From contig NZ_CP087184.1 in assembly GCF_024749045.1 (NCBI RefSeq), positions 310,001 to 374,000 on the forward strand: a DNA stretch of 64,000 nucleotides. The letters are read 5' to 3'. Below the pieces are notes generated by a model. It did no database searches. It saw nothing but the letters and a program-made list of their open reading frames with translations, and was not told where the DNA came from. How positions within the stretch are numbered: the first letter of the stretch is position 1; the number at the start of each line of letters is the position of its first letter. The translations under genes and the position numbers were made by a program. This document shows, in pieces, positions 1 to 64,000 of this stretch. The stretch is from Pseudomonas sp. B21-028. Its GTDB lineage: Bacteria > Pseudomonadota > Gammaproteobacteria > Pseudomonadales > Pseudomonadaceae.

Positions 1-641
1 CCATTGGCCACCGGGATCCGTTGCCGGACCATCGCGCCGATCAGCTTGTCGAGGGCGTTGTGTCGGCCGATGTCTTCGCGGCCCAGCAACAGTTCGCCCT
101 GGTCGTTCATGAACAGCGCCGCGTGTACCGCGCCGCAGTGCTGGCCCAAGGGTTGGAACTGGCCGATGCGCTGGCGCAGGCCATCGAGCCATTGCGCGGG
201 GGGCAGCGGTGCGCCAGGCAGCACTTTCAGGTCCGGTAGCGCCTGTTCCACGGCTTCCACGCCGCACAGCCCGCAGCCACTGGTACCGGCCAGTTGCCGG
301 CGCTGTTGCTTGAGGTTCCAGAAGGCGCGGTTGGCGATGGTCACCTGGGCATACTGTGCAGAGCCGGCGCCGCTCAGTTGCAGGTCATAGATGTCCGACG
401 GATCTTCGATGATGCCGCTGCCGAGGCTGAAACCGACGATGAAATCCTCGAGATCGGTTGGGGTGACCAGCATGACGGCCTGACTGATGCCGTTATAGGC
501 GATCGCCAGCGCCACTTCCTCGGCGAGCTCCGTGCTCTGCGTCTGGGCGTGGTCCAGGTTGCTGTAGTGATAGCTCTGGCTGGCGCTGGGCGCTGGTGTT
601 TGCGCAGCGGGCACCGGACAGGCCGGAGGCTTGGCTTTCAT
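1..641 (-). CDS. fdhD: Formate dehydrogenase accessory sulfurtransferase FdhD (partial)
   Basis: FdhD moves sulfur from a cysteine desulfurase to the molybdenum cofactor of formate dehydrogenase in the cytoplasm. Reading leftward from the ATG at 641, the frame stays open to the window edge, so the C-terminus is missing. It shows the family-typical segment AEEVALAIAYNGIS, then TPTDLEDFIVGFSLG, the redox-active cysteine motif CGLCG and the later GREDIGRHNALDKLIG block. The formate dehydrogenase subunit genes are not in the window. The LysR gene upstream runs in the same direction with a gap of about 90 bases that holds a 14-base palindrome, so control by that regulator is possible but only inferred. 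Confidence 0.93.
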   Translation of the reverse strand, partial: MKAKPPACPVPAAQTPAPSASQSYHYSNLDHAQTQSTELAEEVALAIAYNGISQAVMLVTPTDLEDFIVGFSLGSGIIEDPSDIYDLQLSGAGSAQYAQVTIANRAFWNLKQQRRQLAGTSGCGLCGVEAVEQALPDLKVLPGAPLPPAQWLDGLRQRIGQFQPLGQHCGAVHAALFMNDQGELLLGREDIGRHNALDKLIGAMVRQRIPVAN

Positions 642-711
642 GGCATCACCGACGGTTCGAATAGTGACAAGACTAAATGCGGCAATCTGCCACGTCTAAT
701 CGCTATTACCG

Positions 712-725
712 ATCTATCGATAGAT
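712..725. promoter_or_regulatory. Perfect 14-bp palindrome upstream of fdhD
   Basis: ATCTATCGATAGAT is a perfect palindrome about 70 bases upstream of the fdhD start and just after the stop of the LysR gene. Its position and dyad symmetry suit an operator for a LysR-type or other dimeric regulator. No binding evidence exists; function is inferred. Confidence 0.35.
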
Positions 726-733
726 GACGTCGA

Positions 734-1621
734 TCAAGATGTTACTGTTGATTTCTGATAGAGGGCGAAACAGGCTTCCGCCAACGCCGAGCGCGGGGCA
801 CCGCGGCGCATGATCAGCCCCAGTGGGACCAGTGTTTGCGCGTCGACGATGGGCTGCATGCGCAGGTCTTCGGTCAGGACATCCAGGCCGCTGTTCAACG
901 GCATCACCGCGCAACACAGTCCACCATGTACGGCTTGCAGGAGCTGATGCACTGCGTCGGTCTGCAACAGTGGGCGGGGCGCGAGGCTGCGGCTGTGGAA
1001 GTTGTGATCGATGGATTGCCGAAAGTGCATGCCGCTGGTGAGCATGCCCAGGGGCAGTTCGATCAGCGCTTGCCAGGTCAGTGGTTGTTCACCGAAGAAG
1101 AAAAAGCGCTGGTCGTACAGCAGGCCCATGCGGGTAGGGCTGAACGGCAGGGATTCGAAGCGCTCGTTGTCCAGGCGCTCGAGGTAGGAGACACCCAGGT
1201 CGATGCGGTTGCTTGCCAGTTGTTCGAGGATCTGTTCGGAGCTCAGGGACGACAGCTCGAAATGCAGCTCGGGGTGCTCGGCATGCAGGCGTTGCATCAG
1301 CGACAGCGGGTCGAAGTCGGACAGCGGCACCACGCCCAGGCGCAGAGTACCGGCCAGATTGCCACGGCAGGCTGCCGCTTCGGCCTGCAGGCCGTCATAG
1401 GCCGCCAGCACCGTGCGTGCCCAGGCCAGCACCCGTTCCCCCGGCGCGGTGAAGCCTTCGAAGCGTTGGCCGCGATTGACCAGCGGCAGGTCAAGCTCCT
1501 CTTCAAGGCTGCGCAGGCGCATCGACAAGGTCGGTTGGGTGATGTGACAGCGTGCGGCGGCTTGGCCGAAGTGGCGGGTTTCGTCCAGCGCGATGAGAAA
1601 TTTCAGCTGCTTGATGTCCAT
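734..1621 (-). CDS. LysR-family transcriptional regulator
   Basis: A 295-residue LysR-type regulator. Residues 1-60 form the winged helix-turn-helix (HFGQAAARCHITQPTLSMRL, then SLEEELDLPLVNRG); residues 90-290 form the periplasmic-binding-protein-like effector domain (LAGTLRLGVVP, then LGVSYLERL). Length is normal for the family. It is transcribed toward fdhD and divergently from the BON-LysM gene, with about 135 bases between the two starts, so it could control either neighbour. Effector and target cannot be read from the sequence. Confidence 0.9.
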   Translation of the reverse strand: MDIKQLKFLIALDETRHFGQAAARCHITQPTLSMRLRSLEEELDLPLVNRGQRFEGFTAPGERVLAWARTVLAAYDGLQAEAAACRGNLAGTLRLGVVPLSDFDPLSLMQRLHAEHPELHFELSSLSSEQILEQLASNRIDLGVSYLERLDNERFESLPFSPTRMGLLYDQRFFFFGEQPLTWQALIELPLGMLTSGMHFRQSIDHNFHSRSLAPRPLLQTDAVHQLLQAVHGGLCCAVMPLNSGLDVLTEDLRMQPIVDAQTLVPLGLIMRRGAPRSALAEACFALYQKSTVTS

Positions 1622-1756
1622 CTTCGTTCCAGGGCGCGGGGGGATTTGATTCTAGCGCTTGCGCGTGGCGCGGTCATTGGTCGGCCGGGAACGAGGCTCG
1701 TCTCGTTCGGGTCTAGGCTGTTACGTCTGGACATTCAAACCCAGGGAGAGAATACG

Positions 1757-2206
1757 ATGAGCCTTTTCAGTTTTTTGAAAGATGCCGGTGAGAAAATTCT
1801 TGATGCGTTGACACCCGACAAGGCCCAGGCCAATGGCGAAGCGCTGACCCGGCACGTGAAGGACGCGCTGACAGGCATTGATACGTCGAAGATCCAGGTG
1901 AAAGTCGAGGGCGAAAAAGTCGTAGCCACGGGTGAAGCCGCGAGTCAGGAAGAGAAGGAAAAGATCCTGTTGGCGTTGGGTAATGTGGCCGGTATCAGCG
2001 GCGTCGATGACCAGATCACGGTAACCGGTCCGGTCGCGAAGGAGGCCAGATTCGTGACGGTCGAAGCAGGCGACACACTGAGTGCGATTGCCAAGCGGGT
2101 CTATGGCGATGCGAACAAGTACATGAAAATCTTCGAGGCCAACAAACCGATGCTCAAGAACCCGGACAAGATCTATCCGGGGCAGTCGTTGCGCATTCCT
2201 GAGTAG
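1757..2206 (+). CDS. kbp: BON and LysM domain protein, Kbp/YgaU-like
   Basis: A 149-residue protein with an N-terminal BON-type region (about residues 25-90, IQVKVEGEKVVATGEA then VAGISGVDDQITV) and a C-terminal LysM domain (about 98-148, VEAGDTLSAIAKRVYG ending YPGQSLRIPE). No signal peptide is visible. In E. coli the homologue Kbp (YgaU) is a cytoplasmic potassium-binding protein; transfer of that role is by homology only. The ATG at 1757 follows a GGGAGAG ribosome-binding site, which decides this start over upstream in-frame codons. It stands alone, followed by a REP pair. Confidence 0.88.
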   Translation: MSLFSFLKDAGEKILDALTPDKAQANGEALTRHVKDALTGIDTSKIQVKVEGEKVVATGEAASQEEKEKILLALGNVAGISGVDDQITVTGPVAKEARFVTVEAGDTLSAIAKRVYGDANKYMKIFEANKPMLKNPDKIYPGQSLRIPE

Positions 2207-2221
2207 GCTCGGGACCGCATA

Positions 2222-2306
2222 GCCCCAATCGCGAGCAGGCTCGCTTCCACAGGGATCGCCGGAAACCGAAGATCCCTTGTGGGAGCGAGCCTGCTCGCGA
2301 TTGGGC
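2222..2306. repeat. Paired REP palindrome
   Basis: Two inverted copies of the Pseudomonas REP core (TCGCGAGCAGGCTCGCT and its complement) enclose a short spacer. The pair lies between the convergent ends of kbp and yrfG. Confidence 0.85.
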
Positions 2307-2316
2307 GCAACGCTGT

Positions 2317-2979
2317 TCAAAGCCCTGCAATCAGATCCCGATAATCCCTCAGCGCCTCAAACTCCCCCGTATCCTTCGGCCCCTTGCGGCTGTCCGGTTC
2401 GCTGACGGCCAAAAGGTGTGCCACGCCGAAATCCCGGGCACTGCGCAATACCGGCAGGGTGTCGTCGATGAACAGGCTGCGAGCCGGGTCGAAGTCCAGG
2501 TCGGTTTTCAGCGCGTCCCAGAATTGCGGGTTCTCCTTGGGGAAGCCGTAGTCGTGGGAGCTGATCAAGCGCTCGAAATAAGGGGCGAGCTCAATGCGTT
2601 CCAGCTTCAGGGACAACGAGTCACGGTGGGCATTGGTGATCATCACCACGCGCTTGCCGGCTCGCTGGATCGCCGCCAGGAAGGTATCGGCATCCGGGCG
2701 CAGGGCGATCAGGTGCGCGGTTTCCAGTTTCAGTTCGCGCACCGGCAGCTTCAGCTCTGTGCTCCAGAAGTCCAGGCAATACCATTGCAACTGGCCGGCG
2801 TTGCGTTCGAACAACGGTTGCAGCTCCATCTCGGCCATGGCCCGGCTCACGCCATGCAGTTCGGCGTAGCGCTGGGGCAGGTGTTCCATCCAGAAATGGT
2901 TGTCGTAATGCAGGTCCAGCAGGGTGCCGTCCATGTCCAGCAGCACCGTGTCGATCTCGTGCCAGGGCAGCAAAGCCAT
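2317..2979 (-). CDS. yrfG: GMP/IMP nucleotidase YrfG (HAD superfamily)
   Basis: A 220-residue HAD-family hydrolase. The nucleophile motif DMDGT is at residues 15-19 (Asp15 nucleophile, Asp17 acid/base), the motif II region is VVMITNAHRD, and the late motif is SLFIDDTLPVL. In E. coli YrfG dephosphorylates GMP and IMP. The start at 2979 follows a GGAGAAG ribosome-binding site and gives the family-typical MALLPWHEIDTVLLD N-terminus; an upstream in-frame start would add an unconserved extension. It is divergent from nudE, the same arrangement as yrfG/nudE in other gammaproteobacteria. Confidence 0.9.
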   Translation of the reverse strand: MALLPWHEIDTVLLDMDGTLLDLHYDNHFWMEHLPQRYAELHGVSRAMAEMELQPLFERNAGQLQWYCLDFWSTELKLPVRELKLETAHLIALRPDADTFLAAIQRAGKRVVMITNAHRDSLSLKLERIELAPYFERLISSHDYGFPKENPQFWDALKTDLDFDPARSLFIDDTLPVLRSARDFGVAHLLAVSEPDSRKGPKDTGEFEALRDYRDLIAGL

Positions 2980-3067
2980 AAAACTTCTCCAGCGGTAATC
3001 GGATATCCGCCATAAACAATCAGGATAGGCCGGGTATAGTAGCCTGCTATCGCCCAGGGAGCCGTTT

Positions 3068-3634
3068 ATGCGCCAGAAACCCACCATACTCGATCGACGG
3101 ATCGTCGCCACCAGCCGCTTGTTTTGCGTGGAGGAACTGAAGCTGCGTTTTTCCAATGGCGTGGAACGCACCTACGAGCGTTTGGCGGGCAAGGGCCCGG
3201 GTTACGGCGCGGTGATGATCGTGGCGATGCTCGATGCCGACCACGCGGTGTTGGTGGAAGAGTATTGCGGCGGTACCGACGCCTACGAGCTGTCGCTGCC
3301 CAAGGGCCTGATCGAGCCGGGCGAGGACGTGCTGGCGGCGGCCGAGCGTGAGCTCAAGGAAGAGGCCGGTTTTGGCGCGCGTCAATTGGAGCATCTGACC
3401 GAGCTGTCGTTGTCTCCCGGCTACATGAGCCAGAAAATCCAGGTGGTGCTGGCGACGGACCTGTACGAAGAACGGCTGGAAGGTGACGAGCCTGAGCCGA
3501 TGCGCGTTGACAAGGTCAACCTGCGGGAATTGTCGTCCCTGGCGCAGAATCCGCAATTCACCGAGGGCCGTGCCTTGGCGGCGTTGTACCTGGCCCGTGA
3601 CCTGCTAACCCTGCGCGGAGCGTTCCTGGCATGA
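3068..3634 (+). CDS. nudE: ADP compounds hydrolase NudE
   Basis: A 188-residue Nudix hydrolase that cleaves adenosine-containing diphosphates such as Ap3A, ADP-ribose and NADH. The Nudix box spans residues 80-102: G80, E86, R94-E95, then E98-E99 and G101, so all catalytic and metal-binding positions are present. Its last four bases overlap the cysQ start (ATGA), so the two genes are translationally coupled. Both act on nucleotide by-products, NudE on dinucleotides and CysQ on 3'-phosphoadenosine 5'-phosphate. Confidence 0.92.
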   Translation: MRQKPTILDRRIVATSRLFCVEELKLRFSNGVERTYERLAGKGPGYGAVMIVAMLDADHAVLVEEYCGGTDAYELSLPKGLIEPGEDVLAAAERELKEEAGFGARQLEHLTELSLSPGYMSQKIQVVLATDLYEERLEGDEPEPMRVDKVNLRELSSLAQNPQFTEGRALAALYLARDLLTLRGAFLA

Positions 3635-4458
3635 ATTACCCCCATCCCCTGATGGCCCCGGTGGTCGACCTGGCGCTCAAGGCTGGCGAGGCGATCCTGC
3701 CTTTCTGGCGAGCCAATGTGCAGGTTGTCCACAAGGCCGACGAGTCGCCGGTTACCGCTGCGGACATGGCCGCTCACGATGTCATCGTGGCCGGGCTGAC
3801 GGCACTGGCCCCGGAGATCCCGATCCTTTCCGAAGAGGACGCCGATATCGCCCAGGATGTGCGCGCCGGTTGGCAGCGCTGGTGGTTGGTGGATCCGCTG
3901 GATGGGACCAAGGAGTTCATTTCCGGTAGCGAGGAGTTCACCGTCAACATTGCGCTGATCGAGCGGGGACACGTGGTGTTTGGCGTGGTATCGATGCCTA
4001 CCAACGACCGCTTCTACGTCGGCGGCGCGGGGCTGGGCGCCTGGCGTGGCGACAAGGGGGCCGAGCCTGTGCCGGTCGAGGTGCGTAACGTGCCTGGGCC
4101 GGATGAAGCGTTCACCGTGGTCGCCAGTCGCCGTCATACCAGCCCGGAGCAGGAACGTCTCTTGAGCGGTTTGAGCCAGAGCCTGGGGGAGCTGCAGCTC
4201 ACCAGCATCGGCAGTTCATTGAAGTTTTGCCTGGTGGCCGAAGGCGCGGCGGATTGCTATCCACGATTGGCGCCGACGTCCCAGTGGGACACCGCCGCGG
4301 CCCAGGGTGTGCTGGAGGGCGCGGGCGGTGAGGTGTTGGACTTGAGCGGCGAGCGGTTCTGCTATCCGCCGCGGGAATCGCTGCTGAACGCGTCGTTCCT
4401 GGCGTTGCCGGCGAAAGCGGCGTGGCGTGAGCAACTGCTGGCGCTCGCCCGTTCCTGA
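3631..4458 (+). CDS. cysQ: 3'(2'),5'-bisphosphate nucleotidase CysQ
   Basis: A 275-residue inositol monophosphatase-fold enzyme that converts PAP to AMP, relieving product inhibition in sulfate assimilation. The metal-binding glutamate lies in SEED (E69), and the signature WLVDPLDGTKEF carries D88 and D91. The C-terminal WDTAAAQGVLEGAGG provides the last metal-binding aspartate. Length is normal. It overlaps nudE by four bases and is followed by a different palindromic repeat class. Confidence 0.93.
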   Translation: MNYPHPLMAPVVDLALKAGEAILPFWRANVQVVHKADESPVTAADMAAHDVIVAGLTALAPEIPILSEEDADIAQDVRAGWQRWWLVDPLDGTKEFISGSEEFTVNIALIERGHVVFGVVSMPTNDRFYVGGAGLGAWRGDKGAEPVPVEVRNVPGPDEAFTVVASRRHTSPEQERLLSGLSQSLGELQLTSIGSSLKFCLVAEGAADCYPRLAPTSQWDTAAAQGVLEGAGGEVLDLSGERFCYPPRESLLNASFLALPAKAAWREQLLALARS

Positions 4459-4473
4459 GTCATCTATGCATTG

Positions 4474-4571
4474 TTTGTGGCGAGGGGATTCATCCCCGCT
4501 GGGCTGCGCAGCAGCCCCAAAAAGACAGGGCCGCTGCGCGCCCCAGCGGGGATAAATCCCCTCGCCACAAA
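4474..4571. repeat. Inverted intergenic repeat (non-REP class)
   Basis: TTTGTGGCGAGGGGATT at the left is mirrored by AATCCCCTCGCCACAAA-like sequence at the right, with CCCCGCTGGG/CCCAGCGGGG inner arms. It is a second palindromic repeat family, also seen in diverged form at 24899-24974. It lies between the convergent cysQ and thioesterase genes and could act as a bidirectional terminator. Confidence 0.75.
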
Positions 4572-4588
4572 GGTGTGTGATAGCCCTG

Positions 4589-5044
4589 TCAGCGATGCAA
4601 CACGTACTGCCCCTCGAACCGCACCGCCGCTGCCTCGCTGCCGTCATTCACCACCCGGGTCTGCAGGGTCAACCGCGCCCGTCCGTAACGCTGGTAGGTG
4701 GCGAGGAAGCGTTTCCAGACCTTCTCCTCAGGCGCGTCGCAGAGGACCGCCGCGTCGCGGGTGACCGGCAACGGATAGCTGATCTGCCCTTCCTGGATCA
4801 CGATATGCCCGTCTTCGATGCCTTCCTCGCGCAGGGCAAGATGCAGCCAGCCCCAGCCGCCGAGCACGGCGCCGCAATACAGGCTGCCGCCGAACATGGT
4901 GCTCTTGTGGTTGACGTTGGCCTCCAGCGGCAGGAACAGGCGCAGTTGTCGGGCCTGCCAATCGAGCACCTTGAGACCCATGTCGCGGGTCAGCGGGATG
5001 TCGTGGTGCAGGATCGATTCCAGGTAACGGCTGTCGCGGTTCAT
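4589..5044 (-). CDS. YiiD C-terminal-type thioesterase domain protein
   Basis: A 151-residue hot-dog-fold protein resembling the thioesterase domain at the C-terminus of YiiD. Visible features are the central NHKSTMFGGSLYCGAVLGGWG segment, which suits the hot-dog helix, and a strand-rich C-terminal half ending in FEGQYVLHR. The start at 5044 (MNRDSRYLES) was chosen because the longer frame would run into the end of dctD. It lies 37 bases downstream of dctD in the same direction and may be read with it. The substrate acyl-CoA is unknown. Confidence 0.75.
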   Translation of the reverse strand: MNRDSRYLESILHHDIPLTRDMGLKVLDWQARQLRLFLPLEANVNHKSTMFGGSLYCGAVLGGWGWLHLALREEGIEDGHIVIQEGQISYPLPVTRDAAVLCDAPEEKVWKRFLATYQRYGRARLTLQTRVVNDGSEAAAVRFEGQYVLHR

Positions 5045-5081
5045 TGCCGGGCCTCTTGCTTGTAAGGAAGACAACGATAAC

Positions 5082-6473
5082 TCAATCGGACTCATCGGCC
5101 GCGCCAGGGTTGCTGTCGCCGAAGGTCAGCCCATGCTTGCGCAACTTGTCGTGCAGGGTCTTGCGCGGAATGCCCAGGGCTTCGGCGAGGCTGCGTACCG
5201 AGCTGTGGGGACGGGTCAACTCGGCGGCGATGAGGGTTCTCTCGAAATTCTCGACCTGCTCGCTCAGGCCGCCGCTGACGATCTCCACCGGTGCGCCGGG
5301 CGTGCCATCCGGCGCGCTGTTGTCCAGGGCCAGCTCCAGGCCCAGGGCGAAGCGTTCGGCGGCGTTCTGCAGCTCCCGGACGTTGCCCGGCCAGCTGTGG
5401 CGCAGCAGCAGCGCCCGTTGCGCCGGTTGCAGTTCGTGGGGCGGCAAACCGTGGCGCGTACTGGCTTCGTCGGCGAAGTGCTGGAACAGCATCAGCGCAT
5501 CCTCGCCTCGTTCGCGCAATGGCGGTATACGCAACGGTGCCACGTTCAGGCGGTAATACAGGTCGGCGCGAAAGCGTCCCTGGTCGGCGGCCTGGCGCAG
5601 GTCTTCCTTGGTCGCGGCGATGACGCGGATGTCCAGCGGGATCTGTTGATTGCCGCCCAGGCGCTCTACCACGCGTTCTTGCAACAGCCGCAGCAGCTTG
5701 ACCTGGACGTCCAGGCTCATGCTTTCGATTTCATCGAGGAACAACGTACCGCCATTGGCGAACTCGAACTTGCCGATGCGACGTTTCTGCGCGCCGGTGA
5801 AGGCCCCGGGCTCGTGGCCGAACAGTTCGCTTTCCACCACCGATTCGGCCAGGGCCCCTGCGTTGATCGCCACGAACGGGCCGTTGCGTCGGCCCGAAAG
5901 GTCATGCAGTGCACGGGCCACCACTTCCTTGCCGGCGCCGGTTTCTCCGAGGATCAGCACGTCGGCGCGGGTCGCCGCCAATGCGCCGATCTGCTCGCGC
6001 AGGCGCAGCATCGATGCGGATTGGCCGACCAGACGGGCGCTGAGTTCATGGCGGTCGCTGAGGGCCAGGCGCAGGCTGCGGTTGTCCAGCACCAGGCGGC
6101 GCAGGGCCAGGGCCCGTCGTACGCTGTCGAGCAGATGATCGCTGGGGAAGGGCTTTTCCAGGAAGTCATAGGCACCGGCGCGCATGGCCTGGACCGCCAG
6201 CGGCACATCGCCGTGACCGGTGATCAGCAGCACCGGCAGTTCCGGGTCCAGGGCGTGGAGTTGATTCAGCAATTCGATGCCGTCGATGCCCGGCATGCGA
6301 ATGTCGCTGACCACCACGCCCGGCCAGTCCCGCGGCAGTTGTCCGGCGAGGCCCCTGGCTTCGGCCAGGGACAGGATGTTCAGGCCAGCCAGGTCGAGGG
6401 TCTGGCTCAGGGCCTGACGCAGGTGGGGATCGTCATCGATCAGCACCACCTCAATCCGGTTATCGATGGTCAT
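5082..6473 (-). CDS. dctD: C4-dicarboxylate response regulator DctD (sigma-54 activator)
   Basis: A 463-residue NtrC-type regulator. The receiver domain covers residues 1-125 with phospho-acceptor D57 (SDIRMPG). The AAA+ domain has Walker A GETGAGKE at 176-183 and the sigma-54 contact loop GAFTGA at 223-228. The C-terminal Fis-type helix-turn-helix ends near LGIPRKTLHDKLRKHG. It should activate sigma-54 promoters of dicarboxylate transport genes when phosphorylated by DctB. It overlaps dctB by four bases, a normal dctBD operon; the transporter gene is not in the window. Confidence 0.92.
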   Translation of the reverse strand: MTIDNRIEVVLIDDDPHLRQALSQTLDLAGLNILSLAEARGLAGQLPRDWPGVVVSDIRMPGIDGIELLNQLHALDPELPVLLITGHGDVPLAVQAMRAGAYDFLEKPFPSDHLLDSVRRALALRRLVLDNRSLRLALSDRHELSARLVGQSASMLRLREQIGALAATRADVLILGETGAGKEVVARALHDLSGRRNGPFVAINAGALAESVVESELFGHEPGAFTGAQKRRIGKFEFANGGTLFLDEIESMSLDVQVKLLRLLQERVVERLGGNQQIPLDIRVIAATKEDLRQAADQGRFRADLYYRLNVAPLRIPPLRERGEDALMLFQHFADEASTRHGLPPHELQPAQRALLLRHSWPGNVRELQNAAERFALGLELALDNSAPDGTPGAPVEIVSGGLSEQVENFERTLIAAELTRPHSSVRSLAEALGIPRKTLHDKLRKHGLTFGDSNPGAADESD

Positions 6474-8278
6474 ACGCTACGGTCCTCGGACGGTTGCAAG
6501 CTTACCCCAGGCGCGCCGGCGCGCAGTTTGAGGGTGATCAGGGCGCCGCCCTCCTTGTGGTTGGCGAACGACAGTTCGCCGCCGAAGGCGCGCATCAGGG
6601 TGTCGCAGATCGCCAGCCCCAGGCCCAGGCCCTGGGTACGGGTCTTGGTGGTGTAGAAGGGTTCGCTGGCGCGGCCGAGGGCTTCCATGCAAAAGCCCGG
6701 GCCGTTATCGCGGATGTACAGGTTGACGCCGGTTTCGGTGGCCTGGGCACTGAGCCAGAGTTTGCGCGGAGGCCCTTTTTCGGTCAGGGCGTCGAGGGCA
6801 TTGGCCAGCAGGTTGCCGAGCACCTGGCGCAAGCGGGTTTCGCCGGCCTCGACCCACAGCGTGGCGGCCGGCAGGTCGCGGATCAGCTCCACTTCCATGC
6901 TGCGCCGGCGTTTGGCGAGCAGCGCCAGGGCATCGTCCAGGGCCGGTTGCAGGGCAACGCTTTCCGGCGCATGACGGTCGCGGCGGGCGAAAGCCCGCAG
7001 GTGAGCGATGATCGACGCCATGCGTCCGGTCAGTTCATTGATCAGTTTGAGGTTGCCCCTGGCGTCCTCGGTGCGCTGATGGTCGAGCAATATTTCGGCG
7101 TTTTCCGCGTAGCTGCGAATCGCTGCCAGCGGCTGGTTGAGTTCATGGCTGATGCTGGCCGACATGGTGCCCAAAGCCGACAGCTTGCCGGCCTGCACCA
7201 AGTCATCCTGGGCGCGGACAAGCTCCTGTTGCGCCTGCTCGCGCTCCAGAACCTCCTGCTTCAGCCGTCGGTTCAGGCCTTCCAGATCGCTGGTGCGCTC
7301 GGCCACCCGGCCCTCCAGCTCGTGGCGCGCCTTGCCTTCGAAGGCGATCCGGTCCAGGTAATGCCGCCTGCGCTGCATCATCAAGCCGAGCAACAGCATC
7401 AAGACCAGCAACGCTGCGCCACCGACGGCGACGACGGTGCGCACAGGGCGGTCGATCAGGGTACGTGGAGCGAGGATGCTCACGCTCCATCCCGTTTCAT
7501 CGATGGTCTGGGTTTGGGTCAGCCAAGCCTGTGGATCCAGGTTCAGCGGTTTCGGATCGCGGGTCGGATAGGGTTGCACGGCACTGATTGCGTTGTGTTC
7601 CTCATCGCTTAATGGGCGGGTCGAGCGGAATCGCCATTCCTGCCGTGAGGTCAGGATGACCACCCCATTGTGATCGGTCACCAGCAATTGCTCCGGGGTT
7701 TTCCCCCACAGGCTCTCGGTGTGGTCCAGGTCGACCTTGACCACCAGCACACCGATGACGCGGTCGCGCTCACGTACGGCGGCGGCGAAGAAATAGCCAC
7801 GCTTGGCCGACGTGGTGCCCAAGCCGAAGAAGCGCCCCAGGCGTCCGGCCATGGCCTCGATGTAGTATGGCCGGAAGGCGAAGTTGCGCCCGACGAAACT
7901 GTCGTGCTTGTCCCAGTTCGAGGCCGCCAGCGTCTTGCCGGTGGCGTCCATCAGGTACATCACCTCGGCGCCGGTCTGGGTGCTGATTTTCTTCAGCAAC
8001 TGGTTGGCATTGCTTTGGATGAATTCATCATTCGGGGCGGATAGCGTCGCGCGCAGTGCTGGCAGGTCGCCGAGAATTTGCGGCAAGACTTCATAGCGGT
8101 GCAGCGTGCCCAACAGGTTGGCGACGTAAAGGTCCAGGGTCTGGCGATTCTGCCCGGCCAGTTCACTGCGGTAATAGCGCTCGGCCAGATGTTCCAGCGG
8201 CCATAGCAACGGCGCCAGGCACAGTGCAAGCAAGGCCAGGCTGCGCCAACGGGGTCTGCGGGGAAGGGTGGAGTTCAT
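6470..8278 (-). CDS. dctB: C4-dicarboxylate sensor histidine kinase DctB
   Basis: A 602-residue membrane sensor kinase. One membrane segment lies near residues 12-28 and a second near 280-302 (VVAVGGAALLVLMLLLGLMM); the periplasmic region between them is the double-PAS (dCache-like) sensor of succinate, malate and fumarate. A coiled-coil linker follows, then the H-box SISHELNQPLAAIRSYAEN and the ATPase region (DNGPGF, GLGLGLAICDTL). It phosphorylates DctD, encoded immediately downstream with a four-base overlap. Confidence 0.92.
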   Translation of the reverse strand: MNSTLPRRPRWRSLALLALCLAPLLWPLEHLAERYYRSELAGQNRQTLDLYVANLLGTLHRYEVLPQILGDLPALRATLSAPNDEFIQSNANQLLKKISTQTGAEVMYLMDATGKTLAASNWDKHDSFVGRNFAFRPYYIEAMAGRLGRFFGLGTTSAKRGYFFAAAVRERDRVIGVLVVKVDLDHTESLWGKTPEQLLVTDHNGVVILTSRQEWRFRSTRPLSDEEHNAISAVQPYPTRDPKPLNLDPQAWLTQTQTIDETGWSVSILAPRTLIDRPVRTVVAVGGAALLVLMLLLGLMMQRRRHYLDRIAFEGKARHELEGRVAERTSDLEGLNRRLKQEVLEREQAQQELVRAQDDLVQAGKLSALGTMSASISHELNQPLAAIRSYAENAEILLDHQRTEDARGNLKLINELTGRMASIIAHLRAFARRDRHAPESVALQPALDDALALLAKRRRSMEVELIRDLPAATLWVEAGETRLRQVLGNLLANALDALTEKGPPRKLWLSAQATETGVNLYIRDNGPGFCMEALGRASEPFYTTKTRTQGLGLGLAICDTLMRAFGGELSFANHKEGGALITLKLRAGAPGVSLQPSEDRSV

Positions 8279-8311
8279 GAGCGTGCGCCTGTAGGAACAA
8301 GCGCATTATGC

Positions 8312-8477
8312 CTAGTGTCCTGTCTCGGAAATACGTTCTTTTTTGGCGAGTGGCTTGGGTGTTCGGCCAAGGCGCCGCGACGAGTCATAGCAGGGCTATG
8401 GCGAGGAGTGGCAACGCCGGCCGGGCACCCAAGACGCCGCCAAAAATGAACAGCTTATTTCCGAGACAGGACACTAG
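8312..8477. mobile_element. MITE-like palindromic element with 22-bp perfect terminal inverted repeats
   Basis: The ends CTAGTGTCCTGTCTCGGAAA(TA) at 8312-8333 and the exact complement at 8456-8477 form a 22-base perfect inverted repeat. Inner arms continue imperfectly (GTTC-TTTTTTGGCG against CGCCAAAAATGAAC). The 166-base element encodes nothing. It has CTAG at both outer edges, which could be part of the repeat or a target duplication. It begins only 34 bases upstream of the dctB start, and its right end contains the stop codon of rfbD. Confidence 0.7.
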
Positions 8478-9355
8478 TGTCGCTCGGCAAGACACTGCTG
8501 CAACGCGCTTCGCCAGTCTGGCTGGCTCACTCCCCATTCCCGGAGCAGACGTGTGCAATCCAGGCGCGAGTTCAGCGGGCGTGGAGCCGGCGTCGGGTAG
8601 TCGCTGGACGGGATAGGCTCAATGACCGCACAAGGCATGTGCTGCTTGACCAACTGTTCACCGATGGCCTGGGCAAAACCGAACCAGGATGTCTCGCCTT
8701 GGGCCGTCAGGTGATAGGTGCCCCAGGCGCCGCACCGACCCGTCATCCAGTGCTCGATAAGCCTGGCGGTACTGTCGGCAATGGTTCCAGCCCAGGTCGG
8801 TGCTCCGATCTGGTCGGCGACCACCCGCAGGTTTGGTTTTTCCTGGAGCAGACGCTGCATGGTCAGGAGAAAGTTGCGGCCTTCGGTCGAATACACCCAA
8901 CTGGTGCGCAATATCAGGTGCTGGCCACCGGCTTGGCGAATGGCATCCTCGCCGGCCAGTTTGCTGCGTCCATAGACGCTCAGCGGGTTGGGTGTGTCGT
9001 CTTCTGAGTAGGGCTCTGGCTTGCGGCCATCGAAGACATAATCGGTGGAGTAGTGAATCAGCGGGACGCCCAGCTCATTTGCTGCGAGGGCCAGGATCCC
9101 CGGTGCGGTGGCGTTGATGGCAAAGGCCAGTTCCGGCTCGCTCTCGGCCTGGTCGACGGCCGTGTGCGCGGCGGCGTTGATGATCAGGTCGGGATGCAGG
9201 GCATCTATGCGGGAGCGCAGCTGATCCGGGCGCGCCAGGTCAAGCTGATCGCTGCCGCGCACGATCAGCTCGCCGGTGTCGGCCAGGCGCGATTGGAGTG
9301 CCCGGGACACCTGGCCGTTCTTGCCGATGACCAGGATTCGCAAGGGCTCACTCAT
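8474..9355 (-). CDS. rfbD: dTDP-4-dehydrorhamnose reductase RfbD/RmlD
   Basis: A 293-residue NADPH-dependent reductase, the last step of dTDP-L-rhamnose synthesis. The N-terminal Rossmann motif GKNGQVSRAL replaces the usual GxxGxxG with the RmlD-type variant, and STDYVFDG and the catalytic YGRSKLAGE (Tyr, Lys) follow. It is last in the rfbBACD operon and overlaps rfbC by four bases. The stop codon TAG (8474-8476) is the end of the neighbouring MITE-like element, so the native C-terminus may have been altered slightly; the core fold looks complete. Confidence 0.93.
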   Translation of the reverse strand: MSEPLRILVIGKNGQVSRALQSRLADTGELIVRGSDQLDLARPDQLRSRIDALHPDLIINAAAHTAVDQAESEPELAFAINATAPGILALAANELGVPLIHYSTDYVFDGRKPEPYSEDDTPNPLSVYGRSKLAGEDAIRQAGGQHLILRTSWVYSTEGRNFLLTMQRLLQEKPNLRVVADQIGAPTWAGTIADSTARLIEHWMTGRCGAWGTYHLTAQGETSWFGFAQAIGEQLVKQHMPCAVIEPIPSSDYPTPAPRPLNSRLDCTRLLREWGVSQPDWRSALQQCLAERH

Positions 9356-9897
9356 GGGAATAGGTCGGCTTCATGCAGGAACTTACCGTTCTGGTCCTTG
9401 GACGAGAGGGTGGGCGTGCCCTCCAACTCCCAGTCGATAGCCAGGTCCGGATCGTCCCAGCGGATGCAGCGCTCGGCCGCGGGCGCGTAGTAATCCGTGG
9501 TTTTATAGAGAAAATCCGCTGACTCGCTCAGTACCATGAAACCGTGGGCGAAGCCTGGCGGAATCCACAGCTGCCGCTGGTTCTGCGCCGACAGGCGCAC
9601 GCTCTCCCACTGGCCAAAAGTGGGTGAGCTACGGCGAATGTCCACAGCCACGTCCAGTACTTCGCCGGCGATGACACGCACGAGCTTTCCCTGGGCCTGT
9701 TCGATCTGATAATGCAGGCCGCGCAGCACACCCTTGGCCGAGCGCGAATGGTTGTCCTGGACAAACTGCAGGTCACAGCCAGTGGCTTCGGCGAACGCCC
9801 GGGCATTGAAACTTTCGTAGAAAAAGCCGCGGTCGTCACCGAAGACTTTCGGCTCGATGATCAGGACGTCCGGCAATCGGGTGGCGATGACGTTCAA
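9352..9897 (-). CDS. rfbC: dTDP-4-dehydrorhamnose 3,5-epimerase RfbC/RmlC
   Basis: A 181-residue cupin epimerase acting third in dTDP-L-rhamnose synthesis. Diagnostic segments are [20 protein letters not shown], which holds the catalytic histidine, [15 protein letters not shown], and [14 protein letters not shown]. Length is typical. Four-base overlaps on both sides (with rfbA and rfbD) show tight translational coupling. Confidence 0.95.
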
Positions 9898-10769
9898 CGT
9901 GATTCTCCGGCGACCTTGAACAGGTACTGTCCGTAGCCGGTCTTGCCGAAGTACTCGGCGCGCTCAAGGATGTGCTCGCGGCTGACCCAGCCCTGTTGGT
10001 AGGCAATTTCTTCCAGGCACGCCACTTTCAGGCCTTGGCGATGCTCGATGGTCTGCACGTATTGCGAGGCTTCCAGCAGACTGTCGTGGGTGCCGGTGTC
10101 CAGCCAGGCGAAACCGCGACCGAATCGCTCGACATGCAGGTCGCCACGTTGCAGATAGACGTTGTTGACGTCGGTGATTTCCAGTTCACCGCGTTTGGAC
10201 GGTTTTATCGCCTTGGCGATCTGGATCACGTCGTTATCGTAGAAATACAGGCCGGTGACTGCATAGCTGGATTTGGGCTCGACGGGTTTTTCTTCAATGG
10301 AAAGGGCATGGCCGTCAGCATCGAAATCGATCACACCAAAACGCTCGGGATCCTTGACCCAATAGCCGAATACGGTCGCCCCCCGCTGTCGATTGACGGC
10401 GGTTTGCAGCTGTTCGCCGAAGTGCTGTCCATGGAAAATGTTGTCACCCAGGATCAGGCACACCGGATCGCTGCCAATGAATTGTTCGCCGATCAGGAAT
10501 GCTTGTGCCAAGCCGTCTGGTGAGGGCTGTTCGGCATAACTGATCTGCACGCCGAATTGGCTGCCACTGCCTAGCAGGTTGCGATATTGCGGCAGATCCT
10601 GTGGTGTGGAGATCACCAGGATGTCCTTGATACCCGCAAGCATCAGTACCGAGATCGGGTAGTAGATCATCGGTTTGTCGTAAACCGGCAGCAGTTGCTT
10701 GGAAACCCCTAGGGTAATCGGGTGCAGCCGTGTGCCGGAACCACCGGCCAGAACAATGCCCTTCATCAT
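9894..10769 (-). CDS. rfbA: Glucose-1-phosphate thymidylyltransferase RfbA/RmlA
   Basis: A 291-residue nucleotidyltransferase making dTDP-glucose, the first step of the dTDP-rhamnose pathway. The N-terminal signature [17 protein letters not shown] is the nucleotide-binding loop, followed by [16 protein letters not shown] and LGDNIFHG. I chose the ATG at 10769, which overlaps the rfbB stop as ATGA and gives the family N-terminus; a longer frame adds about 25 unconserved residues inside rfbB. It also overlaps rfbC by four bases. Confidence 0.94.
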
Positions 10770-11848
10770 GCAATCGATTCCTTTTCGTCGAGCGAGCCGA
10801 GGCGCTCGCCCTGATAGCTGCCGTCCTGGACACGTCGGCACCATTGGAGGTTTTCAAGATACCACTGCACGGTTTTGCGCAGGCCCGTGTCGAAGGTTTC
10901 CCTGGGCGTCCAGCCCAGCTCCCGCTCGATCTTGCCAGCGTCGATGGCATAGCGCAGGTCGTGGCCGGGGCGATCTCTGACGAAGGTGATCAGGTCGACA
11001 TAGCGCTCGATCCCTTCGGGCTTGTTGGGCGCCAGTTCTTCGAGCAACGCGCAGATGCTGCGTACGACATCGATGTTTTTCTGTTCATTGTGGCCGCCAA
11101 TATTGTAGGTCTCGCCGACCACGCCTTCGGTGACGACTTTCAGCAATGCCTGGGCATGGTCTTCGACATACAACCAATCCCGCACCTGTTGCCCGTCGCC
11201 GTACACCGGCAATGGCTTACCGGCCAAGGCGTTGAGGATCACCAGCGGAATCAGCTTTTCAGGGAAGTGGAACGGCCCATAGTTGTTGGAACAATTCGTC
11301 AGCAGCACGGGCAAGCCGTAGGTGCGCTGCCAGGCACGGACCAGATGGTCGGACGCCGCCTTGCTGGCGGAATAAGGGGAGCTGGGTGCGTACGCAGTGG
11401 TTTCGGTGAACAGGTCATCCACGCCGTGCAGGTCACCGTACACTTCGTCAGTGGAGATATGGTGGAAACGAAACGCCTGTTTCTGCGGTTCCGGCAGGGC
11501 CTGCCAGTAGGCACGGGTAGCTTCCAGAAGGCTGTAGGTGCCCACGATATTGGTCTGGATGAAGTCCGCCGGGCCATCAATGGAGCGATCCACATGGGAC
11601 TCCGCTGCCAGATGCATGATCGCATCGGGCTTGAACCGCGCCAGCACTGCACTGACGGTGGCTTGATCGACGATATCGGCTTGTACGAACTCATAACGAC
11701 TGTCGTGATCGACGCTGCTCAGCGATTCGAGATTGCCAGCGTACGTCAACTTATCGAGGTTCAGGAGCTGGTGTTCGGTATCAAGGATCAAATGCCGTAC
11801 GAGGGCCGAGCCGATGAAACCGGCACCGCCAGTGATGAGAATGCGCAT
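10766..11848 (-). CDS. rfbB: dTDP-glucose 4,6-dehydratase RfbB/RmlB
   Basis: A 360-residue extended short-chain dehydrogenase, the second pathway step and the first gene of this operon. It shows the NAD-binding [14 protein letters not shown] near residue 7, the catalytic STDEVYGDL (Thr-Asp-Glu) and YSASKA (Tyr, Lys). The start at 11848 (MRILITGG) fits the family and has an AAAAAGG ribosome-binding site; further in-frame starts upstream add unconserved residues. The gene is divergent from the kinase/aminotransferase fusion gene, and the 252-base gap between them should hold both promoters. Confidence 0.94.
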
Positions 11849-12100
11849 CCGGTTAAGCCTTTTTTCCATGAGACGACAAAATATGGAGCATAGCTTGTCG
11901 GCATGCGGATGACGGTGCAAGCGGGATATTCGGGGATGTCCCCGAATCGGCAGGTCAACCCAGGATGAGGATACTGGCCAAAGGCATCCGTCAGTCCGCA
12001 GAAGACGTGCAAATGTCCTCTTCCAACAAAGAGGGGTTGCTTATTCTTCGGCTCAATGGCGTGATAGGTGTTCAATAAAAACTACATCAGGGGTCGTTGT

Positions 12101-15013
12101 ATGCCACTCGCTACGTTGGTTCATCGTGCCAGTTTGCCCAGTCCACAGATCAGCGCCGAGCAGGCGTTGGTGCTGCTGCGCTTGAACTACGGCCTCAGCG
12201 GCGACTTGCGACCCCTTGGCAGCCAGCAAGATCTCAACTACCGGGTCGACAGCGATCGCGGGCGATTTGTGTTGAAAATTTGCCATGGTGACTACGCTGT
12301 CCAAGAGCTCCAGGCCCAACATGCGGCGCTCGGGCAACTGGCCAGCCACGGCACGGTAAAAGTGCCACGGGTGATCGTGGCCAGTAACGGCCAGGACCTG
12401 TTGACGCTCGACGTTGACGGACAGGCGGTTCACGTAAGGTTGCTGGAATACATCGACGGCCAGCCCCTGACCCAACTCAAGCATCTGGGCCTGGAGCTGG
12501 TGAGTGGCCTGGGGCGCTTGTGTGCGGAAGTCGACCTGGTCCTGGCCGCATTCGACCATCCGGGCCTGGAGCGTACCCTGCAATGGGATGCCCGCCATGC
12601 CGATGCGCTGATCGGCCATCTGCTGCCGGTCATCCGGGACGATCAACGACGCGGCCTGGTCGCCGAGGTTGCGCAACAGGCCGAGCGCCGCCTGCATCCG
12701 CTCAAGTCCCATCTGCCGGTGCAAGCCATCCACATGGACCTGACCGATGACAATGTCGTCTGGCAGCGCGATGCCCAGCGACAGTGGCAATTGCAAGGCG
12801 TCATCGATTTTGGCGACCTGGTCCGCACCTGGCGCATCACCGAGCTGTCGGTGACTTGTGCGGCGTTGTTGCATCACGCCAATGGCGATCCGTTCTTCAT
12901 CCTGCCGGCGATCCAGGCTTATCACGCGACGAACCCGTTGCAGCGTGAGGAGCTGCTGGCGCTCTGGCCGCTGATTGTGGCGCGTGCCGCCGTGCTGGTG
13001 CTCAGTGGCGAACAACAGGTGTCCATCGACCCGGACAACGCCTACAGCCGCGCCAATCTGGAGCACGAATGGGAAATCTTCCGGGTTGCCCACTCGGTGC
13101 CGTTCGAACTGATGGAGGCGGCAATCCTGAGCGCCGTGGGCCAGAGCCTGCCACCGATCGCCAGCGAAGGCTTCGTACCGCTGTTGCCGACCCTGGTCGG
13201 CCGTGAGTTCGCTCTGATCGACCTGGGGGTGCTGAGCCCGCATTTCGAGGCCGGCAACTGGGAGCGGCCAGGTATCGATCAGCGTCTGCTGAGCGAGGCC
13301 GCCGCCGTTCACGGATTGGCCGCCAGTCGTTACGGCCAATACCGGTTGTCACGCACCCGGCCGGACAGTGCCGTGGAGCCTGATACCTGCCCGCTGCATG
13401 TGGAGCTGCATGTACCTCACGGCACGCCGCTCGAGTCGCCGTTCGCCGGGGTATTGCACAAGACCGCCGACGGTATGCTGCAACTGGACAGTTCGCAGTT
13501 GAGCATTCGGCTGTGGGGCGTGTCGTCGCCGCTGCATGCCGGGGCCGCGCTGGTCAAGGGACAGGTTTTGGGCGAAGTGGCTGGCCCGTTGCGGGTGCAG
13601 CTATGCCGGGGCGCGCACCTGAATCCTCCGTTGTTCTGTACCCCGTCCGCAGCCCCGGCCTGGCAGGCATTGTGTCCTTCACCGGCGGTATTGCTCGGGC
13701 TGGCTTGTGATGCCGAGGAGGAAGTCGACGCCAAGACATTGCTGGCCCGTCGCGATGCGAGCTTCGCCCGTACCCAGAAACATTATTACGTCGACCCGCC
13801 GCGTATCGAGCGTGGCTGGCGCAACCACCTGATCGACATGCAGGGGCGCTCCTACCTCGACATGCTCAATAACGTCGCGGTGTTGGGGCACGGTCATCCA
13901 CGCATGGCGGCCGTGGCTGCCCGGCAGTGGTCGTTGCTCAATACCAACTCCCGTTTCCACTACGCGGCGATTGCCGAATTTTCCGAACGGTTATTGTCAC
14001 TGGCGCCGTCAAACATGGATCGGGTGTTCCTGGTCAACAGCGGCACCGAGGCCAACGACCTGGCGATCCGCCTGGCCTGGGCCTACAGCGGCGGGCGGGA
14101 CATGCTCAGTGTGCTGGAGGCCTACCACGGTTGGTCGGTGGCGGCGGATGCGGTCTCGACGTCCATCGCCGACAACCCCAAGGCCTTGAGCAGCCGTCCG
14201 GACTGGGTGCACCCGGTGACCGCGCCCAATACTTATCGCGGTGAATTCCGTGGCCCCGACAGCGCGCCGGACTATGTGCGCAGTGTCGAGCACAACCTGG
14301 CGAAAATTGCCGAGCAGAAACGCCAACTCGCCGGTTTCATCTGCGAACCGGTTTACGGCAATGCCGGCGGTATCGCACTGCCACCTGGTTATTTGAAACA
14401 GGTCTATGGGCTGGTGCGCGAACGCGGCGGCGTGTGTATCGCTGATGAAGTGCAAGTTGGCTACGGGCGCATGGGCGAGTTTTTCTGGGGCTTCGAAGAG
14501 CAAGGCGTGGTGCCGGATATCATCACCATGGCCAAGGGCATGGGGAACGGCCAGCCGCTGGGCGCGGTCATCACCCGCCGGGAAATCGCCGAGGCGTTGG
14601 AAGCCGAGGGTTATTTCTTCTCGTCGTCCGGCGGCAGCCCGGTCAGTTGCCAGATCGGCATCGCGGTGCTGGATGTCATGGAGGAAGAAGGGCTCTGGGA
14701 AAACGCCCGGGTGGTAGGCGGTCATTTCAAGGCACGGCTGCAAGCCTTGATGGACCGATACCCATTGGTCGGCGCGGTGCACGGTTCCGGGTTCTATCTG
14801 GGCCTGGAGTTGGTCCGTAATCGCGACACACTGGAGCCCGCCACCGAAGAAACCGCGACGCTGTGCAACCGTCTTCGGGAGCTGGGCATCTTCATGCAGC
14901 CCACTGGCGACTATCTGAACATCCTCAAAATCAAGCCACCGATGATGACGACGCGTCAAAGCGTGGATTTCTTCGTCGATATGCTTTCAAAGGTGCTGGA
15001 CGAAGGACTCTGA
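12101..15013 (+). CDS. Kinase-like / M23-like / class III aminotransferase-like fusion protein
   Basis: A 970-residue three-part protein. Residues about 30-340 are an aminoglycoside phosphotransferase-fold kinase with the catalytic HMDLTDDN (H211, D213, N218) and the metal-binding DFGD (D236). Residues about 430-530 resemble a peptidase M23/lipoyl-like beta domain (SPFAGVLHKT, AALVKGQVLGEVAGP). Residues about 565-970 are a class III PLP enzyme: NSGTEANDLAIRLA, IADEVQVGYGRMG, and the PLP lysine K812 in TMAKGMGNG. Human homologues of the separate parts are hydroxylysine kinase and the AGXT2L1/AGXT2L2 phospholyases, so phosphorylation then elimination of an amino alcohol is plausible. The aguBA neighbours suggest an amine substrate. 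The start follows AGGGG. Confidence 0.85.
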   Translation: MPLATLVHRASLPSPQISAEQALVLLRLNYGLSGDLRPLGSQQDLNYRVDSDRGRFVLKICHGDYAVQELQAQHAALGQLASHGTVKVPRVIVASNGQDLLTLDVDGQAVHVRLLEYIDGQPLTQLKHLGLELVSGLGRLCAEVDLVLAAFDHPGLERTLQWDARHADALIGHLLPVIRDDQRRGLVAEVAQQAERRLHPLKSHLPVQAIHMDLTDDNVVWQRDAQRQWQLQGVIDFGDLVRTWRITELSVTCAALLHHANGDPFFILPAIQAYHATNPLQREELLALWPLIVARAAVLVLSGEQQVSIDPDNAYSRANLEHEWEIFRVAHSVPFELMEAAILSAVGQSLPPIASEGFVPLLPTLVGREFALIDLGVLSPHFEAGNWERPGIDQRLLSEAAAVHGLAASRYGQYRLSRTRPDSAVEPDTCPLHVELHVPHGTPLESPFAGVLHKTADGMLQLDSSQLSIRLWGVSSPLHAGAALVKGQVLGEVAGPLRVQLCRGAHLNPPLFCTPSAAPAWQALCPSPAVLLGLACDAEEEVDAKTLLARRDASFARTQKHYYVDPPRIERGWRNHLIDMQGRSYLDMLNNVAVLGHGHPRMAAVAARQWSLLNTNSRFHYAAIAEFSERLLSLAPSNMDRVFLVNSGTEANDLAIRLAWAYSGGRDMLSVLEAYHGWSVAADAVSTSIADNPKALSSRPDWVHPVTAPNTYRGEFRGPDSAPDYVRSVEHNLAKIAEQKRQLAGFICEPVYGNAGGIALPPGYLKQVYGLVRERGGVCIADEVQVGYGRMGEFFWGFEEQGVVPDIITMAKGMGNGQPLGAVITRREIAEALEAEGYFFSSSGGSPVSCQIGIAVLDVMEEEGLWENARVVGGHFKARLQALMDRYPLVGAVHGSGFYLGLELVRNRDTLEPATEETATLCNRLRELGIFMQPTGDYLNILKIKPPMMTTRQSVDFFVDMLSKVLDEGL

Positions 15014-15054
15014 CCCGAGGCTGATGTTTTCCTGGAGACTCGATTCTCCATTTG

Positions 15055-15100
15055 ATCGCGAATATTTCGATTTTTATCGGTGATATTCGCGATTTTTTTT
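15055..15100 (+). terminator. Intrinsic terminator after the fusion gene
   Basis: ATCGCGAATAT (15055-15065) pairs perfectly with ATATTCGCGAT (15083-15093), followed at once by a run of T to 15100. It lies 42 bases after the fusion gene stop, so aguBA probably has its own promoter downstream. Confidence 0.75.
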
Positions 15101-15143
15101 GCCTAAAATAATTTTTTAACTTTAAAGCTCGATTTTTATCGGT
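15067..15143. promoter_or_regulatory. Directly repeated 15-mer in the aguB upstream region
   Basis: TCGATTTTTATCGGT occurs exactly at 15067-15081 and again at 15129-15143, 62 bases (about six helical turns) apart. The stretch between is AT-rich, and the second copy runs into GGTTATAAAG, a possible -10 region. Each copy contains the small dyad CGAT/ATCG. It looks like a paired regulator site for aguBA; the first copy is also the loop of the terminator. Confidence 0.4.
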
Positions 15144-15230
15144 TATAAAGTCTTCGTTGCCCGACGCCATGGTTGCTTCGGGCCCGCCGTTATCCTCTTT
15201 GTCATCCGCTGCATCGCCCGGAGATGATTC

Positions 15231-16109
15231 ATGAGCCGTATCGTTACCGTTGCCGCCACCCAGATGGCCTGTTCCTGGGACCTCGAAGCCAACATCGAGA
15301 CCGCTGAAAATCGGGTTCGCGAGGCCGCAGCCAAAGGCGCCCAGATCATCCTGATCCAGGAATTGTTCGAGACTCCGTACTTCTGCCAGAAGACGAACCC
15401 GGACTACCTGCTGCTGGCGACCTCGGTTGAAGAGAACGTAGCCATCAGGCATTTCCAGAAGCTGGCGAAAGAGCTGCAGGTCGTGCTGCCGATCAGCTTC
15501 TTCGAGCTGGCCGGACGTGCGCGTTTCAACAGCATTGCAATCATCGACGCCGATGGTCGTAACCTGGGTGTGTACCGCAAGAGTCACATTCCGGACGGTC
15601 CGGGCTACCATGAGAAGTATTACTTCAACCCGGGTGATACCGGCTTCAAGGTCTGGAATACCCGTTATGCGAAGATTGGCGTGGGCATCTGTTGGGACCA
15701 GTGGTTTCCCGAATGTGCCCGCAGCATGGCGTTGCAGGGCGCGGAAATACTGTTCTACCCGACCGCCATCGGCAGCGAACCGCACGACAAGTCCATTGCA
15801 TCCCGTGATCACTGGCAGCGCGTGCAACAAGGTCATGCCGGCGCCAATGTGATGCCGCTGGTGGTCAGTAACCGTATTGGCAACGAGGAACAGGACGGTT
15901 ACGACATTACCTTCTATGGCTCGTCGTTCATCGCCAATCAGTTTGGCGAAAAAGTCCAGGAACTGAACGAAACCGAAGAAGGTGTATTGGTGCACAGCTT
16001 CGATCTCGATGAGCTGGAGCGCATGCGCAGTGCCTGGGGCATTTTCCGGGATCGCCGTCCGAACCTGTACGGAGCGATCAAAACCCTCGATGGCTCACTG
16101 GAGTCCTGA
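15231..16109 (+). CDS. aguB: N-carbamoylputrescine amidase AguB
   Basis: A 292-residue nitrilase-superfamily enzyme that hydrolyses N-carbamoylputrescine to putrescine, CO2 and ammonia. The catalytic triad is visible: E44 in QELFETPYF, K117 in YRKSHIPDGPG, C154 in GICWDQWFPE. Length matches the P. aeruginosa enzyme. It lies three bases upstream of aguA, so the two agmatine steps are co-transcribed, with the later enzyme encoded first. No aguR-type repressor gene adjoins them here. Confidence 0.95.
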   Translation: MSRIVTVAATQMACSWDLEANIETAENRVREAAAKGAQIILIQELFETPYFCQKTNPDYLLLATSVEENVAIRHFQKLAKELQVVLPISFFELAGRARFNSIAIIDADGRNLGVYRKSHIPDGPGYHEKYYFNPGDTGFKVWNTRYAKIGVGICWDQWFPECARSMALQGAEILFYPTAIGSEPHDKSIASRDHWQRVQQGHAGANVMPLVVSNRIGNEEQDGYDITFYGSSFIANQFGEKVQELNETEEGVLVHSFDLDELERMRSAWGIFRDRRPNLYGAIKTLDGSLES

Positions 16110-16112
16110 TTC

Positions 16113-17219
16113 ATGACAACGTTGCACAGCACTCCCCGCGCGGATGGTTTCTACATGCCTGCCGAGTGGGCAACCCAGACCCAGGTCTGGATGATCTGGC
16201 CCGAGCGCCCGGACAACTGGCGCTTGGGCGGCAAGCCTGCGCAGGCTGCCCACACAGCGGTCGCCAAGGCCATCGCCCGTTTCGAACCGGTGACCGTGGC
16301 GGTGTCTGCGGCTCAATATGAAAACGCCCGGGCGCGCCTCGACGTACCGAATGTCCGTCTGGTGGAAATGTCCAGCGACGACGCCTGGGTCCGGGATACC
16401 GGCCCGACGTTCGTCATCAATGACAATGGCGAGGTACGCGGTGTCGACTGGGACTTCAACGCCTGGGGCGGTTTTGACGGCGGCCTGTATTCACCGTGGA
16501 ACCGGGACTCGCAAATAGCCAGCAAGATCCTCGAGATCGAGCGCAGCCCGCGTTACCGCACTGAAGGTTTCGTGCTCGAGGGTGGTTCCATCCACGTCGA
16601 TGGCGAAGGCACCGTGATCACTACCGAGGAATGCCTGCTCAATCGCAACCGTAACCCGCACTTGAGTCGCGAGGAAATCGAGGCGGTGCTCAGTGCCCAA
16701 CTGGCGGTGGACAAGGTCATCTGGCTGCCGGACGGCTTGTTCAATGACGAAACCGACGGCCATGTGGATAACTTCTGCTGCTACGTGCGTCCTGGCGAAG
16801 TTCTGCTTGCCTGGACCGACGATCCACAGGACCCGAATTACGCACGCTGCCACGCCGCGATGGAGGTGTTGCAAAACAACACCGACGCCAAAGGGCGCTC
16901 GTTCATCGTGCATAAAATGCCAATTCCGGGGCCGATGTATGCCACCGAGGCGGAATGCGCCGGCGTGGACGCGGTGGAAGGTTCCCAGGAACGCAATCCG
17001 AGCGTGCGACTGGCCGGTTCCTACGTCAACTTCCTGATCGTCAATGGCGGCATCATCGCGCCAAGCTTCGACGATCCGCTGGATGCCACGGCCAGGGAGA
17101 TTCTGCAGAACCTGTTCCCAGAACACGAAGTGGTCATGGTTCCGGGTCGCGAACTGTTACTGGGGGGTGGGAATATCCATTGCCTTACTCAACAGCAACC
17201 GGCGCCGTACACAAAATGA
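16113..17219 (+). CDS. aguA: Agmatine deiminase AguA
   Basis: A 368-residue member of the guanidino-group-modifying (pentein) superfamily that converts agmatine to N-carbamoylputrescine. The catalytic cysteine is C357 in the C-terminal [12 protein letters not shown]. Upstream are the substrate-binding [12 protein letters not shown] and the [15 protein letters not shown] and [15 protein letters not shown] segments with the acidic and histidine residues of the active site. Length is the same as in P. aeruginosa. A strong terminator follows at 17291. Confidence 0.96.
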
Positions 17220-17290
17220 GTGGCGATGTAACAGCCAAGTGATATCGATTGCGTCGGCCCTGGGTCGGCGGTTTTGGATCCATTCAAGCG

Positions 17291-17323
17291 AGCCCGCAGC
17301 CCGATTGGGGTGCGGGCTTTTTT
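17291..17323 (+). terminator. Intrinsic terminator after aguBA
   Basis: AGCCCGCA and TGCGGGCT form an 8-bp stem around a 10-base loop, followed by TTTTT. It lies about 70 bases after the aguA stop. Confidence 0.85.
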
Positions 17324-17463
17324 GCGCTTGTTTAATGCCGACGCCGGATACATTGGCATAGCTCTTGTATCTGCATCCCGGCAGCTCCGAAGAGCGGAGC
17401 TGAGTTGTTTTGTAATAAACCTTGGATAAATTGGCCGCTCATCAACCAGGAGAGGGCGCTGGA

Positions 17464-17664
17464 ATGAATATGATAAGCGAGCGCACATGCCATCCCTTGA
17501 CCGTTAATGGTGAGTCGCTTCAAGCCCTGGCGCAGTGGTTGAAGTCCAACGGAACGCGTCAGATCAGAGAGCCTGATCCGCGTCGGTTGATCATGGAGCG
17601 CTACCCCGCTGGACTGTTCAGCGAGGCGGAGCTGGAAGCGTTGTGGGATGTCATGCAGGGATAA
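17464..17664 (+). CDS. Small conserved hypothetical protein
   Basis: A 66-residue protein I do not recognise. It is hydrophilic, begins MNMISERTCHPLTVNGESLQ and ends in an acidic helix (SEAELEALWDVMQG). No membrane segment or known motif is seen. A GGAGAGG ribosome-binding site precedes the ATG, and its own terminator follows at 17685, so it is probably a real single-gene unit. Confidence 0.65.
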   Translation: MNMISERTCHPLTVNGESLQALAQWLKSNGTRQIREPDPRRLIMERYPAGLFSEAELEALWDVMQG

Positions 17665-17684
17665 GAATTCGACGGATTGATAAG

Positions 17685-17715
17685 AAGCGCTGGCCGGGAT
17701 GGCAGCGCTTTTTTT
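17685..17715 (+). terminator. Intrinsic terminator after the small gene
   Basis: AAGCGCTG pairs with CAGCGCTT around a short GC loop and is followed by a run of T. Confidence 0.8.
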
Positions 17716-17742
17716 GTGTGCACGGACCAGAGACTGAAACAG

Positions 17743-17839
17743 CCCCTGTGGGAGCGAGCCTGCTCGCGATAGCGGTGTACCGGCTGGCATCGATGTAACT
17801 GATCCATCGCTATCGCGAGCAGGCTCGCTCTCACAGGGG
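17743..17839. repeat. Paired REP palindrome
   Basis: CCCTGTGGGAGCGAGCCTGC at the left is mirrored at the right (GCAGGCTCGCTCTCACAGGG). The spacer also contains GATAGCG/CGCTATC inner arms, so the whole unit can form a long hairpin. Confidence 0.85.
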
Positions 17840-17948
17840 AACGGGATTCGACCGATTCAAGAAACAGACTGAAAGCCATTCCGACGTTTTTCCGCGGCAT
17901 TCCTGAAGCTACGCTGCCGTTATCAGTCCTTACGGCAGCGGAGTTTCC

Positions 17949-18623
17949 ATGACCACTCTTCATTACATCTATGACCCGCTGTGCGGCTGGTGCTACGGCG
18001 CCAAACCGCTGGTGCAAGCTGCCCGTGCGGTGCTGCCGGTGATCGCCCATGGCGGTGGTATGATGACCGGCGCCAATCGCCAATTGGTCTCACCCCAGTT
18101 ACGCAATTACGTGATGCCCCATGACCGGCGGATCGCCGAATACACCGGGCAACCGTTTGGTGAGGCCTATTTCGAGGGATTGTTGCGGGACGAGCGTGCG
18201 GTGTTCGACTCGGCGCCACCCATCGCGGCGATTCTCGCTGCCGAACGGCTGGGCGGTCGGGGCCTGGATCTGCTGGGGCGCCTGCAAACCGCACACTATG
18301 TCGAAGGCCGGAGAATTGCCGATGAAATGGTGCTGCTGGAGTTGGCCCAGACCATCGGGCTTGAAGCCGAGGCATTCCAGTCGGCGTTTACCGGTGTCGA
18401 TGTAGACACCCATATCAAGGTCAGTCGTGCCTTGCTGGCCAAGGTCGGCGGCCAGGGCTTTCCAACCCTGGCCCTGCAACAGAATGGGCAGTTCACGCGG
18501 GTGGACATCGGTCCCTGGCTTGGCAAGCCCGAGGCGTTCGCCGAGTGGTTGAATCTGTCCTTGCCGGTGCAGGCCTCTTCTCCGGCACCGGTCTGCAGTC
18601 TTGATGGATGTTCGGATTCTTAG
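17949..18623 (+). CDS. DsbA-family thioredoxin-fold protein
   Basis: A 224-residue protein with an N-terminal thioredoxin active site CGWC (C12, C15) directly after the first strand (HYIYDPLCGWCYG), as in cytoplasmic FrnE/DsbA-like oxidoreductases; there is no signal peptide. The helical insert covers residues about 60-150, and the cis-proline loop QGFPTLAL is conserved near 175. The C-terminal tail has two more cysteines (VCSLDGC). Role: thiol-disulfide exchange or glutathione-type isomerase chemistry; substrate unknown. The upstream REP pair separates it from the previous gene. Confidence 0.8.
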   Translation: MTTLHYIYDPLCGWCYGAKPLVQAARAVLPVIAHGGGMMTGANRQLVSPQLRNYVMPHDRRIAEYTGQPFGEAYFEGLLRDERAVFDSAPPIAAILAAERLGGRGLDLLGRLQTAHYVEGRRIADEMVLLELAQTIGLEAEAFQSAFTGVDVDTHIKVSRALLAKVGGQGFPTLALQQNGQFTRVDIGPWLGKPEAFAEWLNLSLPVQASSPAPVCSLDGCSDS

Positions 18624-18730
18624 ATGTTTTTTGCCTGATCAAAGACGATTCACGAAATTGACACAATCTTGAAGACACGGCTAGGATTCGTCCTACGCCT
18701 GTGGCTAACAGCCATGACTCTTAAATAATA

Positions 18731-18770
18731 AAAAGGCCCGACACGATCACTCGTGGGCGGGCCTTTTCAT
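18731..18770. terminator. Intrinsic terminator
   Basis: AAAAGGCCCG and CGGGCCTTTT form a stem readable on both strands. It lies between the DsbA-like gene and the porin gene. Confidence 0.7.
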
Positions 18771-18862
18771 TATTTCAGGGGCAAGAGTCCGAAAAAGAGC
18801 GCAGAAAGCGCCATTTCGGCTGCCGGTCGCAGTGCGTATCAACCCATACAAGGAAAACAATC

Positions 18863-20149
18863 ATGTTGAATACGCGCATCGGTTTGATCGCACTGGGGAT
18901 TTTGAGCACGACACACGCCATGGCCAGCGACCAGTCCGAGTCCAAGGGATTCGTTGAAGACAGCAGCCTGAAAGTGCTGTTGCGCAACGCCTATATCAAC
19001 CGTGACTACAAAGACGGCAACCAGGACAAGGCCGAATGGGGCCAGGCGGCTATCGGTACGTTCTCATCCGGCTTCACCCAAGGCACCGTCGGTGTAGGGG
19101 TGGACGCCTTTGGCCTGTACGCGTTGCGTCTGGATGGCGGCAAAGGCCGCAGCGGCGCGGGCGGCATCGACTTCTTCAAGCAAGGCGATAGCGGCAACGC
19201 GGCGGATGACCTTTCCAGGTTCGGTGCAGCAGTGAAGTTCCGCGTTTCCAACACGGTATTGGCCTATGGTGACCAGATGCCAGCCTTGCCGGTGTTGAAC
19301 TACGACAACTCGCGGCTGCTGCCGGAAAGCTATACCGGCACGCTGATCACGTCCAAGGAGATCAAGGGCCTGGAACTGAACGCCGGCCGTTTCACCGCCG
19401 AATCGCGCAAGAGCGCCGAAGGTCGCGACAGCGGTGGGCTGAAGTCGATCAACGTATTGGGCGGCAGCTATCAGTTCACCGAGCAGTTCAAGGCTTCGCT
19501 CTACGCCTCGGATGTCGAAGATGTGCTGAAGAAGCAATACGTCAACGCTAACTATGTGTTCCCGCTGGCCAAGGATCAGTCCCTGACGCTGGACTTCAAC
19601 GGCTACCGCACCAAGCTGGACAACGACTACGTTCGTGAGAACAACGTCACTGGCGACGACAACAAGATCTGGAGCCTGGCCGCCACCTTCGCCACCGGGC
19701 CGCACAGCTTCACCCTCGCTCACCAGCGCAGCACCGGCGACAGCAACCTGGGCTACGCCTATGGTGGCTATCAGCGCGGACAGAATCGGGTGGGGGACGG
19801 CGGTAACACTATCTACCTGGCCAACTCCTACTGGTCCGACTTCAACGCGGAAGACGAACGCAGCTGGCAACTGGGCTACGGCCTGGATTTCACCTCATTC
19901 GGCGTTCCCGGCCTGACCTATAACGTCGCTTACGTGCGTGGCGATAACATCACCACCTCCACCAGTGAAGGTGGCACTGAGCGCGAAATCTTCAATCAGC
20001 TCAAGTACGTGGTCCAGAACGGTCCGGCCAAGGATCTCAGCGTGAGGTTGCGCAGTTCTGTCCTGCGTGTTTCGCAGAAATCCAGCGAGTACAACGTCAG
20101 CGGCAACGAACTGCGAGTGTTCGTGGATTACCCGATCAATGTCTTCTGA
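18863..20149 (+). CDS. OprD-family outer membrane porin
   Basis: A 428-residue OprD-type substrate-specific porin. A signal peptide is visible (MLNTRIGLIALGILSTTHAMA, cleavage near residue 21). The N-terminal GFVEDSSLKVLLRNAYINRDY and the alternating beta-strand pattern ending in a terminal aromatic residue (YPINVF) are typical of OprD 18-strand barrels. It should admit a small nutrient such as an amino acid or carboxylate, but the substrate cannot be read. It is monocistronic with flanking terminators. Start supported by an AAGGA ribosome-binding site. Confidence 0.9.
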   Translation: MLNTRIGLIALGILSTTHAMASDQSESKGFVEDSSLKVLLRNAYINRDYKDGNQDKAEWGQAAIGTFSSGFTQGTVGVGVDAFGLYALRLDGGKGRSGAGGIDFFKQGDSGNAADDLSRFGAAVKFRVSNTVLAYGDQMPALPVLNYDNSRLLPESYTGTLITSKEIKGLELNAGRFTAESRKSAEGRDSGGLKSINVLGGSYQFTEQFKASLYASDVEDVLKKQYVNANYVFPLAKDQSLTLDFNGYRTKLDNDYVRENNVTGDDNKIWSLAATFATGPHSFTLAHQRSTGDSNLGYAYGGYQRGQNRVGDGGNTIYLANSYWSDFNAEDERSWQLGYGLDFTSFGVPGLTYNVAYVRGDNITTSTSEGGTEREIFNQLKYVVQNGPAKDLSVRLRSSVLRVSQKSSEYNVSGNELRVFVDYPINVF

Positions 20150-20169
20150 TGCCTGATCGCGTTATCTGA

Positions 20170-20210
20170 GCCAAAAAACCCTCGAATTCGAATTCGGGGG
20201 TTTTTGGCTT
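20170..20210. terminator. Intrinsic terminator after the porin gene
   Basis: GCCAAAAAACCC and GGGTTTTTGGC arms with an inner CGAATT/AATTCG stem form a long hairpin with A/T-rich ends on both sides. Confidence 0.8.
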
Positions 20211-20380
20211 CTGGCGCCAGAAATATTACTGTAATCGACTGTTTTCCCGAAAAAAGTCGTGCTAGAGGCTCTTCACCCTTCGCTTCAAGCGTGCCTTGAG
20301 GTGATTCAAATTCTTTTTCATGGACGGAAATTCTGCACCTACTAGATTAGGCCGCTCAATGCAGTGGAGACCTAATAAAA

Positions 20381-21127
20381 ATGATCGTTCTGAACAGGGA
20401 AGTGGGCGAAGCGCTACGACGTGACAAATACGTTAACGTCCGTGGTGGAGACTTCAATCTCTACGGTCATTTCGGCGATTTTGTCCGGCTGACCAAAAGC
20501 TGGGACAACATGGAACCTGACAGCTACTACGGCCAGGCCGAGTCAGGCATGCGTTTTCGCCGTTACAGCGACTTCGAATACAACCCCCAGACCCGCGAGC
20601 TCAAGCAGCTCGAACACCGGGCCTATATCCAGTCCAAGGCCAACAACAGCTATGTGGGTGGACTGGAGCGACACTTCCAAGACTTCTCCAACGAAGTGAT
20701 CAACTCCCCGGTGATGCGCAGTCTGATCGACACGGATTTCGAGGTGTACAAGAACGTCCTGCCGCAGGAACTGCATGATGAAATCTGGCAGTGCCAGATC
20801 CATCAGATCCGCATCGAGATCAAGCCGGGCAAACAACTGGAAATCACGCCTGAAGGGATTCACTGCGACGGGTATCCGTTCAGCGGTGTGCACTTCTGGG
20901 GCCGTCATAATGTGGCCGGCGCCGAGAGCCGGTTGTATACCGCACAGGAAGAACAACTGGCGGCGATTACCTACGAGGACATCCTCGATACGACATTCTT
21001 CCTCGATCGTGACATGCGCCACTACGTGACCCCGGCTCGTAATGTCCACAGCCATGAAATGGCGTTCAGGCAGATCCTGGCGATTTCCTTCTCGCGGCCC
21101 GGGACCGCTTTTGACATTGTTCGCTGA
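20381..21127 (+). CDS. 2-oxoglutarate/Fe(II) dioxygenase, amino acid hydroxylase-like (PF10014 type)
   Basis: A 248-residue protein resembling the 2OG-Fe_Oxy_2 family that includes Bacillus L-isoleucine 4-hydroxylase. The iron triad is H161 and D163 in GIHCDGYPFSG plus a later histidine (H223 or H225) in ARNVHSHEM; R230 with QILAISF should bind 2-oxoglutarate. FWGRHNVAGAESRLY matches the family's central strand. The next genes are a GNAT acetyltransferase and the AzlCD exporter of branched-chain amino acids, which suggests hydroxylation of a free amino acid followed by acetylation or export. The exact substrate is unknown. Confidence 0.82.
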   Translation: MIVLNREVGEALRRDKYVNVRGGDFNLYGHFGDFVRLTKSWDNMEPDSYYGQAESGMRFRRYSDFEYNPQTRELKQLEHRAYIQSKANNSYVGGLERHFQDFSNEVINSPVMRSLIDTDFEVYKNVLPQELHDEIWQCQIHQIRIEIKPGKQLEITPEGIHCDGYPFSGVHFWGRHNVAGAESRLYTAQEEQLAAITYEDILDTTFFLDRDMRHYVTPARNVHSHEMAFRQILAISFSRPGTAFDIVR

Positions 21128-21140
21128 ACAGCTGGTACCC

Positions 21141-21578
21141 ATGGAAGACCCGGAGCAGCAGGTGCTGGTGCGCCGGGCGATGGTCAGGGATGCCGAGCGC
21201 ATGGAGCAGTTTTTTCGCGGTTTCGACGAAGTGTCGTTCTGCGAGTGGCAGGATGCCCGGTTCCTGCGGGGGGTGTTATTGCAGGAAACCACCACGGCGT
21301 ACCTGGCTATCGACACCAGTGGCTTTGTGGTGGGCGCGGTGATTGGCGGCATGCTCGGTACCCGTGGCACCATCAATCACTTGGCGGTCAGCCCAGGGCA
21401 CCGCACCCAGGGGTTGGGCCAGCGCCTGGTGGAAGCGGCATCCGCCGACATGAAACGGGTGGGCGTGCTGCGCATGTTCCTGTTCGTCGACGATGCTAAT
21501 CTGGCCGGCAAGCGTTTTTGGGCAGCCCAGGGGTTCTGTGAACCCCGGGGTGAAATCACTTTCGAGAGGGATCTATGA
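21141..21578 (+). CDS. GNAT-family N-acetyltransferase
   Basis: A 145-residue GNAT protein. The acetyl-CoA loop is in NHLAVSPGHRTQGLGQRLV (the Q/RxxGxG/A type), with preceding strand GFVVGAVIGGMLG and C-terminal FLFVDDANLAGKRFWAAQGF. The start at 21141 (MEDPEQQVL) begins 13 bases after the dioxygenase stop; a longer frame would lie inside that gene. Its last four bases overlap azlC (ATGA). Substrate unknown; its place between an amino acid hydroxylase and an amino acid exporter points to an amino acid derivative. Confidence 0.82.
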   Translation: MEDPEQQVLVRRAMVRDAERMEQFFRGFDEVSFCEWQDARFLRGVLLQETTTAYLAIDTSGFVVGAVIGGMLGTRGTINHLAVSPGHRTQGLGQRLVEAASADMKRVGVLRMFLFVDDANLAGKRFWAAQGFCEPRGEITFERDL

Positions 21579-22288
21579 GCAAGACTTCCAGCCAGCCGCT
21601 GGTGGTCGAACCACAAGCCTCGCGTACCTTCGCCGAAGCCAGTCCGGTGGTAGCGGGTTATTTTACGGTTTCGTTTGTGTTCGGTCTGATGGCGGTCAAT
21701 GCCGGGTTGCCCTTGTGGCTGCCGGTAGCGATGTGCCTGTTCGTCTACGCGGGCGCGTCGCAGTTCGCGGCGCTGGCATTGATTTCCAGCGGGGCGTCGC
21801 TGACCACCATCGTGCTTACTACATTCCTGATCAATGCGCGACACATGCTGATGTCGGTCTACATGGCCAAGGCCTTGCGTGCGCTGGGGCTCAGTCGTTT
21901 CGAGCGTTGGTGCTATGCGTCCGGCCTTACGGACGAGTCGTTCGCTTTCCACAGCGTCAAGCTGGGCAGCGGGGCGCCGGTGAGTGTGCGCTATCTGATT
22001 GGCTTCAACCTGTTCTGCCATACGTCCTGGGTGCTCGGCGGCCTGTTGGGCGCCGTGTGTGCGCAATACGCGGCACACCTGATCAAGTATCAGCTCGACT
22101 ATGCCTTGACCGCGATGATGCTGTACGTGCTGGTTTCGCTGTGCAATACCCGTAACAAGCTGATCGCAGCCCTGGCGGCCGTCGTCTGCATGGGCGTGTT
22201 GAGCCTGTTGGGCAGTTCGCCATTCAATGTCTTTATCGCCACGTTCGTTGGCTGCGGAGTGGGCGTATGCCTGACCAAACGTTCCTGA
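21575..22288 (+). CDS. azlC: AzlC-family branched-chain amino acid exporter subunit
   Basis: A 237-residue inner-membrane protein with the AzlC signature PVVAGYFTVSFVFGLMAV near residue 25 and NARHMLMSVY near 85, plus six or seven hydrophobic segments. With AzlD it forms a two-subunit exporter of the LIV-E family (BrnFE/YgaZH type) for branched-chain amino acids. It is coupled upstream to the GNAT gene and overlaps azlD by 22 bases. Confidence 0.9.
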   Translation: MSKTSSQPLVVEPQASRTFAEASPVVAGYFTVSFVFGLMAVNAGLPLWLPVAMCLFVYAGASQFAALALISSGASLTTIVLTTFLINARHMLMSVYMAKALRALGLSRFERWCYASGLTDESFAFHSVKLGSGAPVSVRYLIGFNLFCHTSWVLGGLLGAVCAQYAAHLIKYQLDYALTAMMLYVLVSLCNTRNKLIAALAAVVCMGVLSLLGSSPFNVFIATFVGCGVGVCLTKRS

Positions 22289-22584
22289 TCCTGGTGGTGG
22301 TTCTGATGATGGCCGTGACTTTCCTGCCCCGTGCCTTGCCGTTGCAGGTCAACACGGAACACTGGCCGCCCTTCATTGCCCGTGCCCTGGAATATCTGCC
22401 GGTGGCGATCGTCGCTGCCATCAGCCTCACCCCGTTATTGATCAAGGATCAGCAGATACAACTCGACCGTCCGGAGTTCTACGCCGCGATTCCCACGCTG
22501 CTATGTGCGTATTTCAGCCGTAACCTGTTTCTCAGTGTGGCGGTGGGTACGGCGGCGTATATCGCGCTCGGTTCGTTCTTGTAA
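22267..22584 (+). CDS. azlD: AzlD-family branched-chain amino acid exporter subunit
   Basis: A 105-residue membrane protein with about four hydrophobic segments and the AzlD hallmark FLPRALPLQV near residue 18 followed by PPFIARALEYLPVAIVAA. It is the small partner of AzlC. Its 3' end overlaps, on the opposite strand, the last 84 bases of the LysR gene, an unusually long convergent overlap. Confidence 0.9.
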   Translation: MPDQTFLILVVVLMMAVTFLPRALPLQVNTEHWPPFIARALEYLPVAIVAAISLTPLLIKDQQIQLDRPEFYAAIPTLLCAYFSRNLFLSVAVGTAAYIALGSFL

Positions 22585-23427
22585 CGCCATGTCCACCACA
22601 TCGTTCAGCGCCTGACCGGACAGTTCGGGATTATTCACCGCCAGGCGTACCTCGAGATGGTCCTCGAAGTCCGGGAAAATCGTCAAGCCGTTGCGCAATG
22701 CCGCATCCCGGGATACCAGCCCCAGCCCATCGAGTTGGGTAATCAACGACAACGTCAGCGTTTCGCTGCAGGAATACACCATTCGCTGACTTGAGCCATA
22801 TTCGCTCAGCCCTGCATCGAGAAAACGCAGGAAGCTGTGGGAATACGGACATTCTTCTGCGGGACGTACCTGAAACCTGTCTCCGAGCAAATCAAGGGAA
22901 TCCCCCTCATTGCCGCAATGGGCGCCCACCACCCGCACCTGCACATCAGGCATGGTGATGCTGGAAAAGCCGCTCTGCTGCGCCCCGATCAGGATGGCCA
23001 GGTCAAAATCTTCATTCTTGAGTTTGCTCAGGTTCTCCATCGATTCGGCGTAACTGAATTCCAGCTGATATTGGGGGAAGACGGCTATCAACCGATCGAT
23101 CATCCGCCGGTTGAACTCCGCCGGCAGGGTGGTATTGAGCGCCATTTTCAGCGTGCGCTGCCGGGGCTTCTTCAACGCCGTGACTTTTTCTTCAAGCTGC
23201 CGTGTGGCGACAAGCACCTGATCCATGAAAGGGGTCAGTTCCGAGCCTTGGCTCGTCAACGTCAGGCCCTTGTTCGAACGCCTGAACAACCGGAAGCCGA
23301 ATTGCTCCTCGACCTTGTTCAACTGCGCCGCCAATGCCTGCACCGTGAGACACGAATGTTCCGCCGCCGCCGACAACGAGCCGGTCTGCACGATGCGCAT
23401 GAGGTTGCGTAGGGTTCTGCTATCCAT
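22501..23427 (-). CDS. LysR-family transcriptional regulator convergent with azlCD
   Basis: A 308-residue LysR-type regulator. The helix-turn-helix is at residues 1-60 (TGSLSAAAEHSCLTVQALAAQL, then FGFRLFRRSNKGLTLT), with the effector domain after residue 90. The C-terminal 28 residues (rich in Arg, Thr and His, ending EKQVTAEIRT) are encoded antisense to azlD and look unconserved, so the ancestral stop may have been lost. It is a plausible regulator of the dioxygenase-azlCD operon, by analogy with convergent or divergent lysR-type genes near exporters, but not shown. Confidence 0.85.
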   Translation of the reverse strand: MDSRTLRNLMRIVQTGSLSAAAEHSCLTVQALAAQLNKVEEQFGFRLFRRSNKGLTLTSQGSELTPFMDQVLVATRQLEEKVTALKKPRQRTLKMALNTTLPAEFNRRMIDRLIAVFPQYQLEFSYAESMENLSKLKNEDFDLAILIGAQQSGFSSITMPDVQVRVVGAHCGNEGDSLDLLGDRFQVRPAEECPYSHSFLRFLDAGLSEYGSSQRMVYSCSETLTLSLITQLDGLGLVSRDAALRNGLTIFPDFEDHLEVRLAVNNPELSGQALNDVVDMALQERTERDIRRRTHRHTEKQVTAEIRT

Positions 23428-23707
23428 GAGGTAATGCCCTCTGCTTAAGTGGGCTCGCTATTGTTGTGCACCTGGCCCGGGTCAGGCTGTGCATGTGGCT
23501 ATCATCGTGCAGCTTGCCACGGTTGTCGCGGTTTTGTGGTGAAAAGCTCTGGTAGGTGCTGGTTGGAGCTTAAGTGGGATTTTGTTTTTTTGCTGGTTTG
23601 GCGGGTGTTGGCTTGTGTAATTCTTTTTGTCAGGGCTGATGCCAGACGGATAAGTGACAAAGCCTGGTGGACCCGGGCTTGATCTCAGTCTTGATAATTC
23701 ATTTGCG

Positions 23708-23737
23708 AATTAAAACTTAATTTATATCCACATGTGT
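23708..23737. promoter_or_regulatory. Candidate operator/promoter of the Xre-RES toxin-antitoxin operon
   Basis: AATTAA-AAC-TTAATT (23708-23722) and the palindrome CACATGTG (23730-23737) lie in an AT-rich patch 40-70 bases before the antitoxin ATG, with TATAT between them as a possible -10. Autoregulation by the antitoxin is usual for such operons. Confidence 0.35.
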
Positions 23738-23778
23738 ATTATCCTCTACGCATCACTTGCAAAAGGAGCCCAGATCTC

Positions 23779-24189
23779 ATGGCTACTTCCTCCATCACCC
23801 TCAACGCACAGCAACAACTGGATTCCCCGGACGCGGGTCGAATCGCGTTGAAGTTTTTCTTCAACCTCATGGAGCTGTGGGGCTGCAGTGTCGAGCAACA
23901 GCGCACACTGCTGGGCAAGGTCGGGAACACCACCTTCTACAAGTACAAACAATTGCCCACCAACGTCAGGTTGCCTCGCGACACCCTTGAGCGCATCTCC
24001 TACCTCATGGGCATTCACAAGGCGCTGAGCATCATCTTCAGCAACAGCCGGGACCGGGCCTATCAATGGGTCAGCAGCCCCAATACCGCTGCGCCCTTCA
24101 ACGGCCAATCGGCGCTGTCCTACATGCTGGCCGGACGGGTGGTGGATATCGCCGATGTTCGGCGCTATCTCGACGGAGTACGCGGCTGA
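23779..24189 (+). CDS. Xre/MbcA/ParS-type antitoxin
   Basis: A 136-residue antitoxin. The N-terminal half holds a helix-turn-helix-like Xre region (LMELWGCSVEQQRTLLGKVG, then FYKYKQLP). The C-terminal half is the MbcA/ParS toxin-binding region (YQWVSSPNTAAPFNGQSAL, then MLAGRVVDIADVRRYLDG). AAAAGGAG sits 10 bases before the ATG at 23779. The stop TGA overlaps the toxin ATG by one base, giving 1:1 translational coupling. It neutralises the RES toxin and probably represses the operon. Confidence 0.92.
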   Translation: MATSSITLNAQQQLDSPDAGRIALKFFFNLMELWGCSVEQQRTLLGKVGNTTFYKYKQLPTNVRLPRDTLERISYLMGIHKALSIIFSNSRDRAYQWVSSPNTAAPFNGQSALSYMLAGRVVDIADVRRYLDGVRG

Positions 24190-24866
24190 TGGCGCCACCT
24201 CTGACGGACCCGCAATGGAAGCGTGCCTATCGGATCGTCAACAGCAGCTTCCCGCCGATTACGCTGTTCGAAGATGTACTCGATCCCGAGGATCTGCCCA
24301 CGGCCTATGCCCTGGAAGCGCTGACCAACGATCGATTGATGGAAGAGGCCGGTGTGCTGTCACGGGTCCGTCCCGAAGACCGGGTTTCCGGGCCAGGCTC
24401 CTCGCCGGTAATGGCGGCGTTCACGCATATCGGCAAAAGCAGCCGCTTCAGCGACGGTACCTTCGGCGTCTACTATGCCGCCAGCAGCCAGGAAGCCGCT
24501 ATCGCCGAAACCTGCTATCACCAGGCGCGCTTTCTCGGGGCGACCAATGAGCCGGACCTGGAGTTGACCATGCGCACCTACGTCAACCAGGTCATCAAGC
24601 CCTTGCACGACATCCGCCACGACTACCCCCACCTCCACGATCCGGACCCCACCGCTTACGGCCCGTCCCAGGTATTCGCCCGGCAACTGCGTGAAACATT
24701 ATCCTGGGGCCTGCTCTACAACAGCGTCCGTCTGCCTGGTCACGAATGCGTCGCTGCATTTCGCCCGCCGGCGGTTTCGATTCCGGTGCAGGGCAAGCAT
24801 ATCCGCTATGTCTGGAGCGCCCAGAAGCGGGAGATTTCGTTTGTGTTCGAGGTGAGTCAGGTCTGA
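24189..24866 (+). CDS. RES-domain toxin (NAD+-depleting)
   Basis: A 225-residue RES-family toxin. Known members (MbcT, ParT and relatives) act on NAD+ or ADP-ribosylate targets. The conserved R, E and S are visible: R86 in SSRFSDGTFG, E107 in AIAETCYH, S179 in LLYNSVR. The N-terminal YRIVNSSFPP is typical. The gene is intact, with its antitoxin directly upstream. It ends at a palindromic repeat. Confidence 0.92.
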   Translation: MAPPLTDPQWKRAYRIVNSSFPPITLFEDVLDPEDLPTAYALEALTNDRLMEEAGVLSRVRPEDRVSGPGSSPVMAAFTHIGKSSRFSDGTFGVYYAASSQEAAIAETCYHQARFLGATNEPDLELTMRTYVNQVIKPLHDIRHDYPHLHDPDPTAYGPSQVFARQLRETLSWGLLYNSVRLPGHECVAAFRPPAVSIPVQGKHIRYVWSAQKREISFVFEVSQV

Positions 24867-24898
24867 TTTGAAAATTGAAGCTCTAGCAGAATCAGCTT

Positions 24899-24974
24899 CG
24901 TGGCGAGGTAGCTTGCTCCCGCTGGGTTGCGCGGCGACGTCGCCCCCAAGCGGGAGCAAAATACCTCGCCACAA
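24899..24974. repeat. Inverted intergenic repeat (same class as 4474-4571)
   Basis: CGTGGCGAGGTA at the left is mirrored by TACCTCGCCACA at the right, with inner GCTCCCGCT/AGCGGGAGC arms. It lies between the convergent RES toxin and chemoreceptor genes. Confidence 0.7.
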
Positions 24975-24981
24975 ATAGAAC

Positions 24982-26589
24982 TTAGATCTTGAACTGCTGC
25001 ACCGAAGACTGCATCGACCCTGCCGCAGTGTTCAGTTTATTGGCGGTTTGCTGTAGATGGTGAATAGAGAGCGTGTTTTCCCGCGACTGGGCGGCAATCG
25101 ACTCTACCCGCTGAGCCATCTCATCACTGGCCTTCGATTGTTCAGCAATCGTCTGGGATATTTCCTCGACCACTTCGGCGGCATGACGGGCGCCAGTGCG
25201 GATTTCGCTGATGGACACCCCGGCCTGCTGGGCGAGGTTCACCCCTTCGTCCACGCGGCTGACGCAAGCCTGCATGTTCGACACGGCATCCCGGGCACTG
25301 GTCTGGATGCGTTCGATCATCGCGGTGATTTCCTGGGTGGACTGGGTGGTACGCGCCGCCAGGTTGCGCACTTCATCAGCGACCACGGCAAAACCCCGAC
25401 CTGCCTCTCCGGCGCGGGCGGCCTCGATGGCGGCGTTGAGCGCCAGCAGGTTGGTTTGCTCCGCGATGCTCTTGATCACCTGAATGATGGAATGAATGTC
25501 TTCGGACGAAGCGTCCAGCGCCGTGATCTTCGTGGAGGACTGATTGACCACCTCGGCGATGCGGCTCATGCCTTCCACCACCCCGAGAATCACTTGCCCG
25601 CCGCTGCTTGCCAGTTGTTCGGACTGCGCCGAAATCGTTCGCGCGCTGTCGGCGTGCTGATGGATCTGACTGATGTTCGCCATCATCTGCTCCATGCTCG
25701 CCGCCATGCTGGTCGCGCTTTGGGCCTGTTGATCGGCGCTGGACACGATCTGCCGGGCGGTGTCGTCCAAGGTACGGGATGTGCCGTGCAGTTCGTCACT
25801 CTGGCTGCGGATCGTGGCGATCATCTGCCGCAGGTTGGCTTGCATCTGTTCAATGACGCTCTGCAATTGACCCAGCTCATCCTTGCCATGCGTCCCCATG
25901 GACCGTTGCAGATCACCTTGGGAAATCGCCTGGGTGTTGAGGATGATATTGTTCAACGGTGTGAGCACAGCCTTGAGCAAGCGCCAGGACAACAGTATCA
26001 GGGCCACACAGGTGGCCAGTAACGTCACGATTAACCAGCGTCCCGAAGACTGGATGCTGTCATCCTGGTTCTCGCGAGAGGCTTGGGCCTGGTTTTCGAT
26101 CAGCTCGCTCACGGCTTCGTTGCGTTCCTCCAATGCCGAAAACGCTGCGTTGAACTCCGCCCGCAGCGCTTGCACGTCCTTGGCGCCACCCAGCACCTTG
26201 CCGATCACTTGCTTGGCTTTATCGATATAGGTATCGGCTTGTGGTTTCAATTCGACGATGGCCTTGGCGACTTCCTCCGGCAACTTCGCCTCGGCGTTTT
26301 CGGCAATCACCTTGCGCATTCGTTGCGAATGCTCGTCAAAAGCCTCCTGCACTTCCTTGGCTTCCTGAACATCCCCAGGCGTTGTCACCAACGCAGCCAA
26401 GACATCGGCACGAATGGCATCGTGCATCATGTCCGCCTCCATGTGCTTGCGCATGGCGGAAATGCTGGTCTCGTTCTCCACCAGAGACTCGGTCATGGAG
26501 TGATAACCCCACAACCCGATACCGCCGAGCAAAAGGGCAAAGAAAAGACTGACCAACCCCGACGCTATGATTTTGGTGCGGATCTTCAT
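24982..26589 (-). CDS. Methyl-accepting chemotaxis protein
   Basis: A 535-residue chemoreceptor. A membrane segment lies at residues about 10-30 ([19 protein letters not shown]), followed by a helical four-helix-bundle-type periplasmic sensor to about 190, a second membrane segment ([15 protein letters not shown]), HAMP, and the cytoplasmic signalling domain. The hairpin tip has the invariant [19 protein letters not shown]. It relays ligand occupancy to CheA/CheW. The start at 26589 was chosen because the longer frame adds 55 residues without a membrane pattern. Ligand unknown. Confidence 0.92.
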
Positions 26590-26792
26590 TGTCGATTGCT
26601 CTTGGAGCGGGATGTCTGGGCAAGTGTAGTCGAGCGGCAGCGGAGCCTTGGGACGGGTGGGGCTGTCATTTGAAGGTGTCGACGAAAAATCGGGTTGGAT
26701 GAGGGGTAGCGGGACTTTTGTCGCGAGCCTTGCTGTTATGGCTGCAAAGCGCATCTTTTTTACTGATCTGATGAGCGTGTCTTGTTCGACAG

Positions 26793-27021
26793 ATGAAAGC
26801 TGGCAAAGCAGCTCGTGTAACAGAGATGCCTTTGTCGGTTGCTGCTGAAGCGAGAGCGAAAGTGGGGGCTCTCAAAGCGCATTCGCTAAGCTGCTGGGAG
26901 TCAGCCTAAGAACATTACAGGACTGGGAACAGGGACGTCGGCAACCAACGGGAGCGGCACAGACATTGTTGCGCGTCGCGACTCAGCACCCCGAGGCTTT
27001 GCGAGATTTGCAGGCGATTTA
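26793..27021 (+). pseudogene. Frameshifted helix-turn-helix antitoxin relic (HigA/NadS type)
   Basis: The frame from ATG 26793 reads [20 protein letters not shown] then RAKVG. A second frame continues with SAFAKLLGVSLRTLQDWEQG, then RRQPTGAAQTLLRV and ends HPEALRDLQAI at the stop at 27021. Together they give one complete antitoxin of the type paired with RelE/HigB toxins. The break lies in the G-run of AAAGTGGGGGCTCT: one extra G would restore the frame. No toxin gene is visible upstream. Either a true single-base inactivation or a sequencing error in a homopolymer. Confidence 0.75.
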
Positions 27022-27349
27022 ACTTGGTTCCTCACAGTCCATACCCGTGCAATGCTGCTCTCATCAATCGAGCAGCGTTGCAGGGTTTACTGGTTTAGAA
27101 GGAGATGTTTCCCGGTGCTTCCAGCACTTTCACCACATCGTCGATTACCGCCTTGCTCATATCCTGCAAATAACACGATGCCCAGGCGTAACGGTCAGTG
27201 CTGCGAATCATCGCTGCGTCTTCGGCCAGCAGTTTGGCAACGTGGAGCAGATCGGAGGCATGGGACAATGCTTCACCGATGGGAACACCGCTGGCGATGC
27301 GAAAGAGTGGGCGGTCGGAGTGGAAGGAGAAGGGGGTTAGGCCTGGGGT
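26966..27349. repeat. 384-bp direct repeat, copy A
   Basis: This segment recurs at 37291-37674 in the same orientation with no gap and only two mismatches that I can see (near 26974 and 26990). It contains the end of the antitoxin relic and almost all of the DUF3077 gene. Identity stops sharply inside the 5' part of that gene. Confidence 0.9.
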
Positions 27350-27373
27350 TCTGAGGTCTTTGGGATGAGTCAT
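27095..27373 (-). CDS. DUF3077 family small protein, copy A
   Basis: A 92-residue protein of the Pseudomonas DUF3077 type. It has FRIASGVPIGEALSHASDLL, then HVAKLLAEDAAM, and ends VVKVLEAPGNISF. From residue 8 it is identical to the protein at 37420-37698; only the first seven residues differ (MTHPKDLR here). Function unknown. It is convergent with the antitoxin relic and preceded by a structured leader. The start has only a G-rich stretch as ribosome-binding site, weaker than that of copy B. Confidence 0.75.
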   Translation of the reverse strand: MTHPKDLRTPGLTPFSFHSDRPLFRIASGVPIGEALSHASDLLHVAKLLAEDAAMIRSTDRYAWASCYLQDMSKAVIDDVVKVLEAPGNISF

Positions 27374-27476
27374 TGCGCACCCCCGTTGGGCCGTTGGCAG
27401 TGGGTGACAGTTGAAAAGGAAATGAGGCAAGACTGCAGCGAATCCATGGCATGCATCGGTAAAGCTCCCATATCAA

Positions 27477-27693
27477 GTGAGAGCCGCCACGTTCGTTCTC
27501 AGGCGAATGGGTGGCAGCTGTGCGCAGGCTGAGAAACCGGAGATACAGGAACCCGGCAGACCCGAAGGTCTCCCACACACAGCCGCCATTACACGGAATG
27601 CGGACATAAAAAAACGCCGCAAACGTGGTCAGGGCGCTGGAGCGCCTGCATCTTACTCGGGTTCTCAGGCCCGGTCGCTGAATTGGCAGCGAC
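27477..27693 (-). ncRNA. Candidate structured RNA/leader, copy A
   Basis: Read on the minus strand: a 7-bp hairpin GTCGCTG-CCAATT-CAGCGAC (27693-27674), a CGGG/CCCG hairpin, a GC hairpin followed by seven U (27614-27608), then a GGCGGC/GCUGCC-closed domain containing AGACC-UUCG-GGTCT (27571-27558). The same order occurs upstream of copy B, with compensatory changes in stems. It lies 100-320 bases upstream of the DUF3077 start. A conserved peptide reading is a possible alternative. Confidence 0.5.
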
Positions 27694-27974
27694 AGTTGGA
27701 GAGTAGCGGGCGATTGGGTCGAGAGCAATCGTGGCGGGATGCTGGCGAGACTGCATGTCCATGATGAATGCGTCTTGCGGGAATGAGCACGCCGGTTAGA
27801 TTAAGTTGCACTTGGACCTCTGTCCGGCAAAGCGCAAAGAGAAAAGGGGACAGATTTATTTCCTTGATCAAAAAATTAGGAACCGTGCGCGGTAATGCTA
27901 CGTTTTAATACAACACTCCCTTAGCCAGCATTGCTTCCGTATCGAGCCAAGACGCACCCAAAGGAGCCACCGTA

Positions 27975-28616
27975 ATGGACCTACACAGCGAGTTCGAAAA
28001 CAGCAAATTCTTGCACCGCACACGCATCGATCGGCGCGCAGCCGATGCCTTGTTGGGGCTGGCGGCTGGGATTACGGCGGACGGTGTCGTGAACACGAGC
28101 GAAGCTATTTTTCTCAAGCGATGGTTGGAGAGTAATCTCGTCCATCTGAATGACCCGGTGATCAATCTGTTGTATTCGCGTTTGGCATCCATGCTTCAGG
28201 ACGATGCCCTGGACCCGGACGAGTCTCTTGAGCTGCTTAACGTGCTGCGTAGTTTTTCCGGCGTGGATATTGAGAGGTCGAAGGTTGGCGGCGCTGCTGT
28301 CGTTGCGCCAACGGACCTGCCCTTCAACTCACCAGCCCCTGATTTGGTGTGGGATGGCCGGATGTTTGTATTTACAGGCGTCATGGCTTTTGGGCCACGT
28401 AAAGATTGTCAGGCATTGGTGGAGGAGCGTGGCGGTTTGATTGGGGGCGGGGTGAGTAAGAAGGTGCATTACCTGGTGGTCGGCAGCGTAGGTAATGAGC
28501 AGTGGCGGCACAGTACCTATGGAACGAAGATCATGAAGGCAGTGGAGCTGCGGGAGGCGGGTGCTTCAATTGCAATCGTGGGTGAGGATCACTGGCAAAG
28601 GATGCTGTTTGGTTGA
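27975..28616 (+). CDS. BRCT-domain protein
   Basis: A 213-residue protein. The C-terminal half (about residues 120-213) is a BRCT domain like that of NAD-dependent DNA ligase: WDGRMFVFTGVMAFGPRKDC, then VEERGGLIGGGVSKKVHYLV and a closing SIAIVGEDHWQRML. The N-terminal half (about 15-95) is helical and resembles a TerB-like fold (LGLAAGITADGVVNTSEAIF). BRCT domains bind DNA ends or partner proteins; the role here is unknown. AAAGGAG precedes the start. It stands between the structured leader and a degraded tRNA 3' end, at the island's left edge. Confidence 0.8.
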   Translation: MDLHSEFENSKFLHRTRIDRRAADALLGLAAGITADGVVNTSEAIFLKRWLESNLVHLNDPVINLLYSRLASMLQDDALDPDESLELLNVLRSFSGVDIERSKVGGAAVVAPTDLPFNSPAPDLVWDGRMFVFTGVMAFGPRKDCQALVEERGGLIGGGVSKKVHYLVVGSVGNEQWRHSTYGTKIMKAVELREAGASIAIVGEDHWQRMLFG

Positions 28617-28703
28617 GGATGCCCGGTCGTGGTGTTCTGAGAAGGCTGTCCTGTCTTGGCCGAAGGACTGTCGATGGGTTTGACGGCCTCATCGCGAGCA
28701 GGT

Positions 28704-28802
28704 TTTTTCAGGGAGTGGACAAAAGTGAACACCCTGAAACAACAAAGCCCCCGCATTTCTGCGAGGGCTTGTTTTGTATGGTGCGGCACCAGGAGTCGAA
28801 TC
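28704..28802. repeat. Degraded copy of the tRNA-Thr 3' end and its terminator (att-like)
   Basis: This stretch parallels about 40604-40706: the same GTGGA-AAAGTGAACACC segment, the same CCCCGCATTTCTGCGAGGGCTT hairpin, then TGGTGCGGCACCAGGAGTCG (28779-28798), against TGGTGCCGGCACCAGGAATC in tRNA-Thr. One base is lost and two changed within the tRNA part. Orientation is direct. This is what an old integration into the 3' end of a tRNA gene leaves behind. The rest of the gene-free interval 28617-28961 shows nothing else. Confidence 0.7.
28741..28775 (-). terminator. Terminator hairpin, copy of the tRNA-Thr terminator
   Basis: AAGCCCCCGCA-TTTC-TGCGAGGGCTT forms a stem followed on both strands by T/A-rich sequence. 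It could also stop transcription leaving the four-gene island operon, whose last gene ends about 190 bases away. Confidence 0.6.
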
Positions 28803-28961
28803 AATGCGTAAATAACTGATTAAAAAGGATTTGTTGTGGGTGTGAAAAAATACTATCCCTAAATTTACCCTTGATGTAGACCCGGAACAAGCGTTACCGA
28901 AGCTAAGGGCTAGTTAGGGGCGGAGTATGTGCGCACCGCGCCTAGTATGTTAGATGATGGT

Positions 28962-29912
28962 TTACTGCAAAAAAATCGGATAGAGCCAGCTCCTTCCTAT
29001 GCCTTTACTAGTTTCTCTGGAGTACTTTTCAGAAAACGGGAAAATAATACTTGCTGGTGCGCCGTCTAGTTCTTTTAGATAAAAAAGACCAAATCCCAGA
29101 GCTTGTGGCTTCGTAGCTAATGGACTTAGATATAAGTTGGAAGGCGGCGTGTTTTGGCATAGCTTTTGAAGTGCTTTAGAAAGAGCTGTAGCGGTGAAGA
29201 ATGGATCGTTGGCGCTGCTGAAGAATACTTGATCATCACTTTTGTTATTGGGTAAACCGGCGCGATCTAATCGGATTAAACTTTCTTGGTACATGTCGGC
29301 GCTAAGAGATGGAAGACTATGCAATTGAAGATGACGAGCGCGATCTTTATCTAAAGACACTCTGGACATGAGATCACTATCGTACCCAATTCCTAAAAAA
29401 AGTATATCGTTTGATACTTCTCTAGACATGTCAACATTGTGAATTCCTTCAAAGCCTGAAACTTGCCGAACTTCTGTAACGTCCGCTAGTGTGAAATCTG
29501 TATCTTCTTTTCGAGTGTAGTGCAAAGGCTCGGTATAAATCATGTCGAACGTATTTATATTGTTTGCTTTAAAGTATCGTAGGATGAACAAAATTTGCGG
29601 CCGCATAAAACCTGTAATGTCGACGCAGATTTTTGAGTGTTTATTATTTTCATTTAATACCGAGCCAATGGTTTCTATTATTTGGTCCGCTTCATTTAAG
29701 CTGTCGGTTCGTAGAATTAATTCGTCCGCCGGCTCTTCTGCTGCGGTGTACTGGTATTCTGGTATTATAAGCCAATATTTTTTATCAGCTTTTATCTGTC
29801 TAAATGTTTCAGTGACTCGCTCGCTATCATTAAGAGCTGAAAAGAAGAGATCCCACTCCTTATCAAATTCAAGGGGTGTCTTTGCATCTAACAAGTATGA
29901 GATATTGGTCAT
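28962..29912 (-). CDS. Unrecognised Rossmann-like protein, last gene of the island operon
   Basis: A 316-residue protein I cannot assign. The N-terminal half has a Rossmann-like pattern: helix SALNDSERVTETFRQIKADK, strand KYWLIIPEYQ, then ICVDITGFMRPQILFILRYF (residues 95-114), where VDITG is a strand-loop-helix like those of CARF-type sensors. The C-terminal half contains LYLSPLATKPQALGFGLFYL and ends near ASIIFPFSEKYSRETSKG. Its ATG is one base after the ATPase stop, so it is firmly part of the operon. It could be the sensor or effector of the system; this is inference. The gene is AT-rich. Confidence 0.7.
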   Translation of the reverse strand: MTNISYLLDAKTPLEFDKEWDLFFSALNDSERVTETFRQIKADKKYWLIIPEYQYTAAEEPADELILRTDSLNEADQIIETIGSVLNENNKHSKICVDITGFMRPQILFILRYFKANNINTFDMIYTEPLHYTRKEDTDFTLADVTEVRQVSGFEGIHNVDMSREVSNDILFLGIGYDSDLMSRVSLDKDRARHLQLHSLPSLSADMYQESLIRLDRAGLPNNKSDDQVFFSSANDPFFTATALSKALQKLCQNTPPSNLYLSPLATKPQALGFGLFYLKELDGAPASIIFPFSEKYSRETSKGIGRSWLYPIFLQ

Positions 29913-29913
29913 T

Positions 29914-31929
29914 TTAGAATAGTACTTGTTGGTCAGAGGATGCCTTTGCGGAAAAGCCAGGTGCAGACATCGCCGAAACCCGAGACTTTAATAGTGCTTC
30001 GAAGCTGGATGAGTGTGCATGGTCAAATATCGAATTTGCAAGATCTGGCCTTATCTCAAGCGTGCCTCTCCGGTGAACAGACAGGCCCCACTTTGGCGCT
30101 AACATCGGGCTGAGCTGAAACTTAGAGTCGACGCTTTGCGTGTTCTTGTTTTTTGCTCCGTCCCTTATTTTTAGTAAATACGACCAGTTTTCAGCTCGTT
30201 CGAGAGTTAGTCGAGCCTGCTCAGAAATTTTCGACTCATCCACGCTAAACGCACATAAATCGCACTCTGATGGTTTATCACTATATCTGATGGTTCTTAA
30301 TAAAATTGCTAATCTTTCCACCGCATCTCTAACTTCGGTGCCGTAACTGTCAGGTTGAGCGTCATCCCAGAACCAAACCGCGCTATCCATAACTCCTTCA
30401 GTCTGCGATTGTAAGCTTATAGTGCCGCCAGCAAACGGTTTCTCACCTGCAAAGAGGGACCTGCGATAAATCTGCTTCAATACGCCTAAAAGATTGCGAG
30501 GCACCCCTTGAGATAGGTGTATTAGTGTATCTAGTCCCGCATATGGAATTTTGCGGCTATAGTCCCTGAATAGTTGTGCGAGTAGATCTGAATCAAAATG
30601 TTCAAAAGTTTGAACGTACTCTTTTGAGGGTTTAGATTTATTAATTAATTCAATCGAATCTTGGTGTATCTGAAGCGCGGCGTCATGGATTTGTTTGGGG
30701 GTTCCCCAGTTTTTATAAAGCTGCAGTATGTTTAGCTTCTCGACAAGAGGAAATTCGTTTGTGCGCAAAAGATCAATTATTTCTTGGACTTTACCTTCGG
30801 ATTTACTGCCAAAGACCTGACTCAGGTGCGCTTTCAGCTTTTCAAAATAAGGCCTATCATTTTCGGACGTTTGTCTGGAGCTCGCGAGTTTTGATGTAAG
30901 CTCCTGATAAAAGTTTGCAGGCGAGATTGCTTCAAAGAAGCTGGAGACATCTTTAAAGTCCACAACACCTGTGTGAGCTGAATTAAGTCTTTTTGCCACC
31001 AGTTCTTCTGCCAGCTTTGCGTATTCTTTTTCATGTCCACGTAAAAAACTGTCTAGTTCAACTCTTTCGTATTCTGCAGTGCGCTTTATGGGTTCGCCAG
31101 AGCCCGCGGTTGAATATGTCTTAATTCCATATAATCTTGCGCCTACTCTGAGTGTGGCATTACCCTTGCGGTAGCGAATGAGGGAGTTTAAAAATTTTTG
31201 TTGCTCTACGCTAAGGTTTTCTATTTCGTCAATTAAATAGACGAACGTTGCTTCGCTCAGTGATTGTTCATACTTCGCAATGATAGGTGGAATGCCGAAG
31301 CAAAGGCGTCCAGGTGAAAAAGTTATTTCCAGGCCTGCCAAGCTTCTAGTTACAGCAGAGTTGTTAACTATGCTATCGACGCCACGTAATTTCTCCTCAA
31401 GAAAAGTATATAGGCTATCTAAGCTTTGTATGTCCTGAGGTGGAAGATCAAATAGGGCGGAGACTTCTCTGGCGAAAGCAGTCTCATCAAGTAAGAGTGG
31501 TTCTGATTTATTCTTTAATATTATTATAGATATTAAATTTAGCGTAAGCCATAGTTCAAAGTAATATCCAAATATTGCTGTCCAAGTTTCTTGTGTTTGC
31601 CCCTTCCCTGCAAAACGACCAACATTTAGGCCGTCAGCGGATACATATATGCCCAAATAGCCTTCTTGGCTGACAGCGGAGCTGAGGCTGCCACCGTGTC
31701 TGAGAGACTGTACTGGAGCAGAGCAATATCGCATCAAATGCGTCTTACCGCTTCCTTTTCCACCTAACAGCAACATAGGCATGACCGACCTCAAATTAAG
31801 GACAGTTAAAAGGCCGCCATGTTCTTCTACGATATCTACCCAGTAGTTGAATATTTGTGTGTCAGAAAAGTCGGACGCCTTTGTTAAATCAAAAGGGTTG
31901 TCGTCACGTTGTGCAAGTTCGTTTAGCAT
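29914..31929 (-). CDS. ORC/CDC6-like AAA ATPase of the island operon
   Basis: A 671-residue P-loop ATPase. Walker A is GGKGSGKT at residues 56-63 (in PMLLLGGKGSGKTHLMRY), Walker B is VYLIDEIENL at 230-239 (D234, E235), followed by FLNSLIRYRKGNATLRVGAR, which fits sensor 1. A helical stretch at 420-470 and QGVPRNLLGVLKQIYRRS near 485, resembling the AAA lid/sensor 2 arginine, follow. The layout resembles bacterial ORC-CDC6-type AAA proteins found in predicted conflict systems. Its start lies four bases after the PRTase stop. Probable role: nucleotide-driven switch or DNA/target recognition. Confidence 0.8.
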   Translation of the reverse strand: MLNELAQRDDNPFDLTKASDFSDTQIFNYWVDIVEEHGGLLTVLNLRSVMPMLLLGGKGSGKTHLMRYCSAPVQSLRHGGSLSSAVSQEGYLGIYVSADGLNVGRFAGKGQTQETWTAIFGYYFELWLTLNLISIIILKNKSEPLLLDETAFAREVSALFDLPPQDIQSLDSLYTFLEEKLRGVDSIVNNSAVTRSLAGLEITFSPGRLCFGIPPIIAKYEQSLSEATFVYLIDEIENLSVEQQKFLNSLIRYRKGNATLRVGARLYGIKTYSTAGSGEPIKRTAEYERVELDSFLRGHEKEYAKLAEELVAKRLNSAHTGVVDFKDVSSFFEAISPANFYQELTSKLASSRQTSENDRPYFEKLKAHLSQVFGSKSEGKVQEIIDLLRTNEFPLVEKLNILQLYKNWGTPKQIHDAALQIHQDSIELINKSKPSKEYVQTFEHFDSDLLAQLFRDYSRKIPYAGLDTLIHLSQGVPRNLLGVLKQIYRRSLFAGEKPFAGGTISLQSQTEGVMDSAVWFWDDAQPDSYGTEVRDAVERLAILLRTIRYSDKPSECDLCAFSVDESKISEQARLTLERAENWSYLLKIRDGAKNKNTQSVDSKFQLSPMLAPKWGLSVHRRGTLEIRPDLANSIFDHAHSSSFEALLKSRVSAMSAPGFSAKASSDQQVLF

Positions 31930-31933
31930 AATT

Positions 31934-32914
31934 TTACACCTTCGGATATCGTCTAAATGCCGGGGTCCAAGCTGCGCCTGCGTGATTTTCCGAATCCATC
32001 CAGATTATAGGAAGCGTATTATCTGGTGTGTTGTGAGTAAACCCTAACAGCATCTGGCTATCTAAGTAACCTCTTGGATGTCTCGGGCATAATAGTTCGC
32101 CATATATATCCGTGACTTTTCTAGCTGAAGCTAGATCAATCCCGCTTGGTGTAGATTTAAAATATCTTGAGTCGTTGTCCACACATTTGTATGACTTGTC
32201 GAACTCGTAGACCGCTCCGCAATTATTGCCGAAAGCGCTGTCATCTCTTACAACCTTCATTCCGTCAGCATTCGCAAATAAACAAAAGTAATAAATTTTA
32301 ACTTTGTCACTTAAACTTAGCATTTCTTTCAGAAAATCATTTGAATATCGCACAGCTGTTTCGCCCGACCCACATACGTCGTCGACGAATACGTAACGTT
32401 CTATTTCAGAGTATCGCAAGACCCTTTGTTGAGTCTTTTGATCCCTGGTTATGATTTGTGCGTTATCCGCGAACTGCAGTTTAGAGAGGCTGTTTTCTTG
32501 TCTGAAATAATAAAGAAGATGGACGCCGCTTTCTGAGGGGTTTCCTACGCCAAGAAAACGTGTTTTTGAGATTTCTACGTTTAGAGCTTGAGATATTTGA
32601 CCAAGATCTCTTGTATTGCCGAGAGCTTGCCTTGTTTCCTGAATTAATGGTGCTAAAAATAGATCGTTATAAATTGCGCGCAAGAGTACGCGTATTTCCC
32701 TACTGCCGAAATACATGAACTGCGACAATAGATACAGTGCATGAATGCGCTCAGTCTCCGGGTCAAGACCTGTTCGCCCTGTAAAGTTTTCTAACCATCG
32801 ATTTATAGCATCGTTATCTAGCTTATGCTCCCATGCCCTCTCGTTCAGTATTGTGATACGTTGTTTCAATAATCCTGCAGTTTCCTCAGTATTGCTCGAG
32901 AAGTAGCTGTTCAT
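31934..32914 (-). CDS. Phosphoribosyltransferase-like protein of the island operon
   Basis: A 326-residue protein with an alpha-helical N-terminus (HALYLLSQFMYFGSREIRVL) and a type I PRTase-like core. The PRPP-loop signature is YVFVDDVCGSGETA (residues 174-187), where two acidic residues precede the G-S-G turn. It lacks motifs of known nucleotide-salvage PRTases. It resembles PRTase-like proteins reported beside ORC-CDC6-type ATPases in conflict systems (assignment from memory, to be tested). It overlaps the methyltransferase by four bases (ATGA). It might act on a nucleotide or a nucleic-acid base. Confidence 0.75.
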   Translation of the reverse strand: MNSYFSSNTEETAGLLKQRITILNERAWEHKLDNDAINRWLENFTGRTGLDPETERIHALYLLSQFMYFGSREIRVLLRAIYNDLFLAPLIQETRQALGNTRDLGQISQALNVEISKTRFLGVGNPSESGVHLLYYFRQENSLSKLQFADNAQIITRDQKTQQRVLRYSEIERYVFVDDVCGSGETAVRYSNDFLKEMLSLSDKVKIYYFCLFANADGMKVVRDDSAFGNNCGAVYEFDKSYKCVDNDSRYFKSTPSGIDLASARKVTDIYGELLCPRHPRGYLDSQMLLGFTHNTPDNTLPIIWMDSENHAGAAWTPAFRRYPKV

Positions 32915-34323
32915 TTCACGTCCTTGCTTGAAACTTTCTTAAACAATATCACCCATTCACGAGAGATCAAGCCTGCGGTTTTATTTCTTTTCGTCATCAG
33001 CCCGCGTGATTTTATCTCATCTACGGCCTTCAATACTGGTACTAACTCATGCTTCTCGGCTATCGTAGTTAAATATTCAGAGGACGAGAATATCTCGCCG
33101 CAAACTTCATTATTGCCGATAATTAAAACAAGATGACCGTTTTCGGCGAGCACCCGTGACATTTCGGCAATGCAAGATTCCATCTCGTTTATGTAAGTTG
33201 CTATGATGGCTGCTCGTAGGGGGTTTTTTTGCCTTACTCTTACGATTAAATCATTCGCAGCTGGAACGGAAGAAACGAATGACGTGCTCCATACTGATTT
33301 AGGAAGATGTTCTCGGCCTATGCTTTGATTCTCTAATCCTTTGAGATCGCCGCTACCGGCCATTCCTAGCCATCCAAGACTTAGGCTAGAAGCCCTTATG
33401 TATTTTTGTGCGCCAGCATAAGGGGGAGATGTAATAATTAAATCTATAGTGCCCTCCGCTAGCTGCTTCTGAGATTCACTATTCCAAGGTGCTGGTTTTT
33501 TTAGTTGTCTAGCATCAAATCCGACATTGTGTGATTTGAAATCCTCAGAGCTTAAACTGATGAGCGCATTCATTCTCTGAATGCTTAACTCTGCCTGTTG
33601 TGAAAAAATTTCAATGGCACTAACATTTTTTCTAACGTTGGACGGTTTTCTCTGAACCGGAACTGATAACCTAGGGTCAGCATTGCTAGATCTTCTGACA
33701 GTGGCAGAAAATACGACAAGAAAAAAATCTCTGATATCTAAGTTTTCAATTTTTTCGATTGAAGACTTTAATCTCGACAAGCCACGTATTACGTCCGGGG
33801 TAAACCACTTTTCTAGGTTGACTACATCAGGAGCTTTCTTCGCTCGAGACTGCTTGTAGCTAAATTTTATGATCTCTAGTTCAGAAGTTAAGGCGCTAGG
33901 ATCTATTCTTGTTATTTTCACCTTTGCTATAAGTCTGGCAAGTGGGTTTGCGTCGGAATAATAGGCTTCATTGCCAGATAATAGCGTTTCTAGCGCAACA
34001 GTTCCGGTTCCGCCAAACGGATCGAGTACTTTTATGCCTTTTCCAAAATAACCCCTTGCAGCAAGGAAAAAGTGCGCTATTTGAGGTAATAATTTAGCGG
34101 GGTAAGGATGTATATAATGAGTAGCGCGTTCACCAACTTTTATCCAAGATACTAGACTTCTAAAGGATAGAGTTTGAGACTCTCCGGTGGAAGCATATTC
34201 TTTGATTATTGACTCGAGGGCTAGTGTCGTATCATATTCATATGCGGCCGAAATTTCGCTCTTCGCGTCGAGTGCAATGGCTTCTGTTGCACCTAAATTG
34301 ATGTTGAAGGCATTAAGATCCAT
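32911..34323 (-). CDS. DNA amino-methyltransferase-like protein, first gene of the island operon
   Basis: A 470-residue SAM-dependent methyltransferase of the N6-adenine/N4-cytosine class. Motif I (SAM binding) is DPFGGTGT at residues 101-108, and motif IV (catalytic) is TSPPY at 298-302. HPYPAKLLP (72-80) precedes motif I. Motif I lies before IV with about 190 residues between, a place for target recognition. The C-terminal NGHLVLIIGNNEV is the motif VIII-like strand. It leads a tight operon with three non-restriction partners, so it may mark self DNA or make a modified base. No restriction endonuclease is visible. The ribosome-binding site is weak. Confidence 0.85.
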   Translation of the reverse strand: MDLNAFNINLGATEAIALDAKSEISAAYEYDTTLALESIIKEYASTGESQTLSFRSLVSWIKVGERATHYIHPYPAKLLPQIAHFFLAARGYFGKGIKVLDPFGGTGTVALETLLSGNEAYYSDANPLARLIAKVKITRIDPSALTSELEIIKFSYKQSRAKKAPDVVNLEKWFTPDVIRGLSRLKSSIEKIENLDIRDFFLVVFSATVRRSSNADPRLSVPVQRKPSNVRKNVSAIEIFSQQAELSIQRMNALISLSSEDFKSHNVGFDARQLKKPAPWNSESQKQLAEGTIDLIITSPPYAGAQKYIRASSLSLGWLGMAGSGDLKGLENQSIGREHLPKSVWSTSFVSSVPAANDLIVRVRQKNPLRAAIIATYINEMESCIAEMSRVLAENGHLVLIIGNNEVCGEIFSSSEYLTTIAEKHELVPVLKAVDEIKSRGLMTKRNKTAGLISREWVILFKKVSSKDVK

Positions 34324-34475
34324 TAGCTCATAAGGCCTCGTTCGACGGATGATAAATAATAAATAGCTTTGATTTTTTGTTGTTGGCTTGGAATGCGCTG
34401 AAATTGAGTTCTTTGGTTTTAGGGTGAAGCTTCATCAGGGCAATATCCAAGTTAAAGGCCGCTCGCATATACTTA

Positions 34476-34898
34476 TTAGCCAATGCAATTTAAGGGGCTA
34501 ATTTTAGGAGCTGGCTTTTGTGGAGCCTCAGCCGGTTCTGTCCTATTTTGGCTGACGCCGGGCTTTCTGCCTAGCGTGTTTTGACCTCGCTTTACCGGTT
34601 TGTCTATCGAAAGGTTCACGGCAAGGTTTTTCCAATCCTCGGTTTTTCCAAGTCGCTCGCAAATGAGTTTTGCGGTCAGGCGGTAATAATACTGGGTTGC
34701 AGGGGCGTGGTGACTGATCTCGCGAGTTAGGAACCAGTGAAAATGTTTTGCTTTCCAGGACCATGGAGAACGAAGACCCCATCGAGCGGCGATTGCTTCT
34801 TGCATTTTGCTCGCTTGTGTGATGTGGCGTTTTCTGGTTGAGTGAGACCCGACGAGTCGCCCCGATAGGAAAAGCTGCATATTGAACGGCTTGCTCAT
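34476..34898 (-). CDS. Small basic protein coupled to the tyrosine recombinase
   Basis: A 140-residue basic protein: residues 15-60 are rich in Arg, Lys and aromatic residues (GSHSTRKRHITQASKMQEAI, then WSWKAKHFHWFLTREI), a central helix is YYYRLTAKLICERLGK, and the Pro-rich tail ends KISPLNCIG. No known domain is recognised. It overlaps the recombinase stop by four bases (ATGA), so it is probably a recombination accessory factor. The interval 34324-34475 to the methyltransferase start is AT-rich and should hold the defence operon promoter. Confidence 0.65.
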   Translation of the reverse strand: MSKPFNMQLFLSGRLVGSHSTRKRHITQASKMQEAIAARWGLRSPWSWKAKHFHWFLTREISHHAPATQYYYRLTAKLICERLGKTEDWKNLAVNLSIDKPVKRGQNTLGRKPGVSQNRTEPAEAPQKPAPKISPLNCIG

Positions 34899-35920
34899 CC
34901 TATGACCCCAATGTACGCAGAAACTATGTCAATGCGGCTATGCCCTAACTCGTAACTGATTTGTTCTCGGGCAAATCTATCAATACATCTGTTTTTTCTA
35001 GCAGAAGATCCACCATTCACAGGGGCAGGCTGCAAAGTAATCTCCTCGTAGCGTTCGCACGCATACGCCGCTCGCAATTCGTGGAAGCCTTTAACGTTGT
35101 GCATGTGGAGGACGTGTCGAGCTGGGCGGACCATTCCCTTCTGGAAGTCGAGGTAGCTTTCGTTTGGCGCGAGTAGGTTGTGGCTACCGTCAGGCGAGAC
35201 TTGATTGGCGAATGCCAGTGCGTCGCGGATGTACTCATCCACTGTTATCCACCGAGAGGCCGAGGCGCCCGAACGGCCACCTTTGGTGCCTTCCTGGATG
35301 TTGATTTTGCCGTATTGTTCGGCTTCATGTTTGAAACGTGAAAGGTCCGCCAAAATGGCCCCGCGCATGCGCATCCCAGTGGCTCGTGCCAAATGCGCAA
35401 TCGCTGCGGCGTGTGGGTACTGCTCGCAAAGCGCGGCGACAATCCGCATTACTCGCTCACGTTCTTGGCCTTGTGGGGCTGTTGTTCGGACGGAAGTGCG
35501 CCGCATTCCCAGTGCCTTGCTCGGGCTCGGTACTTTCATGTGCTGATCACCGCGAAGCGCTGCCATGGTCCGGTTGACGCTGGACAATCGGTTCTGCGCG
35601 GTGGCAATGGCGAATTCACCTTGTTCAACTTGGTGGCGCAGATGTACTGCATAGTCCAGCAAAGTCTGCCGATCTATCTGCCGCGCATCGTTAAACACCG
35701 GCCCATCCTCTGAACGACACCAGCGCACAAACGCCTGCCACCGATCACTGTGTGCTTTGACGGTCCCGTAGTGCCCACCGCCAAACAGATCTTTCAATTC
35801 TTGCGGTCCGGCATAGCTCAGTTGCCGACCATAGCCAAAATTGCGTCCACCTCGCCCGCCCACTAGTGCCACGATAGAGCTCCTCTCGAAGCCAAAACGT
35901 TTAAAACTTCCCCACGTCAT
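34895..35920 (-). CDS. Tyrosine recombinase (integrase domain protein)
   Basis: A 341-residue site-specific recombinase. A SAM-like core-binding domain lies at about residues 45-125 (GTVKAHSDRWQAFVRWCRSE, then RLSSVNRTMAAL). The catalytic domain shows R184 (ATGMRMRGA), K213 (GTKGG), H280-x-x-R283 (FHELRAAYA), H327 (ELGHSRIDI) and the nucleophile Y336 (SAYIG) close to the C-terminus, so all catalytic residues are present. It is transcribed toward the defence operon and coupled to the small gene downstream. It is the likely mover of this element. Confidence 0.85.
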   Translation of the reverse strand: MTWGSFKRFGFERSSIVALVGGRGGRNFGYGRQLSYAGPQELKDLFGGGHYGTVKAHSDRWQAFVRWCRSEDGPVFNDARQIDRQTLLDYAVHLRHQVEQGEFAIATAQNRLSSVNRTMAALRGDQHMKVPSPSKALGMRRTSVRTTAPQGQERERVMRIVAALCEQYPHAAAIAHLARATGMRMRGAILADLSRFKHEAEQYGKINIQEGTKGGRSGASASRWITVDEYIRDALAFANQVSPDGSHNLLAPNESYLDFQKGMVRPARHVLHMHNVKGFHELRAAYACERYEEITLQPAPVNGGSSARKNRCIDRFAREQISYELGHSRIDIVSAYIGVIG

Positions 35921-36301
35921 CCCGCCATGGATGTTGAGTGTTATCAGGGATCAAGGCCCCTGCGACCTGTGAGGGTTGTCCACTAACGCGGGACTGGCGG
36001 CTCTTTTACGACCGGGAGCCTGGGCATCTCATGATCTGGCCTCCTGAGCACTTCGGCAGAAGTGGGCGGGTGGAGGCTGCACTGGGTGACGAGACCAGCG
36101 CCGCGAGATCCTGAATCGGGTGAAGGCAGCGATGCGATGAACGGGGCATGCCTGACTGTCAGTCAGGTGCAGTCCATTCCATGGGCTGCAGCACCATCAT
36201 CTGCATCGCTGTTGCTGGTGACTTCGGTATTTGTCACGCCGATTGTCACGAGGGGGAATGCCGCAAAGCCTTGTACGAGTTGGGCTGCAGCAGCGGTAGG
36301 A

Positions 36302-36336
36302 GCGCCCGTCTCTTTCCGGGAGAAAGAGACGGGCGC
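36302..36336. repeat. 14-bp perfect inverted repeat
   Basis: GCGCCCGTCTCTTT (36302-36315) and AAAGAGACGGGCGC (36323-36336) flank the 7-base loop CCGGGAG. No T-run follows on either strand, so it is not a typical terminator. Confidence 0.8.
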
Positions 36337-36697
36337 AGGTTGGCGCAAGGAAAATGCCCAAGCGGATAGGTTGCTGCAGGGCAGCTATACAAGGGGATGA
36401 GTTGCCGCAGTGGGCACACTGGTAAAAGTAAGCATCCATCACATTGCTGTGACCGTGCGAGCCGCCGGACGCTAATCGCACTTTGGGAGAACCACCACCG
36501 TGTGGCGTAGCCTTAAAGGTTCTGGCTACCTGGGTTGCTGTCAAAGACAGCGCTTTGCCCGATCTTTTCTACGCCTGTGGATAATTTGGTGCAAGGCTCC
36601 AATGTTCGGGAGTTTTGCGGCTGTGGATGAAATTATCCATCGGTGGAAATCAGTGGTTTCCACAGACAGTTGCGTGGGCTTTGGATTTTTTAAGTGA

Positions 36698-36742
36698 GGT
36701 CCATCTAAACAGGGCGGCTTTGCAGCCCTGTTTAGATGGACC
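36698..36742. repeat. 18-bp perfect inverted repeat
   Basis: GGTCCATCTAAACAGGGC (36698-36715) and its exact complement (36725-36742) flank a 9-base loop. It lies 28 bases beyond the end of the small membrane protein gene and could serve it as a terminator, but no T-run follows. A recombinase site is the other option. Confidence 0.8.
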
Positions 36743-36769
36743 CGCGTGGCAGAGCAGATTGCGAGAGTC

Positions 36770-37099
36770 TTACGGATGTACGCTTACTTTACTGCGGCAC
36801 TTTAAAAGCCAAAGCAGTGTCAGCACCGTCGGCCAAAACAACGTGTTGAGAACATCGTGAGCGCTTGCCTGCCAACGCCAGTATCCGAAGCTTCCAATAT
36901 CGTCTCGCCGACCCACCCACTCGCCAGCACACGCAATGATTAAAACAACCAGCCAGCCAAGGTATGGCCTGAATCGTCGGGTGCCAACGATCAACGTCAA
37001 ATAGACCGCCATGCCCAAATAGATATGCAGCGCGTCTTTAGATAGTCCGGTTGCCGACACAATGGCGAGCTTGATGCTTTGTGCGGTTGAGATATCCAT
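36770..37099 (-). CDS. Small VanZ-like membrane protein
   Basis: A 109-residue membrane protein with about three hydrophobic segments (LHIYLGMAVYLTLIVG, LGWLVVLIIACAGEWVG and LFWPTVLTLLWLL). The arrangement DALHIYLGMAVY...GEWVG...SAHDVLNT resembles VanZ-like or phage-type small membrane proteins. GGAGGAG six bases before the ATG at 37099 decides the start. The start lies one base after the stop of an integrase relic, so it was once a cargo gene read behind that integrase. Function unknown. Confidence 0.7.
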   Translation of the reverse strand: MDISTAQSIKLAIVSATGLSKDALHIYLGMAVYLTLIVGTRRFRPYLGWLVVLIIACAGEWVGRRDDIGSFGYWRWQASAHDVLNTLFWPTVLTLLWLLKCRSKVSVHP

Positions 37100-37100
37100 A

Positions 37101-37292
37101 TCAACTCCTCCTCTCTGCGCCAATGCCAGGCTTCGCCTTTATCCGAGTAACGTTATCTCCAATCTGGTTGGCGAATTCGTGTGGAGTGACATGCTCCTGC
37201 CGGTTGGCCTCCAGGTACCAGCTCCACCAGTTCATGATCAGCCTGCGCTCCTCAATGAACTCGGCCTTGTGGATGTAAGCGGCGCGGACGTT
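37101..37292 (-). pseudogene. C-terminal relic of a phage-type integrase
   Basis: The minus-strand frame ending at TGA 37101-37103 reads VRAAYIHKAEFIEERRLIMN, then WWSWYLEANRQEHVTP and HEFANQIGDNVTRI. The AAY-HKA-F--ERR-LM--WA-YL pattern is the typical C-terminus of P4/lambda-type prophage integrases, just after the catalytic tyrosine. All sequence upstream is replaced by the 384-bp repeat, so the gene was cut at that junction. It marks an older integrase that could have used the tRNA-Thr site. Confidence 0.75.
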
Positions 37293-37674
37293 GTTGCGAG
37301 TCGCGACTCAGCACTCCGAGGCTTTGCGAGATTTGCAGGCGATTTAACTTGGTTCCTCACAGTCCATACCCGTGCAATGCTGCTCTCATCAATCGAGCAG
37401 CGTTGCAGGGTTTACTGGTTTAGAAGGAGATGTTTCCCGGTGCTTCCAGCACTTTCACCACATCGTCGATTACCGCCTTGCTCATATCCTGCAAATAACA
37501 CGATGCCCAGGCGTAACGGTCAGTGCTGCGAATCATCGCTGCGTCTTCGGCCAGCAGTTTGGCAACGTGGAGCAGATCGGAGGCATGGGACAATGCTTCA
37601 CCGATGGGAACACCGCTGGCGATGCGAAAGAGTGGGCGGTCGGAGTGGAAGGAGAAGGGGGTTAGGCCTGGGGT
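37291..37674. repeat. 384-bp direct repeat, copy B
   Basis: Matches 26966-27349 base for base apart from two visible changes. It starts inside the former antitoxin reading frame (LLRVATQH then EALRDLQAI and the stop), joined abruptly to the integrase relic, so this copy arrived as a fragment. The distance between the copies is 10,325 bases. Confidence 0.9.
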
Positions 37675-37698
37675 CTTTAGGTTCAGCGGGTTTGGCAT
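37420..37698 (-). CDS. DUF3077 family small protein, copy B
   Basis: A 92-residue protein identical to copy A after residue 7 (TPGLTPFSFHSDRPLFRI onward), with a different N-terminus (MPNPLNLK). AAGGAG stands nine bases before the ATG, a better ribosome-binding site than copy A has. It is preceded by the diverged structured leader at 37716-37937. Function unknown. Confidence 0.75.
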   Translation of the reverse strand: MPNPLNLKTPGLTPFSFHSDRPLFRIASGVPIGEALSHASDLLHVAKLLAEDAAMIRSTDRYAWASCYLQDMSKAVIDDVVKVLEAPGNISF

Positions 37699-37715
37699 AG
37701 TCTGGCTCCTTGACT

Positions 37716-37937
37716 GTGAGAGCCGCAACCGTCCTTCCTACGGGATTGGGTGGCGGCCATGCGCAGGGTAGGAAACCGGGAATCAAGGTACCCGGCACAC
37801 CCGAAGGTGTCCCGCACACAGCCGCCATAACGCATGATTGCAGACACAAAAAAAGCGCCTGCAATCATACGCGGGGCGCTGCTGTTGCGCCTTGATTACT
37901 TCGGGTTCCTACGCCCGGTCGCTGAATTGGCAGCGAC
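37716..37937 (-). ncRNA. Candidate structured RNA/leader, copy B
   Basis: Minus-strand order: hairpin GTCGCTG-CCAATT-CAGCGAC (37937-37918), CGGG/CCCG hairpin (37917-37902), GCGCC/GGCGC stem followed by seven U (37879-37848), a GGCGGC/GCCGCC-closed domain holding ACACC-UUCG-GGTGT (37810-37797), then a CCGT/ACGG hairpin and the conserved GCGGCTCTCAC. Against copy A the loops are kept while stem bases change in a compatible way. The UUCG tetraloop closed by C-G forms only on the minus strand. Confidence 0.5.
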
Positions 37938-38397
37938 TCTCGAAGGGTAGATGCCGATGGGATTGGCTGCAATCGGGGCGCGGTGCTGGCAGGAAAAGTT
38001 CATGACAGGAAGTAACTGGGGACTGAATCCGGTATGCGGATTCGCTTATCTCTGTTCAGGCGAAAAACGCTTGATCAAATTTACCAGGGTGACCCATGTT
38101 TTCTGCGTGGCTATAACGTAGCTACATTTTTCTATAGGAGTGAAATCATGACTGCACTACTAAAAATGCACTGATGTGCGTTGCCATGTCGGGTTGTTAA
38201 ATAACACCCTCCCGCCGCTTATCGGAACTGTCATTCCTGACAGTGTCGACTAATCACGAAACCGCGCACGCTGCTAGTACCCGATAAGCGTTTAATTTTT
38301 TCAGACCCGTCGCTAACGTTTGATCGATCTGCCTAGTTTCGGGAATCAAGGTGCGGAGTAACGCTCCGGATCGTCTGGCTCAAGTAAGGTGATCAGG
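37938..38397. other. Interval without a convincing gene
   Basis: Only one trace is seen: after TAGGAG, an ATG at 38148 starts MTALLKMH and stops; shifting frame gives LMCVAMSGC, which looks like a lipoprotein lipobox, so this may be the stump of a decayed small lipoprotein gene. The rest shows no coding or structural signal. Confidence 0.35.
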
Positions 38398-39372
38398 ATG
38401 AGCAAGTTTGTTTTTTCAGCCATTTCCTTGGTTTTATCCGCAATTTCCGAGCAGTCAGACGCAACCGTGCCATCTACGACGAACAGTAATATCGTTGTTG
38501 ACGGTGCGACATTCAGAAGTGAATACGCAAATGTAAACGGTGTCCGCATGCACTACCTGGTGAGTGGCAATGGCGAAAGGCCGGTTCTGCTGATTCACGG
38601 ATTTCCGGGAAGCTGGCGAAATTGGGAGCCATTAATGGTAAGGCTTCTGCGCGAGGGCTATACGCCTGTCGTTCCGGACTATCGTGGCGCCGGGGAAACG
38701 GATATTTCGAAGGGTGGATACGATAAAAAGAATATGGCGCGCGACCTTCATGAGTTGGTTGCCGTCCTGAAGCTGGAGCGGGTAGACGTTATCGGTCACG
38801 ACATGGGGCTGATCATCGCCTATGCCTATGGGGCGCAATATCCACAGGAAACCAAACATATCATCTTGATGGATGGATTCATCCCGGGCATTCCCGGGTG
38901 GGAAATCCCCTATAACGGCAATCCAGCGAATGGTATTTCCAGTAAATGGCATTTTCGCTTCTTCGGCGAAACCGCTCTAAAGATGATTCGAGGGCAGGAA
39001 AAAAATTATCTGGATATGTTCTTTGACGACTTTGTATATAAAGGCAATCCTAAAGTTAATGATGAGGTGCGCAACGCACTGGTAATGGATTACTCCCGGC
39101 CTGGACGGATGGAGGCGGCGTTCAAACTTTATTCAGCTTGGGTGGAAAGTGACGCAAATGACAATCAAGCGTTCGCCCAGAACAAACTGGCGATTCCTGT
39201 ACTCACCATCGGCGGCGATCATTCAAGAGGCAAGACTTTGGCCGACCAGGTAAGCCATATCAGCGCTCAGCCAAACTCGTTGATATTGCAGAATACTGGG
39301 CATTGGGTATTGGAAGAGAAACCGCAGGCTACCATTCAGGCAATTCTGGATTTTTTGCAGAATAATCAATAA
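38398..39372 (+). CDS. Alpha/beta hydrolase, epoxide hydrolase-like, probably exported
   Basis: A 324-residue alpha/beta-hydrolase. The oxyanion-hole motif is HGFPGSW, the nucleophile elbow is VIGHDMG with aspartate as nucleophile (as in epoxide hydrolases and haloalkane dehalogenases), and the catalytic histidine is in NTGHWVLEEKP near the C-terminus. The N-terminus (MSKFVFSAISLVLSAISEQS) resembles a signal peptide. The ATG at 38398 has TAAGG eight bases before it; an in-frame GTG lies nine bases upstream. Base composition is less GC-rich than core genes, which fits island cargo. Substrate unknown. Confidence 0.8.
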   Translation: MSKFVFSAISLVLSAISEQSDATVPSTTNSNIVVDGATFRSEYANVNGVRMHYLVSGNGERPVLLIHGFPGSWRNWEPLMVRLLREGYTPVVPDYRGAGETDISKGGYDKKNMARDLHELVAVLKLERVDVIGHDMGLIIAYAYGAQYPQETKHIILMDGFIPGIPGWEIPYNGNPANGISSKWHFRFFGETALKMIRGQEKNYLDMFFDDFVYKGNPKVNDEVRNALVMDYSRPGRMEAAFKLYSAWVESDANDNQAFAQNKLAIPVLTIGGDHSRGKTLADQVSHISAQPNSLILQNTGHWVLEEKPQATIQAILDFLQNNQ

Positions 39373-39434
39373 CGAGTACCAACGAAGCCTCTGCGTGGCG
39401 GCGTGGGGTGCAGGGGGCCGTATTTCTGGCCTCC

Positions 39435-40424
39435 CTATTCCAAACACCATTGCTGCTGACGTTTCCAATCATCTGGAAACCCCATGAGTCTCAAATAACC
39501 CGGTTCTTGCCGGTCCATGATTTTGGCCAGGCGAAGCTTCCACTGGCTGTCCGGACTGATTAAGTCGGTAAGATAGGCCAGCATCGTCAACACGATGTAT
39601 AGCCGCTGCTTGGGCTGAGGCCCGTCGGCAGATGCAACTGGGATGACCCATTCCTTGGGCAATGCGGGTCGAATCGAGAGCTCTCGATTCCATAGTCGTG
39701 AGTGATGGGCACAGCAGTTTCGAATGAAAGTCAGGGTGTGTAGCCAGGAGGCCAATACATCGAAGGGCAGATTGAATCTTACGGCGATAGCTTTCTTATC
39801 GGCACTTCTGCCTATGGCATTGAAGAGGGTAGATACCGTCCCAAGACTGAGTTCTTCCAAGACCGCCCACGCGGGCGGCAGCTCAGGGTAGGCGTAGGTT
39901 GCTCCGTAGTATCGGAAATAGTTATCGCGCATCCGGTTTTCGATCCGCTGCTGCTGGACGCCATTGGCCTGTCGACCATTTTTTATACGCTCGATATCAC
40001 GTCTGAGTTTTTTGCTCTCTTTGTTTAATTGCTCCCGCAAAGGGCGCAACAGCTCAAGATGGGGGTACGACGAGGAGAAGATCGACGCATCAACTATCCA
40101 ATCGGGACCATATTTAGGGCACATGTGATTGCTGATAGTCGCTCGTATGGCGACTTCGACACATTCGATGGCGTCCATGGTTATACGCCGCAAAGAACCA
40201 TCGAAGCGGTAGATGTTGACGACTGCTTTCAGGGTGCTACCGGGTTTGAAGGTGTGTTCAGGGTCTGGTTCCTGGAAGGGGCGCATATAGGGACTCAGGC
40301 GAAACAGCGTGACCACTTCGAGAAAACGCATGGCCCGGTCATCGTTGACGACGTGCAGACCTCGTTGCTTTAGCAGTTCCAATTGCTGTTCTACGCTGAG
40401 GGCCGGCTTGTCGAAGGGCCTCAT
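39435..40424 (-). CDS. Abi_2-family abortive infection protein (AbiD/AbiF-like)
   Basis: A 329-residue Abi_2 protein, a HEPN-type predicted RNase that stops phage growth by cell suicide or dormancy. The N-terminus KPALSVEQQLELLKQRGLHV and FRLSPYMRPF are typical, and the HEPN R-x4-H motif is visible in FIRNCCAHHSRLWNR. The start at 40424 has GGAG eight bases ahead. It lies directly inside the tRNA-Thr end of the island, consistent with a defence hotspot. Confidence 0.88.
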   Translation of the reverse strand: MRPFDKPALSVEQQLELLKQRGLHVVNDDRAMRFLEVVTLFRLSPYMRPFQEPDPEHTFKPGSTLKAVVNIYRFDGSLRRITMDAIECVEVAIRATISNHMCPKYGPDWIVDASIFSSSYPHLELLRPLREQLNKESKKLRRDIERIKNGRQANGVQQQRIENRMRDNYFRYYGATYAYPELPPAWAVLEELSLGTVSTLFNAIGRSADKKAIAVRFNLPFDVLASWLHTLTFIRNCCAHHSRLWNRELSIRPALPKEWVIPVASADGPQPKQRLYIVLTMLAYLTDLISPDSQWKLRLAKIMDRQEPGYLRLMGFPDDWKRQQQWCLE

Positions 40425-40575
40425 GTAGTTTTCTCCAGACAAAAAAAACCCGCACGATTTGAGCTTGCTGACTGGGTCAACCTAGGCTTGGCGGGTGTGT
40501 TGGGGTGCATTATAGGTAGCTGGGGAAGATCGTCAACTTCATGGTGAAGTGAAATTGTAACGGGTAGGGATGGCC

Positions 40576-40604
40576 CCTTCGCGAGCAGGCTCGCTCCCAC
40601 AGGG
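40576..40604. repeat. Single REP element
   Basis: CCTTCGCGAGCAGGCTCGCT followed by CCCACAGGG, one unpaired REP core between the abi gene and tRNA-Thr. A remnant TCGCGAGCAGG also stands at 28691, in the matching place beside the att-like copy. Confidence 0.75.
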
Positions 40605-40640
40605 TTTTCAGGTAGTGGAGAAAAAGTGAACACCCCGAAA

Positions 40641-40674
40641 CAACAAAGCCCCCGCATTTCTGCGAGGGCTTCGT
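40641..40674 (-). terminator. Terminator of tRNA-Thr
   Basis: On the minus strand AGCCCTCGCA-GAAA-TGCGGGGGCT forms a stem followed by TTGTTGTTT, seven bases after the tRNA 3' end. Confidence 0.75.
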
Positions 40675-40680
40675 CTTGTA

Positions 40681-40756
<76 letters not shown>

Positions 40757-41173
40757 GTGTGGGCGACGATTATAGCGATTGAGTGATTTCTGTAAACCCC
40801 TGAATTCTGACTATTTTTGCCGGGACCTTAGGTCGGGTGCGAACCAGGAGTTTTCGTGGTTTATACAAGGCCCGGCAGGTCGGTTGTTCGGGATGTCCTG
40901 TAGCTGGCCTCGAGCTGTTTGGCGCTGGTAGGGATGTGATTGCCAGTGCATTTCCAGCCCTGACTTTTCAACCGTTATGCCGATTTGCTTGGGCGCTTAT
41001 GCACAACGGACACGACTGGACGGATGGCGTCTTGCGATTTTGTGACAGCTTTCTCATTTGCTTGCAAATGACTGTTTTAATGGTTTTTTATTTTGATGAC
41101 CAAAAAATGACCAGTTGTGAATTGCTCAAGAAAACGCGAATTTATTGGATCCCGGCATATTCCATCAACAGAG
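40757..41173. other. Interval without a recognisable gene
   Basis: About 417 bases between tRNA-Thr and the end of the methyltransferase gene. A plus-strand frame from 40837 lacks a ribosome-binding site and family resemblance and runs into the antisense of the methyltransferase. The tRNA promoter should lie in the first 60 bases; no other signal is seen. Confidence 0.5.
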
Positions 41174-42427
41174 TTATCCACAGGCTGTTTCACCTTGGCA
41201 ACGCTCTGCCAGTAACATCAGGTTGCGCGGCGTAATGGGTGTTTCGCAGAAAGTGCCAAGGCGAACGTTGTAGCCTTTTTCCGTAAGGAAAAGTGCTCGA
41301 TCCAACGCCAGCCAAAGTTCCAGCGGTCGTCGGAAAAGACCGCGCACCAATTCCAGGTTACGCACCTCGATCAAGCGTTGACGACCCGCTGCTTCCAAGG
41401 CGGCCCAATCCGGCGCGCCGATGATGGAGAGGTCTTTCAGGGCTGCCAGATCAATACAGTACTGGGCGAAGGATTTATCCAGCCACGCGGTGGGTAGCGA
41501 GGGGGTAGGGAGGTAGTCGTTATGGCCTCGGATCTGCCGTTGCAGCAGGTCGAAACCCAGGCGCCAGGCCATGGACTGATCCCGTTGTCTGCGCACACGG
41601 GCCCCGGCGGTAACGGTTTCGGTCAGTGGCAGGCCGAGATCGTCGACGGCCAACTGTAGGGCGGAGCCTCGGGCGGCGTCGGACAGTGGCTGATAATAGT
41701 CAGCGCCGATGCGGTTATAGCAGCAGGGTGCAATCGCCAGCTGGGCACAACCGGCGGCGCTGGCCAGTTGCATCAGCCGGACGTGCAGGTCACCGCAGGC
41801 GTGCAGGGCTACCGGAGTGTGCTCGGCATGAATCGCCTGGGCTGCCTCCGGTGCCAATACGTCTTGTTGCAGATGCGTGGCGGCCAGGTGGTGACGTTGG
41901 CTGAGTTGCTGGCCGTTAATGACCAATGCAGAGTTGTATTCCAGGCAGGTCAGTTGTTGATCACGTTGCAGCAAACGTCTGCCAAGGTGGCCCTTGCCAG
42001 CGCACCAGTCGAGCCAATGGGTTGGTTCGGTGGTGAATTGCAGGCGACTGGCGAAGGCCTCGATCTGCTGCCATTTGCGCCCGGGCACGTCGACGTTGAG
42101 GCGCTGGGTTGGCGCCTCGAGCCGTCTGCCGGGTAATTCCGCGACGGCGCTCAATGCGCGGGAACGCATCGCTAATTGCGGAAACGGCGCTGGGGCATGT
42201 TCAATCAGCCAGGGCTGGTGATGGTCGTTTTCCGCGTCTTCCAGCGAACGCCGGCGTAGCCACTGGGCGAGCTCTGGATAGGGCGCTTCCCAAGGCAGTT
42301 GCAGGTGGGTAAACGGGCGAGGTTTCCACAGCGTCTGGTGTGCCGTGAGAAATTCATCCAGCTCGATGAAGCGGGCGAGCAACGCTGCGCCCGTCAGCAC
42401 GTTGGCTTCAGCGTCCCTGGCAGGCAT
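41174..42427 (-). CDS. Class I SAM-dependent methyltransferase (GSTCD-like)
   Basis: A 417-residue protein with a SAM-binding motif WLDWCAGKGHLGRRLL near the middle, followed by VALHACGDLHVRLM and IAPCCYNRIG, the pattern of the Methyltransf_32/GSTCD-type domain; the N-terminal third is helical and poorly conserved. Substrate unknown, possibly RNA. It is the last gene of the amino acid ABC transporter operon. Its start overlaps the permease gene by 20 bases; a GTG start a little downstream is possible. Its C-terminal end adjoins the gene-free stretch beside tRNA-Thr. Confidence 0.78.
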   Translation of the reverse strand: MPARDAEANVLTGAALLARFIELDEFLTAHQTLWKPRPFTHLQLPWEAPYPELAQWLRRRSLEDAENDHHQPWLIEHAPAPFPQLAMRSRALSAVAELPGRRLEAPTQRLNVDVPGRKWQQIEAFASRLQFTTEPTHWLDWCAGKGHLGRRLLQRDQQLTCLEYNSALVINGQQLSQRHHLAATHLQQDVLAPEAAQAIHAEHTPVALHACGDLHVRLMQLASAAGCAQLAIAPCCYNRIGADYYQPLSDAARGSALQLAVDDLGLPLTETVTAGARVRRQRDQSMAWRLGFDLLQRQIRGHNDYLPTPSLPTAWLDKSFAQYCIDLAALKDLSIIGAPDWAALEAAGRQRLIEVRNLELVRGLFRRPLELWLALDRALFLTEKGYNVRLGTFCETPITPRNLMLLAERCQGETACG

Positions 42428-43097
42428 CGACGCGTAGCCAACGTTCCAGCTGTTTGAAGCCTTGCACCAGCAGGAACGCTATCACCAGGTAGAACAAGCC
42501 GGCCGCGAAAAATATCTCCACGGGCAGGTAGGTCCGGGCAATGATAGTGCGGGCCATGCCAGTGAGTTCCAGCAGGGTCACGGTGCTCGCCAGGGCACTG
42601 GCCTTGAGCATCAGGATCACTTCGTTGCTGTAGGCCGGCAGCCCGATGCGCGCGGCACGCGGCAGCATGATGTAGAACAGCGCCTTGGGCCGCGACATGC
42701 CCAGGGCCCGGGCGGCTTCGATCTCGCCTTTTGGAATGGCTTGGATCGCGCCGCGCAGGATCTCGGCGATGTAGGCCGCGGTGTGCAGGGTCATGGTGGC
42801 GGTAGCGCACCAGAACGGGTCCCGCAGGTATGGCCAGAACGCGCTGCTGCGTACGGCATCGAATTGCGCCAGGCCGTAATAGACCAGAAACAGCTGGACC
42901 AGCAGCGGCGTGCCGCGGAAAAAGAAAATGTAGGCATAGGGCAATGCCCGCACGTACCACAAGCGCGAGGAGCGGGCGATGCCCAGCGGAATCGCCAGCA
43001 GCAGGCCGGCGATCACGGCTATGGCGACCAGCTCCAGGGTCAGGGTCGCGCCCTGGGCCAGTTTCGGCAGCCACTTGATAATGACTTCCCAGTTCAT
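42408..43097 (-). CDS. Basic amino acid ABC transporter permease (HisM/AotM-like)
   Basis: A 229-residue inner-membrane permease of the polar amino acid type. About five membrane segments are visible, with FFRGTPLLVQLFLVYYG and the EAA loop (EIEAARALGMSRPKALFYIM) that docks on the ATPase. It pairs with the HisQ-like permease, whose end it overlaps by four bases. Order in the operon is ATPase, binding protein, HisQ-like, HisM-like, methyltransferase, as in P. aeruginosa PA5152-PA5155. Confidence 0.9.
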   Translation of the reverse strand: MNWEVIIKWLPKLAQGATLTLELVAIAVIAGLLLAIPLGIARSSRLWYVRALPYAYIFFFRGTPLLVQLFLVYYGLAQFDAVRSSAFWPYLRDPFWCATATMTLHTAAYIAEILRGAIQAIPKGEIEAARALGMSRPKALFYIMLPRAARIGLPAYSNEVILMLKASALASTVTLLELTGMARTIIARTYLPVEIFFAAGLFYLVIAFLLVQGFKQLERWLRVDACQGR

Positions 43098-43789
43098 TGG
43101 GTGCTCCTGGCAAAGCCGCGGGCGGCGCGTCGTTCCAGCAGGTGCATGCCGGTCATGGCGAGGACTGTCAGGCCCAGGTACATGAACGCGGCCACCATGT
43201 AGAAGGTGAACGGTTGCTTGGACACGGTCACGCCAATCTGTGCGTGGCGCATGATTTCTTCAAGGCCGATCACGGACACCAGGGCCGTATCCTTCATAAG
43301 GATCATGAAAAGGTTGCCCAGGCCGGGCAGGGCAATGCGCCACATCTGCGGCATGATCAATTTGGTGAAGATTCGCCACTTCGACAGGCCCAGGGCCAGG
43401 CCGGCTTCGCGGTGACCTTTGGGGATCGCCAGGATCGCGCCACGAAACACTTCCGTGGCGTAGGCACCAAAGCACAGGCCCAAGGCGATGACACCGGCGG
43501 AGAAAGGATTGAGGGTCAGGTCCGGGTTGCCGAAGTACTTGCCCAGGGCTCCCATCAGATTGATGGTGCCGAAGTAGATCAGCAGCACCCAGAGCAATTC
43601 CGGGACGCCACGGACCAGCGTCGAATAGGTGCCGCCAAGCCATTGCAACGGCTTGTGGGCAGAGGTCTTGGCCAGAGCACCGAGCAGGCCGAGCACCAGT
43701 CCCAGGCACAGGGCCGAGAGCGCCAGTTTGACGGTCATCAGTGCACCGGCGGCAAGCGCCGGGCCGAATCCGTAGAGGTCGATCATCAT
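43094..43789 (-). CDS. Basic amino acid ABC transporter permease (HisQ/AotQ-like)
   Basis: A 231-residue permease with the family's STLVRGVPELLWVLLIYFG and EAA loop HREAGLALGLSKWRIFTKLI, plus about five membrane segments. It forms a heterodimeric channel with the HisM-like protein. The first two codons are both ATG; either could start translation. Confidence 0.9.
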   Translation of the reverse strand: MMIDLYGFGPALAAGALMTVKLALSALCLGLVLGLLGALAKTSAHKPLQWLGGTYSTLVRGVPELLWVLLIYFGTINLMGALGKYFGNPDLTLNPFSAGVIALGLCFGAYATEVFRGAILAIPKGHREAGLALGLSKWRIFTKLIMPQMWRIALPGLGNLFMILMKDTALVSVIGLEEIMRHAQIGVTVSKQPFTFYMVAAFMYLGLTVLAMTGMHLLERRAARGFARSTQ

Positions 43790-43867
43790 GGGTATGTGTT
43801 CATATCACGGCAGGCTTTGCTAAGGGGCTGCGCTGCAATGCAGCAGCGCAGCCCAGGCGCGTTCGCA

Positions 43868-44623
43868 TCAGTAGATGCTGAACGGGAAGTACTTGTCGTT
43901 GATCTTTTTATAGGTGTCATCGGCAACGATTTCTTTCAGCGCGGCGTTCAGCTTGTTGCGCAGCTCGTCGTCACCCTTGCGCACGGCGATGCCGATCTTG
44001 TCGCTTTCCACCACCGGATCGCCCTTGAATTCATAGGCTCGGCCGGCATCGGTTTTCAGCCAGTCGTAGTTCACGTATTTGTCCGCCAGGATCGCGTCGA
44101 CGCGGCCGGAAGTCAGGTCCAGATAAGCATTTTCCTGGGTGTCGTAGAGCTTGGCCGTGATGTCGCTGCCCAGCTCGTCTTCCAGCCAGGTGCCGGCGAG
44201 GGTCGCGCGCTGGGCCCCGATGACCTTGCCTTTGAGCGAATCCTTATCGGTCTTGAACTCGACATTCTTCGGTGCGATGAATTGCAGTTTGTTGGAGTAG
44301 TACGGGTCGGTGAAGTCCACGGCCTGTTTGCGCTCTTCGGTGATCGACAGAGAGGAAATCAGGAAATCGAACTTCTTGGCGTTCAGGGCCGGGATGATGC
44401 CGTCCCAATCGGAGGTAACCACTTCGCATTCGACTTTCATCTTGGCGCACAGGGCGTCGCCGATATCTTTGTCGAAGCCCACGACCTGGCCGCTGGCGTC
44501 CTTGTTGTTGAACGGCGGGTAAGCCGCCTCGATGCCCATCTTCAGCTTTTCGGCTGCCATGGCATTGGCCGAAAACACCAGACTGGCGGCTGCGGCCAAA
44601 AGGAATTTCTTATAAGTCTGCAT
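43868..44623 (-). CDS. Basic amino acid ABC transporter, periplasmic binding protein
   Basis: A 251-residue lysine/arginine/ornithine-type binding protein. A signal peptide is seen (FLLAAAASLVFSANAMA, cleavage near residue 21), then KLKMGIEAAYPPFNNKD, GFDKDIGDALCAKM with a conserved cysteine pair, and the ligand segment LISSLSITEERKQAVDFTDP. GGAG eight bases before the ATG at 44623 decides the start over a GTG two codons upstream. It delivers substrate to the two permeases. Confidence 0.9.
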   Translation of the reverse strand: MQTYKKFLLAAAASLVFSANAMAAEKLKMGIEAAYPPFNNKDASGQVVGFDKDIGDALCAKMKVECEVVTSDWDGIIPALNAKKFDFLISSLSITEERKQAVDFTDPYYSNKLQFIAPKNVEFKTDKDSLKGKVIGAQRATLAGTWLEDELGSDITAKLYDTQENAYLDLTSGRVDAILADKYVNYDWLKTDAGRAYEFKGDPVVESDKIGIAVRKGDDELRNKLNAALKEIVADDTYKKINDKYFPFSIY

Positions 44624-44636
44624 ATGCACTGCTCCG

Positions 44637-45410
44637 TTAGCGGTTGCTGGACATGAATTGTTTGCAGCGCGCCGAAAGCGGGTTTTCGAAGACCTGCTGT
44701 GGCGATCCTTGTTCTTCGACCAAGCCCTGGTGAAGGAACACCACTTCGCTGGAAACCTGACGGGCGAACCCCATTTCGTGGGTCACCAGCAGCATGGTGC
44801 GACCTTCTTCGGCCAGGGCGCGGATCACATTAAGTACTTCCTGGACCATTTCCGGGTCAAGGGCGGAGGTGGGCTCGTCGAACAGGATCACCTTGGGTTG
44901 CATCGCCAGAGTGCGGGCGATGGCGGCACGTTGCTGCTGGCCGCCGGACAGCTCGGCGGGATAGGCGTGGCGTTTGTCGGCGATGCCGACCTTGGCCAGC
45001 AAGGCTTCGGCTACTTCAACCGCTTCGGCCTTACTCTGGCCGAGCACCCGGCGTGGGGCTTCGGTGATGTTGTCGAGCACGCTCATGTGAGGCCAGAGAT
45101 TAAAGTTTTGAAACACAAAACCAATCTCGCTGCGCATGCGATTGATCTGTTTGCCGTCAGCGGCCACCAGTTCACCGTTTTTTGCGGCCTTGAGCTTGAG
45201 CGCTTCACCGGCCACCAGGATCTCGCCCTGATTGGGGTTCTCCAACAGATTGATGCAGCGCAGGAACGTGGACTTGCCGGAACCGGAGGAGCCCAGGATC
45301 GAGATCACATCGCCGTCGCGGGCGGTCAGCGAGACGCCTTTGAGCACCTCCAACTGTCCGTAGCGTTTGTGCAGGTTGCGAATTTCAAGCGCGGGCGTGG
45401 CCTGGGCCAT
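44637..45410 (-). CDS. Basic amino acid ABC transporter ATP-binding protein (HisP-like)
   Basis: A 257-residue ABC ATPase, first gene of the operon. Walker [11 protein letters not shown]-loop [15 protein letters not shown], signature LSGGQQQR, Walker [12 protein letters not shown] and the switch histidine (LVTHEMGFA) are all present. The insert around [15 protein letters not shown] is typical of HisP. It powers uptake with the binding protein and permeases encoded 13 bases downstream onward. Confidence 0.94.
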
Positions 45411-45787
45411 GTGCGGTCCTCATGATATGTGCTCCCTTGCTGTTGGCAGCCTTCCTGGCGAGGCGGCCAAGCTAGCATGCGTCCGAACGGCAGCCAACAG
45501 CGCTACGGGGGGTAAACCGGTGATGTGCGGCAGCTTGTCGCATCGGCACAGCAGACTGTCGCGCCATCAACAACCGAACGGCTGTTTGAACCGTGTTTGC
45601 CGGTGAAAATCCCGGGGAGTCGCGTAAAAAAAGGCGCGATGGTGCCAGCTTTGGGCGGGGGTTGGAAGGGTTAACCGGATGAGCGTTTCATTCCAAACCG
45701 TCTTCGAGCCAACTTCCAATTAATCTAAACCCGAACGTTGGTTAAGCAATCAAATGAGATGGCTTTCCAGAATCAGGAGTTGCCATC
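45411..45787. promoter_or_regulatory. Divergent intergenic region (ABC operon and regulatory-like protein)
   Basis: 377 bases without a gene separate the divergent starts of the ABC operon and the gene at 45788, so both promoters should lie here. GGTTAAGCAATCAAATGAGA near 45740 is AT-richer than the rest. I see no clear operator or riboswitch fold. Confidence 0.4.
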
Positions 45788-46225
45788 ATGAAAACCCTCC
45801 ATTGCCTTATCGCAATTGGTGCACTGCTGTTCCCCATCATGCTCAACGCCACCAACCTCGCACCGATAGACAACGCCGGCATACAGGTTCAGCCGCTACA
45901 GCAAAACGGCATCACCTACCTATCCGGTGGTATTGGCGAGGACGAGGCCCGGGCCATCGGGCAGGCGCAGGGCTACAACCTGCACATGACCTTCGCGGTC
46001 GGACCTGAAAACAAATACATCCCTGATGTGCACGTCACGATCCACAACGCATCCGGGCAAACGCTGCTGACGCTGGACGAGGCGGGGCCGCTGGTTTATG
46101 TGCAACTGCCGCCGGGCAAGTACACCGTGATGGCGACACGCAATGGCGAAGAGCGGCGCGACACCGCCGACATAGGCAGCGGGGCCGCACGCAATCTGGT
46201 GTTCCATTGGAACGGTGACGAATAG
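45788..46225 (+). CDS. Exported carboxypeptidase-regulatory-like domain protein
   Basis: A 145-residue protein with a signal peptide (MKTLHCLIAIGALLFPIMLN, cleavage after the LNA segment) and a beta-rich domain like the carboxypeptidase regulatory-like fold: NLHMTFAVGPENKYIPDVHV, then LVYVQLPPGKYTVMATRNGE. Probably periplasmic. The YxSGGIGEDEARAI segment is characteristic of a Pseudomonas protein set of unknown role. Convergent with the next gene, nine bases apart. Confidence 0.75.
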   Translation: MKTLHCLIAIGALLFPIMLNATNLAPIDNAGIQVQPLQQNGITYLSGGIGEDEARAIGQAQGYNLHMTFAVGPENKYIPDVHVTIHNASGQTLLTLDEAGPLVYVQLPPGKYTVMATRNGEERRDTADIGSGAARNLVFHWNGDE

Positions 46226-46234
46226 CCAATCGGC

Positions 46235-46681
46235 TTACTCGCCGGCGGGCTCTTCCATCGATTGGCGATAACGATCCAGCGCTTCGCCGAAGTCCTTGAT
46301 GAATTCGGGGGTGCTGAGCCAGCGCTGTGCCGTTTCGCGGTCCATGTCGTCGGCCCACATGCGGTAATCCACCAGCATGTCGGCGGCCAGGTTGGTTGCC
46401 GCCATGCTTTCGTTCTCGGCGTTCTTCAGGTCCAGCAGGCCCGGGCGTTCGCTGATCATCACGCTCAGGGAGGAAAGCAGCGTGTCGAGCAGTTCGCTTC
46501 GGCTGACGGCTTCGGCTTCCCGCAGTTTGGCGAACAACTCCAGTACGTAGACGGGTGGCTGAGCGGTAGCGTGGGCCGGGTCGCCATACATTGGTATGGA
46601 TTTGCGCCCGGTCATGCGGATCTGCTTGGCTTTGTCCTTGGCGCGCTTGGCGCGTTTCTGTTGCTTATTCAGTGAGGCCAT
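46235..46681 (-). CDS. Conserved hypothetical protein, NKQQKR family (paralogue 1)
   Basis: A 148-residue protein. Its N-terminal MASLNKQQKRAKRAKDKAKQ is strongly basic and helical and nearly matches that of the protein at 48121-48528; the acidic, helical C-terminal half (LVDYRMWADDMDRETAQRWL) is related but diverged. Function unknown; the basic arm suggests nucleic-acid or ribosome contact, which is only inference. The DUF1016 gene lies between the paralogues. Confidence 0.7.
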   Translation of the reverse strand: MASLNKQQKRAKRAKDKAKQIRMTGRKSIPMYGDPAHATAQPPVYVLELFAKLREAEAVSRSELLDTLLSSLSVMISERPGLLDLKNAENESMAATNLAADMLVDYRMWADDMDRETAQRWLSTPEFIKDFGEALDRYRQSMEEPAGE

Positions 46682-46822
46682 CGGGCTTCGGTTTCCAATT
46701 CGTCAGGTGGCAATGTCCGGCTCAAGCCATTTCGGCAGGGGCGGTGGTCTGTTAGACGGATAGTTTACCGCTTCGGACTCGGATAATGCCTTGGAGCGCA
46801 CTTCCAGATCAGCGTAAGGGGG

Positions 46823-47881
46823 TCAGCTGCCTTCAGCCGCTGTGCCCGATGCTTGTTCCTCAAGTCGCGACCGCTCACGATCCAGTTCATTGCGTAGCTC
46901 TTCTTCTGTGGGGAGTACAAGTTGGTACTGGCTGGCGAAAAGTTGTTCGTTGCCTTGCAACACGGAGTAGCGCACTACCGACTCGTCCTTCTGCGCACAG
47001 AGAATGATACCAACGGTGGGTTTGTCGTCCGGGCCGCGCCTCTGGTCATCGTAGAGGCGGACATACATGTCCATCTGGCCGATGTCCTGATGGCTGAGTT
47101 CGCCGCGCTTGAGGTCGACAATCACAAAGCACTTGAGCAGATAGTTGTAGAAGACGAGGTCGATGTAGAAGTCCTTGCTCTCGGTGCTGATGCGCTGCTG
47201 ACGAGCAACGAAGGCGAAGCCCTTGCCCAGTTCGAGGAGAAAACCCTGTAACTGGTCGATCAAGGCCTGTTCCAGATCGGTTTCCAGCAGGAGGCCGGCA
47301 TTGGGCAGCCCGAGGAACTCCAGGACGACCGGATCCCTGACGATATCCCTTGGGCCGAGATCGAGGGCTTTCAGGTTGTCCGAGGCCTCCTGCTTTACCT
47401 TGGGCCGGTCGCGGCTTGCCAGCAGGCGCTCGTAGTAGAAGGTTCCGATCTGGCGTTCCAGGGCGCGGGTGGACCAGTTTTGCGTGGCGGTTTCGTTCAT
47501 GTACCAATGCCGGGCGTTATCGTTTTCCACCCGTAGAAGCGTGCGGTAATGGGTCCAGCTCAATTCGTGACGCAGTGCGTCACACTTTGGAAATGCCTGA
47601 TAAAAAAGCCGCATATAACGCAGATTCGAGGCATCGAAGCCTTTACCAAACTTCGCCGTAAGTGTTTTTGCCAGAATTGGCAGCAGCCGTTTCCCATAAG
47701 CTGCACGCTCTGCTCCCCCCTGCTCGAATTCAACGATATGCCGTCCAATCTGCCAGCAGGTATGTACTTGAAGCGTATCAACGGCGCGCAGCACTTTACG
47801 GCGTGCCTGCTGGATCAGCTCACCGAGTTCGTTGATCAGCGGCGCAAGCTTTGGATCGTCTTGGGGCAAAAGTGGACTCAT
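46823..47881 (-). CDS. DUF1016 (YhcG-like) PD-(D/E)XK nuclease-domain protein
   Basis: A 352-residue protein. The N-terminal DUF1016 domain (about 10-160) shows CWQIGRHIVEFEQGGAERAA, YGKRLLPILAKTL and FGKGFDASNLRYMRLFYQAF. The C-terminal PD-(D/E)XK-type domain (about 180-340) has the core FYIDLVFYNYLLKCFVIVDL followed by KRG, with D and D-x-K in place. Such proteins often accompany restriction or other mobile defence genes, though this one stands alone. Its ribosome-binding site is weak. Confidence 0.85.
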   Translation of the reverse strand: MSPLLPQDDPKLAPLINELGELIQQARRKVLRAVDTLQVHTCWQIGRHIVEFEQGGAERAAYGKRLLPILAKTLTAKFGKGFDASNLRYMRLFYQAFPKCDALRHELSWTHYRTLLRVENDNARHWYMNETATQNWSTRALERQIGTFYYERLLASRDRPKVKQEASDNLKALDLGPRDIVRDPVVLEFLGLPNAGLLLETDLEQALIDQLQGFLLELGKGFAFVARQQRISTESKDFYIDLVFYNYLLKCFVIVDLKRGELSHQDIGQMDMYVRLYDDQRRGPDDKPTVGIILCAQKDESVVRYSVLQGNEQLFASQYQLVLPTEEELRNELDRERSRLEEQASGTAAEGS

Positions 47882-48120
47882 CGAGTATCAGCCGAAGTGG
47901 TGGGCGGTCCAAAAAAGGATGCTCCAATCGGTATTTTGATGATGCCGGACGAGGCTGATTGGCCTGGATGAAAAGCGACGGATTCATGCAGGATCGGTTT
48001 GAGGCGGGGTTGTGTCAGTTGCGTCAGAACCTGTAGGTGCTGTCCGAAGAAAGTGTCGGTGTGCGGAAAATTCTGACGCAGGCTGCCCAGTTCGACCGGG
48101 CAGCTTCGTAGGCAACGAAG

Positions 48121-48528
48121 TTAATCAGACGCTTGCGTCAGCTCCCGGGATGCCGCGACGTAATCGGCCTGGAATTGGGGGCTTTCGACCCAGTCCAGCG
48201 CGGTTTGCTCGTCAACACCCGTGGTCAGGCGACGATATTCGATCAAGGCGGTAAAAATGAAATCCGTGGCTTCTTCTTCACCTTCCTGCTCCAGCACCAG
48301 CGCCAGCAGTGGATGCCCGAGGAAGGCCGCGCACATGGCCTGCTGGCTGAGTTTTTCAGCAATGCGCATCTGGTTGAACAGATCGGACAGATCCACCGTT
48401 TCCAGGTCGATGCGCTCATCGTTCGGGTCCAGGAAGTCGTTCGGCGCAGCGGCACGTTGAACGCGGTTCTGCTTGGCTTTCGCCTTGGCGCGCTGGTTAC
48501 GTTTCTGCTGTTTGTTCGCCGATGCCAT
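48121..48528 (-). CDS. Conserved hypothetical protein, NKQQKR family (paralogue 2)
   Basis: A 135-residue protein starting MASANKQQKRNQRAKAKAKQ, the same basic helix as in the gene at 46235-46681, followed by an acidic C-terminal region (LFNQMRIAEKLSQQAM, TALIEYRRLTTGVDEQTALD and a WVESPQFQADY end similar to WLSTPEFIKDF of the paralogue). Function unknown. The interval 47882-48120 upstream holds nothing recognisable. Confidence 0.7.
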   Translation of the reverse strand: MASANKQQKRNQRAKAKAKQNRVQRAAAPNDFLDPNDERIDLETVDLSDLFNQMRIAEKLSQQAMCAAFLGHPLLALVLEQEGEEEATDFIFTALIEYRRLTTGVDEQTALDWVESPQFQADYVAASRELTQASD

Positions 48529-48593
48529 GGGCCGGATTCCTGAGGTGAAATAAGGCTGTATATCCTACAGCCTCAAGGCCAATGCTTCGAACC

Positions 48594-48923
48594 TCAATCC
48601 ACCACGAACAAGGTGGCACCCTGGGACGTCGAGGAGCGATGGGGCTCGGCCTGGTCGGCCACCTGGTAACTCATGCCAGGCTTGAGCACGAAGTGCCGTC
48701 CATCCTCCAGCTCGGTGTTCAACTCGCCTTTCAGGCAAAACAGGATGTGCCCCTTGGTGCACCAGTGGTCGGCCAAGTACCCCGCCGTGTATTCCACCAT
48801 CCGCACCCGGATGTTCCCGAACTGCCGGGTCCGCCAATACGCCGTTCCGGTGATGCCTTTGTGTTCGGTGGGTTCGATGGTTGACCAGTCGGTGGTGCCA
48901 AAGGGGATGCCGGTGATGTCCAT
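48594..48923 (-). CDS. DHCW-motif cupin-fold protein
   Basis: A 109-residue single-domain cupin. The motif DHWC (in YLADHWCTKGHILFCLKGEL) names the family, and the second cupin strand is VLKPGMSYQVADQAEPHRSS, where H suits metal binding. The start at 48923 (MDITGIPFGTTDW) has AGAAGAG ahead and is the family N-terminus. Function unknown. Confidence 0.82.
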   Translation of the reverse strand: MDITGIPFGTTDWSTIEPTEHKGITGTAYWRTRQFGNIRVRMVEYTAGYLADHWCTKGHILFCLKGELNTELEDGRHFVLKPGMSYQVADQAEPHRSSTSQGATLFVVD

Positions 48924-48966
48924 GACGACTCTTCTATGGGAGAGAGGAAACAACTGAGATCGGAAT

Positions 48967-49251
48967 CTAGCTGAATCCGTGGGGTGGAGGAAGGCACCGC
49001 GGCAAGGGGACCTGCCCCGATCCGGGAAGATATCTACGCCCCGTCTTGGCGTTGGGCTTGGTAAGCAGGGCTGATTGCCGAACGAGGTTGTTGCTGTCCT
49101 TGACCAATGCTGAAGGTAATACGTGCTTTTCGAACAATGGCAGCAGGTCTAGCCATTTGTATGGGGTTCCCTTCAGGCAACCGTAGTAGAAGTTGTAGCC
49201 ATCGATGTAGATGCGGGCGCGCAGAGGTTCGAGACCGGGCGATTCCTGCAT
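48967..49251 (-). pseudogene. Truncated NYN-domain protein
   Basis: The first about 50 residues (LRARIYIDGYNFYYGCLKGT, then WLDLLPLFEKHVLP) are the start of a NYN/LabA-type PIN-like RNase, including the first catalytic aspartate in YIDGYNF. After KDSNNLV the sequence becomes unlike the family and ends at residue 94, whereas intact members are more than twice as long. Read as a 3'-truncated remnant next to tRNA-Phe, a common integration point. Confidence 0.65.
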
Positions 49252-49316
49252 ATACACTGATGTCGGTTTGGAGCGCTCACAAAGCCAGGCAGATCGACAA
49301 AATTCCAGGCAATAAA

Positions 49317-49347
49317 AAACCCCGATCAATTTCTTGATCGGGGTTTT
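49317..49347. terminator. Terminator of tRNA-Phe
   Basis: CCCCGATCAA-TTTC-TTGATCGGGG is a perfect 10-bp stem. On the minus strand it is followed by TTTTTTATT, eight bases after the tRNA 3' end. Confidence 0.85.
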
Positions 49348-49354
49348 CGGTATT

Positions 49355-49430
49355 TGGTGCCCAGAGACGGAATCGAACCGCCGACACGGGGATTTTCAAT
49401 CCCCTGCTCTACCGACTGAGCTATCTGGGC
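49355..49430 (-). tRNA. tRNA-Phe (anticodon GAA)
   Basis: Minus-strand 76-base cloverleaf: acceptor GCCCAGA, D-arm GCTCAGTCGGTAGAGC, anticodon stem-loop GGGGATTGAAAATCCCC with anticodon GAA, T-arm with GGTTCGATTCC, encoded CCA. Confidence 0.97.
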
Positions 49431-49532
49431 AACGGGGCGCATTAAACGGGTTTTTCAGGGGGGCGTCAAGCAAGTTTTCAAAAAATATTTAATTATTACC
49501 GTCGCTTACGATTCGCCCCCGGTCCGGACAGC

Positions 49533-49805
49533 TTATTCGGACGGCGGCACGTAGCCTTCGGCCTTGGCGTATTCTTCGCCGGAAAAGAACTTCGCCATTT
49601 CGCGCTGGAGGTATTTACGGTCGTCGGCGTTCATCATGTTCAGGCGCTTTTCGTTGATCAGCAGGGTCTGGTGTTTCTGCCAGTCGGCCCAGGCCTTGGC
49701 CGAGACGTTATCGTAGATGTCCTGGCCGATGGAACCCGGGAAGGGGGCTCGTTCCAGGGCGGGCAGTTCTTCTTTGTATTTACGGCACATGATGGTGCGG
49801 GTCAT
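49533..49805 (-). CDS. yggX: Oxidative damage protection protein YggX
   Basis: A 90-residue small protein linked to iron trafficking and protection of Fe-S clusters. It begins [20 protein letters not shown] with the conserved cysteine at residue 7, then PPFPGSIG-like [19 protein letters not shown] and [21 protein letters not shown] [19 protein letters not shown]. It overlaps mutY by four bases, the conserved mutY-yggX pair. Confidence 0.95.
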
Positions 49806-50869
49806 GACGGCTCTCCTGCGTTCAATACGGCGGCCGCGCGCTCGAGCAAGGTTTTGACCGGGGCGGCAAGGCCCAGGCGCGGCGGGGTGGCGAGGTTATA
49901 CCAGAGCCAGTCGGCCTCGGCCACGTGATGGCCGTTTTCCCGGACCTGGACCAGCCAGGGTTCGATTGCCAACTGGAAGTGGCTGAAGGTGTGTACCAGG
50001 CCGGGCATTTCCTGGTGCTTGCCCAGTTCCAGGGAGTGTTGCAGGGCCAGGTGTTGCAGGTCGTCGAGGTCGTCGAGTTCCGGCAGGCTCCACAATCCGC
50101 CCCACAGGCCGGTGGAAGGGCGACGATAAAGCAGGATGGCGCCTTCACGGTTGGCCAGCATTGGCATCAGCGTGCGTTTCTTGGGGACTTCCTTGCGCGG
50201 CTTGGGGATCGGGTAGCGGGTTTCCAGGCCCAACATGTGGGCTTCGCAACCTGACTTCAGGGGGCAGAGCAGGCAGCTGGGCTTGCTGCGGGTGCAGAGT
50301 GTGGCTCCCAGGTCCATCATCGCCTGGGTGTAGGCGTTGACCCGATCCTGTGGGGTGAAGCGCTCGGCGGTGGCCCACAGTTGTTTGGCGACCTTGGGTT
50401 CGCCCGGGTAGCCTTCCTGGGCCGTGAAGCGCGCCAGCACCCGCTTGACGTTGCCATCGAGGATCGGCGCCCGCAGGCCCATGCTGATGCTGGCGATGGC
50501 GCCGGCGGTAGACAGGCCGATCCCCGGCAGTCCGGTGAGTTTTTCCACATCCCGGGGGAATTCGCCGCCGTACTGGTCGACGACGATCTTCGCGGTTTTC
50601 TGCAGGTTGCGCGCACGGGTGTAATAGCCCAGGCCGGTCCACAGGTGCAGCACTTCGTCTTCCGGCGCGGTGGCCAGGGCTTCGACGGTCGGCAGCGAGG
50701 CCATGAACCGGTCGAAATAATTGAGCACGGTGCTGACCTGGGTCTGCTGCAACATGATCTCGGAGACCCACACCCGGTACGGAGTGATGTCTTGCTGCCA
50801 AGGCAGGTCGTGACGTCCGTGGCGGTCGAACCAGTCCAGGACGGCGGTGGAAAACTGCTCGGCTCTCAT
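49802..50869 (-). CDS. mutY: A/G-specific adenine glycosylase MutY
   Basis: A 355-residue base-excision repair enzyme removing adenine opposite 8-oxoguanine. Helix-hairpin-helix [18 protein letters not shown] and the catalytic aspartate in [12 protein letters not shown] are present; the 4Fe-4S cysteines are [16 protein letters not shown]. The C-terminal Nudix-like domain recognising 8-oxoguanine starts near residue 235. The start at 50869 ([14 protein letters not shown]) overlaps the asmA stop as ATGA; a longer frame upstream is antisense-like and rejected. Confidence 0.95.
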
Positions 50870-53091
50870 CGCTTGAACAGCCCCTTGAGCGCGTCTTTCA
50901 GCTCGGGACTGACCTTGTCGCCCAGCTTCTCGTCGATTTTGTCGCCGAGACGGTCGCCGGCCAGTTTTGCCGCGACCTTGCCCAGCCCGTCGTTGTCCAG
51001 GCGGCACGCCTTGGCGCCGAGTTCCAGCGGGCCACGGCAGCGCAGCGGCCATTCGACATCGACGTAGCGTTCGTTGACCTGGCAAGCCGGGTCGGGCATG
51101 TCGCTCTTGTCACCTTCGACGATGACGCCGACGCGGTAATCCATGCCAAGCACGCGCAGGTCGATGTCACCGTTGCCGTTGACGGTCATGCCTGGGATGC
51201 GGACTTTCAGGTCCGGGTTGCTGGCCACGCCATTGCGGAAAGTCAGGTTGCCGTCGAGTTGCTGGAACGGTGTGTCCTTGCCCCGGGGTTCGCCGCTGAG
51301 GCTCTTGCGGTTCAGCAGGGCGATGCCTTTGCACAGTTGCTGTTCGAGGTTGGCGTTGAGCAGCACTCCGTCGTTGATGACGAATCCGGCGTTGCCGTTG
51401 AGGCTTTCGACCAAGGCCTTCTGGCTGTTGCCGCTGGCGGTCACGGCGCTGTTGAGTGTCACCAGTCCCCTGACCGGCGGATTCTTGCCCTGGCTCTCGA
51501 TGATTTTCTCGGCCGGCACCCGGTTGATCCGGGTTTGCAGGCTCAACTGTGGCGTGGGCTGGCGTACATCCAGCGTGCCCTTGGCTTCGAAGTTGCCGTT
51601 GAACAGATCGCCCCGCAGGTTCTCCAGGGTCAGCAAGCCGCCTTGGCCGCTGGCCTTGAGGGCCGCATTCTGGATCGGCAGCTTGTCGAGGATCAGCTGG
51701 CCGAAAGTCAGGTCGGCATCAAGGTCCAGTTTACTCAGGCGTTCCACCGGAAAGAGTCGGTCGTTGCTCCAGGCGCCCTGGGTCGGAGCGTTCGGCAACG
51801 GGGTGGTGCCTGCGCCGGCCATGGCACTGGCCTCGGTATTGCTGACTTCCGCCTCGCGGGCGGCCTTGGCGCTGTTGGTCTCGGCGGACTTTGGCGGGAG
51901 ATAGCGATCAACGTTGAACGTGTCGGCCTTGAGTTGCGCGCGCAGGGACTGCTTGGCGAAGTCTTCCACGGCGATGCGACCGGTGAAGCTGCTGTCGTCG
52001 ACCTTCAGAGTGATGTTGTTGAGTTCGACGCTGGTGGGGGTGCCGGCGATACGACTGGCCAGTTCGACCTTGGTCAGGCTGCCTTCGCCCATGGCCGGCA
52101 GTTTCTGGCCGATACTGTCGACGAAGTTCGCCAGGTCGAATTGGGCAATCGATACGCCGCCGTTCAACTGCGGCGTCTTGTCGAGGTCGTTGACCTTCAG
52201 TTCACCCAAGGCGCGCAGCTGGTTCAGGGACAGCTTGATGCCGGTCCATTCGGCTACGTTCGCTGCCCTGTCCAGGAATAGCTGCCCCTGGGCGTTGAAA
52301 TTCAGGATCTTGCCCTGTAGCGGATCCCCGGTGACGTCGCCGGACAACTTCAGGTCTTCGAACTTGTAGCGCTGCAAGGCGCGTTCGAAGCGCAGTTCGC
52401 CGGTGACCTCGGTTCGCACGCGCACGGCTGGCTGGTTGCTGGACAGGAAGGCGGTCAGCTTGACCGGGATGTTGGTGGAATCGTGGACCGGGCCGGTGCT
52501 CAGTTGGATACTTTCTGCGCTGAACTGCTTACCGGTCTGTTCGTCGGTGTATTCGACCCGGGCGTTGTTCACGGTCAGGCTGTCGATGTCCAGGCGGGTC
52601 GGCTGGGCTGGTTTTTCCACCGGGGTACTGGTGGGCGGAGCAGGTTGGTCGGCTGGTGCCGTCGTGCCCGCCGTGGTTGTGGATGCGGGGGCCTTGCCGA
52701 TGTCTTCCCAGTTGCCGTGGCCGTTTTTGTCACGGTTGAGGCGCAGGTTCAGGCCTTCGACCCGCACGTCGCTCATCTGTACTTCCCGACGCAGCAGCGG
52801 CATTACCCGTACCGAAAGACCGAGCATCTGCAGGTCGGCGAAAGGTTGTGTCGGGTTGGCCAGCGTAGCGACGCTGGCTTCGTGCAATTCCAGACCCAAC
52901 CATGGGAACAGGCTCCAGCCGATGTCGCCATTGAGGGTCAGTTCAATGTGGGCTTTGTCACGGGCTATCTGGCGGATCTCTTCCTTATAGTCGTTGGGAT
53001 CGAAGAGGTGGGTCAGGGCAAAGCCCAAGGCCACAATGATCAGCAACAGCCCGAGAAGTACCAGACCCAGGATTTTGCCGAACGCTTTCAT
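50866..53091 (-). CDS. asmA: AsmA-family protein
   Basis: A 741-residue inner-membrane-anchored protein with a single N-terminal membrane segment (ILGLVLLGLLLIIVALGFAL) and a large periplasmic region. AsmA proteins are repeating-beta-groove lipid-transfer proteins affecting outer-membrane assembly. The N-terminal LTLNGDIGWSLFPWLGLELH and the late FQQLDGNLTFRNGV are typical. Two low-complexity Ala/Pro/Thr-rich linkers lie near residues 135-165 and 405-445. It leads the asmA-mutY-yggX operon. Confidence 0.9.
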   Translation of the reverse strand: MKAFGKILGLVLLGLLLIIVALGFALTHLFDPNDYKEEIRQIARDKAHIELTLNGDIGWSLFPWLGLELHEASVATLANPTQPFADLQMLGLSVRVMPLLRREVQMSDVRVEGLNLRLNRDKNGHGNWEDIGKAPASTTTAGTTAPADQPAPPTSTPVEKPAQPTRLDIDSLTVNNARVEYTDEQTGKQFSAESIQLSTGPVHDSTNIPVKLTAFLSSNQPAVRVRTEVTGELRFERALQRYKFEDLKLSGDVTGDPLQGKILNFNAQGQLFLDRAANVAEWTGIKLSLNQLRALGELKVNDLDKTPQLNGGVSIAQFDLANFVDSIGQKLPAMGEGSLTKVELASRIAGTPTSVELNNITLKVDDSSFTGRIAVEDFAKQSLRAQLKADTFNVDRYLPPKSAETNSAKAAREAEVSNTEASAMAGAGTTPLPNAPTQGAWSNDRLFPVERLSKLDLDADLTFGQLILDKLPIQNAALKASGQGGLLTLENLRGDLFNGNFEAKGTLDVRQPTPQLSLQTRINRVPAEKIIESQGKNPPVRGLVTLNSAVTASGNSQKALVESLNGNAGFVINDGVLLNANLEQQLCKGIALLNRKSLSGEPRGKDTPFQQLDGNLTFRNGVASNPDLKVRIPGMTVNGNGDIDLRVLGMDYRVGVIVEGDKSDMPDPACQVNERYVDVEWPLRCRGPLELGAKACRLDNDGLGKVAAKLAGDRLGDKIDEKLGDKVSPELKDALKGLFKR

Positions 53092-53182
53092 GGGCGAGTC
53101 CTTGTAGGTTGAGTTCAGAATTTGGCCTGCGAGTATAACGCCGTGGATTGCTGGTGCGTTGGGTGATCGTTTTCCGCGGCTC

Positions 53183-53581
53183 TCAACCTTCGTCCAGCGC
53201 CAGCTTCAACTTGGCTGCCAGGGCCTGGGCCATCAGATGTCCGGCGGGGGCCAGCAACCGCAGTTCGGCGTTCTCTTGGCGGGCCATCCGCTGCGCTTCG
53301 ACGACCAATCGCTGCGCTACGCCACGGCGACGGGTCAGGCTCCGTACGCACATCTGTGACAAGTGCCAGACGTTCTGGTGCCGTTGCAGGCGTGCGGCGC
53401 CAAGCAGTCGATCATTGAAGCGCGCTGCGATCAATGAGCCATCTTGCAGGTAATCCTGGATCAATCGAGAGGCATCGCCGGATGGCTCAAGCAGCCAGGG
53501 CGGGGCGTCCAGGTAGATCTTATGCAGGTCCTGCCAATCCTGGCCGGTGGCTTCAATCAGCTGCTCGACAACAATGGGCAT
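53183..53581 (-). CDS. GNAT-family protein, PanZ/PanM-like acetyl-CoA sensor
   Basis: A 132-residue GNAT-fold protein. MPIVVEQLIEATGQDWQDLH and the acetyl-CoA loop (QMCVRSLTRRRGVAQRLVVE) resemble the PanZ (PanM) group, which in E. coli matures the aspartate decarboxylase PanD and represses it when acetyl-CoA is high. CAGGA precedes the ATG. panD is not in the window, so the role is by similarity only; a general N-acetyltransferase is the alternative. Confidence 0.72.
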   Translation of the reverse strand: MPIVVEQLIEATGQDWQDLHKIYLDAPPWLLEPSGDASRLIQDYLQDGSLIAARFNDRLLGAARLQRHQNVWHLSQMCVRSLTRRRGVAQRLVVEAQRMARQENAELRLLAPAGHLMAQALAAKLKLALDEG

Positions 53582-53841
53582 GTAAATTCCTGAAAAATAA
53601 ATGACTTTCTTTCTACAGAAAGCAAACTGGGGCGCGATAAGACTGATGACATGAAAAAGGTGATATCACTTTGGTTCTTCTGTCACGCGCAAATGGTAAC
53701 CTTTACCCGTTCGCCCGTCCTTCTGCGACGTGATGTCACACCAATAGGAGCCTCACCAGAAAATACAGCCGAGCCTGCGTGCAAATAAGGCTGAGGGTGA
53801 AGCATGGCTGGCGGACCATTCTAACAATTGGGGGATACACT

Positions 53842-55503
53842 ATGAGCACGAGCACTACGGCCGGCGGCATTGCCGACCAGCCTGCGTTCCTCTCCAAGGA
53901 ACGTATCATCGCCAAGTCCGGCTTCAACCGCTGGCTGGTTCCACCGGCTGCGCTGGCCATTCACCTCTGCATCGGCATGGCCTACGGCTTCTCGGTGTTC
54001 TGGTTGCCGCTGTCCAAGGCCCTGGGTATCACCAAACCGGTGGCTTGCGCGCCGGACATGAGCTTCATCTCGCAAATCTTTTCGTCCCAATGCGACTGGC
54101 CGATTTCGATGCTCGGCTGGATCTACACCCTGTTCTTCATCTTCCTGGGTTGCTCGGCAGCCATCTGGGGCGGCTGGCTGGAACACGCCGGACCGCGCAA
54201 GGCAGGTGTCGTGTCGGCCTTGTGCTGGTGCGGCGGTCTGTTGATTTCCGCGCTGGGTATCTATACCCACCAGATCTGGCTGATGTGGGTCGGTTCCGGC
54301 GTGATCGGCGGTATCGGCCTGGGGCTGGGCTACATCTCCCCGGTGTCCACCCTGATCAAATGGTTCCCGGACAAGCGCGGCATGGCGACCGGCATGGCGA
54401 TCATGGGCTTTGGTGGCGGTGCGATGGTCGGTGCTCCGCTGGCTGCGGCGCTGATGAACCATTTCGCTTCGCCGACCGGTGTAGGCGTCTGGCAGAGCTT
54501 CCTGGTCATGGCCGCGATCTATTTCGTGTTCATGATCGGTGGTGCCTTGTCGTACCGCGTGCCACCGACCGGCTGGAAGCCTGAAGGCTGGACTCCTGCG
54601 CCGAAGAAAGCCGCGAGTTCGATGATTACCCATCGCCACGTTCATGTGAACGTGGCCTGGAAAACGCCGCAGTTCGTTTTGGTGTGGCTGGTACTGTGCC
54701 TGAACGTGTCCGCGGGTATCGGCATTATCGGCATGGCTTCGCCACTGTTGCAGGAAGTGTTCGGCGGCAAGCTGCTCGGCAACGACCTGCCTTTCGGCCA
54801 ACTGGACGCTGCCCAGCTGGGCCAGATTGCGACGATCGCGGCAGGCTTTACCGGTCTGCTGAGCCTGTTCAACATCGGTGGACGGTTTTTCTGGGCATCC
54901 TTCTCGGATTACCTGGGTCGCAAGAACACCTACTTTGTATTCTTCGCCCTGGGTGTTGCCCTGTACTCGCTGATCCCGAACCTCGGTCACCTGGGCAGCA
55001 TCGCGCTGTTCGTGGCGGCGTTCTGCATCATCCTGTCGATGTACGGCGGCGGTTTCTCCACTGTGCCGGCCTACCTGGCGGACCTGTTCGGTACGCAAAT
55101 GGTCGGCGCTATCCACGGTCGCCTGTTGACCGCCTGGGCTGCGGCCGGCGTGCTGGGGCCGGTACTGGTGAACTACCTGCGTGAATATCAGCTGAGCATC
55201 GGCGTTGAACGTGCCGCGGCCTATGACATCACTCTGTATATCCTCGCCGGCCTGCTGGTGCTGGGCTTCCTGTGCAACCTGATGGTTCGCCCGGTCGCCG
55301 ACAAGTACTTCATGACCGATGCCGAACTGGCCGCCGAACAGGCGCTGGGCCATGACAAAGGCGCCGACAGCAGCACTTCGCTGGAATGGAAAGCCGCACC
55401 GGGCACCAAGCTCCTGGCGGTCGCCGCCTGGCTGGTGGTGGGCATTCCGTTGGCATGGGGTGTGTGGGTGACCCTGCAGAAGACGGCGGTGTTGTTCCAC
55501 TAA
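53842..55503 (+). CDS. OFA-family MFS transporter (oxalate/formate antiporter-like)
   Basis: A 553-residue major facilitator with about twelve membrane segments. Signatures are HLCIGMAYGFSVFWLPLSK in helix 1, GVIGGIGLGLGYISPVSTLIKWFPDKRGMATG in the OFA motif region, and GRFFWASFSDYLGRKNTYFV (motif A repeat). OFA members exchange organic anions such as oxalate/formate. The C-terminal hydrophobic tail (LAVAAWLVVGIPLAWGVWV) is an extra membrane segment found in the longer OFA proteins. The start at 53842 was chosen over an upstream one lacking conservation. Confidence 0.88.
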   Translation: MSTSTTAGGIADQPAFLSKERIIAKSGFNRWLVPPAALAIHLCIGMAYGFSVFWLPLSKALGITKPVACAPDMSFISQIFSSQCDWPISMLGWIYTLFFIFLGCSAAIWGGWLEHAGPRKAGVVSALCWCGGLLISALGIYTHQIWLMWVGSGVIGGIGLGLGYISPVSTLIKWFPDKRGMATGMAIMGFGGGAMVGAPLAAALMNHFASPTGVGVWQSFLVMAAIYFVFMIGGALSYRVPPTGWKPEGWTPAPKKAASSMITHRHVHVNVAWKTPQFVLVWLVLCLNVSAGIGIIGMASPLLQEVFGGKLLGNDLPFGQLDAAQLGQIATIAAGFTGLLSLFNIGGRFFWASFSDYLGRKNTYFVFFALGVALYSLIPNLGHLGSIALFVAAFCIILSMYGGGFSTVPAYLADLFGTQMVGAIHGRLLTAWAAAGVLGPVLVNYLREYQLSIGVERAAAYDITLYILAGLLVLGFLCNLMVRPVADKYFMTDAELAAEQALGHDKGADSSTSLEWKAAPGTKLLAVAAWLVVGIPLAWGVWVTLQKTAVLFH

Positions 55504-55543
55504 GCAATATCGAGGCGATCCCGGAACCATCGGTTTCGGGTGA

Positions 55544-55636
55544 TCCTGTGGGAGCGAGCCTGCTCGCGATAGCGGTGGGTCAGTCAATGATGACTCGACT
55601 GATCCACCGCTATCGCGAGCAGGCTCGCTCCCACAT
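55544..55636. repeat. Paired REP palindrome
   Basis: TCCTGTGGGAGCGAGCCTGC at the left is mirrored by GCAGGCTCGCTCCCACA at the right, with GATAGCGGTGG/CCACCGCTATC inner arms, between the transporter gene and hisB. Confidence 0.85.
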
Positions 55637-55803
55637 TTGTTTCTGGCTGATGGCAAAACCTGCTTCCGTCACTTGTATGGACATGTCTAACCCCGACAGG
55701 TCGGGCAACACCCCGTCAGTGATATCGTCTCTCGTGTTTCTGTTTGTCGCTCGCGCCCCTATAATGGCTGCCTTTTTCGCCCAATGATTTTGCGGAGCTG
55801 GTG

Positions 55804-56397
55804 ATGGCCGAACGTAAGGCGTCTGTCGAGCGCGACACTCTGGAAACCCAGATCAAAGCCTCGATCAACCTGGATGGCACCGGAAAGGCCCGGTTTGATA
55901 TCGGCGTGCCTTTTCTTGAGCACATGCTGGACCAGATCGCCCGTCACGGGCTGATCGACCTGGACATCGTCAGCAAGGGCGACCTGCATATCGACGACCA
56001 CCACACGGTGGAAGACGTCGGTATCACCCTGGGACAGGCCTTCACCCAGGCCATCGGCGACAAGAAGGGCATCCGTCGCTACGGCCACGCTTACGTGCCG
56101 CTCGATGAAGCACTGTCGCGGGTGGTCATCGACTTCTCTGGTCGTCCTGGCCTGCAAATGCACGTGCCGTACACCCGCGCTACCGTCGGCGGCTTCGATG
56201 TCGACCTGTTCCAGGAGTTCTTCCAGGGCTTCGTCAACCACGCCAACGTGACCCTGCACATCGACAACCTGCGCGGGCACAACACCCACCACCAGATCGA
56301 AACCGTGTTCAAGGCTTTCGGCCGCGCCCTGCGCATGGCCGTGGAACTCGATGACCGCATGGCCGGGCAGATGCCCTCCACCAAGGGCGTCCTGTAA
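55804..56397 (+). CDS. hisB: Imidazoleglycerol-phosphate dehydratase HisB
   Basis: A 197-residue monofunctional HisB (without the phosphatase domain of E. coli). Signatures are [20 protein letters not shown], then [19 protein letters not shown] [18 protein letters not shown] and the second repeat [20 protein letters not shown] with the paired metal-binding histidines. It catalyses step seven of histidine synthesis. The start at 55804 follows GCGGAG. Its stop shares one base with the hisH start. Confidence 0.96.
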
Positions 56398-57035
56398 TGC
56401 AGACGGTTGCGGTTATCGACTACGGTATGGGCAACCTGCATTCGGTGGCCAAGGCCCTTGAGCATGTGGGCGCCGGCAAGGTGCTGATCACCAGCGATGC
56501 CGACGTGATTCGCGAAGCCGACCGGGTGGTATTCCCCGGTGTCGGTGCGATTCGCGATTGCATGGCCGAGATCCGTCGCCTGGGCTTCGACTCGCTGGTC
56601 CACGAAGTCAGCCAGGATCGTCCGTTCCTCGGCATCTGCGTGGGCATGCAGGCTTTGCTCGAGCGCAGCGAAGAGAACACCGGCGTCGATTGCATCGGCA
56701 TGTTCCCGGGGCAGGTGAAGTTCTTCGGCAAGGACCTGCACGAAGACGCCGAACACCTGAAAGTCCCGCACATGGGCTGGAACGAAGTGAAGCAGGCGGT
56801 GGATCACCCGCTGTGGCACAACATTCCGGACCTGGCGCGCTTCTACTTCGTGCACAGCTACTACATCGCGGCCGGCAATGCGCGGCAGGTGGTGGGCAGC
56901 GGTCACTATGGCGTCGATTTCGCCGCAGCCCTGGCCGATGGGTCGCGATTCGCCGTGCAGTTCCACCCGGAGAAGAGCCACACCCATGGCCTGCAACTGC
57001 TGCAGAATTTCGCCGCGTGGGATGGCCGCTGGTAA
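56397..57035 (+). CDS. hisH: Imidazole glycerol phosphate synthase subunit HisH
   Basis: A 212-residue class I glutamine amidotransferase that supplies ammonia to HisF. The nucleophile cysteine is in FLGICVGMQ, and the His-Glu pair is in [15 protein letters not shown]. It acts as the HisH-HisF heterodimer; the hisF gene is 1.1 kb downstream. One-base overlaps with hisB and the DUF2164 gene show coupled translation. Confidence 0.96.
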
Positions 57036-57292
57036 TGGCGCGCAAGAAACCGCCAATCCTCACCCTCACGCCCGAGCAGGAGAGTGAGGCGAACCGCAAG
57101 ATCCAGCGGTTCATGGAGGATCGTTTCGAACTGGACCTGGGTTCGTTCGAGGCGGCGGAAATTCTTGACCTGTTTACCCGCGAAATTGCTCCGCACTATT
57201 ACAACAGGGCGATTTTCGACGTGCAGGCGCACCTTAAGGAAAGGTTCGAAAGCATCGAAAGCGACCTGTGGGCACTCGAAAAAAGCAGTTGA
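57035..57292 (+). CDS. DUF2164 family small protein within the his operon
   Basis: An 85-residue protein ([20 protein letters not shown], then DRFELDLGSFEAAEILDLFT and HYYNRAIFDVQAHLKERF). The family is conserved in Pseudomonas at this position but has no known function. Its ATG overlaps the hisH stop by one base, so it is translated with the his genes. It is followed by a tandem-repeat spacer before hisA. Confidence 0.85.
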   Translation: MARKKPPILTLTPEQESEANRKIQRFMEDRFELDLGSFEAAEILDLFTREIAPHYYNRAIFDVQAHLKERFESIESDLWALEKSS

Positions 57293-57368
57293 AAGCTTCA
57301 AGCTTCAAGCTGCAAGAGAGAAACATAAACGCATGCTTGCAGCTTGTGGCTCGCAGCTTGTGGCTCTT
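57293..57368. repeat. Short tandem/inverted GCTTCAAGCT-type repeat inside the his operon
   Basis: AGCTTCAAGCTTCAAGCTGC-AAG is followed by GCTTGCAGCTTGTGGC and CGCAGCTTGTGGCTC; the two halves are complementary (CAAGCTGCAAG against CTTGCAGCTTG) and can form a hairpin in the mRNA between DUF2164 and hisA. Confidence 0.75.
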
Positions 57369-57385
57369 TTGACGAAGGAAAAAGC

Positions 57386-58123
57386 ATGCTGATTATCCCC
57401 GCTATCGATCTCAAGGACGGCGCTTGCGTACGTCTGCGTCAGGGCCGGATGGAAGACTCCACGGTATTTTCCGATGATCCGGTGAGCATGGCCGCCAAGT
57501 GGGTGGAAGGTGGCTGCCGTCGCCTGCATCTGGTCGACCTGAACGGCGCCTTCGAAGGGCAGCCGGTGAACGGTGAAGTGGTCACCGCCATCGCCAGGCG
57601 CTACCCGAACCTGCCGATCCAGATCGGCGGCGGTATTCGTTCGCTGGAAACCATCGAGCATTACGTCAAGGCCGGCGTCAGCTATGTGATCATCGGCACC
57701 AAGGCCGTCAAGGAGCCTGAGTTCGTCGCCGAAGCCTGCCGCGCCTTTCCGGGCAAGGTCATCGTCGGCCTGGACGCCAAGGACGGTTTCGTCGCCACTG
57801 ATGGCTGGGCTGAAGTCAGCACCGTGCAGGTGATCGACCTGGCCAGGCGCTTCGAGGCTGACGGCGTGTCTGCCATTGTCTACACCGACATCGCCAAAGA
57901 CGGCATGATGCAGGGCTGCAATGTCCCGTTCACCGCTGCCCTGGCCGCGGCCACGAAGATCCCGGTCATCGCCTCCGGCGGTATCCACAACCTGGGCGAC
58001 ATCAAGACGCTGCTCGACGCCAAGGCGCCCGGCATCATCGGTGCGATCACCGGTCGCGCGATTTATGAAGGCACCCTGGACGTCGCCGAGGCTCAGGCCT
58101 TCTGCGATTCTTACACAGGCTGA
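57386..58123 (+). CDS. hisA: ProFAR isomerase HisA
   Basis: A 245-residue TIM-barrel enzyme of histidine synthesis. The N-terminal [19 protein letters not shown] carries the catalytic aspartate (D8 in AIDLKDG), the first phosphate-binding half is [13 protein letters not shown], the second catalytic aspartate is in [13 protein letters not shown], and the second phosphate site is [11 protein letters not shown]. The ATG at 57386 follows AAGGAA. It is nine bases upstream of hisF. Confidence 0.96.
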
Positions 58124-58132
58124 GGACTCATC

Positions 58133-58903
58133 ATGGCGCTGGCCAAACGCATCATCCCTTGCCTGGACGTGGATAACGGCCGGGTGGTCAAGGGCGTCAA
58201 GTTCGAGAACATCCGTGACGCCGGCGACCCGGTGGAAATCGCCCGTCGCTACGACGAGCAGGGCGCGGACGAGATTACCTTCCTGGACATCACGGCCAGC
58301 GTCGATGGCCGCGATACCACGCTGCATACCGTCGAGCGCATGGCCAGCCAGGTCTTCATCCCGCTGACCGTGGGCGGTGGCGTGCGCACCGTGCAAGACA
58401 TCCGCAACCTGCTCAACGCCGGTGCGGACAAGGTGTCGATCAACACCGCGGCCGTGTTCAATCCTGAATTCGTCGGCGAGGCCGCCGAGCGTTTCGGCTC
58501 GCAGTGCATTGTCGTGGCGATCGATGCGAAGAAGGTGTCCGGCCCGGGCGAACCTCCGCGCTGGGAAATCTTCACCCACGGCGGCCGCAAGCCCACCGGC
58601 CTCGACGCCGTCGAGTGGGCGAAGAAGATGGAAAGCCTGGGCGCCGGTGAGATCCTGCTGACCAGCATGGACCAGGACGGCATGAAGAACGGTTTCGACC
58701 TGGGCGTCACCCGCGCCATCAGCGATGCCCTGGGCATCCCGGTGATTGCCTCCGGCGGTGTCGGCAACCTGCAACACCTGGCCGACGGCATTCTCGAAGG
58801 CCACGCCAGCGCAGTGCTGGCGGCGAGCATTTTCCACTTTGGCGAATACACCGTGCCGGAAGCCAAGGCCTACATGGCACAGCGCGGTATCTGCATTCGC
58901 TGA
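58133..58903 (+). CDS. hisF: Imidazole glycerol phosphate synthase subunit HisF
   Basis: A 256-residue TIM barrel (cyclase). Catalytic aspartates are in [15 protein letters not shown] (D11) and [15 protein letters not shown]; phosphate-binding loops are [12 protein letters not shown] and [12 protein letters not shown]. It pairs with HisH to make IGP and AICAR. It closes the visible hisB-hisH-DUF2164-hisA-hisF segment. Confidence 0.97.
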
Positions 58904-58966
58904 TCGCTGGACACCATGGCGGGCCCAAGGCACTCTTGGGCACACCATGGATTGCGGTAGCCCGAC

Positions 58967-59713
58967 ATGCTCAAACGCCTCGTTCTTGCCCTTGCCGGTG
59001 CCACGTTGCTGCTCGCAGGGACCGCCCGCGCCGCCGATACGTCGCTGGTACTACTGACGGAAAACTTCCCGCCGTACAACATGGCCAAGAACGGCAAGAA
59101 CTTCGCCCAGGACGAGAACATCCATGGCATCGCCGTTGATATCGTCCGCGAGATCTTCAAGCGCGCCGATATCAGCTACAGCCTGACACTGCGTTTTCCC
59201 TGGGAACGCATCTATAAGCTTGCCCTGGAAAATCCCGGCTACGGTGTGTTTGTCATGGCGCGGTTGCCGGAGCGTGAAGCGCTTTTCAAATGGGTCGGCC
59301 CCATCGGTCCGGACGACTGGATCATGCTTGCCAGGGCGGACAGCAAGATTGCCCTTAACTCGTTGGAGCAGGCGCGCCAGTACAAAATCGGCGCCTACAA
59401 GGGCGACGCGATTGCCGAGACACTGGGCAAGCAAGGGTTGAATCCAATTGTTGTGCTGCGCGATCAGGACAACGCCAAAAAACTGGTCAACGGTCAAATC
59501 GACTTGTGGGCCACCGGCGACCCGGCCGGGCGTTACCTGGCTCGCCAGGAAGGCGTGAACGATCTCAAGACCGTGCTGCGATTCAACAGTGCCGAGTTGT
59601 ACCTGGCGCTGAACAAGGATGTGCCCGACGATGTGGTCGCACGGCTGCAAAAAGCCCTGGATGAGCTGCGCAAGGAAGGTACGGTGGACGTGATCATGGC
59701 GCGCTATCTCTGA
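58967..59713 (+). CDS. Periplasmic solute-binding protein (family 3-like)
   Basis: A 248-residue secreted protein with signal peptide MLKRLVLALAGATLLLAGTA and cleavage near ARAA. It has the binding-protein pattern SLVLLTENFPPYNMAKNG, VDIVREIFKRADISY and RFPWERIYKLALENPGYGVF, as in Pseudomonas family 3 solute-binding proteins not linked to a transporter. No permease gene adjoins it. It follows hisF in the same direction, as in P. aeruginosa (PA5139-PA5140). Ligand unknown. Confidence 0.85.
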   Translation: MLKRLVLALAGATLLLAGTARAADTSLVLLTENFPPYNMAKNGKNFAQDENIHGIAVDIVREIFKRADISYSLTLRFPWERIYKLALENPGYGVFVMARLPEREALFKWVGPIGPDDWIMLARADSKIALNSLEQARQYKIGAYKGDAIAETLGKQGLNPIVVLRDQDNAKKLVNGQIDLWATGDPAGRYLARQEGVNDLKTVLRFNSAELYLALNKDVPDDVVARLQKALDELRKEGTVDVIMARYL

Positions 59714-59756
59714 GAGATTTGCCGGCCCGTCTGGCCCCATCGTCGGATCGCCGCCC

Positions 59757-59908
59757 TGAGCAGGCTCGCTCCCACATTGGCGGCGGTGACCGCATTATCT
59801 GAAACGCCCTCGATCCCCCTGTGGGAGCGGGCTTGCTCGCGAAGGCGTCATGTCAGCCAATATCAAATTGACTGATACACCGCTTTCGCGAGCAAGCCCG
59901 CTCCCACA
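59757..59908. repeat. REP cluster (one half plus one pair)
   Basis: A half element (TGAGCAGGCTCGCTCCCACA, 59757-59776) is followed by a full pair (GTGGGAGCGGGCTTGCTCGC to its complement, 59816-59908), the latter of the GCGGGCTTGC variant. Confidence 0.85.
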
Positions 59909-59967
59909 GATGATCGAGTCTGGCCGAGCCTGCTCCGGGCGGCGATCCGACGATTGCCGCGACGCGG

Positions 59968-60750
59968 TTATCGATACACCCCATCTTTCCCATGCCCTGT
60001 CATCGCCCGATTGCTGCGCAGGCTGATCATCGACTTGATATCGATCCATTCAATGCCCTGGGCCTTGAGCCGGGGCAGTTCGCGTTCGAGCACCGCCAGG
60101 GTCTGCGGGTAGGGATGACCGATCATCACGGCCGAACCCTGGCGGCGGGCCAGGTCGATGGCGGTCTGTAGCTGGTGGGCGATGGCGGCTTCAGTGCGCT
60201 CGTCGTCGAGGAATACATCCCGCGACACGCTCGCGAGGCCAATCTTCTGGGCTTCGGCGGCGGCGACGGTCTGGGCGCTGGTGCGGCTGTCCACGAAGAA
60301 CTTGTGCCGCTGTTGCAAGTCCGCCATCAGCCACGCCATGGCTTGGGGCTGGGCGGTCATGCGGCTGCCCATGTGGTTGTTGATCCCGCTGGTATAGGGC
60401 ACGGCGGCGAACGCGGCGTCGAGGCGTTTTCCCAGCTCTTCAATCGATAGCTCGGGATGCCAGGCGAACGGCCCGGTCGCCGGGTCCATGGGCATGTGCA
60501 GCATGACGATCTTGCCGGCGCGGTGAGCCTCGCGGGCGAATTCGGCGGCGTGGGGCGTGTCGGGCATGATCGCGGTGGCGACTGGGCCGGGAAGCGCCAA
60601 TACCCGGCGATCCCGGGGCAGGTTTTGCCCCAGGTCGTCGATGATCAGGCTCAGGTAGGCCTTGTGTGGTGAAGCCGTGGGTGTGTCGGGCGCTGCAAAA
60701 GCAGCGCTCGCCAGGCAGCACAACAGGCCGAGGATGAAGCGCCGGCGCAT
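59968..60750 (-). CDS. Divergent polysaccharide deacetylase family protein
   Basis: A 260-residue exported protein (signal peptide MRRRFILGLLCCLASAAFA) of the divergent NodB-related group. Motifs are LSLIIDDLGQNLPRDR with the aspartate pair, VMLHMPMDP, INNHMGSRMT and the C-terminal GSAVMIGHPYPQTL. Presumably acts on periplasmic glycans or peptidoglycan. It starts one base after the ctpA stop, so it is read with ctpA and envC. Confidence 0.85.
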   Translation of the reverse strand: MRRRFILGLLCCLASAAFAAPDTPTASPHKAYLSLIIDDLGQNLPRDRRVLALPGPVATAIMPDTPHAAEFAREAHRAGKIVMLHMPMDPATGPFAWHPELSIEELGKRLDAAFAAVPYTSGINNHMGSRMTAQPQAMAWLMADLQQRHKFFVDSRTSAQTVAAAEAQKIGLASVSRDVFLDDERTEAAIAHQLQTAIDLARRQGSAVMIGHPYPQTLAVLERELPRLKAQGIEWIDIKSMISLRSNRAMTGHGKDGVYR

Positions 60751-60751
60751 C

Positions 60752-62068
60752 TCAGCGGCCGGAAGTGATGTTCAGTCCTTTGAGCAGGCTCAGGGCCTGG
60801 GCCAGTTGGTAATCGTCATCCTGCGGCATCGGCTTGGCCTTGCCGCCGGAACCGCTCGGCTTGTCGGCGCCGCCGTTGCCATTGCCCAGATGACCTTGCA
60901 GGTCGGCTTCCTTGAAATACTCGCTGTCCTGCTCGTTGGTAATCTTGGCCTTGCGCACCTCGATATCCGGGATAATGCCCTGGGCCTGGATGGAGCGGCC
61001 GTTGGGCGTGAAGTACAGCGCGGTAGTGATCTTCAGGGCGCGATCGTTGTTCAGTGGCAGCACGGTCTGCACCGAGCCCTTGCCGAAACTGGTGGTACCC
61101 ATGACGACGCCGCGTTTCTGGTCCTGCAGGGCGCCGGCGACGATTTCCGAGGCCGAGGCACTGCCACCGTTGATCAACACCACCAGTGGCACGGCTTCGC
61201 TGAGGTCGTTGCCGGTGGCCGAGAAACGCAGCTCGGAGTTGGCGATACGCCCCTTGGTGTAAACGATAAGGCCCTTGGTGATGAAGTGATCGACCACTTC
61301 CACCGCCGATTGCAGCACGCCGCCGGGGTTGTTGCGCAGGTCCAGGACCAGACCGTTGAGTTTCTTGCCATTATCCTTGCGCAGCTTGGCCAGGGCCTTG
61401 GCGACTTCTTCGCCGGTCTTGACCTGGAACTGGGTGATGCGGATGTAGCCGTAGCCCGACTCCAGCAGCTGGCTCTTCACGCTCTTGACCTGGATGACCG
61501 CTCGCGTGAGGGTCACGTCGAACGGCGTACCGCCGTCGCGCACCAGGGTCAGGGTGATCTTCTGGCCGATCTTGCCGCGCATCTTGTCCACGGCTTCGGT
61601 CATGCTCTGGCCGCGGGTCGGCTGGCCGTTGATCTTGACGATGAAGTCGCCGGCCTGGATCCCTGCCTTGGAGGCCGGGGTGTCGTCGATTGGCGAGACC
61701 ACCTTGATAAAGCCGTCCTCACTGCCGACTTCGATACCCAGGCCGCCGAACTCGCCGCTGGTGCTTTCCTGCAATTCGGCAAAATCCTCCGGCCCCAGGT
61801 AGGCCGAGTGTGGGTCGAGGTTGCTGAGCATGCCCTTGATGGCGTTCTCCAGCAGCATCTTGTCATCCACCGGTTCGACGTAGGCGGCCTTGATCCGGTC
61901 CATGACTTCGGCGAAGGTGCGCAGCTCATCCAGCGGCAACGGGGCCTTGGTGGTCGCGGCCGTGGCGGCAGGTGCCGACGGGGCCGGTCCTGCGGCAAAA
62001 GCCAGGGGCGCGCCGATCACAAGGGCGATCGTCAGGGCCAGCGAGGTGAGGCGGGACAAATGCAGCAT
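60752..62068 (-). CDS. ctpA: Carboxy-terminal processing protease (S41 family)
   Basis: A 438-residue periplasmic serine protease. A signal peptide (LTIALVIGAPLAFA) is followed by a tract rich in Ala/Pro/Thr, the PDZ domain near residues 110-190 (GLGIEVGSEDGFIKVVSPID, SKAGIQAGDFIVKING), and the S41 domain with the catalytic serine in INGGSASASE and lysine in TTSFGKGSVQT. In P. aeruginosa the CtpA protease degrades peptidoglycan hydrolases. The start at 62068 gives the signal peptide. envC is just upstream. Confidence 0.92.
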   Translation of the reverse strand: MLHLSRLTSLALTIALVIGAPLAFAAGPAPSAPAATAATTKAPLPLDELRTFAEVMDRIKAAYVEPVDDKMLLENAIKGMLSNLDPHSAYLGPEDFAELQESTSGEFGGLGIEVGSEDGFIKVVSPIDDTPASKAGIQAGDFIVKINGQPTRGQSMTEAVDKMRGKIGQKITLTLVRDGGTPFDVTLTRAVIQVKSVKSQLLESGYGYIRITQFQVKTGEEVAKALAKLRKDNGKKLNGLVLDLRNNPGGVLQSAVEVVDHFITKGLIVYTKGRIANSELRFSATGNDLSEAVPLVVLINGGSASASEIVAGALQDQKRGVVMGTTSFGKGSVQTVLPLNNDRALKITTALYFTPNGRSIQAQGIIPDIEVRKAKITNEQDSEYFKEADLQGHLGNGNGGADKPSGSGGKAKPMPQDDDYQLAQALSLLKGLNITSGR

Positions 62069-62100
62069 GTCGAACGAACTCCTTAGTTGGATGGGCGCGC

Positions 62101-63393
62101 TTATCCTTGCGCACGACACCATTGGGCCGGGTCACTGGGGCGACCCTGCTGACGAATTGCGAAATACAGCGCGGGCGTATCCTGCCCGCCACTGTTGCCG
62201 ACCGTGGAGATGGACTCACCGGCCTTGACCACATCCCCCGCCGCCTTGAGCAGCGTCTGGTTGTGGCCATACAGACTCAGGTAACCGTTGCCGTGGTCGA
62301 GGATCACCAGCAGGCCGGCGCCGCGCAGCCAGTCGGCGAACACCACCCGCCCGCCATGAACGGCATGCACCTGGCTGCCGGCGGAAGCGCTGATCATCAC
62401 GCCGTCCCATTTGGTACGGGTGTCGTCGCCGCGGGTTTCACCAAAGCGCGCAAGCAATCGACCATTGACCGGCCATGGAAGTTTGCCCCGGGCGGAAGCA
62501 AAGGCGCCGCCGAAGGTTTCGCCGTCGCTGGAAACCAATGCGCCAGGGCTGGACTTCGCCGGTTTGCGCGGTGCATCGTCCGAGTCCGCATCGGCCTGGG
62601 CTTCACGCAAACGCTTTTTTTCGGCTTCCTGCTGGGCAATCAGCGCTTTCTGCCGCGCTTCCTCTGCCTCTCGAGCCTGGCGAGCCAGGGTTTCCTCGAT
62701 GGTTTTCAATACTTTCGCCAGTTCGGCCTGGTCTTGCTCACGAGCCTTGAGCTTGCTGTCCCGTGCCTTCACATCGTCATTGAGCCTGGCCAGGGCCAGG
62801 GCTCGTTCCTTGCGCACTTTCTCGAGCTCTTCGCGCTGGGTGTCGAGGCTGCTTTTCTGCACCAGCAACTGGGCTTGCTGCAGTTCGATGTCTTTTTCGA
62901 CATTGGCCAGTTGGTGCAGGGTTTCGTTGAATTTCTTGAGTTGTTCCAGACGTGCCTGGCTCAGGTAGTCGTAATAGGTGAGGGTGCGGGCGAACTTCTC
63001 GGGGTTCTGCTGGTTGAGCAACAGCTTGAGGTACTCCTGGCGGCCGCTCTGATAGGCCGCACGGGCCTGGATGGCGATCAGGTGTTGCTGTTCAGTGCGC
63101 GCGCTCTGGAGTTTTTTTTTCTCTCCATCGAGCCGCTGCAGCTCGGATTCGCTTTTCTTCAGCTCTTTTTGCAGGGCATCGACCTGTTTCTCCAGGTTGC
63201 CCATCTCGGTCTCGGTGCCGCGCAGGTCTTTCTGCACGCCGGCTTTCTCTTCTTGCAGCTTGCCCAGCAGCTTCTTCAGCTCCGCAATGTCCTGGCGCGT
63301 GGCTTCCAACTGCTGTTGGGTTTGCGCGCGCTCGTCAGCGAAGGCCGGTTGGAGCAGGCAGGTCAGAGCGAGGGCTATCAGGACGCGAAGCAT
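62101..63393 (-). CDS. envC: Murein hydrolase activator EnvC-like protein
   Basis: A 430-residue periplasmic protein with a signal peptide (MLRVLIALALTCLLQPAFA), long coiled coil (about residues 22-270, repeated Gln/Glu/Lys-rich heptads) and a C-terminal LytM domain (KLPWPVNGRLLARFGETRGD to the end). The LytM zinc ligands are degenerate (ALYFAIRQQG in place of HxH), as in EnvC, which activates amidases instead of cutting murein itself. The start at 63393 fits the signal peptide. In the ctpA operon; gpmI lies upstream in the same direction. Confidence 0.9.
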   Translation of the reverse strand: MLRVLIALALTCLLQPAFADERAQTQQQLEATRQDIAELKKLLGKLQEEKAGVQKDLRGTETEMGNLEKQVDALQKELKKSESELQRLDGEKKKLQSARTEQQHLIAIQARAAYQSGRQEYLKLLLNQQNPEKFARTLTYYDYLSQARLEQLKKFNETLHQLANVEKDIELQQAQLLVQKSSLDTQREELEKVRKERALALARLNDDVKARDSKLKAREQDQAELAKVLKTIEETLARQAREAEEARQKALIAQQEAEKKRLREAQADADSDDAPRKPAKSSPGALVSSDGETFGGAFASARGKLPWPVNGRLLARFGETRGDDTRTKWDGVMISASAGSQVHAVHGGRVVFADWLRGAGLLVILDHGNGYLSLYGHNQTLLKAAGDVVKAGESISTVGNSGGQDTPALYFAIRQQGRPSDPAQWCRAQG

Positions 63394-63515
63394 AGAGGCG
63401 GGCGATACCAGGGAAAGGGACGGCCTAGTATGCCCGCCCCACGCCGCAAAAAAAACGCCCATTTGGGGCTGTGTGATAACTGGGCTGGAGTTAGGCAGCA
63501 AATCACCGCCAAACC

Positions 63516-63610
63516 TCTGTGGGAGCAAAGCTTGCTCGCGATGACGCCAGTACATTCAACAAAATGTTGGCCGTCCGGTCGCATCGCGAGCAAGCTTTGC
63601 TCCCACAGGG
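63516..63610. repeat. Paired REP palindrome
   Basis: TCTGTGGGAGCAAAGCTTGC and its complement GCAAGCTTTGCTCCCACA flank a short spacer, a variant REP core with CAAAGCTTG, between envC and gpmI. Confidence 0.85.
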
Positions 63611-63632
63611 TGGGTTGGGGTTGACCCTGATG

Positions 63633-64000
63633 TCAGACCAGGATCGAAGTCCCGGTCATTTCCGCCGGCTTGTCCATGCCCAGCAGCATCAGCATGGTCG
63701 GTGCCACGTCGGCCAGCACGCCACCGTCGCGGACCTTGAAGTCGCGTTTGCCAACATAGATGAACGGCACCGGCTCGGTGGTGTGGGCAGTGTGGGCCTG
63801 GCCGGTGGATTCGTCGGACATTTGCTCGACGTTGCCATGGTCGGCCGTGATCAGCGCTTCGCCACCGACCTTTTCCAATGCCTCGACGATCCGGCCAACG
63901 CAGGTGTCCAGGCATTCCACCGCCTTGACCGCCGCATCGAACACGCCACTGTGACCGACCATGTCGCCGTTGGCGTAGTTGACCACGATGACGTCGTAAC
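63633..64000 (-). CDS. gpmI: 2,3-bisphosphoglycerate-independent phosphoglycerate mutase (partial)
   Basis: The C-terminal 121 residues of GpmI, which interconverts 3- and 2-phosphoglycerate; the N-terminus lies beyond the window end. Visible: [14 protein letters not shown] with conserved aspartate and histidine metal ligands, [12 protein letters not shown] with the second metal-binding D-H pair, and [12 protein letters not shown]. The stop is followed by a REP pair. The gpmI-envC-ctpA order matches other pseudomonads. Confidence 0.95.

Follow-up and report, generated by a model that had tools for sequence, protein, structure and literature searches.

The closest described counterparts of the operon analysed here are predicted conflict systems pairing a phosphoribosyltransferase-like protein of the PRTase-CE family (which we take to be PF24390) with an ATPase of the ORC-CDC6-like family (presumably PF24389). 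Both families are said to originate from Nicastro et al. 2023 (NAR, gkad879), whose effector set reportedly included HD-CE and calcineurin-type enzymes, and the naming of the CARF6 clade reportedly goes back to Makarova et al. 2020; CARF proteins normally read nucleotides. Other points of comparison are CBASS with SAVED receptors, type III CRISPR with CARF effectors, and nuclease-free methylase-based exclusion such as BREX, whose BrxC and BrxD proteins are described as ORC-Cdc6 AAA+ in the available part of one source (PMC12839542).

The window, that is, the whole stretch of 64,000 nucleotides that was analysed, carries both families together with a DNA methyltransferase and a CARF6 protein in a four-gene operon:

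32911..34323, minus strand: DNA methyltransferase gene (MTase), 470 aa, N4/N6 amino-methylase type
31934..32914, minus strand: PRTase-CE phosphoribosyltransferase-like gene (PRTase), 326 aa, probable effector
29914..31929, minus strand: ORC-CDC6-like AAA+ ATPase gene (ORC), 671 aa
28962..29912, minus strand: CARF6 gene (the fourth gene), 316 aa, probable ligand sensor

The preliminary description had claimed four genes on one strand with spacings of -4, +4 and +1, and its coordinates and strand were confirmed, the MTase and PRTase genes overlapping by 4 bases, with a gap of 4 bases between PRTase and ORC and of 1 base between ORC and CARF. All of its six motifs were found in the translations, and the AT-richness it reported was reproduced by a scan in 1-kb windows, which gave a GC content of 0.40-0.45 from 29,001 to 35,000 and of 0.495-0.676 in all other windows. 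No match for the system as a whole was found in PADLOC or NCBIfam, nor any characterised system with this four-gene set in the literature that could be searched; the PRTase-CE/ORC part had probably been predicted earlier, reportedly by Nicastro et al. 2023.

The operon is very probably a phage-defence system, and we regard it as an even call whether it is, more specifically, a mobile, methylation-gated and CARF-regulated abortive-infection immune system in which the PRTase attacks nucleotides. Immunity is favoured by the domain identities, two predicted folds, the retained motifs, linkage, co-evolution, mobility and class swapping. Of the complete, nuclease-free defence system proposed in the preliminary description, the complete and recurring module, the lack of a recognisable nuclease and the tRNA island stood; defence itself is an inference. 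According to this preferred reading, the methylase would mark host DNA as self, the ORC-CDC6-like ATPase would assemble on foreign or unmarked DNA, and the CARF protein would read a nucleotide-type ligand; ATPase and CARF protein together might then release the PRTase, which would destroy or divert a nucleotide or its precursor and thereby halt phage DNA synthesis. PRTases usually build nucleotides, and the nucleotide attack presumed here assumes hydrolysis. If this reading is true, the operon would represent methylase-gated immunity that stops phages via nucleotides and not DNA, with a CARF sensor that has no known signal synthase, and it would offer a means to test what CARF proteins read without a cyclic-oligonucleotide synthase and what PRTase-CE effectors do.

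The MTase matched Pfam N6_N4_Mtase above the cut-off (E 5.8e-8) and PADLOC MTase_II (E 2.2e-42), and its profile matched DNA methylases in the PDB (2zie, E 4.2e-12). Motif I (DPFGGTGT) is followed by TSPPY, and the catalytic motifs fall in the class conserved in at least 97% of 49 sequences. The assignment of the next two proteins to PRTase and ORC-CDC6-type families, already made in the preliminary description, was supported by Pfam scores far above the cut-offs, a point in common with the predicted conflict systems. The ATPase reached 437.7 bits against a cut-off of 27 (ORC-CDC6-like, E 9.8e-131) and preserves intact Walker A (GGKGSGKT) and Walker B (YLIDE) motifs, with K58, G59, S60, G61, K62, T63, D234 and E235 invariant in 30 sequences; a sequence comparison with solved structures gave no convincing match (best E 0.022). 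Similarly, the PRTase scored 199.6 bits against a cut-off of 27 (PRTase-CE), carries an invariant D178 D179 in the PRPP loop and was matched by profiles named PRTase_III-A (E 7.7e-34). No solved structure matched it convincingly by sequence (best E 0.36), and the closest fold of its model was that of uracil PRTase. The DS-32 phosphoribosyltransferase-like anti-phage protein (NF053875) was rejected as its identity, the match being weak and local, at the PRPP loop (residues 167-216), scoring 17 bits where the cut-off is 250.

The fourth protein, which had been described as unknown and a possible effector, turned out to be of sensor type, and its candidacy as effector was rejected: the PADLOC profile and the Rossmann CARF fold of its model place it in CARF6, with two CARF-type Rossmann domains in tandem and no recognised effector domain. 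Since this protein is a sensor-type CARF, the PRTase is the probable effector of the operon. D98, T100, G101 and K268 of the CARF protein are in the at least 97% conservation class at the expected motifs, and would be placed in a putative ligand pocket. The model shares its fold with Cap4/Cap5 SAVED, Can1 and Csm6, and no solved structure was convincingly matched by sequence (best E 0.034). Within the CARF6 clade the protein differs in standing alone, with neither a fused effector domain nor a known cyclic-oligonucleotide synthase in its operon.

This sensor fold and the PRTase_III-A match recall CBASS and type III CRISPR; these differ from the operon in that its sensor is separate from the effector, a methylase and an ORC ATPase are added, and signal synthases are lacking from the operon and found rarely or not at all in 27 carrier genomes (G000 and those of 26 of the 48 loci described below). 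Neither a CD-NTase nor a Cas10 is encoded in the window operon. Csm1-type Cas10 was above the cut-off in none of the 27 genomes and a CD-NTase (SMODS) was present in four, so that no enzyme stands out as the source of the CARF ligand. The genome to which the window belongs had neither SMODS nor Csm1 and a single weak Cas10-palm match of 29.6 bits, which may be a GGDEF protein; on the SMODS, Csm1 and Cas10-palm models, the system thus does not qualify as signalling of the CBASS or type III CRISPR kind, for lack of a signal synthase in the operon and in its own genome. PF22335, which we take to be the Cas10-palm model, gave matches in 8/27 genomes, above the cut-off in 5/27 (best 36.5 bits), and these are read as GGDEF cross-hits because the E. 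coli control matches too. A ligand from a resident cyclase is therefore not supported as a rule among the 27 genomes, and the lack of a known linked ligand synthase counts against the preferred reading, as the CARF protein may have a structural role or sense a different molecule.

A search with the ATPase alignment retrieved 48 genome loci, and the recurrence of gene order that the preliminary description had proposed to check was evident: MTase, PRTase and ORC occurred in this order on one strand in all 48, with CARF next after ORC in 46, the remaining two stopping at a contig edge. The doubt raised there that the four genes might not co-occur elsewhere falls away because they co-occur widely, with a linkage that greatly exceeds what chance would produce. 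The median gaps at successive junctions were -4, 2.5 and -4 bases, each junction being at most 30 bases in 45 of 46 loci. The IMG/VR viral contig found with the ATPase (L050) keeps the gene order too, but its matches equal those of L014 and, as a duplicate of that locus, it does not enter the figures for the 48; among 50,697 phage records, none matched the CARF protein. Distance correlations, calculated over 43 rows after dropping loci without every full-length member, were 0.876 for ORC-CARF, 0.818 for PRTase-ORC, 0.809 for PRTase-CARF and 0.62-0.67 for the MTase with the other three, whereas permutation gave maxima no higher than 0.236; by this measure the ATPase and CARF protein seem to form the core, with the methylase as the most loosely tied member. 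Among incomplete loci, the methylase is partial at the contig start in L020 and L021 and the ATPase of L041 is split over two ORFs; the CARF alignment excluded ORFs below 280 aa (L034, L041) and the two CARF-less loci (L037, L048).

Effector and methylase classes swap around the ATPase, as revealed by 20 more distant loci in which the effector position was occupied by a PRTase (15), a metallophosphatase (4) or an HD-CE protein (1), the calcineurin-type and HD-CE enzymes matching the set reportedly given by Nicastro et al. 2023. This swapping at one position strengthens the reading of the PRTase as effector. The methylases were of N4/N6, N6_Mtase, C5 and D12 types, and methylation gating is not universal, since 7/20 of these loci had no methylase among the scanned neighbours. 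In L115, the locus with HD-CE in place of the PRTase, the CARF protein was retained (hhalign probability 97%); in the metallophosphatase loci, the proteins at the CARF position matched the CARF profile weakly (hhalign probability 4-56%) and are putatively CARF-like by shared motifs. Defence-type neighbours, SIR2 and TIR, adjoin wider relatives of the operon.

A thymidylate synthase was joined to the operon on the same strand in 11 of the 48 loci, ThyX in nine and the unrelated ThyA in two, and each of these genomes carries a further copy elsewhere. The window operon has no thymidylate synthase, as is the case in 37/48 loci. A dUTPase lies 10 bp downstream in L049, and a dUTPase_2 follows CARF in L101. 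That relatives have repeatedly gained an extra thymidylate synthase or, in a single instance, a dUTPase suggests a target or sensed ligand near the dUMP/dTMP pool, by extrapolation also for the window operon, and this link is a new clue that gives a concrete pool to measure. Copies were sought in 24 genomes, one of which, G790 (L006), carries a ThyX unlinked to its operon and is a case against a simple rule. Left out of the 11 were L044, whose two matches, one of them incomplete, sit 3 kb upstream and are perhaps part of an adjacent HIT/kinase/PurM-like cluster, and L033 and plasmid L186, where a nearby thyX is on the opposite strand. The ORC tree (46 rows, ORFs below 600 aa dropped) gave six changes in thymidylate synthase presence, a rough figure because 10/43 inner branches had support below 80.

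Two readings build on this pool. It is possible, and we hold it tentatively, that the operon is a cyclase-free CARF immune system, a chassis of ORC ATPase and tandem CARF on which methylases and nucleotide-attacking effectors can be exchanged, and that it guards or starves the thymidylate pool, the private ThyX or ThyA of some lineages serving to set the threshold or to survive the attack, and the CARF protein reading a metabolic nucleotide and not a cyclic oligonucleotide. Somewhat unlikely is that the CARF/ATPase core senses a dUMP/dUTP/dTMP pool disturbed, or uracil-rich DNA produced, when a phage takes over the cell, and that an added thymidylate synthase or dUTPase keeps the uninfected cell below threshold; this is consistent with the recruitment of two unrelated synthases, joined on the same strand, beyond another genomic copy, with the dUTPases of L049 and L101 and with the uracil PRTase-like fold.

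Alternatively, the PRTase might make a nucleotide-like signal read by the CARF protein, with the ATPase or another component as effector, which we consider unlikely. Such signalling would agree with the nucleotide-reading habit of CARF proteins, the ability of PRTases to make nucleotides and the lack of a cyclase linked to the operon. Moreover, nucleotide production or sensing was proposed for conflict PRTases in the available part of PMC5512222. However, no other effector domain was found, and because the CARF protein stays with HD-CE in L115, it is unlikely that the PRTase makes its ligand.

Also unlikely is a restriction-modification-like system in which one of the four proteins contains a so far undetected nuclease that carries out the restriction step: methylase and ATPase resemble restriction systems, and PADLOC places the methylase with type II enzymes, but searches of Pfam, PADLOC and NCBIfam matched none of the four proteins to a nuclease, known folds other than nucleases account for the CARF and PRTase models, and the second position in relatives is taken by nucleotide- or phosphate-acting enzymes. 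Classical restriction-modification was accordingly rejected, with no nuclease family above the cut-off. BREX shares the combination of a methylase with an ORC-CDC6-class ATPase; it was rejected as well, since the window operon has a PRTase and a CARF protein instead of PglZ or the BREX set, no PglZ match among its proteins and a methylase that matched PglX-type profiles weakly (E 3.5e-5).

The mobility on which the preferred immune reading also draws was traced to the following features:

34895-35920, minus strand: tyrosine recombinase (Pfam Integrase_1, E 1.2e-6)
34476..34898, minus strand: 140-aa protein gene, sharing 4 bases with the integrase gene and travelling with the integrase
40681-40756, minus strand: tRNA-Thr (TGT), the integration site
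28705-28800, no strand: left att-like repeat, in which the 3' end of tRNA-Thr is duplicated
40605-40703, no strand: right att-like repeat, extending into the 3' end of tRNA-Thr

The adjoining tyrosine recombinase in a tRNA island, another claim of the earlier account, thus held, and this enzyme is the likely mover of the element. The direct repeats are 92% identical over 99 bp, tRNA 3' end included, and are likely the ends of an element of about 11.9 kb, which carries Abi_2 along with the operon. The 140-aa protein has no match in Pfam and a homologue beside a related integrase in L099 (46% identity over 82 aa). At the corresponding tRNA-Thr, a second Pseudomonas genome carries an integrase of 70% identity together with a four-gene version 32-41% identical to that of the window; such different versions at one site are cargo exchange. 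That the operon is no immune system and instead serves the mobile element as a module for maintenance or DNA modification, in the manner of addiction or replication control, is improbable: its carriers are integrase elements and many plasmids, but abortive systems stabilise elements too, and immunity better accounts for the patchy distribution, the one-site version exchange, the defence-type neighbours and the swaps among nucleotide-targeting enzymes.

A divergent version of the operon was found on 142 plasmid records, mostly from Klebsiella, and the system is therefore common where phage therapy is considered. Among the matches listed, three of its four genes were annotated as hypothetical, and SIR2 adjoins one plasmid copy of the operon.

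The four genes were found as first described, namely closely spaced on one strand, AT-rich relative to their flanks and set in a tRNA island beside a recombinase. On the minus strand of the window, the methylase, PRTase, ATPase and fourth (tandem-CARF) genes follow one another with a 4-base overlap and then gaps of 4 and 1 bases, reproducing the claimed spacings (–4/+4/+1), and the GC content is 0.40-0.45 across 29-35 kb, against at least 0.495 in all remaining 1-kb windows. Upstream of the operon are the gene of a protein of 140 aa and that of a recombinase (Integrase_1), and a repeat pair likely marks the ends of an element of ~11.9 kb:

40681-40756, tRNA-Thr gene
28705-28800 and 40605-40703, 99-bp repeat, 92% identical, the second copy overlapping the tRNA-Thr 3′ end

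The ATPase family occurs a single time in the host's own 6.49-Mb, single-contig genome, and the nearest named relatives of the window ATPase and fourth protein come from P. syringae. Inside the element there is also an Abi_2 gene (39435-40442, minus strand; PF07751, E 2.5e-44), and another lies 3′ of the CARF gene in locus L113. A 300-bp direct repeat in the DUF3077 gene region, 98% identical, has one copy left of the element (26953-27252) and the other within it (37278-37577), perhaps as the trace of an earlier rearrangement. The window further carries a toxin-antitoxin pair, composed of an Xre/MbcA-type antitoxin gene and then a RES-domain toxin gene (23734-24866, plus strand), and a DUF1016/YhcG PDDEXK nuclease gene (46823-47881, minus strand), of a type frequent in defence islands, near tRNA-Phe (49355-49430).

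The preliminary description had asked whether the gene order recurs elsewhere, and it does. A GTDB genome scan with the ATPase alignment yielded 48 loci, a sample drawn with relatives of the window ATPase and valid for that clade, and the methylase, PRTase and ATPase genes were in order on one strand in all 48, with the CARF gene next in 46; in the other two (L037, L048) the contig terminates within the ATPase gene. Partial ORFs were the methylases of L020 and L021, cut at the contig start, and the CARF genes of L034 and L041. The ATPase tree spans ten labelled phyla, including Pseudomonadota, Bacteroidota, Chlorobiota, Nitrospirota, Verrucomicrobiota and Elusimicrobiota, and distance correlations were highest for ATPase-CARF (0.876) and lowest for the methylase pairs (0.62-0.67), with permuted maxima of at most 0.236. 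The ATPase family is sparsely distributed, exceeding the Pfam cut-off, close to which weak scorers include other ATPases, in 25 of 398 Pseudomonas genomes, 14 of 398 genomes of the phylum, 13 of 198 from the phylum of the Bacteroides carrier and 8 of 289 from the class of the Sphingomonas carrier. Window-type loci made up two of the 20 fetched from the Pseudomonas search (L001, L051).

Mobility was evident from another Pseudomonas genome (G267, locus L099), in which tRNA-Thr is accompanied by an integrase 70% identical and a small protein 46% identical to those of the window, whereas its four genes are 32-41% identical to the window's four. Such a near integrase beside divergent genes shows that cargo has been exchanged at one site, tRNA-Thr. 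In genomes G010 and G018, the left-flank sequence and the repeat on the tRNA side are ~550-770 bp apart. The four genes were all absent from six retrieved tRNA-Thr regions (L177-L182), one of which has an integrase, 70% identical. A further divergent version, with N6 methylase, PRTase-CE, ORC and CARF (hhalign 98%), resides on Klebsiella-type IncF plasmids, in 142 plasmid records and in 4 of 5426 E. coli genomes, every one plasmid-borne; this operon is likely an unrecognised defence system. For example:

L183:3711-8787, Klebsiella plasmid pKPHS2, divergent operon methylase-PRTase-ATPase-CARF, three of the four genes annotated hypothetical

Twenty of the more distant loci above the cut-off were retrieved together with their flanks (L099-L118), and their second-position enzyme was a PRTase in 15, a metallophosphatase in four (L104, L105, L107, L116) and HD-CE in one (L115). 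A methylase was recognised in 13, counting that of L100, which is only at the Pfam cut-off; it was of N4/N6, N6_Mtase, C5 or D12 type and lay 5′ or 3′ of the core, and none appeared among the scanned part of the neighbours in L108-L111 and L116-L118. The CARF profile matched in 15 of the 20 loci; in the metallophosphatase loci, the proteins at the CARF position match it only weakly. These swaps of second-position enzyme and methylase indicate that the ATPase and its CARF partner form a chassis, on which the PRTase is one effector among several that can replace each other. L106 holds two related modules in tandem (1050-9030), where a PRTase-ATPase-CARF set directly adjoins an N6 methylase, a 573-aa ATPase and an unassigned protein of 329 aa. 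In L108 (5920-12212), such a set without a recognised methylase is flanked by SIR2_2 and TIR_2 genes, and in the two distant variants L117 and L118 HAD-phosphatase-like and PfkB-kinase-like genes stand 5′ of the PRTase, at the expected methylase place.

A maker of the CARF ligand was sought in 27 carrier genomes (the host's own and 26 from the 48 loci) with Csm1, SMODS and Cas10 palm models. Csm1 exceeded its cut-off in none of the 27 and SMODS in four, the host's own genome having neither by these profiles; the Cas10 palm model gave weak matches, five of them over cut-off (best 36.5 bits), and also matched the E. coli control. Since no obvious signal maker was found in these carriers, either the ligand read by the CARF protein is made in some other way or the protein has turned structural. 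That the ligand is the PRTase product is argued against by L115, where the CARF protein is retained with HD-CE as effector.

Both central domains (PRTase and ATPase) are already named in Pfam, reportedly after a bioinformatic survey from 2023 on immune effectors that target nucleotides, a study cited in PMC10853773. Within the literature searched, which had few subscription papers, no paper describing the combination was found, nor were the cyclase-free tandem-CARF role in the set and the thymidylate-synthase link met in print. The parts, their linkage, conservation, mobility and swaps were observed directly, and an immune role is very probable. The methylase would mark self DNA and the ATPase, of a class that rings DNA elsewhere (PMC10853773), would detect unmarked DNA, a methylation gating that we somewhat favour; the CARF protein would add a ligand checkpoint, and the PRTase, probably the effector, would attack a nucleotide or its precursor, aborting infection.

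In 11 of the 48 loci, a thymidylate synthase gene was joined to the operon, lying on its strand and no more than 200 bp away:

ThyX 5′ of the methylase: L002, L003, L004, L005, L023, L032, L034
ThyX 3′ of CARF: L026, L047
ThyA 5′ of the operon: L024, L028

Although unrelated, the ThyX and ThyA enzymes make an identical product. Pfam confirmed seven of the nine ThyX (L002, L004, L005, L023, L026, L034, L047) and the ThyA of L024, and the calls in L003 and L032 (ThyX) and L028 (ThyA) came from profiles built in this analysis. Of ten ThyX proteins, eight had the complete active-site motif and two differed from it by one S-to-N change. A further thymidylate synthase is present elsewhere in each of the 11 genomes and in that of L033, where thyX lies close by on the opposite strand. 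Six window-type plasmid loci were opened, and thyX was beside the operon in five, all rhizobial, the Moraxella locus being without it. On the ATPase tree, the presence of a joined thymidylate synthase needs at least six changes, and chance adjacency is estimated at well below 1% per locus, at one or two such genes per several thousand. A dUTPase gene lies 10 bp past CARF in L049, and a dUTPase_2 gene comes next after CARF in variant L101. Counting against the link, the gene is absent from 37 of the 48 loci and from the window, and the ThyX cases are mostly rhizobial. The theme has precedent, since in a different system a thymidylate synthase was recently reported among newly validated defence domains (PMC13092281). 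We hold a dU/dT link as tentative; the enzyme may buffer effector leak or keep a sensed dUMP-type ligand low. In L044 (3088-7565; Pseudomonas), a one-strand cluster upstream of the operon encodes two thymidylate synthases, one partial and one full, along with HIT, kinase-like TCAD9 and PurM-like proteins, and may be a second nucleotide-centred system.
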